From: Candidatus Omnitrophota bacterium
GTDB taxonomy: Bacteria > Omnitrophota > Gorgyraeia > Zapsychrales > Fredricksoniimonadaceae
Assembly: GCA_903959815.1 (NCBI GenBank)
Contig: CAJBYM010000028.1
Coordinates: 1 to 32,992, forward strand
Reading direction: 5' to 3'
DNA length: 32,992 bases
Shown: positions 1 through 32,992 of the stretch, piece after piece
How the letters are laid out: each line of letters starts with the position of its first letter
How positions within the stretch are numbered: the first letter of the stretch is position 1
Made by a program: the position numbers and the translations under genes
Notes under the pieces: model-generated
The model's input: only the letters and a program-made list of their open reading frames with translations
The model's database searches: none
Told to the model about the DNA's origin: nothing

Positions 1-10
1 CCGCGCAAAC

Positions 11-81
11 TAAATTTTTCGAAGAAAAATTTACCCTGGCGACAAAGTCGACAGGGGCGGCCCCCAAAACAATTGTTTTGG
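11..81. repeat. Cluster of palindromic hairpins downstream of pyrG
   Basis: Three consecutive inverted repeats lie after the pyrG stop. Positions 11-33 form a perfect 10-bp stem (TAAATTTTTC against GAAAAATTTA, loop GAA). Positions 34-56 form CCCTG/CAGGG and CGAC/GTCG stems interrupted by one G-A mismatch, with loop AAA. Positions 64-81 are a perfect 18-bp palindrome (CCAAAACA centred on ATTG). GGGG/CCCC at 54-64 could also pair. The array resembles a REP-type intergenic element. The 11-33 stem could also act as a transcript end on the minus strand, although only a short T run (GTTTG) follows it. Confidence 0.7.
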
Positions 82-131
82 AACCCCCTTCTCTTCAAAA
101 TCAAACTACAAAGAACCAAATTGAGAACGGA

Positions 132-159
132 ATAATATCACCTTTCGCAGGAGTGTCAA
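132..159 (-). promoter_or_regulatory. Possible sigma-70 promoter just after the pyrG stop
   Basis: On the minus strand, perfect TTGACA (159-154) starts directly after the pyrG stop codon. It is followed 16 bases later by TATTAT (137-132). A transcript would run out of the window through the hairpin cluster at 11-81, so the driven gene or small RNA cannot be seen. The -35 is a full match but the spacing is slightly short and no product is visible, so this is tentative. Confidence 0.45.
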
Positions 160-1764
160 CTACCTTTTGACCGTCAACGCAGCCGCAATAAAATCACGGA
201 ACAAAGGATGCGGCTTATCAGGCTTGGACTGGAACTCCGGATGAAACTGGCAACCCAGGAACCAGCGGTGTGATTTTACTTCAATGATCTCAACAAGCTC
301 GCGCTGTACATTCATGCCGGAGAACACAAGCCCCTTGGAAGCCAGCACATCACGATAATCGTTATTAAATTCATAACGATGGCGGTGACGCTCAGAAATA
401 TCTTCCTTCTTATAAGCTGCAAAAGCCCTGCTATCGCGCTCCAGATGGCACGGATACGCACCCAGGCGCATGGTCGCGCCCATATTGGTAACCTTATGCT
501 GTTCTGCCAAAAGGCTGATAACAGGATCTTTGGTCGTCTTATCAAACTCAGTAGAATTGGCTGTCTTAAAACCGCAAAGGCTACGGGAGAATTCAACACA
601 GGCCAACTGCATCCCCAGGCATATCCCGAAAAACGGGATATTCTTTTCACGGGCATACTTGATCGCCTTGATCTTCCCCTCGATCCCGCGTGAACCAAAT
701 CCGCCCGGAACCAGAATGCCTTGAATATCCTTGAAATACTTATCGAGCTTACCTTTTTCAAGGTCCTCAGAATCGATCTTAACAATATTAACCCTAGAAT
801 CGCCGGCAATACCACCGTGAACCAATGCCTCGTAAATGGATTTGTAAGCATCTGGCAGCTGAATATATTTCCCGACAACCGCGATATTAACTTCATGCTT
901 CGGATGGCGCAGGCGCTTGATAACGTAATTTTCCCATTCCTTAAGATCCTTGTCCGCGACCTTCAGGTTCAATTTCTTAATGATCAACGAATCAAGGCCC
1001 TGCGCTTTATACGCAGAGGGAACCTCATAAATATACTTCACATCAGCCGCCTCAATAACACTCTCAACATCCACATTACAAAAAAGAGCGATCTTGTCGC
1101 GCTGTTCCTGTGAAATGGGTTTCTCGGTACGGCACAATAAGATATCCGGCTGAATGCCGATCTCGCGTAAGGTCCCGACGGAATGCTGGGTCGGCTTGGT
1201 TTTCTGCTCCCCGCAAGCCTTAATATACGGTAACAGGGTCATATGAATATTGATCGCGTAATGCTCACCCATTTCCCAGCGGAGCTGTCGAATGGCTTCC
1301 AAAAACGGCAAACTTTCAATGTCACCCACCGTACCGCCAATTTCAACCATCACAACATCCACATCCTGCTCTTTCGCGACCTTCTTCAAGCAAGCCTTGA
1401 TCTCGTCGGTGATATGCGGGATGATCTGCACCGTCTTGCCAAGATAATCGCCGCGGCGTTCCTTGGTAATAACGGAATAATAGATCTTGCCGGCGGTAAT
1501 ATTATTATCTTTGGTGAATTGCCCATTGGTGAACCGCTCGTAGTGACCCAGGTCAAGATCAGTCTCAGCGCCGTCATCGGTCACGTAAACTTCCCCGTGC
1601 TGATAAGGATTCATGGTGCCGGGATCAACGTTAAGGTAAGGATCACATTTAATGGTCGTGACTTTAAGACCGCGGGTCTCCAGAAGTTTTCCGATGGAGG
1701 CAGATGCGAGGCCTTTGCCCAGACTCGAAACAACGCCGCCTGTAACAAAAATATATTTACTCAT
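160..1764 (-). CDS. pyrG: CTP synthase
   Basis: This enzyme converts UTP to CTP using ATP and the amide nitrogen of glutamine, the last step of pyrimidine nucleotide synthesis. At 534 residues it has the usual full length. The amidoligase domain occupies about residues 1-270, with the P-loop-like [11 protein letters not shown] at 9-19 and conserved [11 protein letters not shown] at 41-51. The class I glutamine amidotransferase domain covers about 295-530, with nucleophile Cys382 in GICLGMQ and the His508/Glu510 pair in QFHPEF. The start ATG is preceded by AAAGG. It is the last gene of the carA-carB-purF-pyrG run, 53 nt after purF, and no promoter was noticed in that gap. The assignment is secure. 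Confidence 0.98.
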
Positions 1765-1817
1765 AAGGAACCTTTATAGCAGATCAAAAGAATGCAGAAA
1801 ACCGTGTAGAGATAATT

Positions 1818-3203
1818 CTACGTCGACTTCGGCTTTCCTTCCAACAAATATTTGCTTTTATTGCCCGGAATATCCGCCGGGTATTTCCCAGTAAAACAGG
1901 CATGACAGAACCCCGTGGGGTCCTTCATGACCGCCAACATCCCGTCGAGACTCAAATATTCCAACGTATCGACCTCAATGAAATCCGCGATCTCCTTGAC
2001 CGTCTTACCATAGGCTACAAGCTCTTCTTCCGACGGAAAATCGATCCCATAGAAACAGGGGGACACGATCGGCGGACAGGTGATGCGCATATGGATCTCT
2101 TTGGCACCGGCCTTGCGGATCTCCCGCACACGGCTGCGGCTGGTCGTCCCGCGAACGATCGAATCCTCGACGACGACAACCTTCTTGCCGTTTAAAACAT
2201 CGTGGATCGGGTTAAGCTTGATACGCACACGAAAATCCCGCATGAACTGCGAAGGCTGTATGAACGTGCGGCCGATATAATGATTACGGATCATCCCCAC
2301 TTCATACGGAAGCTTCAGCTCCTCCGCATACCCCAACGCCGCATAAACACCCGAATCCGGGATAGGCATAACAAAATCCGCGCCCTTAACCGGAGACTCC
2401 TTGGCCAATTGAGCACCCAGGCGCTTACGGACCAGATAAACATTATCTTCAAAGATATGGCTGTCCGGGCGAGCAAAATAAATATTCTCAAAAATGCACT
2501 GGGCCTTCTTTTTGCCATGCCCCGGTAAAAATGTTGACTCGATCTTACTGCCCCGGATGATCACGATCTCCCCCGGTTCGATCTCACGTACAAACTCCGC
2601 CTTGGTCAGATCAAGGGCACAGGTCTCACTGGCGAGCATATACCCATTGCCCAATTTGCCCAAAACAAGCGGCCTGAATCCTAAAGGATCCCTGGCCCCG
2701 ACGAGAACATCCCCCACCATGAAGACGACCGAAAACGATCCTTTCAACTGGGATAAAACATCGGAAAACCATTTTTTATAATCACCATTGGGTGTCTTGG
2801 CCAAAAGATGAACGAGGATCTCGGAATCCATGGACGTCTGAAAAATGGACCCCTCATCCTCAAGCTTGCGATAAAGTTCTTCGGTGTTGGTCAAATTCCC
2901 ATTATGCGCGACCGCAATAGGACGACCGCGGTGCGTCACCAGGAAGGGCTGACAATTCTTAACATTACTCGAGCCTGTTGTGGAATAGCGGGTATGGGCA
3001 ATGGCCACATTCCCTTTTAACGAAGAAAGAGCCGGCTCATCGAACACATCAAAGACAAGCCCCCGGTCCTTGATAATATGAACGCCCCCATCATACGTCG
3101 CGATGCCTGCGGCTTCCTCACCTCTATGCTGAAGCGCATATAACCCGAGATAGGCAATTCTTGATGCATCCGGATGATCTGAAATACCAATGATACCGCA
3201 CAT
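1818..3203 (-). CDS. purF: Amidophosphoribosyltransferase (PurF), Fe-S type
   Basis: PurF makes 5-phosphoribosylamine from PRPP and glutamine, the committing step of purine synthesis. The 461-residue protein begins MCGIIG, so removal of Met exposes catalytic Cys2 of a class II (Ntn) glutaminase with no propeptide. The PRPP-binding loop VVVVEDSIVRGTT lies at about 342-354. Four cysteines at 236, 383, 433 and 436 (the last two in FCHACFTGKYP) match the Bacillus-type enzymes that carry a [4Fe-4S] cluster, which in that family makes the enzyme oxygen-labile. It lies 50 nt after carB, between pyrimidine genes, which suggests joint expression of purine and pyrimidine entry steps. The Shine-Dalgarno match is weak. 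Confidence 0.97.
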   Translation of the reverse strand: MCGIIGISDHPDASRIAYLGLYALQHRGEEAAGIATYDGGVHIIKDRGLVFDVFDEPALSSLKGNVAIAHTRYSTTGSSNVKNCQPFLVTHRGRPIAVAHNGNLTNTEELYRKLEDEGSIFQTSMDSEILVHLLAKTPNGDYKKWFSDVLSQLKGSFSVVFMVGDVLVGARDPLGFRPLVLGKLGNGYMLASETCALDLTKAEFVREIEPGEIVIIRGSKIESTFLPGHGKKKAQCIFENIYFARPDSHIFEDNVYLVRKRLGAQLAKESPVKGADFVMPIPDSGVYAALGYAEELKLPYEVGMIRNHYIGRTFIQPSQFMRDFRVRIKLNPIHDVLNGKKVVVVEDSIVRGTTSRSRVREIRKAGAKEIHMRITCPPIVSPCFYGIDFPSEEELVAYGKTVKEIADFIEVDTLEYLSLDGMLAVMKDPTGFCHACFTGKYPADIPGNKSKYLLEGKPKST

Positions 3204-3253
3204 AAGCGACGCTTTCTTTTCCTGTCCAAAAACCAGGATCTATCCCTACGGGG

Positions 3254-6200
3254 TCAACTACGAGAATAATACGACTGCAACGACTCGACGGTAAAACCTT
3301 CCTTCAAACTGGCTTCGATCCCATGCACGGCAGCCCAGGCACCCTGAAGCGTTGTAATGCACGGGATCGCCTGACGGATCGAGGCAGAACGAATACGGCG
3401 CATGTCAGATTGGCTCTTCTTGCCAGAAGGGGTATTGATAATAAGATTTATCTCATTTTTCTCAAGTAAAGTCAATATGTTGTGCTCGCCCTCACCTGTC
3501 TTATCAACGATAACCGTAGCAACGCCACTGGAACGCAAAACCTTGGCCGTTCCTTTGGTCGCATAAATTTTAAACCCGAGATCCTGCAAACGTTTTGCCA
3601 TAAACGCAATGTGACGCTTGTCATTCTCATGAACACTGATAAAAACAGAACCTTTTTTCGGAAGCGCCTGGTTGGCAGCCACCTGGCTCTTGGCAAAAGC
3701 CGCGCCAAACGTCGGCGCCAAACCCATGACCTCACCGGTGGATTTCATTTCTGGACCGAGGATAATATCAACACCCGAAAACCTGGAGAATGGCAACACA
3801 CATTCCTTGACCGCAACCTGTTTCAAGCGATCAATGTCCGGAAGCTTCGGAAAATCAGCAAGCTTTTCACCGGCCATGATACGCGCCGCCATTTTAGCCA
3901 AAGGCACACCGATCGCCTTAGACACAAACGGCACCGTGCGTGACGCACGCGGATTAACTTCAAGCACAAATACTTTATCGCCCTTAATGGCAAACTGGAT
4001 ATTCAAAAGTCCAATGACATTCAAAGCCAGTGCAATGCGCTTGGTGCTGTCCTTGATCTCGGTAAGAATTTCTTCACTGAGCGTATGCGGCGGTAATACA
4101 CAGGCCGAATCCCCTGAATGGATACCTGCATTTTCAATATGTTCCATAATGCCCGCTACAAAAACTTCCCGGCCATCACAGATCGCATCCACATCCACTT
4201 CCATCGCATCTTCAATGAACTTATCGATCAAAATAGGATGCCCACGCGAAACATCCGCGACCTCATCGATGAACGTCAAGATCGTTTCTTCATCATAAAC
4301 AATGCGCATGGCACGCCCACCCAGAACATAAGACGGACGGACCAGGACCGGATAACCCACATGGGATGCAGCTACGATCGCATCCTCGACCGTAATAGCC
4401 GTCGCATTCGCGGGTTGTGCGATCTTGAGTTTATTCAAAAGCTCGGAAAAACGTTCACGGTTCTCCGCCACATCGATCGAATCAACGCTCGTACCGATGA
4501 TCGGAACACCTGCCTGCTGAAGCCGACGTGCAAGATTAAGCGGCGTCTGGCCCCCAAACTGAACGATCACACCATCGGGCTTCTCAACGTCCATGATATT
4601 CATAACGTCTTCAAATGTCAGCGGCTCAAAATACAAACGGTCCGACGTATCATAATCCGTTGAAACGGTTTCAGGATTAGAGTTGACCATGATGGTCTCA
4701 AAACCCCTCTCCTTTAACGCGAAAGCCGCATGGCAACAGCAATAATCAAATTCAATGCCCTGCCCGATGCGGTTAGGGCCACCGCCAAGGATCATAATCT
4801 TTTTACGCGGCCCTTTCTTGGACCTAGAGATCTTTTCATTCTGGAGGATCGCCTCATCTTCCGTCTCATACGTCGAATAGAAATAAGGCGTATACGCTTC
4901 AAATTCAGCCGCACAGGTGTCCACCACCTTAAAGGTCGCAACAATACCCATATCCTTGCGCAGCTTGCGCATCTCGGTCTCGCCCGAACCCATGATCTCA
5001 GCCAGCTGTGCATCAGAAAAACCCCACTCCTTGGCCTTTCTGATCGTTTTGGCACTCAGCATCTTTGTATTCTCAAACTCCGCGATGATCTCACGTTCAA
5101 AATCTACAAGCTGCTGCAGCTGCGCCACAAACCAGATGTCAACGCGTGTGATTTCCGAAACCTTCTCAACACCCAAACCTTTTTGCAAAGCGTACTTCAT
5201 ATAAAAAATACGCGACGCATTCGGCTCACGCAAACGGTGCATCATCTTGGCATCATCAACGATCCGATAATCCATCTTGTTATCAAACCCGATATGATGG
5301 ATCTCAAGACCTCTTAATCCCTTCTGAAGCGCTTCTTTGAACGTGCGTCCGATCGCCATGGTCTCACCCACAGACTTCATCTGCACACCTAAAACATCCT
5401 TGGCTTCAGGAAATTTCTCAAACGTAAAGCGCGGGATCTTGATGACACAATAATCAATAGTCGGCTCAAAGGATGCCGGTGTTTCACGCGTAATATCATT
5501 TTGGATCTCATCCAGCGTATACCCGACCGCCAGCTTCGCCGCAAATTTAGCAATCGGAAAACCCGTAGCTTTTGATGCGAGCGCCGATGAACGTGAAACA
5601 CGAGGGTTCATCTCAATAACAACCATGCGGCCCGTCTTGGGATGCACGGCAAACTGGATATTTGAACCGCCAGTCTCAACACCGATCTCGCGGATAAGCG
5701 CCAATGACTGGTCGCGCATCCGTTGATATTCACGGTCCGTTAACGTCTGTGCCGGAGCCACCGTGATGGAATCACCAGTATGCACACCCATAGCATCCAG
5801 ATTTTCAATCGAACAGACAATGACCACATTATCTTTTTTGTCGCGCATGACCTCAAGCTCATACTCCTTCCATCCCTCGATGGACTCTTCAATGAGGATC
5901 TCACTGATCATGCTGCTTTCAATGCCCAGCTTGGCCTTAGCCTCAAACTCATCCTGACTATAAACAATCGAACCTCCCGTTCCGCCCAATGTAAAACTCG
6001 AACGGATAATGCACGGGAACCCGATCTCTTTAACAGACTCATGCGCCTCTTTAAGCGTGTAAGCAAAGGAACTCTTGGGAAGATCAAGCCCGATACTCAA
6101 ACACGCCTGCTTAAACTTCTTACGGTCCTCAGCCTTCTTGATCACTTCATATTTAGCACCGAGCATTTCGACTTTATATTTTTCAAGTACACCCTTTTCC

Positions 6201-6508
6201 CAAAGCTCAACGGCCAAATTCAAACCTGTCTGTCCGCCGAGCGTAGGCAAGATCGCATCCGGCCGCTCTTTCTCAATGATAAGCTCCAGAAACTCAACGC
6301 TCAAAGGCTCAATATACGTCTTATCCGCGGTTTCCGGATCAGTCATGATCGTCGCAGGATTGGAATTAACGAGCACGATCTCGTAACCTTCCTCACGTAG
6401 CGCCTTGCAGGCCTGGGTGCCGGAATAGTCAAACTCACACGCCTGGCCAATGACGATCGGACCAGAACCAATGAGCAATATTTTTTTAATATCAGTACGT
6501 TTTGGCAT
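3254..6508 (-). CDS. carB: Carbamoyl-phosphate synthase large subunit
   Basis: CarB makes carbamoyl phosphate from bicarbonate, ammonia channelled from CarA, and two ATP, feeding pyrimidine and arginine synthesis. At 1084 residues it is close to the usual 1070-1080. Two homologous ATP-grasp halves are visible. The first begins with [20 protein letters not shown] near residue 8. The second begins near 568 with [20 protein letters not shown]. Each contains the NxNPR metal-binding motif ([10 protein letters not shown] in the first, [12 protein letters not shown] in the second). The C-terminal 140 residues are an MGS-like regulatory domain, where effectors bind in studied homologues. It starts 4 nt after the carA stop, consistent with translational coupling. 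There are no signs of truncation. Confidence 0.98.
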
Positions 6509-6512
6509 GTTC

Positions 6513-7604
6513 TTATTTTTTATGCTGATCCATCATGTCCGTGAATTTACCGAATAAATACTTGGCGTCATTCGGACCAGGGCATGCTTCCGGATGATAC
6601 TGGATCGAAAAGAGCGGATGCTTCTTATGCCGCAAACCCTCGACGCTCTTGTCATTCAAATTAACATGAATAACTTCGACCTCATTTTTATCAAGACTAT
6701 TGATATCCACACAAAAACCATGGTTCTGCGAGGTAATGCTGATGCGTCCGCTTTCCAAGTCCTTGACCGGATGATTGATCCCATGATGTCCGAACTTTAA
6801 TTTATACGTGCGCCCGCCCAAGGCCAGGCCGATCATCTGATTACCCAAACAGATCCCGAAGATCGGAAGTTTACCAATAAGCCTGCGGACTGTTTCGATC
6901 ACATAGGTCACCGCAGCAGGATCTCCGGGTCCACTCGAAAGAAAAAGACCGTCCGCCTTCCTGGCCAGGATATCCTCTGCACTCATCGACGGCGGAACAA
7001 CATGGCATTCGATCCCCAAAAGCGCCATCTCACGCAAAATATTGCGCTTGATCCCGCAATCAACGACCACAACCTTATATTTTCTGGGCCCTACCGCCGC
7101 CACAACATACGGCTCTTTGGGCGCTACTTCTTTAACCCAATCAGCCCCTTCCATCGAAGGAACCTTCGCTAATTTGGCCTTAAGACTAACAGGGTCAAAA
7201 TCCGTGGTGGAAATAAGGCCTTTCATGGCCCCAGACAAACGCAAATGACGCGTAAGTGCCCGCGTATCAACGCCTTCAATGCCTATGATCTTATGTTCAT
7301 CAAGATACTGGATCAGGCTTTGTGTCGCACGATAATTGGAATGGGTGCGGCAAAATTCCTTGACCACAAAACCCTTCACATGGATCTTGTCGGATTCAAG
7401 ATCTTCTGCATTGATGCCATAATTACCAATAAGAGGGTAGGTCATCACGACGATCTGGCCCGCGTACGAGGGGTCCGTCAGGACTTCCTGGTAGCCGGAA
7501 AGGGCGGTATTAAAAACGACTTCGCCCGCGGTCTCACCATAGGTATTCAGGGAGGTCCCGCGAAAGATCTTGCCGTCTTCAAGAAAAAGAATTGCGTCTT
7601 TCAT
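6513..7604 (-). CDS. carA: Carbamoyl-phosphate synthase small (glutaminase) subunit
   Basis: CarA hydrolyses glutamine and passes ammonia to CarB. The 363-residue protein has the CarA-specific N-terminal domain (about 1-150, with [20 protein letters not shown] at 31-50) and a class I amidotransferase domain. The catalytic residues are Cys252 in FGICLGNQ and His337/Glu339 in [10 protein letters not shown]. It is the first gene of the carA-carB-purF-pyrG run and has its own promoter, with a leader of about 55 nt. That leader shows no recognisable riboswitch or attenuator. The start codon ATG lies in an A/T-rich leader without a strong Shine-Dalgarno match. Confidence 0.98.
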
Positions 7605-7665
7605 TAAAAATTATACTTATATATAGATGAGAATCTGTTTGGGAACGGCTTCGAAAATCTCAACT

Positions 7666-7693
7666 AATATAACATCCGCCCTTCCTTTGTCAA
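7666..7693 (-). promoter_or_regulatory. Promoter of the carA-carB-purF-pyrG run
   Basis: On the minus strand TTGACA (7693-7688) is a full match to the sigma-70 -35 consensus. It is separated by 16 bases from TATATT (7671-7666), a 5/6 match to TATAAT. Transcription would start near 7659, about 55 nt before the carA ATG. The promoter sits in the 97-nt gap after the preceding gene. It therefore marks the likely boundary between the gltB-to-7702 gene run and the nucleotide-synthesis run. Confidence 0.75.
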
Positions 7694-7701
7694 TCCGGAT
7701 T

Positions 7702-8802
7702 TTACAGACCTAAAACCCGTTTTCGATTTGATTCAAACTGTCCGGAACCCAGGATTTGGCGAGCCAACTCGTCCTTATTGGTACCGTTATCAAAATCATA
7801 CTCAACAATAGCCGCATAACTGAGCACGTTGGTAAATGGCGCTGATAAAAAACCCGTCATCTGTTCTCCCAAAGCATCGATCAAACCCACATAATATCCC
7901 GGAGGACGGCTGATCTTGATCTTCATCTTTCTAAAACGATCAATGTATTCAGAAACGGTAAGGACCTTGATCTCTCTGTCGACGATCTGCGCCCAGGCTT
8001 CACTGGAAACATCGAGGGCTTTCCAAAGATCCTGAATATCAACAACCGTATCCGGCTGATCCATCGACGATCCGCTTTGAGCCTCATCCCTGGCCCTGGA
8101 CGCCAAAACATCAGCGGCCATCTTTTGTCCCATAACAGACTTTACCCCAACAGCCTGAGCTACGATCTTACCTTCAACAGCCGCCCGGGCCTGCTGATTC
8201 TTTACATGCTGAACTGCGGTTTGCTGCAATAACTGTTGTCCGACAACAGCCTGCTGCGCCATGATCCCCTGCTGGGCCAAGGCCGATTTGCGCGCCGCAA
8301 GATATTGGGCGTACTCCTGGATCTGCTGATTAACCTCCGCCTGGGCTTTTTGCTCAACAGCCTGCTTCATCGCCACACCCTGTTTATACGCCGCAACCTG
8401 TTTACGGGCAACGGCCGTTTGATACTCCGCCACCTGCTGCTGTTGCCGCTCAACGACCATCTGCTTCATCTGCTCTACGGCTTGCAATTCAGCCGTACGT
8501 TTGGCCACAGCCTGTTGCATCGCCTGTTTATACGCTGAATATTCTGCCGCGGCCTTTTGATAAGCCGCCTGCTGCATCATGGCTTGACGCTGGGCGACAG
8601 CCTGCTGATAAGCCGCCACCTCCTGTGCCTGTTTCTGGGCGACAGCTTGCTGGTAAGCCTGTTGCATCATCTGCTGTTGCTGCATTTTTTGCTGTTGAAC
8701 CCGACGCTGCATAGCCGCTGCGGCAAAGGCATCGGAAGATAAGAAAAAAACAAGGCCGATCAAAAAAAGGGAACACCAAAAGAAAGGGGGATTAATCCGC
8801 AT
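7702..8802 (-). CDS. Exported Gln/Ala-rich coiled-coil protein of unknown function
   Basis: I do not recognise a family. The 366-residue protein starts with a Sec-type signal (hydrophobic CSLFLIGLVFF at 10-20, likely cleavage after the AFA at about 25-27). Residues about 31-215 consist almost entirely of Gln, Ala, Met, Val and Lys. Degenerate AYQQAVAQ-like units recur (YQQAVAQK, YQQAVAQR, YKQAMQQAVA, YKQGVAMK) and are predicted to be one long helix or coiled coil. Residues about 250-366 are of normal composition and probably globular (WKALDVSSEAW, SRPPGYYVGLIDALGEQM). The ATG overlaps the end of lnt by 11 nt, so the two are probably co-translated. A role in the cell envelope is inferred only from the signal and this neighbour. 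Confidence 0.85.
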   Translation of the reverse strand: MRINPPFFWCSLFLIGLVFFLSSDAFAAAAMQRRVQQQKMQQQQMMQQAYQQAVAQKQAQEVAAYQQAVAQRQAMMQQAAYQKAAAEYSAYKQAMQQAVAKRTAELQAVEQMKQMVVERQQQQVAEYQTAVARKQVAAYKQGVAMKQAVEQKAQAEVNQQIQEYAQYLAARKSALAQQGIMAQQAVVGQQLLQQTAVQHVKNQQARAAVEGKIVAQAVGVKSVMGQKMAADVLASRARDEAQSGSSMDQPDTVVDIQDLWKALDVSSEAWAQIVDREIKVLTVSEYIDRFRKMKIKISRPPGYYVGLIDALGEQMTGFLSAPFTNVLSYAAIVEYDFDNGTNKDELARQILGSGQFESNRKRVLGL

Positions 8803-10312
8803 GCGAAGTCTCAGTCTTTGATCTGTGAAGCTGGATGAACAGACGCATCATTATAACAAACACAAAGCACATCAAGGCAAAAACATCCGCGTATTTTGCA
8901 TAAAACGTGCAGAGCGCGCCTACAGCGGGCATATCATACACCGCAACATCCGCACGACCGACCTCCGGTGAGCGGCCAACCCTGCGTCCATACGCATCGA
9001 ACGCACACGTTAATCCTGTATTGGCCGCGCGCACAACAGGCATCCCGGATTCAACCGCACGCAAAGGTGCTGCCAGCGCATGCAGATAAAGAGCTTCCCG
9101 CCGAGCAAACCACCCATCATTGAGCATAATCACCGTAAACTGCGGCTTCGCCACAGCCAAATGCTGGAACATCTCGGGATAGAATTCTTCTGAACATATC
9201 ACCACTCCAAATGCTTTACCACCGGGCAAAACCATACTGCCAGGACGAACGCCCGCTGAGAAATGATATTGGCCTATATGAAAGAGAGCCGCGACGCCTT
9301 CAGCCCCCTTAGGAACAAATTCACTGAACGGCACCAGGCGCATCTTGTGATAAACGCTTTTCCAGTCCCCCCGAGAAGACAAAAGGATGGCGCTGTTAAA
9401 ATCACGTCCATCCCACAAAAGAGCTGATCCAACCAGAATATTCACACCCATACTGCGGGCAGCAGCTTCAAGCCGCGGCCGCCATTGCATGTCCGTCAAA
9501 ATATCATCTGTAAAAGCCGTCTCTGGCCAAACGACCAGATCCGCACCTCCCAGCCATCCGGCCATGACCGCCTTTTTGGTCATGGTCATATGCTTGAGCG
9601 CATGCACATCATAAAGATCTTCACGCACCTTATCCTCACGAGAAATATTGGGCTGAATGGTCGCCACTCGCATGACGTTCTCGACACGCTTCGTCGCGGC
9701 GACCATGGCCCGCGGCGCAAGAATAATCCGCATCGCTCCACACACCACTATCAACGCAACAACGGCCACGCCCCAAAGCCATAAACGGTTCTTCTGCCCG
9801 CGCGTCCGCGCCACCACATAAACAGATGTCTGGAAAAAAACAAGCACCCAGGCGACCGCATACACGCCACCGATCGATGCAACCTGGATCACCTCAGGCA
9901 AAGATGCCTGTGAATATCCCAAGCTCCAGGAAAAACCTCCCAACATCAAAGTCCGACCCCATTCCGATGCAACCCAGGCACAAGGGATCAAAAAAAGTTT
10001 TCCTGTCCATGACCGGACCGCGGATGGAAAAAGAAGTGCGAAAAAAACGCCCTGCATCGACAATGCCAAAACAAAAATAGCCCATCCTCCCTTACTGACA
10101 GGAATAAGCCACCACACCAGCATCCCGTAAGAAAGCATCGCCCACACAAGGCCTAACAGGAAGCGGTCCCGCATTCTTCTTCCGTCAAGAACAAATAAAA
10201 AAGGAAGGACGCACCCCCATGCACAAAGAGGTGCGCCCTTAACACATAAAACATTCGGAAACGAAAAATAGAAAAGGACCGCGGAGCAAACTAGAAGCGC
10301 TGCCGTGATCAT
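8792..10312 (-). CDS. lnt: Apolipoprotein N-acyltransferase
   Basis: Lnt N-acylates the lipid-modified cysteine of lipoproteins in the inner membrane, which points to a Gram-negative envelope. The N-terminal 200 residues hold several membrane helices and are followed by a nitrilase-fold domain. Its catalytic triad reads Glu266 (VVWPETAF), Lys325 (YHKMRLVPFSEF) and Cys375 (VVICSEEFYPE), counted from an upstream TTG. I place the start at ATG 10312, two codons inside that TTG, giving 506 residues. Neither start has a strong Shine-Dalgarno. A final membrane segment lies near the C terminus (about 477-495). It directly follows a lipoprotein gene, a plausible substrate, and overlaps the next gene. 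Confidence 0.95.
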   Translation of the reverse strand: MITAALLVCSAVLFYFSFPNVLCVKGAPLCAWGCVLPFLFVLDGRRMRDRFLLGLVWAMLSYGMLVWWLIPVSKGGWAIFVLALSMQGVFFALLFPSAVRSWTGKLFLIPCAWVASEWGRTLMLGGFSWSLGYSQASLPEVIQVASIGGVYAVAWVLVFFQTSVYVVARTRGQKNRLWLWGVAVVALIVVCGAMRIILAPRAMVAATKRVENVMRVATIQPNISREDKVREDLYDVHALKHMTMTKKAVMAGWLGGADLVVWPETAFTDDILTDMQWRPRLEAAARSMGVNILVGSALLWDGRDFNSAILLSSRGDWKSVYHKMRLVPFSEFVPKGAEGVAALFHIGQYHFSAGVRPGSMVLPGGKAFGVVICSEEFYPEMFQHLAVAKPQFTVIMLNDGWFARREALYLHALAAPLRAVESGMPVVRAANTGLTCAFDAYGRRVGRSPEVGRADVAVYDMPAVGALCTFYAKYADVFALMCFVFVIMMRLFIQLHRSKTETSHAD

Positions 10313-10326
10313 GAACAACTGCTCAA

Positions 10327-10887
10327 TTACTGCGCAGCCGCAGGCGTCGCGGCAACAGCCTTAACCGCTTCCTGAGCCGCATTATTAACCACTCCAGATT
10401 CTGCCTGCTGCTTGGCAACCTGCACCAAAGCACCCAAAAGAATGGTCGCCCGCTTTGTGCCTTCCTCATCCTGCTTGGCCTGGAAAAGATCCACGCTCTT
10501 ACGCGCTGAAATAATAGCGGGCATCATATTGCCTGAACCTTCATACGCCACGGCCAATAAATAATACACGACCGGATTATCGGGAAACCGCGTGGTCGCT
10601 GCCGTAAGAACTGCTTGCGCCTGCGGGAATTGCTTCAAATGAATGAACGTCTCTCCCAACATATAATACGATTCGAAATAATCAGGAGATGTTTTAATGG
10701 CCATTGCAAAATTCTGAACAGCCTTAACCACCTCACCCTGCTTTAAATAAACCGTACCTTCGATCAATAACTGACGTGCTTCTGGCGCCACAGCGGCTTT
10801 CTCTTCCACCTTCTTGCCGCACCCCGTTAACATCGCCGCACCCGACGCGATCAAAATCACCAGCATGATACTCAGAACCTTTTTCAT
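10327..10887 (-). CDS. TPR-containing lipoprotein
   Basis: This 186-residue protein has a lipoprotein signal peptide with lipobox LTGC (Cys23) and is probably anchored in the envelope. About three tetratricopeptide-like repeats follow (from EARQLLIEGTVYLKQGEVVK, then SPDYFESYYMLGETFIHL, then PDNPVVYYLLAVAYEGSG). The C terminus is Ala-rich. A strong ribosome site (AGGAG) precedes the ATG. It lies 9 nt after gltD and 14 nt before lnt, so it is probably in the same transcript. The specific partner is unknown. TPRs usually mediate protein contacts. Confidence 0.88.
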   Translation of the reverse strand: MKKVLSIMLVILIASGAAMLTGCGKKVEEKAAVAPEARQLLIEGTVYLKQGEVVKAVQNFAMAIKTSPDYFESYYMLGETFIHLKQFPQAQAVLTAATTRFPDNPVVYYLLAVAYEGSGNMMPAIISARKSVDLFQAKQDEEGTKRATILLGALVQVAKQQAESGVVNNAAQEAVKAVAATPAAAQ

Positions 10888-10896
10888 AACTTGCTC

Positions 10897-12333
10897 CTAC
10901 TTTTTCTTATTCACCCAATAATTGTGCACGCCTTCAGCAGCCGCACGACCCTCGTTGATCGCCCACACGACCAAAGACTGGCCGCGCGTCATATCTCCTG
11001 CGGTAAAAACACCGCTGACACTTGTCATTTTATTCGCATCTGCCTTCACATTGCTGCGTCCGTCGAGTTCAACACCGAACTTTTCCAAAAGCCCGGCCTT
11101 AACAGGCCCCAAAAACCCGAGCGCAAGAAAAACCAGATCACATTCTACATCAAACTCAGAACCTGCGATCTCTTTCATTCTGGCGCGAGCGGTTGCCGGG
11201 TCTTTTTCAGACCAATCCAGGCGAACGGCATGAAGTTTCTTTAACAGGCCATTCTCACCTGTAAATTTTTTTGTCGAAATGCTGTAATCCCGCTCACACC
11301 CCTCTTCATGCGACGTTGCGGTGCGATAAACCAGCGCCCACTGCGGCCAGGGATTATCCCCGGCACGCTCCTGCGGCGGCTTTGGCATCAGTTCAAATTG
11401 TTTCACCGATACGGCTCCTTGACGATTCGCCGTTCCGACACAATCGGCACCGGTATCACCGCCACCAAGAACCACAACACGCTTACCTTTCGCATTGATC
11501 TCAATCTTAGGATCTATCTTGGCCCCCAGCACCCTGCGTGTCTGCTGCGAGAGATAATCCATGGCAAAATACACCCCTTTTAATTCACGACCCGGGATCG
11601 GGATATCCCGCGGCTGCTCTGCCCCGCCGCAAAGGACCACGGCATCAAACTGCTTTTTCAATTCATTGGGATCAATATCCACGCCGACATTTACGCTGGT
11701 CTTAAAAACAACCCCTTCTTCTTCCATGCGCTTGACGCGGCGCTCAACGATTTCTTTCTCAAGCTTATAATTCGGAATACCCAGCGTTAAAAGGCCTCCG
11801 ACATATTCATTCTTCTCGTAAACCGTAACCTTATGGCCCTTCTTGTTCAGCTGATCCGCACACGCGAGACCCGAGGGTCCCGAGCCCACAACCGCAACCT
11901 TCATCCCCGAGCGGACCTTGGGCGGCTCAGCTTTAAGAACACCATCCGCATAGGCACGCTCAATGATCGCAAGTTCAATGTTCTTGATCGTGACCGCGGG
12001 ATTATTGATCGACAACGTGCAGGAATTCTCACACGGCGCCGGACATATGCGACCCGTAAATTCAGGAAAGTTATTCGTTTTATGCAATCGGTCGATCGCA
12101 TCTTTCCACTGCCCCTTGTAAACGAGATCATTCCATGACGGAATAATATTGCCAATAGGGCACCCCCATTGACAAAAAGGAATGCCGCAATCCATGCAAC
12201 GCGCACCCTGTTGCTGGAGATCAACCTCAGGCGGAAGCGCCGTGAACTCATCCCAATGCTTCAAACGTTCATCCACCGGCTGCTTCGTATAATCCTGGCG
12301 CGAATATTTTAGAAACCCTTTGGGCTCACCCAT
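10897..12333 (-). CDS. gltD: Glutamate synthase small subunit (NADPH-type GltD)
   Basis: GltD oxidises NAD(P)H and feeds electrons to GltB for reductive transfer of the glutamine amide to 2-oxoglutarate. The 478-residue length is typical. N-terminal cysteine motifs (ARCMDCGIPFCQWGCP at about 42-57 and CPAPCENSC near 97-105) hold two [4Fe-4S] clusters in this family. The FAD-binding Rossmann motif VAVVGSGPSGLACAD lies near 146-160 and the NAD(P)H motif VVVLGGGDTGADCVG near 286-300. A final FAD-contacting GVFTAGDMTRGQSLVVWAI segment is near 444. It starts 14 nt after gltB, forming the usual gltBD pair. Confidence 0.97.
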   Translation of the reverse strand: MGEPKGFLKYSRQDYTKQPVDERLKHWDEFTALPPEVDLQQQGARCMDCGIPFCQWGCPIGNIIPSWNDLVYKGQWKDAIDRLHKTNNFPEFTGRICPAPCENSCTLSINNPAVTIKNIELAIIERAYADGVLKAEPPKVRSGMKVAVVGSGPSGLACADQLNKKGHKVTVYEKNEYVGGLLTLGIPNYKLEKEIVERRVKRMEEEGVVFKTSVNVGVDIDPNELKKQFDAVVLCGGAEQPRDIPIPGRELKGVYFAMDYLSQQTRRVLGAKIDPKIEINAKGKRVVVLGGGDTGADCVGTANRQGAVSVKQFELMPKPPQERAGDNPWPQWALVYRTATSHEEGCERDYSISTKKFTGENGLLKKLHAVRLDWSEKDPATARARMKEIAGSEFDVECDLVFLALGFLGPVKAGLLEKFGVELDGRSNVKADANKMTSVSGVFTAGDMTRGQSLVVWAINEGRAAAEGVHNYWVNKKK

Positions 12334-12347
12334 GTGTTCCGGACCTC

Positions 12348-15300
12348 TTATGCTTTAGCCTGTACGGCTTTTTGATTTTCTTCAATCACACGACGATAAT
12401 CCCGCGGATAGATCTTCACGAACTGCGGCAAGAGCTGATCCCAATGATCCAGGATATGCTGCGCAAGCGCGCTTTGGGTATAGGTCCCATGACTCTTGAT
12501 CATAGCTTTTAATTCCAGAACATCCGCCTCTTCCTTAACAGGAAAAAGATCCACCATGCCCATATTGCAGCGCTCTTTAGCAAACGTGGCATCCTTATCC
12601 CAGATATAGGCGATCCCGCCCGACATACCCGCTGCAAAATTACGGCCCGTCGGACCCAGAACAACCACGCGGCCGCCGGTCATATACTCACACCCATGAT
12701 CGCCCACGCCTTCAACCACGGCATGCACACCTGAATTCCGAACCGCAAAACGCTCGCCGGCAACACCACGGAAATACGCTTCACCGCAAATACCGCCGTA
12801 AAGCACAACATTCCCGACAAGAATATTATCTTCTGCCACCAAAGATGATGCCCGTGACGGATACACGATGATCCGCCCGCCGGAAATACCCTTGCCGACA
12901 TAATCATTCCCATCCCCTTCAAGTTCAAAGATAACCCCGCGGGAAAGAAAAGCACCAAAACTCTGCCCCGCAGAACCATTGAACTTGATATGAATGGTGC
13001 CTTCAGGCAAACCGACCATGCCATACTTGCGCGCAATGGTAGAACTTAACATGGTTCCGACGGTACGATTAATATTGCTGATCGAAGATGCAAAGGCAAC
13101 CGGCGTCTTCTTTTCGATCGCATCCTTGCATTTCACAATAAGCGCATTATCCAAAGCCTTTTCAAGGCCATGCTCCTGCTTCAAACAATGATGGATCGGC
13201 ACATGCGCCGGCACATTCGGGCGATGAAGGATATTGGTCAAATCCAGGCCCTTCAGCTTCCAGTGATCAATGACATCGTGTGCTTCAAGCATGTCCACGC
13301 GGCCGATCATCTCGTCGAATGTCTTAAAACCAAGCTCCGCCATGACCTCACGGACCTCTTCGGCTACAAATGTAAAGAAATTGACCACATCCTCCGGCTT
13401 GCCACGGAAATTTTTACGCAGCCTCGGATCCTGTGTTGCAATACCCACAGAACAGGCATCAAGGTGACATTTGCGCAACATGACACAACCCATTGTAACC
13501 AGCGCTATCGTCGAGAACCCGAACTCATCTGCTCCAAGCATGGCCGCAATAGCGACATCGCGCCCGGTCTTCAGTGTTCCGTCCGTCTGAACACGGATAC
13601 GCCCGCGCAGATCGTTCATGACCAAAACCTGCTGCGTTTCGGCAATGCCCAGTTCCATCGGAAGACCAGCGTGCTTGATCGATGTTTGCGGACTTGCGCC
13701 GGTACCGCCCTCATAACCAGAAATTAATAAATGGTCAGACTTTCCTTTTGACACGCCGGCGGCGATCGTTCCCACGCCGATCTCGGAAACAAGTTTCACA
13801 CTCACATCCGCTTGTGGATTCGCATTCTTCAGATCATGGATGAGCTGCGCAAGATCTTCGATCGAATAAATATCATGGTGCGGCGGCGGCGAAATGAGCT
13901 GAACACCCGGCGTCGTTCCACGCGTACCCGCTATCTCCTTAGTAACCTTGTGACCCGGAAGCTGTCCGCCTTCGCCAGGCTTAGCGCCTTGCGCCATCTT
14001 GATCTGCATCTGATCAGCATTCACAAGATATTCAATATTAACGCCGAAACGTCCCTGGGCCACCTGCTTGATACGGCTGCGCTTGCTGTCGCCATTAGCC
14101 TCAAGTTTAAATCTGGCCGGATCTTCACCGCCTTCACCCGTATTGGAAAAACCACCCAGACGGTTCATGGCAATGCCGAGGGTTTCATGCGCTTCTCGGG
14201 AGATCGAACCATAGCTCATCGCCCCCGTGGCAAAACGCTTAACGATCGCTGACACCGGTTCAACATCTGACAAAGGAAGAGCTTTTCCCTTTTTAAATTT
14301 CATAAGCCCGCGGATATTCGCCACAGCCTTATCATTCTCATTCACAAGCTGAGCGTATTTCTTATAAAGCTTATAATCGCCGGTCCGTACCGCATGCTGC
14401 AATGTCGCAATGATCTCAGGATTGATCTGATGATATTCCCCGTCCTTACGCCAGTGATACCAACCGCCCTCATCTAAAAGATCCTGGGTATGCGCAACTT
14501 CGGGATAGGCCGCGCCATAACGCCGCAAGGTTTCTTCCGCCACCGTCTTAATGTCAATGCCACCGATACGTGACGGTGTCGCGGTAAAATATTTGTTCAC
14601 AAGCTCTTCACCCAAACCAATGGCCTCAAAGATCTGTGCGCCGCAATAAGATTGGATCGTCGAGATCCCCATCTTGGAAATGATCTTGAACAGACCCTTA
14701 CGGATGGACTTAATATAATTTTTCTGCGCATGTTCAAGATCAAGACCTGGAAGATAATTACCCTTTTTAAGTTCGCTCTCAATCGTCTCCAGCGCAAGAT
14801 ATGGATTAACCGCATTGCCGCCAAAACCGATAAGGGCCGCAAAATGATGCATTTCACGTGCCTCACCGGTCTCGATAACGATCGAAACCCGGGTGCGCGT
14901 TCCCTGACGGATCAAATGATGATGAACTCCCGCACAGGCCAACAAAGCCGGGATCGGAACATTCTTGTCATTGGTGCCTCGATCAGACAAGACCAAAATG
15001 GTGCATCCCTCTGCCACCGCCTTGTCCACGCGGATAAAAAGTGCATCCATCGCCTTATCCAAGCCATCAACACCTTCAGACTTCTTGAATAAAATGGGAA
15101 GTGTCACGGCTTTAAGATACGGCCGGTCAATATGACTGATCTTTTCAAGTTCTTTATTGGTGAGGATCGGACGATCCAGCTTCAAGCGACGCGCATGGGC
15201 CGGCGTCTCAGCTAAAATATTAGATTCAAACCCGAGGTAAATATTTTCCGCCATGACCACTTCCTCGCGGATAGCATCGACCGGCGGATTCGTGACCTGG

Positions 15301-16871
15301 GCAAAGAGCTGATGAAAATAATTGTACAAAAGTTGCGGCCTCGTCGATAAGAACGCAACAGGGTTATCCGCCCCCATGGAACCGGTTGCCTCTTCCGCAT
15401 TCTCAACCATAGGCTTAAGAATGATCTTGAGATCTTCCTGTGTATAACCAAAAACACGTTGCCGCTCAACTAACGTTTTAATATTAAGCCCCGCAACCTT
15501 CTCCGGCTCCGGAAGATCTTTAAGACCAACAATATTCTCTTTCAGCCATTGACCGTACGGCTGTTTACGCGCATAGGAATCCTTGATCTCTTTATCATCA
15601 ATGATGCGGCCCTCTTTTGTATCAACCAGGAACATTTTCCCGGGCTGCAAACGACCCTTCTGGATCACACGCTCAGGTTCAATGGGTAAAACCCCGGTCT
15701 CGGACGCCATGACCACAAGTCCATCTTTGGTAATCGTATAGCGCGATGGACGTAATCCGTTGCGGTCAAGCAATGCGCCAATATATCGCCCGTCGGTAAA
15801 TGCAATGCACGCCGGACCATCCCACGGCTCCATCAAACATGCATGGTATTCATAAAATGCCCGCTTCTCGGCACTGATCGTATCATCCCCCACCCAAGCC
15901 TCAGGGACCATCATCATGATCGCGTGCGGTAAAGAGCGGCCAGCGATCACTAAAAGTTCAAGGGCATTATCAAAAGACGCCGAGTCACTTCCAAAGGGGC
16001 CGATGATCGGATAGATCTTCTTCACATCATTGCCAAAAAGTTCATGGGCCATCTGTTTCTCGCGCGCACGCATCCAATTCAAATTGCCACGCAAGGTATT
16101 GATCTCGCCATTATGCGCCAGCATCCGGTAAGGATGAGCCAGTGACCAGGTCGGAAACGTATTGGTGCTATAACGGGAATGGACCAGAGCCAATGCAGAG
16201 GTCATGTCCACATCAGAAAGATCCCTGAAGAACGGCCCCAGCTGTTCGGCCATAAGCTGGCCTTTATACACGATCGTCTTGGACGATAAACTGCACACAT
16301 AAAAAAGACTGCGGTGATGAATGGTCGACAAATGGACCTTGGTCCAGCAGCGTTTACGCAAAACATAAAGCCTGCGCTCAAAATCCTCCGGCTTCGTCGT
16401 GGCACCGCGACCGATAAATAACTGCCTAAGCTCCGGCTGGACAGAACGCGCAACATGACCAACGTGCTTCTCATCATAAGGAATATTACGCCAGCCTAAG
16501 AACCGCTGACCTTCCTCATGGATGATCTGCTCGACCCAACCCTCGACAATATTGCGCGACTGAAGTTCATTAGGGAGAAACACATTCCCGCAGGCATAAT
16601 CACCCTCAGGCGGAAGCTCGATCCCCTGCGAAGACGTCACTTTACGCAAAAACTTATCCGGCATCTGGATCATGATCCCCGCGCCGTCACCCGTCAAAGG
16701 ATCACATCCGCACGCACCGCGATGCGCAAGATTTTCCAGGATCTTGATCCCCTGACCAACGATCTCATGCGATTTGCGGCCTTTGATATCAACGACAAAA
16801 CCAACGCCGCAAGCATCATGCTCAAAGCGTGGATCATACAGGCCCTGTTTAGGCGGTAACCCGTGACTCAT
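12348..16871 (-). CDS. gltB: Glutamate synthase large subunit
   Basis: GltB makes two glutamates from glutamine and 2-oxoglutarate, completing the GS-GOGAT ammonia-assimilation cycle with the glnN product. At 1507 residues it is full length. Catalytic Cys21 (HDACGVGFV) follows a short propeptide, and a class II amidotransferase domain covers about 21-430. A central domain precedes the FMN-binding TIM barrel (about 850-1240), which contains GEGGEDPARFK and GAKPGEGGQLPGHKV. The [3Fe-4S] cysteines are in MGCVMLRKCHLDACSVGIATQ. A C-terminal beta-helix domain has repeated glycine-rich turns. The ATG has GGAG nine bases upstream, and a probable promoter lies in the preceding gap. Confidence 0.98.
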   Translation of the reverse strand: MSHGLPPKQGLYDPRFEHDACGVGFVVDIKGRKSHEIVGQGIKILENLAHRGACGCDPLTGDGAGIMIQMPDKFLRKVTSSQGIELPPEGDYACGNVFLPNELQSRNIVEGWVEQIIHEEGQRFLGWRNIPYDEKHVGHVARSVQPELRQLFIGRGATTKPEDFERRLYVLRKRCWTKVHLSTIHHRSLFYVCSLSSKTIVYKGQLMAEQLGPFFRDLSDVDMTSALALVHSRYSTNTFPTWSLAHPYRMLAHNGEINTLRGNLNWMRAREKQMAHELFGNDVKKIYPIIGPFGSDSASFDNALELLVIAGRSLPHAIMMMVPEAWVGDDTISAEKRAFYEYHACLMEPWDGPACIAFTDGRYIGALLDRNGLRPSRYTITKDGLVVMASETGVLPIEPERVIQKGRLQPGKMFLVDTKEGRIIDDKEIKDSYARKQPYGQWLKENIVGLKDLPEPEKVAGLNIKTLVERQRVFGYTQEDLKIILKPMVENAEEATGSMGADNPVAFLSTRPQLLYNYFHQLFAQVTNPPVDAIREEVVMAENIYLGFESNILAETPAHARRLKLDRPILTNKELEKISHIDRPYLKAVTLPILFKKSEGVDGLDKAMDALFIRVDKAVAEGCTILVLSDRGTNDKNVPIPALLACAGVHHHLIRQGTRTRVSIVIETGEAREMHHFAALIGFGGNAVNPYLALETIESELKKGNYLPGLDLEHAQKNYIKSIRKGLFKIISKMGISTIQSYCGAQIFEAIGLGEELVNKYFTATPSRIGGIDIKTVAEETLRRYGAAYPEVAHTQDLLDEGGWYHWRKDGEYHQINPEIIATLQHAVRTGDYKLYKKYAQLVNENDKAVANIRGLMKFKKGKALPLSDVEPVSAIVKRFATGAMSYGSISREAHETLGIAMNRLGGFSNTGEGGEDPARFKLEANGDSKRSRIKQVAQGRFGVNIEYLVNADQMQIKMAQGAKPGEGGQLPGHKVTKEIAGTRGTTPGVQLISPPPHHDIYSIEDLAQLIHDLKNANPQADVSVKLVSEIGVGTIAAGVSKGKSDHLLISGYEGGTGASPQTSIKHAGLPMELGIAETQQVLVMNDLRGRIRVQTDGTLKTGRDVAIAAMLGADEFGFSTIALVTMGCVMLRKCHLDACSVGIATQDPRLRKNFRGKPEDVVNFFTFVAEEVREVMAELGFKTFDEMIGRVDMLEAHDVIDHWKLKGLDLTNILHRPNVPAHVPIHHCLKQEHGLEKALDNALIVKCKDAIEKKTPVAFASSISNINRTVGTMLSSTIARKYGMVGLPEGTIHIKFNGSAGQSFGAFLSRGVIFELEGDGNDYVGKGISGGRIIVYPSRASSLVAEDNILVGNVVLYGGICGEAYFRGVAGERFAVRNSGVHAVVEGVGDHGCEYMTGGRVVVLGPTGRNFAAGMSGGIAYIWDKDATFAKERCNMGMVDLFPVKEEADVLELKAMIKSHGTYTQSALAQHILDHWDQLLPQFVKIYPRDYRRVIEENQKAVQAKA

Positions 16872-16895
16872 GTTGCTACTCCAGGAACTTATTTT

Positions 16896-16926
16896 ATTAT
16901 ATTTTATATAAGGAAGGCTCTGTCGA
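16896..16926 (-). promoter_or_regulatory. Possible promoter of gltB
   Basis: On the minus strand TCGACA (16926-16921) and TATAAT (16901-16896) are separated by 19 bases, longer than optimal. Transcription would begin about 18 nt before the gltB ATG, leaving a very short leader. The stretch is extremely A/T-rich, so the -10 could be fortuitous. No ANTAR-type double hairpin was found here. Confidence 0.4.
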
Positions 16927-16969
16927 GGAACAGCGAACTTCCACAGTTAAAGAAGCCGGTATTTTAATG

Positions 16970-16987
16970 GCATTCTTTTTAGAATGC
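16970..16987. repeat. Perfect inverted repeat between the glycosyltransferase gene and gltB
   Basis: GCATTCT and AGAATGC flank a four-base loop, giving a 7-bp perfect stem 20 nt after the glycosyltransferase stop codon. On the minus strand the sequence after the stem is CATTAAAAT, which is not a T-run, so a Rho-independent terminator is not well supported. It may mark a processed transcript end. Confidence 0.45.
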
Positions 16988-17006
16988 AATCAAAAAATCG
17001 ACCCCG

Positions 17007-17699
17007 TCAATTCCAGAATCTAAACCGGATGATCGCGCCGTACATCCCCAACGCTTTGGGCCAGTTGATCTTTTTGCCCTGGGCTTCAGAGCGTGCCTCA
17101 TAAACGATCGGGACTTCCAGGATCCTTAAACCTTTTCTGACCAATTTCGCCGTAACCTCGGTCTCAAACGCAAAATGATCGGAAATGATGGTCAGCCCCT
17201 TGATATCCGCCGCACGAAACAATTTAAAACACGTATTAATGTCCGTGATGTTCTTCCCATAAAGCAACCTGAACGTTATATTCGACACGACATTTGCCCA
17301 ACGGTTAACGCCCTGCATATGACGGATGGTCCCCATAAAGCGCGAACCATACACCACATCCGCCCTGCCTTCCAGAAGCGGATTCAAAAGGCGGGGATAT
17401 TCCGACGGGCTGTATTCCAGATCCGCATCCTGGACCAAAAGAAAATCTCCGCAAGCTTCTCGTATAGCACGACGCAATGCAGACGTCTTGCCCTGATTCG
17501 ACGGCTGATGAAAAATCCTCACTAAAGGATCATTCTTAAAATACTCCAGCACCCGCGCCGTACCATCCGTAGAGCCGTCATTGACCACCACAACTTCACG
17601 CGCCATACCTTCGGGAAGAATAACAGCACACACCGCGGAAACAACTTCAACGACCGTGGCCTCTTCGTTATACACAGGAACAAGGATTGAAAGTTTCAT
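17007..17699 (-). CDS. Family 2 glycosyltransferase (dolichol-phosphate-mannose-synthase-like)
   Basis: The 230-residue protein is a soluble GT-A-fold glycosyltransferase. It opens with LSILVPVYNEEATV, followed by VVNDGSTDGT near 39-48 and the metal-binding DAD in LLVQDADLEYSP near 92-96. These are the hallmarks of enzymes that move a sugar from a nucleotide donor to polyprenyl phosphate. No C-terminal membrane segments are present. Such a product could supply polyprenyl-linked sugar to integral-membrane transferases, for example the TMTC-like protein at 30271-32067, but that link is only an inference. It follows nadE by 4 nt, suggesting co-transcription without metabolic relation. Confidence 0.92.
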   Translation of the reverse strand: MKLSILVPVYNEEATVVEVVSAVCAVILPEGMAREVVVVNDGSTDGTARVLEYFKNDPLVRIFHQPSNQGKTSALRRAIREACGDFLLVQDADLEYSPSEYPRLLNPLLEGRADVVYGSRFMGTIRHMQGVNRWANVVSNITFRLLYGKNITDINTCFKLFRAADIKGLTIISDHFAFETEVTAKLVRKGLRILEVPIVYEARSEAQGKKINWPKALGMYGAIIRFRFWN

Positions 17700-17703
17700 G
17701 GTT

Positions 17704-19380
17704 CTAAGAAGCCTTATACCGATTGGTCAGCGGCAGACGCCAATCCTTGCCAAAAGCGCGCTTGGTGATCTTCACACCAGGTGGTGCCTGACGACGTTTA
17801 TACTCACTTTTATCCACAAGGTCCATGACACGACGGACGGTATCCGCACTGGCTTTCTTACCCACGATCTCATCCAAAGAGCGGTGTTCCTCAACATAAG
17901 AAACCAAAATATCATCAAGAACAGGATACGGTGGCAAAGAATCCTGATCTTTTTGATTAAACCTCAGCTCCGCCGATGGCGCACGCTTGATCACAGAACG
18001 CGGGATCACGTTCAACCCCGCCTTCGCATTCACATACTCGGAAAGCTCATAAACCTTGGTCTTGAAAATATCCTTGATGACCGCATAGCCGCCCGACATA
18101 TCTCCGTAAAGCGTACAATACCCGGTCGCCATCTCGCTCTTATTGCCCGTCGTCAAAACGAGCCAGCCAAATTTGTTGGAAAATGCCATGAGAAAATTAC
18201 CGCGGATGCGCGCTTGCAAATTCTCTTCAGCAAGGCCGAACGGAATGCCTTGATTATAAGGCTTAAAAACTGCCAGAAAAGATTCAAAGACCGGCTCAAT
18301 AGGGATCTCATAAAATGTGATCCCAAGATTATGCGCAAGCCGGCGCGCATCTGATTTGGTATCTTCCGCGTTATAGCGTGTGGGCATGGATATCCCCACA
18401 ACATTCGCCCGGCCGATCGCATCAACCGCCATGGCGGCCACCAAGGAGGAATCGATCCCCCCGCTTAATCCGATCACAACCTTCTTAAACCCATTTTTCA
18501 TGATGTAATCCCGCGTACCCAGCACGGTCGCGGCATAAATTTCGTCGATAAGCGGCAAAGGTTTTACATTATTCTTACGCAACATCGGCTTATTCACAAC
18601 AGGGTCCATCTTGATCACAACCGCTTTAGCCGCGCGCTTTTTCGCAACCGGCACATCATAAACGAGCAAATCTTCCTTAAACTGCGCGCCACGCGCAACG
18701 ATCTTACCCGACGGATCAACAACCACGCTGCCACCATCAAAAACCAGTTCATCCTGGCCACCCACAAGATTCACATACCCAACATGCGCCTTGGTCAATC
18801 GCGCGATACGGGCGATCGTCTTTTCCCGTTCAGCGATCTTGCCCGCCTCATACGGCGAACTCGAAATATTCACAATCAACTTTGCACCCGCCTTGGCCTG
18901 CTTAAGATAAACACCATCAGGAACCCAGATATCTTCGCAAATATTAACCGCAAACGGAATGCCATTCTGACTGAACAGTTTGAAATCATCACCCGGTGTG
19001 AAATATCGCTTCTCGTCGAAAACACTGTAATTCGGAAGTGCATGCTTGCGGTAAATGCCCATGATCTTGCCATGGGCGATCACGGCGGCGGCATTATAAA
19101 GCTCTCCGTCCTTGCCGCGGTCAACAAAACCCACGATCGCCGTGATCCCTTCGACCCGCCGTGCAATATCATTAAGGACAGCGATATTGCTGGTAATGAA
19201 ATGTTTCTTGAACAGAAGATCTTCGGGCGGATAACCCGTGACCGCCATCTCAGGAAGAGCAACAATGCCAGCGCCAGCGCGACGCGCCCTGTCACAATAA
19301 GCAAGGATCCAATCGCGGTTACCATGAAGGTCACCAACGGTCGTGTTGATCTGGGCTAAAGCTATACGAAGAGTATTCAT
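17704..19380 (-). CDS. nadE: Glutamine-dependent NAD+ synthetase
   Basis: NadE amidates nicotinic acid adenine dinucleotide to NAD+, taking ammonia from glutamine. The 558-residue two-domain form is present. The N-terminal nitrilase-type glutaminase (about 1-245) has the triad Glu44 (LPEMAVTGY), Lys112 (YRKHALPNY) and Cys148 (NICEDIW). The C-terminal synthetase (about 280-558) has the pyrophosphatase loop GLSGGIDSS at 304-312 and the TGNKSEMATGYCTLYGDMSGG segment from about 411. It starts one base after the stop of the upstream glutamine amidotransferase gene (TAATATG), which implies translational coupling. It uses a fourth, unrelated way to hydrolyse glutamine within this neighbourhood. Confidence 0.97.
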   Translation of the reverse strand: MNTLRIALAQINTTVGDLHGNRDWILAYCDRARRAGAGIVALPEMAVTGYPPEDLLFKKHFITSNIAVLNDIARRVEGITAIVGFVDRGKDGELYNAAAVIAHGKIMGIYRKHALPNYSVFDEKRYFTPGDDFKLFSQNGIPFAVNICEDIWVPDGVYLKQAKAGAKLIVNISSSPYEAGKIAEREKTIARIARLTKAHVGYVNLVGGQDELVFDGGSVVVDPSGKIVARGAQFKEDLLVYDVPVAKKRAAKAVVIKMDPVVNKPMLRKNNVKPLPLIDEIYAATVLGTRDYIMKNGFKKVVIGLSGGIDSSLVAAMAVDAIGRANVVGISMPTRYNAEDTKSDARRLAHNLGITFYEIPIEPVFESFLAVFKPYNQGIPFGLAEENLQARIRGNFLMAFSNKFGWLVLTTGNKSEMATGYCTLYGDMSGGYAVIKDIFKTKVYELSEYVNAKAGLNVIPRSVIKRAPSAELRFNQKDQDSLPPYPVLDDILVSYVEEHRSLDEIVGKKASADTVRRVMDLVDKSEYKRRQAPPGVKITKRAFGKDWRLPLTNRYKAS

Positions 19381-19381
19381 A

Positions 19382-20074
19382 TTATTTCTTATTAATAATC
19401 TTCAAAAAATTCCCGCAAAGGATCTGGCTTCTGTGCGTAAAACCATCCTTAACATCCTGATAACGCTTGAGCATGGCCTCGCGTTGCGCCTGTTTCTCGG
19501 GCTCATACTTACACGACCAGGCCGCAATGCTCTGATCTGTGATCTCCGCATGAAACTGTAAGCCATACGCCCTGGTGCCAACTCGAAATGCCTGGACTGG
19601 ACAACGCTCTGAGACTGCAAGGTGCACACCATCCGCCGGAACAACACACATATCACCGTGCCATTGGTACACTTCCATGACCGCCGGCAATCCTGTGAAC
19701 AGCGGATCTGTGACACCATGCGAACGCAACATGATATCAAACCAGCCGATCTCCGGCTGAGGCGAACGCACGACCATACCGCCCGCCGCCTTGGCCAAAA
19801 GCTGAGACCCAAGACAAATGCCCAAGAATGGCACATTTTCTTTAAGGACATTCTTTAAAAAAACATCTTCATCCTTAAGAAAGGGGTATTTCTCTTCTTC
19901 ATAAACGTTCATCGGCCCGCCCAGACTTACAACCGCATCCACATCCTGAAGATCCACGGGAAGCCGAGCGCCACGATGCAAATCGACCAGAGAAAGATCA
20001 AATCCGTGCTTTTCAAAAAAAGACCCCAGAGCTTCAGGGCCTTCGATATCAACATGTTTGATGAACAAAATCAT
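19382..20074 (-). CDS. Class I glutamine amidotransferase-like protein
   Basis: This stand-alone GATase of about 230 residues resembles the GuaA-N-like/YfeJ-type family of unknown substrate. With the start chosen here, nucleophile Cys87 lies in LGICLGSQLLA, and the His175/Glu177 pair in LQFHAEIT completes the triad. An upstream GTG (20095) is in frame. I prefer ATG 20074 because AGGGA lies seven bases before it and because a TATAAT at 20102-20097 would start transcription near 20090, inside the longer version. The synthase partner that would receive ammonia is not obvious. NadE immediately follows but has its own glutaminase. It could instead act on gamma-glutamyl compounds. Confidence 0.92.
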   Translation of the reverse strand: MILFIKHVDIEGPEALGSFFEKHGFDLSLVDLHRGARLPVDLQDVDAVVSLGGPMNVYEEEKYPFLKDEDVFLKNVLKENVPFLGICLGSQLLAKAAGGMVVRSPQPEIGWFDIMLRSHGVTDPLFTGLPAVMEVYQWHGDMCVVPADGVHLAVSERCPVQAFRVGTRAYGLQFHAEITDQSIAAWSCKYEPEKQAQREAMLKRYQDVKDGFTHRSQILCGNFLKIINKK

Positions 20075-20096
20075 ACCATAATCCCTGAATTTCACA

Positions 20097-20102
20097 ATTA
20101 TA
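20097..20102 (-). promoter_or_regulatory. Possible -10 element for the GATase-nadE-glycosyltransferase run
   Basis: A perfect TATAAT lies on the minus strand between the glnN terminator and the amidotransferase gene. No good -35 hexamer is present 16-18 bases upstream (CAAGGT at best). It is the only promoter candidate in this gap, and its position supports the ATG at 20074 as the translation start. Confidence 0.4.
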
Positions 20103-20137
20103 TATGGCTTGGCTGCTTGACCTTGCTGTATAAAGCC

Positions 20138-20177
20138 CGAATAAAAGGGCTCAGACGTTCATCACGCCTGAGCCCTT
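20138..20177 (-). terminator. Rho-independent terminator of glnN
   Basis: On the minus strand AAGGGCTCAG pairs with CTGAGCCCTT. Three further pairs (one G-U) extend the stem to 13 bp around a loop of seven bases. TTTTATT follows. The stem begins 27 nt after the glnN stop. It should separate glnN from the downstream amidotransferase gene. Confidence 0.92.
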
Positions 20178-20203
20178 GAATGATCCATGCTTCCTGATCG
20201 ATC

Positions 20204-22315
20204 TTAGATCATGAACAGCATCTCAGCATACGACGGAACAGGCCACAATTCCTTAGCCACCAAACCTTCAAGCGTATCAATGGTCTTGCGGAGCGTTCCC
20301 ATCAGCTTACGCTTCTCAAGCCCAGGCTTACCATCCTTGATCGCCTGCTCAAGTGCTTCAACCTCTTCAAGCGCCTTATCATTAAGGGCAGAGATCGTTG
20401 CCAGCGTCTTTTTAACAGACGCCGTCTTAACCTCAACACCCTCAACCGACTTGACCGTGCGCGCAAGCTCATTCATCTGCGCGGCGACCGACGGAAGATA
20501 CATCGTGCGGACCATATCAACCGCAAGCGCGGCTTCATAACTCAGAACGCCTTCATATGCTTCCTTGTAGATCTCATAACGGGAAGCCAATTCCTTGCGC
20601 GACAATACGCTATATTTCTCAAAGAGATCCGCTGCCTTCTTGGTATTGAACGCCTCCAACGCCTGCGGCGTGGTGCGATTATTCGGCAACCCACGTTTCT
20701 CGGCTTCTTTCACCCAATCTTCCGTGTAATTATCGCCATTGAAGATCACGCGCTTGTGCTTCTTGATAATATCCTGCAACAGCTTCTGAACAGACTGATT
20801 GAAGTCCTTCTTCGCCTTCTTATCCGCCTCAAGCCGGGTGCAGATCTCATCGATCGCCTCGGCAATGATCGTATTAAGAGCGACGTTCGGCCCGCCCAGC
20901 GAGAAATTAGAACCCACGGCACGGAACTCAAACTTGGACCCCGTAAACGCGAACGGAGACGTGCGATTGCGGTCAGAGGAATCACGCGGGATAATAGGCA
21001 ATGAATCAACGCCCACATGAAGCAAACCACCCTGCTTCGTATTCTTCAGATCACCCTTCTCGATCTGATCAATGATATCATTGAGCTGATCTCCCAAGAA
21101 AACGGAAACGATCGCCGGAGGCGCCTCATGCGACCCCAAACGATGATCATTGCCCGCCGAAGCGACGGTTGCACGCAAAATATCCGCATGCGTATCCACC
21201 GCCTTGATGACCGCAGCCAGCGTCACAAGAAATTTAGCATTTTCATGCGGGTTATCACCCGGAGAAAGCCAGTTCTTGCCATCCGGACCGACCACAGACC
21301 AATTGTTATGTTTACCAGAACCATTGATCCCCTTAAACGGCTTCTCATGGAGCAAACACACAAACCCGTGTTTCTCGGCGATCCGCTGCATCAGTTCCAT
21401 GGTCAACATATTGTGATCGACCGCAATATTGAGCTCTTCAAAAACGGGCGCGATCTCATACTGAGCCGGTGCAACTTCGTTATGGCGCGTCTTGGCCGGA
21501 ATGCCCACTTTCCAAAGTTCACGATCAAGCTCTTCCATGAACTCAACGATGCGGGTCTTAATAGCACCAAAATAATGATCTGCCATCTGCTGGTGCTTAG
21601 CCGGTTCCTTGCCGAAAAGCGTACGGCCCGTCTGCACAAGGTCAATGCGGCGATGATAAAATTCACGGTCGATCAGGAAATACTCCTGTTCACCGCCCAA
21701 TGTCGCAAAAGAACGCTTGCCCTGCGTCGAAATGCCAAACAATTCAGCCAAACGATTGACCTGTGTATTAAGGGCCTTCATGGAGCGCAACAACGGAGTT
21801 TTCTTATCCAGCGCTTCACCGTTCCAACCCACAAAGAATGTCGGGATACAAAGCACCGCACCCTGACTCGTGGTCTTGATGAACGCAGGACTGCTAGGAT
21901 CCCAGCCAGTATAACCACGGGCTTCAAACGTTGCACGTAAACCACCTGAGGGGAACGAAGAGGCATCGGGTTCACCCTGGATCAACTGTTTGGCGCTGAA
22001 ATCCATCACAAACCCGGTGGGTGAAAAGTCCAAAAAGGCTTCCTGTTTCTCAGCCGTGATACCGGTCAAAGGCTGGAACCAATGGCAATAATGCGTGGCG
22101 CCTTTTTCCAAAGCCCATTCATGCATCTTTTCCGCAACTTCCTGCGCCACTGCGGAATCAAGTTTGCCGCCGGTTCTGATAGTATTTTCAATGGATTTGT
22201 ACGCTTTAGGGGAAAGACGCTTGGCCATGACTTTCAGACCAAACGCATTGTCACCAAAGGTGTTAGCGATAAGATTATTAGCTGCAACTTTCTTGGATAC
22301 TGCTTTCTTTGCCAT
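20204..22315 (-). CDS. glnN: Glutamine synthetase type III
   Basis: GlnN makes glutamine from glutamate, ammonia and ATP and is the primary ammonia-capturing enzyme of this locus. The 703-residue length is diagnostic of GSIII (GSI is about 470). Recognisable segments include LGGEQEYFLID (metal-binding glutamates, about 206-216), KPFKGINGSGKHNNWSV (about 325-341), RLGSHEAPPAIVSVFLG (about 392-408) and NRTSPFAFTGSKFEFRAVGS from about 449. The C-terminal 200 residues are the helical region typical of type III. AAAGGAG lies about 10 nt before the ATG. The gene has a consensus promoter, an ANTAR-type leader and its own terminator, so it appears to be a separately controlled single-gene unit. The GAF-GAF-ANTAR regulator is directly upstream. 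Confidence 0.98.
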   Translation of the reverse strand: MAKKAVSKKVAANNLIANTFGDNAFGLKVMAKRLSPKAYKSIENTIRTGGKLDSAVAQEVAEKMHEWALEKGATHYCHWFQPLTGITAEKQEAFLDFSPTGFVMDFSAKQLIQGEPDASSFPSGGLRATFEARGYTGWDPSSPAFIKTTSQGAVLCIPTFFVGWNGEALDKKTPLLRSMKALNTQVNRLAELFGISTQGKRSFATLGGEQEYFLIDREFYHRRIDLVQTGRTLFGKEPAKHQQMADHYFGAIKTRIVEFMEELDRELWKVGIPAKTRHNEVAPAQYEIAPVFEELNIAVDHNMLTMELMQRIAEKHGFVCLLHEKPFKGINGSGKHNNWSVVGPDGKNWLSPGDNPHENAKFLVTLAAVIKAVDTHADILRATVASAGNDHRLGSHEAPPAIVSVFLGDQLNDIIDQIEKGDLKNTKQGGLLHVGVDSLPIIPRDSSDRNRTSPFAFTGSKFEFRAVGSNFSLGGPNVALNTIIAEAIDEICTRLEADKKAKKDFNQSVQKLLQDIIKKHKRVIFNGDNYTEDWVKEAEKRGLPNNRTTPQALEAFNTKKAADLFEKYSVLSRKELASRYEIYKEAYEGVLSYEAALAVDMVRTMYLPSVAAQMNELARTVKSVEGVEVKTASVKKTLATISALNDKALEEVEALEQAIKDGKPGLEKRKLMGTLRKTIDTLEGLVAKELWPVPSYAEMLFMI

Positions 22316-22354
22316 ACTCCCTGCTCCTTTTAGTTTTTGCTGGAACCTCAGCGA

Positions 22355-22374
22355 GGACTATAAAAGAATAGTCC
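22355..22374 (-). other. Alternative hairpin overlapping the glnN leader terminator
   Basis: GGACTAT and ATAGTCC form a perfect 7-bp stem around the loop TCTTTT. The first four bases of this stem are the last four bases of the terminator's 3' arm, and the loop is the U-tract. The hairpin and the terminator therefore cannot form fully at the same time. It could stabilise the read-through state or merely fold after RNA polymerase has passed. Confidence 0.5.
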
Positions 22375-22406
22375 CCTTCCGGAAACACTTATCTCCAAAA
22401 GAGGAC
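22361..22406 (-). terminator. Leader terminator upstream of glnN
   Basis: On the minus strand the 5' arm GTCCTCTTTTGGAGA (22406-22392) pairs along all 15 positions with TTTCCGGAAGGGGAC (22385-22371), with four G-U pairs, around the six-base loop TAAGTG. TATTCTTTTA follows. This is an intrinsic terminator within the glnN leader, 45 nt before the start codon. Its first five bases are also the 3' arm of the second ANTAR-type hairpin, so the two structures exclude each other. Confidence 0.85.
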
Positions 22407-22453
22407 GCCATTGCCCTGCTTAACTTATAATCATGAAGACCACACTGTCTTCA
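22402..22453 (-). promoter_or_regulatory. ANTAR-type tandem hexaloop RNA target in the glnN leader
   Basis: Hairpin P1 (22453-22434) has the 7-bp stem TGAAGAC/GTCTTCA and the loop AGTGTG. Hairpin P2 (22417-22402) has the 5-bp stem AGGGC/GTCCT and the loop AATGGC. After one C-C mismatch, P2 can extend by three further pairs. Both loops have six bases, with A at position 1 and G at position 4, which is the published signature of RNAs bound by ANTAR domains. The linker is 16 nt or shorter. P2 shares GTCCT with the terminator, so protein binding to P1-P2 would allow transcription into glnN. The likely binding protein is encoded directly upstream. Function is inferred and the pairing is read directly. 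Confidence 0.8.
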
Positions 22454-22463
22454 AACTTTGCAA

Positions 22464-22492
22464 AGTATACCGTGAGACGATTTCTTTGTCAA
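22464..22492 (-). promoter_or_regulatory. Consensus sigma-70 promoter of glnN
   Basis: TTGACA (22492-22487), a 17-base spacer and TATACT (22469-22464) make a near-perfect promoter on the minus strand. It begins two bases after the stop codon of the ANTAR gene. The start point would be near 22457, just before the P1 hairpin, giving a leader of about 140 nt. A strong constitutive-looking promoter in front of a conditional terminator is what antitermination control requires. Confidence 0.92.
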
Positions 22493-22494
22493 TT

Positions 22495-23724
22495 CTAAAC
22501 TTTACCGATATTCTGTATGTCCACCAACAACAAAATAGACTCCGCGATCTCTTTCATGCTCTTGCAACTGTCCATGCTCTTCTTGTGAATAATACGATGC
22601 GCAGCCTCTTCGGACAAATTCTGCATCTTCATGAGCGCACCTTTGGCCCGTTCGACCAATTTCCGGGTTTCCAGCGCTTCTCGCGCTTTCAAAGACTCTT
22701 CCATAAGCTTCGTATTCTCGACGGCAACAGCCGCCTGGTTCGCGACCATCTGCAAAACACCGATCTCATCTTGTGAAAAAGAATGCGGTTCTTTGGTATA
22801 AACATTAATGACGCCAACAGCCCGGTCCTTAACGATCATGGGGACCGCAAGCATGGAGGTCAGCCCTTCCTTAACCGCAAGTTCACGGTAGAAATAACGT
22901 TTCTCACGGCGAACATCTTCAATCGATATGGACGTGCGGGTCTTGACAACTTCACCCATCAAACTGGTATCTACGCGCAAATTCGGCTTCTTTTTATAAT
23001 CATCACTCAAACTTTGGGTGGCCTTAATCACCAGCTCCTGACCTTTGGGATCCAAAAGCATGATCGAACAGATCTTCGAATTGAGCATTTCCGCTGTCAC
23101 AACCACGATAAGGCTTAAGATCTCATCCAGATATTTCTCGGACGTAATGGTCTGGCTCACTTTGACCAACGTATCAAATTGCAGTGCTTTAGCATGCGTC
23201 TCGCCATAAAGCCGTGTGTGTTCGATCACCCCACCCACCTGGCGCGCGATCATGGCCAAAAGTTCAATGGCATTGACCGGATACTCATGCACCTTCTTAT
23301 GTTGGAGGTTAATAACACCAATGGCCTTACCTTTATATACAATGGGCAAGGCAACAAACGCTTCATATTTATCTTCAGGAAGAACTTCGAATGCCTTAAA
23401 GCGGGGATCCTGGTAGGCATTCTCTTTAATAACAACAGGTTTATTGTTCTTGGCGGCCCAACCCGTCAAACCTTCTCCCACCTTGAGCAAAACCTTACCA
23501 AGCTCTTTCTTATGGGCTGTCTTAGAGGCACGCAAAACCAGATGCTTCTTGTCACCATCAAACAAATAAATGAACACAGAATCCGCATTGGCAATGTCGG
23601 TCACGATCTTAACGATCTCGCTTAAGACGCCGTCGACATCAAGCTCGGAGGTCGTAATATCAACAACCTTGCGTAAAACCTTCAATTCAGCGGCTGTGGA
23701 AAAACTTGTTTTATTCTTAGGCAT
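22495..23724 (-). CDS. GAF-GAF-ANTAR antitermination regulator
   Basis: This 409-residue protein has two GAF sensor domains (about 28-170 and 185-338) and a short coiled linker. The C-terminal ANTAR RNA-binding domain (about 346-402) has the hallmark RKLVERAKGALMKMQNLSEE and the later MKEIAESIL. ANTAR proteins bind pairs of hexaloop hairpins and prevent terminator formation. There is no receiver domain, so activation is probably by a ligand or redox signal at a GAF domain rather than phosphorylation. An in-frame GTG at 23760 would add 12 residues. ATG 23724 is preferred because AAGGAT lies eight bases upstream while the GTG has no ribosome site. Next to glnN, its target is probably the hairpin pair at 22402-22453. 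Confidence 0.93.
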   Translation of the reverse strand: MPKNKTSFSTAAELKVLRKVVDITTSELDVDGVLSEIVKIVTDIANADSVFIYLFDGDKKHLVLRASKTAHKKELGKVLLKVGEGLTGWAAKNNKPVVIKENAYQDPRFKAFEVLPEDKYEAFVALPIVYKGKAIGVINLQHKKVHEYPVNAIELLAMIARQVGGVIEHTRLYGETHAKALQFDTLVKVSQTITSEKYLDEILSLIVVVTAEMLNSKICSIMLLDPKGQELVIKATQSLSDDYKKKPNLRVDTSLMGEVVKTRTSISIEDVRREKRYFYRELAVKEGLTSMLAVPMIVKDRAVGVINVYTKEPHSFSQDEIGVLQMVANQAAVAVENTKLMEESLKAREALETRKLVERAKGALMKMQNLSEEAAHRIIHKKSMDSCKSMKEIAESILLLVDIQNIGKV

Positions 23725-23750
23725 GACCCTATCCTTGTTGGTATTGGGAA

Positions 23751-23778
23751 AGTCTAGCACGAAAATTTAAAAGCGCAA
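23751..23778 (-). promoter_or_regulatory. Weak promoter candidate for the ANTAR gene
   Basis: On the minus strand TTGCGC (23778-23773), a 16-base spacer and TAGACT (23756-23751) preceded by TGC suggest an extended -10 promoter. The start point would lie about 20 nt before the ATG at 23724, which supports that ATG over the GTG at 23760. Matches are only partial. Confidence 0.3.
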
Positions 23779-23789
23779 AAATATTCGCA

Positions 23790-23963
23790 TCAGGAGGCTA
23801 AGAAAGCAGAAACCCCTCGGATCGGGACAATGATATTGATCACAGGCCTAAGATTGCCCATATCATTCACATCCATACTCTCAGCCCCGTCAAGGATCTC
23901 AAATCGTGTCCCTGAACCCGTGGTCTGAACATTCATATTCTTTGCCGTCAGATCAATGCCTCC
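23790..23963 (-). other. C-terminal tail (GGIDL...PVINI), copy 1
   Basis: The last 57 residues of the large protein begin GGIDLTAKNMNVQ and end PVINIIVPIRGVSAFLAS. The same order of motifs (GGIDL, a short hydrophobic alternating segment, a D-x-A-E segment, PVI-x-I-x-P) closes the otherwise different protein at 32255-32992. The pattern suggests a small beta-rich C-terminal module carried by exported proteins. Its function is unknown. Confidence 0.65.
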
Positions 23964-26900
23964 GGCATGCTCACCTTCATCCAAACCAATGAGCTTCTGT
24001 ACAACAAGAAAATCCTTTCCATTAGATTCTTTCACAATAAGCACGCCCTGCTTGATCGCCCCTTCTAATTTTGCTGCAAACTTTCTAAGCGCATCTGGCG
24101 TTGCTTCCGGGAAATTAGGATCTTTACGAATAGCATCGCCAACCCACGTATGCCGCCAAAATGTAATGTGCGAAGCAGAAAGAACGGCCTGGGCCACCAC
24201 ATCATCATCTATCGCCTGAAAAAGATTCGCATATCGAAATTCATAATTGACCTTGCCTTTCCATTGGGGATATTTCTGTCTCACAACACGCGCCAAATGA
24301 TCAAGCTGATTAGAATATTTTGCCAAAGAAAGCAAGCTCTGCTCATAAATAACGAAAGTTACATCCGTTTTTTTCCCATACCGTGCATCCGCAATGATCA
24401 CAGCTTTTACTGTCGTCTCAAATTCGGTGTCACCCTCTTCAGAGGCCGTGCCTGCAGATAAAAGCCCACCGCCACCATAAGTCATCACAAGAATACGTTT
24501 AATATCACGGGCAACCAACCCATCAACGCCGTTTCTCAATACGGCCACCTCATCAAAATTCAATCCAAAATTCTTAGAAGGATTGGCTATCGCCCGCTGA
24601 TTAACCGCCTCTTGTACAACATAGGCCAATATATCTTCTGGCAAATTAATATAATGGCTAAACCATTCAATCAGTTGACTGCGACTGATACACCAGCCCC
24701 CAGTTGCAAAGATTGTTTTAAAGTAATGCCCCGCCAGCTCACGTAATCGAAGCATATTATCCTGTCCCCATCGTGGGATATTCTTGGCCTTAAAAAAAGG
24801 ATGCAAATAAACTTTATCCGGTGCATCCTCCGGCTTACGACTCTCCTCGATCCACCACTTTAAAGCAGCGAGACCATTTCGCTTCGTTTGACCGTCCTTA
24901 ACAACCAATTGGAAATCTTTAAACCCACTTTGTTCACTCCAGATCCGGCCCATAGCACTATTAGCTAAAAGATCTGAAAGCATGACCTGATAAGACGCCA
25001 ATGAACGACGGTCCTTTTCTCCAAAACGATCAAACTGATCATCCATAACCTCGATCTGCTCACCATCCACCTGAATAAAAATACGGTCTCCTTGCAAATC
25101 AAAATCATGCGTCAACTCCTCACGCGTTGTCTTATCAAAAACATACGCTTCAATGTCGACGCCTTCAGGAATAGCTCGACTTAAGATCTTATGAAAAGCT
25201 TTTCCAAGCCCTCCGCCTCGCAGATCTAATGGACCGTCGTCCAGATCTCTTTCAAAGATCACCCCTTTAAAATTCTCCTTTAACTCGCCCAATAAATCTT
25301 TTTCAGGATATACATCAAACAGCGCAACATAATCATTGCTCACAATACCCTGGGCATTCTTAAGAAAAACCTTAATTCTATCGCCATCCTCAATCACCGC
25401 ATGATGAACCGCGACAAAAGAATATTCCTCACCAGTCTTACCATGAATAATGCCCTGACTCAAAGCATTGATCTTATCAATAATAAGCTGGGTATTAAGT
25501 CGCGATGACGCCATCTCTTCACCCTTATCCAAACGTTCGACCTGCTGGGCGAATTCATCAAACGTTTGTTTAAAATCCTGCCATGTGATATCCGCGAAAC
25601 CTGGATCATCTTGACCCTGTTCCGCTTTCAAGAACTCTCTGTAAAAAAGCCTTAATGGTTTCTGCCCGACCATCAATTCAGGCTCTCCCTCGGCGATCAA
25701 GGCATCGTAAACCAGGGCATAACCTTCGATCAGACGATGAACAACACGTTCTTTGGACCCTATTTCCTGACTTCCTAGAAAGAAAAAGTCGGCCTCCTTC
25801 TGCCCTGCGTTAATCAACTGCCGGGCTAACACAAGCCTTTCACGCAACACTAAAGATGGCAAACCAAGGTCTTTGGCTTGACCTTTTAAGAAGACACCGC
25901 TCACATCCACGATCTGCTTGACCACAACAGCCCCCATTGCGCCTGTTTGAAGCCCTTTGATCAGCGTCTGCTGATCTACAATGTTTGCATCGATACCATC
26001 CCGTTTTAAACTCAAATGAGCTGCTCCTTGTGTCACAACAAGAACATCATGATCTTGGGGCGAACGACCCCAAACCGTACTGCCGAAAAGAACAACAGGC
26101 GCATGTTCAAGGTCTCCGGGCAATAAAGAGATCTGTTTTTTCTTATCACTCTTCTTTAAATAATGCCTCATCTCATCCAGGAAACGACTTTTCAAAACAC
26201 GCTCCAAACGCGTGCGTATAACAGCCACCGCTTCAGGATCATCTTTAACAAATCCCCATAAAGGGCTATGGCCTTGTTCAAGTTCTGCCATGATCTGATC
26301 AACCGTCTTATCTTCATTCTCAGAGTAATCCAACCCCTCGACCAGATCCGTCTGTGTTGTGTCAACACGATGCATCACAGCAAACATGTCAATGGGGTCT
26401 ATATTCCAGATCTTCTCTTGCCCATCAGCCATTCGCGCCCATAAGAAATTTAAATAGTGTGCTTCGTCCGTCAAACTAAGAACCGGCGCATTCCCGTTCC
26501 TGTCCGCCATGCCCTCACCCATAACAGCATCAACGGCATCAAAGAAAACTTCAGCGATCTGCTGCAGATCTTCGCGGCTACGAAAAGTTTTCCCGCGACG
26601 CAATACTTTCTCAAATAAATACCCGTCTTTCTTTTCCGTTACAAAAGCAAGCCCCCCATGCTCTATCCGCACCAATGTGGGCACAACGATTTCAACAGGC
26701 CCCTGATATCCACTCTCTTTCAGTTTTTGAGGCAAACTTTTAATGATCTCGTACATCATCCTCATATGCTCTTCCCGCAAGCCCTTAAGCTTGAATACCT
26801 TTAAAACCCGCTTCCCGTCTTTGGAAATGTATATCTTGCTTTGTCCTGCTCTGAAATTCGGCCAAAACCAGGTCCTCCACTCTTTCATATTCACGACGGG

Positions 26901-28046
26901 CAACTCGGTCGCATCAGCCTCACCCTCAAGAGGCACCACAAGATCACTTTGAACCTCGTACACAGGATCTATATCGTTTAAGACAAAAGCCCTGTCATGT
27001 ACCACCTCTTGCGTAAACTGCAGTCCGACTCCGCCTGAAAAATATTTACGCGCAACGAGCTCTTGTGAAGCAGGATCAAATTCTTCCTTGATATAATTGA
27101 ACGCGCCTTTTTTAAACGCTTCGACGTATTTTGCATAGATCTTTTCTTTAACCTGCTTATCCTGGATCTCAACACCCCGGACTTTATTCTGATCCGCGTA
27201 AGTCCGGCTAAGAATGCTCTGTTTCAAGTTTTCCTTATACCATTTGGCAAGGATGAGCGCGTAGTAAACCTGGCGCAAAGACGAAAAATTCCTGCCCTCA
27301 TTAACCTCTTTCTCAAGCACGGGGATAACAACATCACGCAAAACTTGTTTCGAAATTTCACTGGCCGGTGCTGCCGCCTGCCCTGATCCTGCAACATGGT
27401 GCTGCATCGCCGTATAATCAGATTCGAGCATCACCTTAAGTTTAGCCTCCACAACAACGGCCTTGTTCCCCTCTTCATAAACCACAGCCTTCGCCGGAAC
27501 GATCCAAACTTTATTGAACACATCCGTCGGCATATCTGTTGTGCCAAGTTTTTCCTGCGCAACCTTGTAGATCTTGGCCCAAAAATCCTTGCCCGTCGCA
27601 TCTTCCGGATAAATGAGCGATGCCGTGATCTGTTTGAGCAAATAGTCCTGCGCCAGCAAGTCACGCCCCATCTCCGTAACACCCAATGCCTCGGGTACGA
27701 TCCTGTCTTTTTCATAAGGCGAAAGATTAACCCACAGGTCCTTCTCAGGAACAGCCAACGAAGCCATAAAATAACGGATCAGCTTGCCCGCTTCATTCTT
27801 CAGTGAGACCCCTCTAACATTGTCATCCCCCGCATCGAGAATAAAATTGAATTTAAAAGGCTCTTTAACATCAATTCTCAACCCTTTAAGCAAGGCGGGC
27901 GTAAAGGAGGGGCTGACATGAACCATGGCTCCGGGTTCAGATAAAACACCTTCTCCTGCCCCCACCAACAAAGCTTGAGCATGCCCAGGCAATGTGCTGT
28001 TGACCAAAAAGGCCAGTAAAATGATAAAAGAGACTAATTTCTTCAT
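23790..28046 (-). CDS. Very large exported multidomain protein with nucleotidyltransferase-like and kinase-like segments
   Basis: No assigned family fits the whole 1418-residue protein. I start it at ATG 28046 (MKKLVSF). An upstream in-frame TTG (28061) is less likely, and no ribosome site is clear. Numbering below is from the TTG. A Sec signal (about 6-30, ending GHAQA) precedes an N-terminal block (about 40-215) that I recall as recurrent in Omnitrophota. Residues about 400-562 look kinase-like: SKIYISKDGKRVLKVF with Lys421, then MADRNGN, then IWNIDPIDMF. Residues 656-696 match a nucleotidyltransferase core: LFGSTVWGRSPQDHDVLVV with Asp670/Asp672, then IDANIVD with Asp691. Residues about 870-1350 are unassigned, with VMTYGGGGLLSAG near 1192. 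The final 57 residues are the tail shared with the gene at 32255. Confidence 0.85.
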   Translation of the reverse strand: MKKLVSFIILLAFLVNSTLPGHAQALLVGAGEGVLSEPGAMVHVSPSFTPALLKGLRIDVKEPFKFNFILDAGDDNVRGVSLKNEAGKLIRYFMASLAVPEKDLWVNLSPYEKDRIVPEALGVTEMGRDLLAQDYLLKQITASLIYPEDATGKDFWAKIYKVAQEKLGTTDMPTDVFNKVWIVPAKAVVYEEGNKAVVVEAKLKVMLESDYTAMQHHVAGSGQAAAPASEISKQVLRDVVIPVLEKEVNEGRNFSSLRQVYYALILAKWYKENLKQSILSRTYADQNKVRGVEIQDKQVKEKIYAKYVEAFKKGAFNYIKEEFDPASQELVARKYFSGGVGLQFTQEVVHDRAFVLNDIDPVYEVQSDLVVPLEGEADATELPVVNMKEWRTWFWPNFRAGQSKIYISKDGKRVLKVFKLKGLREEHMRMMYEIIKSLPQKLKESGYQGPVEIVVPTLVRIEHGGLAFVTEKKDGYLFEKVLRRGKTFRSREDLQQIAEVFFDAVDAVMGEGMADRNGNAPVLSLTDEAHYLNFLWARMADGQEKIWNIDPIDMFAVMHRVDTTQTDLVEGLDYSENEDKTVDQIMAELEQGHSPLWGFVKDDPEAVAVIRTRLERVLKSRFLDEMRHYLKKSDKKKQISLLPGDLEHAPVVLFGSTVWGRSPQDHDVLVVTQGAAHLSLKRDGIDANIVDQQTLIKGLQTGAMGAVVVKQIVDVSGVFLKGQAKDLGLPSLVLRERLVLARQLINAGQKEADFFFLGSQEIGSKERVVHRLIEGYALVYDALIAEGEPELMVGQKPLRLFYREFLKAEQGQDDPGFADITWQDFKQTFDEFAQQVERLDKGEEMASSRLNTQLIIDKINALSQGIIHGKTGEEYSFVAVHHAVIEDGDRIKVFLKNAQGIVSNDYVALFDVYPEKDLLGELKENFKGVIFERDLDDGPLDLRGGGLGKAFHKILSRAIPEGVDIEAYVFDKTTREELTHDFDLQGDRIFIQVDGEQIEVMDDQFDRFGEKDRRSLASYQVMLSDLLANSAMGRIWSEQSGFKDFQLVVKDGQTKRNGLAALKWWIEESRKPEDAPDKVYLHPFFKAKNIPRWGQDNMLRLRELAGHYFKTIFATGGWCISRSQLIEWFSHYINLPEDILAYVVQEAVNQRAIANPSKNFGLNFDEVAVLRNGVDGLVARDIKRILVMTYGGGGLLSAGTASEEGDTEFETTVKAVIIADARYGKKTDVTFVIYEQSLLSLAKYSNQLDHLARVVRQKYPQWKGKVNYEFRYANLFQAIDDDVVAQAVLSASHITFWRHTWVGDAIRKDPNFPEATPDALRKFAAKLEGAIKQGVLIVKESNGKDFLVVQKLIGLDEGEHAGGIDLTAKNMNVQTTGSGTRFEILDGAESMDVNDMGNLRPVINIIVPIRGVSAFLAS

Positions 28047-28129
28047 AATATTGGACACCAAACTATATATAAGTATTTACTATAAAAGGGGTAAAAACAA
28101 GAGGTTGACTGATACTGCAGTTGATCGGA

Positions 28130-29674
28130 TCACATCATTTTATGGCGAGGACCTTCCCCTCCTTCAGGCGGGGTCCAGGTAATGTTCTCAAACGGGCACT
28201 TCACAGAACACGTTCCGCAATGAACACAATTCGTAGCACTGATGTGAATAGCCTTCGCCTTACGTTCATAAACTTGTGTCGGACAAAACGACGTGCAAGG
28301 GCTCTGAAATTCTTTTTCGCAACGCGCACAGATCGCCGCATCAGCAATGATCAAATGCGATGGCTCATCCTCACGGTGCATGGTCCCGGACAAAAAAGCA
28401 AACCGTTCACGATCTATAACAGGCTTTAAGGTCCTTTTAAGACACGCACCCTTTTGCGTCCGCATGTGGTCCTTGGGCATGCCGATACGCAGCGGCCAAT
28501 AACGTTGCACCATCGAAAGCGGGGCGCCTATAAAAAGCCCGGCCTGAAAAACAGCACGAAAGTTCCGCGCTTGATGCATAGCATTCCAAATACCAGCAGC
28601 TTTTAAATTTACCTCATAAGTTGAAAGGTCTCCTGCGACCACCGCATCCGCTGCGGCCATACCAGAACGGATCGCATAGTGAATGCCCTTGATCTTTTCC
28701 ATGTTCACAAAACCTGCGGCATCTCCAATGAGGATGGCCCCTTGTGAAACCAACTTAGGCAAGGCAAAAAAACCACCCTCAGGAATAACTTTTGCTCCTG
28801 CTTCAATGACCTCTCCATCTTTTAAGAAACGTGCGATCAAAGGATGCGTTTTTAAAAGCTCCAGCTCTTTTTGGGCATCAAGGTCCGTGTAACGCCAATC
28901 AAGGCCGAGGATAAGTCCAACGGCTACAAGATCCGGGGCCAAACTATAAAAGAAGCTTCCACCAAAAACGTCCGGTCGATTCGGAAACCCGAGCGTATGG
29001 ATGGCACGGCCAGGACCAAAATTATTTTTCTGAGGCAGACGTATGATCTGTTTAACACCCAGAGAATAAACCTGAGGGTTCTTATTCCCGCCAACCTTAG
29101 AAATATATTCCCGGGAAAGAACCCCGCGGGCACCGTCGGCAAGAATGGTCGTGTGCGCGCATACCTGTTCGCCTTGAAGAAAGTTTTCCTTAGGCTTGCG
29201 ATCTTTGTCCAGCCCCTGATCCACCAGCCTCACGCCCTTAACCGCACCGTTCTCCCACAATAATGATGCGGCTGAAACGCCATGATAAACATCCACTCCT
29301 TCTTTAATCGCAATCTGCCCCAACCAGTCGACAAGACGCGACAAAGAAATGATCTGGTCTCCCGCATGATGCATCCCTGACGGAACAAGGAATGCGGGAA
29401 CACGTAGCGCAGAACGCGAAGTAAGAAAATACATCTCATCACGCTCAACAGGTCTCATCTGAGAAACGAATGATCCGACAGCCGTACGCCAACCCGGAAG
29501 CAGTTCATCCAAACAGGCCGGCTCAAAAACAGAGCCCGAAAGGCTGTGCGCACCCAGGTCACAGGCTTTATCCAACACCATGACCGAAAGGCCCTTGTCC
29601 TTTTGCTTCAAACGAATAGCCGCCGCAAGTCCCGCCGGCCCGGCTCCAATAATAAGAACATCAACAGAATGCAC
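28130..29674 (-). CDS. Electron-transfer-flavoprotein:quinone oxidoreductase with extra cysteines
   Basis: The protein passes electrons from reduced ETF to the membrane quinone pool, as in the ETF-QO/FixC family. The N-terminal FAD motif is VDVLIIGAGPAGLAAAIRL and the second FAD segment is GAILIGDAAGFVNMEKIKGIHYA. The C terminus ends NCVHCGTCSVKCPFENITW and PPEGGEGP, the ETF-QO signature. A second set, CARCEKEFQSPCTSFCP, precedes it. That makes eight cysteines in two CP-terminated motifs, where classical ETF-QO uses four. I choose GTG 29674 because AGGAG lies six bases before it and directly abuts the ATG at 29680. No etfA or etfB is in the window. It follows a peptidoglycan-binding lipoprotein gene by about 35 nt. 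Confidence 0.93.
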   Translation of the reverse strand: MHSVDVLIIGAGPAGLAAAIRLKQKDKGLSVMVLDKACDLGAHSLSGSVFEPACLDELLPGWRTAVGSFVSQMRPVERDEMYFLTSRSALRVPAFLVPSGMHHAGDQIISLSRLVDWLGQIAIKEGVDVYHGVSAASLLWENGAVKGVRLVDQGLDKDRKPKENFLQGEQVCAHTTILADGARGVLSREYISKVGGNKNPQVYSLGVKQIIRLPQKNNFGPGRAIHTLGFPNRPDVFGGSFFYSLAPDLVAVGLILGLDWRYTDLDAQKELELLKTHPLIARFLKDGEVIEAGAKVIPEGGFFALPKLVSQGAILIGDAAGFVNMEKIKGIHYAIRSGMAAADAVVAGDLSTYEVNLKAAGIWNAMHQARNFRAVFQAGLFIGAPLSMVQRYWPLRIGMPKDHMRTQKGACLKRTLKPVIDRERFAFLSGTMHREDEPSHLIIADAAICARCEKEFQSPCTSFCPTQVYERKAKAIHISATNCVHCGTCSVKCPFENITWTPPEGGEGPRHKMM

Positions 29675-29680
29675 GCGCAT

Positions 29681-29685
29681 CTCCT
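29681..29685 (-). promoter_or_regulatory. Ribosome binding site that decides the ETF-QO start
   Basis: AGGAG on the minus strand touches the ATG at 29680 with no spacer but lies six bases from the in-frame GTG at 29674. The GTG is therefore the more plausible initiation codon, giving a protein that begins MHSVDVLIIGAG. Confidence 0.6.
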
Positions 29686-29709
29686 AAAAAGTTATACCGC
29701 CCTAAACGA

Positions 29710-30237
29710 TCATTTTACCAGATATTGCAACAGTGCCTTGATCGTTTTAAGTCCGATCACACCATCCGCTGTCAGCTGATGCTCTTTTTGAAACTTGCGT
29801 AACGCGGATTTGGTCTGCGGCCCTAATTGCCCGTCCAGTCTTCCGGGATCATACCCGGCTTTAACGAGGGCTTTCTGAACCGCCTGACCGCTTAAAACGT
29901 CTTTCTTGACCAATGGGCTTTGAACATAATATTGCAACTGTGCCCAGGTGGCCTTATCTACAAAGCGGGTAACCTCGATCCCTTCATCACCCTGGAACTT
30001 CGCCACCGCATCACGGGTTCCCGCTCCAAACTTCCCATCCGGACGTCCAATATGATATCCCAGAATGCGCAAATATTTTTGAACGTCTTCAACCTTGGGA
30101 TTATATTCATTGAACTGCACATTTCCCAAGATCACACGTTCCTCCCCGCCAGGCTTATGCAAGAGGCCATAGATCCTGTCACAGCCCGTGCCTACGGGTA
30201 ATAAAATTATAAGGAAAAGTAATAACCAGCTTCGCAT
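29710..30237 (-). CDS. Lipoprotein with two peptidoglycan-binding domains
   Basis: The 175-residue protein has a lipoprotein signal (hydrophobic LLLFLIILLPV, lipobox GTGC at about Cys19). Two PG_binding_1-type repeats follow. The first spans about 48-108 (VEDVQKYLRILGYHIGRPDGKFGAGTRDAVAKFQ). The second spans about 115-173 (VQKALVKAGYDPGRLDGQLGPQTKSALRKFQKEH, then ADGVIGLKTIKALLQYL). Both keep the DGxxGxxTxxAxxKFQ core. It probably tethers a membrane to the cell wall. No catalytic domain is attached. It is divergently oriented to the TMTC-like gene with only 33 bases between the start codons. Confidence 0.92.
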   Translation of the reverse strand: MRSWLLLFLIILLPVGTGCDRIYGLLHKPGGEERVILGNVQFNEYNPKVEDVQKYLRILGYHIGRPDGKFGAGTRDAVAKFQGDEGIEVTRFVDKATWAQLQYYVQSPLVKKDVLSGQAVQKALVKAGYDPGRLDGQLGPQTKSALRKFQKEHQLTADGVIGLKTIKALLQYLVK

Positions 30238-30270
30238 AATATTATAATAACAAACATTAAGCCTGATACA

Positions 30271-32067
30271 ATGGATGAAAAGATTATGCCATCAAACACA
30301 AAACATGCAACATGGTTGAATAGATCGCTGGCCCGCGCCAAGGAATTCTTGTCCCGCGACAGCCATGTGATCCTCACACTGATCCTTGCCGCCATCATTG
30401 TTTACGCCTTGTGCCTGCCGAACCAGATGTTCTGGGACGACGAAGATTTCATCCTCAAGAACATGTTCATCAAAGACTGGCAATTCTGGCCCAGGTTCTT
30501 CACAGATAATATCATCGCCGGCACACATCTTGTTAGCAATTACTGGCGCCCGTTATTGCAGACCATATTTGCCATAGAATGGCACCTGTGGTCGGATTGG
30601 GTCTGGGGCTGGCATGCGGTATCGATCCTGTGCCACGCCGCTGCCGCCGGCATGCTCTTTCTGGTGATCAACAACCTCTTGAACAACCGAACACTCGCGA
30701 TCCTCACCGCGCTATTATGGGTCGTACATCCTGTGCATACAGAAGCTGTCGTCTACCCCAACAGCATGGGCGACTCACTGGCAACAACGCTCGTACTAAC
30801 AGGGGTTTATTTCTACATTAAATTCCGTCGGTCGCACCAAAGTGCGATCAAAAGCCCCGACTGGTGGATCGCGTTGATCATGTCCCCCTTGGCCCTGTTA
30901 TCCAAAGAAACAGGGATCCTGCTCATCGCCTTCATCGCGCTAGCTGATTTCTTCTTTTTAACCCCATCGACCCGATTCATCAAAAAGATCAAGACCATCC
31001 TTACGGCGCTATGGCCATTTATTCTGATCGCAACCGTTTACATGGTACTGCGCGCGACAGTCCTTAATTTCAACAACTCCTTTAATTTTTATAACCAGGA
31101 CACACAGTTTACAACCCACTTTGATGTGCGGCTCGCCACATTCTTCCGCGCGATCTCGCTTTACGCCGGATTCATTTTTACGCCCTATGATCTGCGTGTT
31201 GAACGCCTCATCGATCCGGCTCAATCTTTTTATGAACTGGACGTGCTCTGGGGGATCGCCCTGTGCACCGCTCTCATCTGGCTTGCAAAACACAACTGGA
31301 ACAAACGTCCGGTCATCGCCTTCGGCGTTCTATGGTTCTTTACAGGCATACTCCCGACGTCCAATCTTCTGGTCATCATCAACGCATTCGTGTACGAACA
31401 TTTTCTTTATACATCGCTGATCGGGATCATTCTTATTGTCCTGACGTTCGCCCTCGAATCGGCTAATAATAAAAAGAAGCGAACGATCTTTCTTGCGATT
31501 ATGATGGCCGTGATTCTTGCCGCAGGGATCAGAAGTGCCTGGCGCTGCCTGGACTGGCGCACGGCCATTGACTTCTATGAAAAACTTGCACCCTCAGTCC
31601 CCACCAGTTACCGCGTGATCAATAACATGGGCATGGCCTATGCCGAGAAAGGTATCGTCGAGAAAGCCAAAGAAACTTACCAGAAAGCCATCGCGCTGGA
31701 TCCCAGCAATGCCGTGGCCTACCACAACATCGCCAATATCTACCGCGACGCCAAAGAATCTGATCTTGCCCAACAGTACTACGAGAAAGCCATTGAGTTG
31801 CAGCCCAACTTTATTTTCTCTTATAAATCCCTGGCCCAGCTTTATCTGAACAAAAACGAATATGCCCGCGCCAGAAAGTTGCTGGAAATATATTTCAACA
31901 TGTCTGAAGAAAAGATCTACACCCTCAATATTCTCGCCGAGATCGCCTACCGTGAAGGCGCCTACGTAAAGGCAAAAGAATATCTGACGATCCTGCTGCA
32001 AATAATTCCCAACGACCCCACCACACTTGCCGCGCTGCAAAAATTAGAGTCCGTTATAAAGAAATAA
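30271..32067 (+). CDS. TMTC-like polytopic membrane protein with C-terminal TPRs
   Basis: This is the only plus-strand gene. The 598-residue protein has about ten membrane helices in residues 30-430. An acidic motif FWDDEDF (about 54-60) sits after the first helix, where GT-C enzymes such as O-mannosyltransferases keep catalytic acids. The segment HPVHTEAVVYPNSMGDSLATTL near 151-172 resembles the HPVHTEAVA motif of the TMTC family. The C-terminal 160 residues hold four to five TPRs (NNMGMAYAEKGIVEKAKETY, AYHNIANIYRDAKESDLAQQYY and others). It is likely a lipid-linked-sugar-dependent transferase acting outside the inner membrane on unknown acceptors. A second in-frame ATG lies at 30286. Neither start has a clear ribosome site. 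Confidence 0.9.
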   Translation: MDEKIMPSNTKHATWLNRSLARAKEFLSRDSHVILTLILAAIIVYALCLPNQMFWDDEDFILKNMFIKDWQFWPRFFTDNIIAGTHLVSNYWRPLLQTIFAIEWHLWSDWVWGWHAVSILCHAAAAGMLFLVINNLLNNRTLAILTALLWVVHPVHTEAVVYPNSMGDSLATTLVLTGVYFYIKFRRSHQSAIKSPDWWIALIMSPLALLSKETGILLIAFIALADFFFLTPSTRFIKKIKTILTALWPFILIATVYMVLRATVLNFNNSFNFYNQDTQFTTHFDVRLATFFRAISLYAGFIFTPYDLRVERLIDPAQSFYELDVLWGIALCTALIWLAKHNWNKRPVIAFGVLWFFTGILPTSNLLVIINAFVYEHFLYTSLIGIILIVLTFALESANNKKKRTIFLAIMMAVILAAGIRSAWRCLDWRTAIDFYEKLAPSVPTSYRVINNMGMAYAEKGIVEKAKETYQKAIALDPSNAVAYHNIANIYRDAKESDLAQQYYEKAIELQPNFIFSYKSLAQLYLNKNEYARARKLLEIYFNMSEEKIYTLNILAEIAYREGAYVKAKEYLTILLQIIPNDPTTLAALQKLESVIKK

Positions 32068-32080
32068 TTGCAACTAGATC

Positions 32081-32103
32081 TCCCTCCCCCTTGTGGGGAG
32101 GGA
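32081..32103. repeat. G/C-rich inverted repeat, unit 1
   Basis: TCCCTCCCC and GGGGAGGGA form a perfect 9-bp stem around a five-base loop, 14 bases after the stop of the plus-strand gene. The following AGGGAGGGG (32107-32115) can compete for the same C-rich arm. No T-run follows, so it is better described as an intergenic repeat than as a terminator. Confidence 0.6.
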
Positions 32104-32154
32104 CCAAGGGAGGGGTCTGGCACAATACAACCGCCCTAATTCCCCCTCCCCTAA

Positions 32155-32182
32155 CCCCTCCCCACGCTTCGCGGGGGAGGGG
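32155..32182. repeat. G/C-rich inverted repeat, unit 2
   Basis: CCCCTCCCC (32155-32163) and GGGGAGGGG (32174-32182) are perfectly complementary. AATTCCCCCTCCCC upstream (32139-32152) offers a second, longer partner for GGGGAGGGGAATT. The two units share the CCCTCCCC core and look like copies of one intergenic repeat family. Confidence 0.6.
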
Positions 32183-32200
32183 AATTCTGTCCGTAAATCC

Positions 32201-32231
32201 AATAAAAAGGGGCGGCCAACGCCGCCCCTTT
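32201..32231 (-). terminator. Rho-independent terminator of the gene at 32255
   Basis: GGGGCGGC and GCCGCCCC form a perfect 8-bp stem around a four-base loop, extended by three A-T pairs. On the minus strand TTTTTATT follows, giving a strong terminator 23 nt after the stop codon. On the plus strand only TTTGCTAAAT follows, so it may act weakly for the convergent TMTC-like gene as well. Confidence 0.88.
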
Positions 32232-32254
32232 GCTAAATCATGGTCATCCTGATC

Positions 32255-32467
32255 TCAGCTTGCCGCGCCCACAGCCTCAACCAGAGCTAATCCTAAAGCC
32301 GGCAACATGCTCTTGACCGGCATGATATTAATGATCACAGGTGTAAATCCACTCACACCTTCGGCCTTGATCCTCTGGATCTCAGCAGGATCGACCTGAA
32401 CCTGAATACCCTTACCCGTACGGCTTACCTTCAGATTCAAACTCGCAGGATTAAGATCAATACCACC
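32255..32467 (-). other. C-terminal tail (GGIDL...PVIINI), copy 2
   Basis: The final 70 residues begin GGIDLNPASLNLKVSRTGKG, pass DPAEIQRI, and reach GFTPVIINIMPV before an Ala/Leu-rich end. This aligns motif by motif with the tail of the large exported protein at 23790-28046, although the preceding domains are unrelated. Confidence 0.65.
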
Positions 32468-32992
32468 CTCATTCCATGGCTGCTTTTGATCAATCGGCCC
32501 TACCGCATCCGCATAATCTTTCTCTAAATAAGGCGCCAAGGCTGCTTCATTATTCTGTGCTGCGATCCCCCTGTCTTCAGGCTCTTTCACCGGTGCGAAA
32601 ATATCTTTACGCGGCGCAAAAATATATCCGATCTTAGCCCCCTTGATCTGCACCACCTGTAACATGATCCTTGTTAACTGAACGACCGGGATCTTGGTTT
32701 TCCCGTCTTTAACAGGGCCAAGGTCCTGAAATTCTCCGTCAACCTCATGATTCTTAAATTCAAAGTTAGCCTTGATCTGCTTGACCAATCGATTGCGTAC
32801 AAGTTCAGAGCGTTCTTCAAAAGACATCGCGGCAAGCTCTTGTTGCGTAACATCCAAGAATTTCAGTAAGCTCTTTAGCCGAACGATCACAGTATTGGTA
32901 TTAAAAAATGGTGCGTTCTCATGATCAAAGTCAGCAGGAAGTTCAAAACCTTCTTTCATGGTCACTGCCGGCTGTCCATTTTCATCTGTATA
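32255..32992 (-). CDS. C-terminal part of a UDP-sugar pyrophosphorylase-like protein with the shared tail (partial)
   Basis: The reading frame is open to the window edge, so the 5' part is missing. The GTG at 32965 is not a real start, because codons upstream continue (YTDENGQPAV). The first 130 visible residues resemble the C-terminal half of UTP:sugar-1-phosphate uridylyltransferases. PFFNTNTVIVRLKSLLKFL matches the family's F-x-NTN-x-x-x-x-LK segment. VVQLTRIMLQ matches the VQLE segment, and APRKDIFAPVKEPED matches the stretch with the catalytic-site lysine (F-x-PVK). A linker leads to the GGIDL tail. Family members are normally cytosolic and lack such a tail. Whether a signal peptide is present cannot be seen. 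A terminator follows the gene. Confidence 0.72.
   Translation of the reverse strand, partial: YTDENGQPAVTMKEGFELPADFDHENAPFFNTNTVIVRLKSLLKFLDVTQQELAAMSFEERSELVRNRLVKQIKANFEFKNHEVDGEFQDLGPVKDGKTKIPVVQLTRIMLQVVQIKGAKIGYIFAPRKDIFAPVKEPEDRGIAAQNNEAALAPYLEKDYADAVGPIDQKQPWNEGGIDLNPASLNLKVSRTGKGIQVQVDPAEIQRIKAEGVSGFTPVIINIMPVKSMLPALGLALVEAVGAAS

Follow-up and report, generated by a model that had tools for sequence, protein, structure and literature searches.

What decides whether glnN, the gene for a type III glutamine synthetase (GSIII), is transcribed in this bacterium? The gene lies on the minus strand of the 32,992-nt stretch of DNA analysed here (the window), behind a gene for a protein with two GAF domains and one ANTAR domain. 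A first-pass annotation, which had also guessed the host clade, Omnitrophota, correctly, proposed that this protein controls glnN. Based on sequence comparison, the glnN leader is very probably an ANTAR-controlled transcription antitermination switch, read by the adjoining, upstream-encoded GAF-GAF-ANTAR protein.

Two alternative folds of the glnN leader

The leader consists of the following parts.

22487..22492, minus: -35 hexamer TTGACA
22464..22469, minus: -10 hexamer TATACT, with a 17-nt spacer to the -35 hexamer
22434..22453, minus: P1 hairpin TGAAGAC-AGTGTG-GTCTTCA, 7 bp, hexaloop with A1/G4
Between P1 and P2: linker of 16 nt
22402..22417, minus: P2 hairpin AGGGC-AATGGC-GTCCT, the antiterminator, 5 bp, hexaloop with A1/G4
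22371..22406, minus: intrinsic terminator GTCCTCTTTTGGAGAT-AAGT-GTTTCCGGAAGGGGAC, 16 pairs including G-U, tetraloop AAGT
22361..22370, minus: U-rich tract TATTCTTTTA, directly 3' of the terminator

The promoter matches the consensus at 11 of 12 positions and was the top scorer in a 12-kb scan; the ANTAR reading frame ends two bases ahead of it, with its stop codon at 22497-22495. Transcription would be expected to start near 22457, directly ahead of P1. The 3' arm of P2 forms the first five bases of the terminator. All of this agrees with the first-pass description of a consensus promoter two bases behind the GAF-GAF-ANTAR gene, two A1/G4 hexaloop hairpins (AGTGTG and AATGGC) and five shared bases. 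The terminator and its U-rich tract are also as described, except that the stem has 16 pairs, G-U counted, rather than 15 bp.

Set-structure energies were -8.4 kcal/mol for P1, -5.6 kcal/mol for P2 and -22.8 kcal/mol for the terminator. In the growing RNA, P1 and P2 constitute the minimum-energy fold until the 3' arm of the terminator is complete, and the terminator then wins. By the 5-nt overlap, the energies and these co-transcriptional folds, P2 and the intrinsic terminator are mutually exclusive in silico. Moreover, the minus-strand folding of the leader was bettered by only 1 of 200 shuffles (z -3.75), and no matching structure was seen in the plus-strand folding of this region. A scan of the whole window found a single triple of P1, P2 and a strong terminator, at the glnN leader. 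When the window was shuffled 60 times with its dinucleotides preserved, the triple appeared on neither strand, which excludes a chance origin of the arrangement.

We infer RNA binding, antitermination, the direction of control and the ligands as follows. RNA polymerase would start just ahead of P1, and P1 and P2 would fold as they emerge. Without an active regulator, the stronger terminator would take the 3' arm of P2, and transcription would end before glnN. The active GAF-GAF-ANTAR protein would bind the hexaloops, stacking on G4, and hold P2 shut. With P2 held closed, no terminator would form, and polymerase would read through into glnN and probably on to the GOGAT genes. The same protein would act on amtB-glnK. 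Nitrogen shortage, reported by the GAF domains, would thus lead to ANTAR binding and to synthesis of glutamine synthetase, perhaps together with gltB-gltD.

The genes behind the leader are as follows.

20204..22315, minus: glnN, type III glutamine synthetase, 703 aa (PF12437, PF18318, PF00120)
10897..20095, minus: five genes on the same strand 3' of glnN, from the glutamine amidotransferase to gltD
19382-20095, minus: glutamine amidotransferase
17704-19380, minus: glutamine-dependent NAD synthase
17007-17699, minus: GT2
12348-16871, minus: gltB
10897-12333, minus: gltD

The five genes may share the glnN transcript; no other strong promoter or terminator was found between glnN and gltB-gltD. 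On a larger scale, nearly all glutamine-using enzymes (the amidotransferase, the glutamine-dependent NAD synthase, gltB, gltD, carA, carB, purF and pyrG) are clustered on the minus strand behind glnN (160-22315). The ANTAR switch might govern this entire 22-kb cluster. Among the relatives, carA is preceded by an element of its own in G034 and G046.

Conservation of P2 and the terminator, and the variability of P1

A strict double-hairpin scan missed most of the relatives' leaders because P1 is variable, and scans for P2 and the terminator were used in its place. In a terminator-first test, terminators were selected by stability, U-tract and a G[TC]CC 5' arm only, which yielded 118 terminators from 70 loci. 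A 4-nt complementary arm was found across exactly six bases in 62 of the 118, whereas each of the other loop lengths from 3 to 12 gave 0 to 4 such arms and the opposite strand gave 0/27 at loop length 6. G4 is present in all 62 of these hexaloops, with A1 in 49 and G1 in 12. Similarly, a P2-first scan without any loop rule returned G4 in 69/70 and A1 in 56/70.

The terminator stem covaries across 43 related elements, with a value of 0.412 compared with 0.200 in shuffles, and none of 500 shuffles reaches 0.412. For this stem, the compensatory changes whose absence would, according to the first-pass annotation, have spoken against the switch are hence present. P2 is nearly invariant among the relatives, as expected of a protein-binding hairpin. 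Its covariation is uninformative, since the core pairs vary too little and pairing was partly a selection criterion. The fifth pair of P2 is found in 33/62 elements across the phylum, against 47% expected, which is no better than chance. Accordingly, the 5-bp P2 hairpin read earlier exists in the window, but the conserved core comprises only four pairs.

P1 behaves differently from P2. Both hairpins are retained with A1/G4 loops (AACGCG, AGCGCG) in the congeners G001 and G004, where P1 shows compensatory changes; the P1 stem of G001 differs from that of the window by two double-sided ones (G-C to A-U and U-A to C-G). In the congener G003 and several family members, P2 and the terminator are kept and P1 is degenerate or absent; near relatives in which P1 is degenerate or lost also include L098 and L086. 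P1 with A1/G4 is thus present in this species, G001 and G004, and is not generally conserved. The loss of P1 in near relatives indicates that P2 alone suffices there or that P1 weighs less than in the canonical model.

These observations bear on how many hexaloops the switch needs. Switching in this Omnitrophota family might require P2 only, with P1 dispensable or auxiliary, a reading to which we give less than even odds. P2 is nearly invariant, an upstream P1 with [A/G]1 and G4 occurs in 26/70 leaders, and the structural study of EutV with its RNA argues that the dimer touches one hexaloop at a time (PMC8934654). However, those 26 leaders far exceed the 0.9 expected from shuffles, P1 of the window species is a hairpin of 7 perfect pairs with A1/G4, Enterococcus faecalis needs both hairpins (PMC3369931), and the strict stem rule may have let some P1 hairpins escape. 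Because some natural leaders have P1 and others lack it, the question of one or two hexaloops is directly testable.

In P1-less leaders (L096 5327, L099 5290, L103 2732, L104 5271 and L111 5269), a further hexaloop with A1/G4 is often seen at the terminator tip. Such A/G hexaloops account for 16 of 25 hexaloop tips and 4 of 16 control tips (p = 0.025), a weak enrichment. Where P1 is missing, the dual motif may consist of P2 and the terminator tip, which we do not claim on this weak basis.

The GAF-GAF-ANTAR regulator and its signal

The regulator gene and its domains are located as follows.

22495..23724, minus: gene of the GAF-GAF-ANTAR regulator (P0001), ATG start as in orthologues
23203..23685, minus: first GAF domain (GAF1), closest to the GAF of EI-Ntr/PtsP
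22696..23184, minus: second GAF domain (GAF2), closest to the GAF of NifA
22531..22689, minus: coding region of the ANTAR RNA-binding domain

The ANTAR domain (PF03861) is recognised with an E-value of 8e-19 and 67.6 bits against a cut-off of 27.3, and the protein is the sole ANTAR protein in the 1.8-Mb genome. The domain search found two GAF domains and ANTAR only, with no receiver domain. Orthologues mostly start at the ATG equivalent to 23724 rather than at an in-frame GTG that lies at 23760. A match to the regulator is present in 51/55 relatives; most of these are orthologues with about 58-83% identity over most of the length, and the few remaining ones are short or GAF-only. Almost all of the named records are MAGs of Candidatus Omnitrophota. 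On the same strand, the ANTAR gene is preceded by a 1423-aa open frame (23790-28061, minus) with no Pfam or NCBIfam match.

To compare the RNA-binding surface with that of EutV, residues were mapped via PDB 6wsh, with an offset of 2 from the published numbering. Arg142, Lys143, Lys149, Glu160 and Met172 of EutV, which contact RNA (PMC8934654), correspond to Arg366, Lys367, Lys373, Glu384 and Met396 of the window protein and are invariant in 17 orthologues. In EutV, Tyr164 stacks on loop G4 (PMC8934654); this position is His388 in the window protein and Tyr in most orthologues. Similarly, Arg168 is replaced by His392. These two substitutions, together with the loss of P1 in near relatives and the P2 pairs that do not covary, count against the switch model. 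The covariation of the terminator, the G4 of every hexaloop in the terminator-first set, the unique regulator and the retained EutV residues support the interpretation that the ANTAR protein controls glnN.

The leaders of the E. faecalis eut genes (PMC3369931, PMC8934654) are built alike, with two A1/G4 hexaloop hairpins and a P2 3' arm common to the intrinsic terminator. In contrast, EutV joins a receiver to its ANTAR domain and is phosphorylated by EutW, while the window protein has two GAF domains and no receiver; the target genes, the 16-nt linker and the two histidines also set the glnN system apart. NasR, which acts on the nasF leader of Klebsiella oxytoca (PMC7496416), is likewise a one-component ANTAR antiterminator; it carries a sensor domain of its own and controls nitrogen assimilation through the same RNA motif. 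It senses nitrate through a NIT domain, whereas the window protein has GAF-GAF.

GAF1 is best matched by the GAF of EI-Ntr (PtsP) (NCBIfam, 5e-35; PDB 3ci6, 2e-18), and GAF2 by that of NifA (2.5e-29). The EI-Ntr GAF is a glutamine sensor (PMC4848567) and the NifA GAF binds 2-oxoglutarate (PMC8219145). These closest named relatives both report nitrogen or carbon/nitrogen status, although their outputs are a PTS enzyme I and an AAA+ activator, respectively; the window GAFs strongly resemble them in sequence. The window protein may thus bind glutamine and/or 2-oxoglutarate via GAF1 and GAF2, and nitrogen status, sensed by the two domains through one or both of these ligands, is the most likely signal. 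Alternatively, the ANTAR switch might answer to redox, light, a cyclic nucleotide or a partner kinase. GAF domains take many ligands, and GAF1 also resembles cyclic-nucleotide GAFs (1ykd, 5w10), more weakly. However, with PtsP and NifA as the best matches and almost all controlled genes being nitrogen genes, we consider a signal other than nitrogen status less likely than not.

The regulon in this genome and across the phylum

A covariance model of P2 and the terminator, trained partly on the 55 relatives, gave two clear matches in the genome of the window, the glnN leader (3e-11) and the leader of amtB (3e-7).

C81:39992-40051: amtB leader element, 29 nt before amtB, with P2 CGGGC-AATGAC-GCCCG and a terminator ending in GGGC

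The P-II gene glnK follows amtB, and the locus is unlinked to glnN. Further matches in this genome (E 0.02 to 0.9) were weak and taken as chance. The idea that the ANTAR system replaces P-II was rejected, as P-II genes are present. The switch proposed for the glnN leader is thus there, but it does not stand alone; it belongs to a regulon comprising amtB-glnK here and many nitrogen genes in relatives.

All 55 relatives have elements at E 0.01 or better, a count that is not fully independent because the model was trained partly on them. Among leaders with a readable next gene, 28 precede GSIII and 28 precede Amt. Other next genes are nifH, a nirB-like gene, carA, circularly permuted ATP-grasp genes and putative envelope proteins. 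In one relative (L166, G043:C12:9516-9572), an element lies ahead of the ANTAR gene itself, and autoregulation is possible there.

Across 193 genomes of the phylum, an ANTAR domain was found in 141 and element matches at 1e-4 in 56, of which 51 have an ANTAR gene (Fisher p = 1e-4). The five element-bearing genomes without one comprise G040, with a truncated orthologue at a contig end, and incomplete or fragmented drafts. Furthermore, 12 genomes that belong to other classes or lineages and contributed no training sequence have the element on the strand of the ANTAR domain and within about 350 nt behind it. The ANTAR proteins of these genomes are shorter (about 240 aa); L246, the one looked at in detail, has only one GAF, which resembles PtsP/NifA. 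The next genes there include glutamate dehydrogenase and, judged by eye with no family match, a glutamate-synthase-like protein.

Two other explanations of the leader are each very improbable. If the terminator merely ended the ANTAR transcript, P1 and P2 lay beside it by chance and glnN were served by read-through or another promoter, the position just after the ANTAR stop codon would be accounted for; a consensus promoter separates the two, however, the same P2/terminator overlap recurs before the unlinked amtB and in 55/55 relatives, and the hexaloop length is fixed along with G4. A ligand riboswitch or protein-independent attenuator (a glutamine riboswitch, T-box or leader peptide) could use the same alternative folding, and alternation of antiterminator and terminator is in itself no proof of a protein partner, but the conserved 4-bp hexaloop core is too small for a known aptamer and the elements co-occur with ANTAR genes, often directly 3' of them. 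Moreover, an Rfam 15 search of the window returned no family at its gathering score, the ANTAR family included; the nearest match in the leader at a relaxed threshold was rli56 (17.3 bits, E 2.4), which is not significant.

An ANTAR-type regulator thus probably runs nitrogen uptake across Omnitrophota. More speculatively, and with clearly less than even confidence, the system might be ancient and phylum-wide, with one GAF-GAF-ANTAR protein jointly reading glutamine (PtsP-like GAF) and 2-oxoglutarate (NifA-like GAF) and setting ammonium uptake, GS-GOGAT, nitrite reduction and N2 fixation by antitermination alone, often via a single essential P2 hexaloop.

ANTAR nitrogen regulons, glutamine synthetase included, were predicted by Ramesh et al. 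2012, with 13 predicted elements in six units of Desulfotomaculum acetoxidans (PMC3369931). As here, these elements precede genes for P-II, Amt, nitrogenase, nitrite reductase and glutamate and glutamine synthase, several per genome. Because the same gene classes were predicted, ANTAR control of glutamine synthetase is not new, and the precedents reach further than the clostridial one for GSIII cited in the first-pass annotation. Unlike the present case, those regulons belong to Actinobacteria, Bacteroidetes, Firmicutes and Proteobacteria, the phyla named in the accompanying commentary, with Omnitrophota not among them; GAF-ANTAR proteins were given as uncharacterised, as were ANTAR proteins of GAF or PAS type in general (PMC3369931). 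Our literature search returned nothing that links Omnitrophota with ANTAR control; for the combination of GAF, ANTAR domain and ammonium transporter, Ramesh et al. was the sole paper found. The mechanism class is thus known from EutV and NasR, while a sensor of GAF type, its occurrence in this phylum and the conserved regulon seem to be undescribed, in line with what had been suggested for the GAF-only version.

These results extend ANTAR antitermination to an uncultured phylum, where it probably acts as a main nitrogen regulator; it is conserved throughout the order and also occurs in other classes. For the GAF-type ANTAR case there are now about 50 orthologues, natural target RNAs by the dozen and a specific hypothesis on the ligands, and the case offers an explanation of how nitrogen assimilation could be regulated in bacteria that are known almost solely from metagenomes.

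Several minor features were observed among the loci. Some leaders carry two to three P2/terminator units in tandem (L099 5290-5440; L138 5330 and 5429; L150 5297-5435), and such repetition would make the response sharper. The element precedes a small sigma-70-region-4-like protein in three genomes of another class (L243, L248 and L251), where an ANTAR-to-sigma-factor cascade is possible. Finally, one and the same ANTAR locus is found on a contig filed under Woesearchaeota and on an Omnitrophota contig (L144 against L145), and ANTAR orthologues occur in bins labelled Elusimicrobia, Planctomycetales and Patescibacteria (L091, L119 and L151); mis-binning or mislabelling is the probable reason for these labels.
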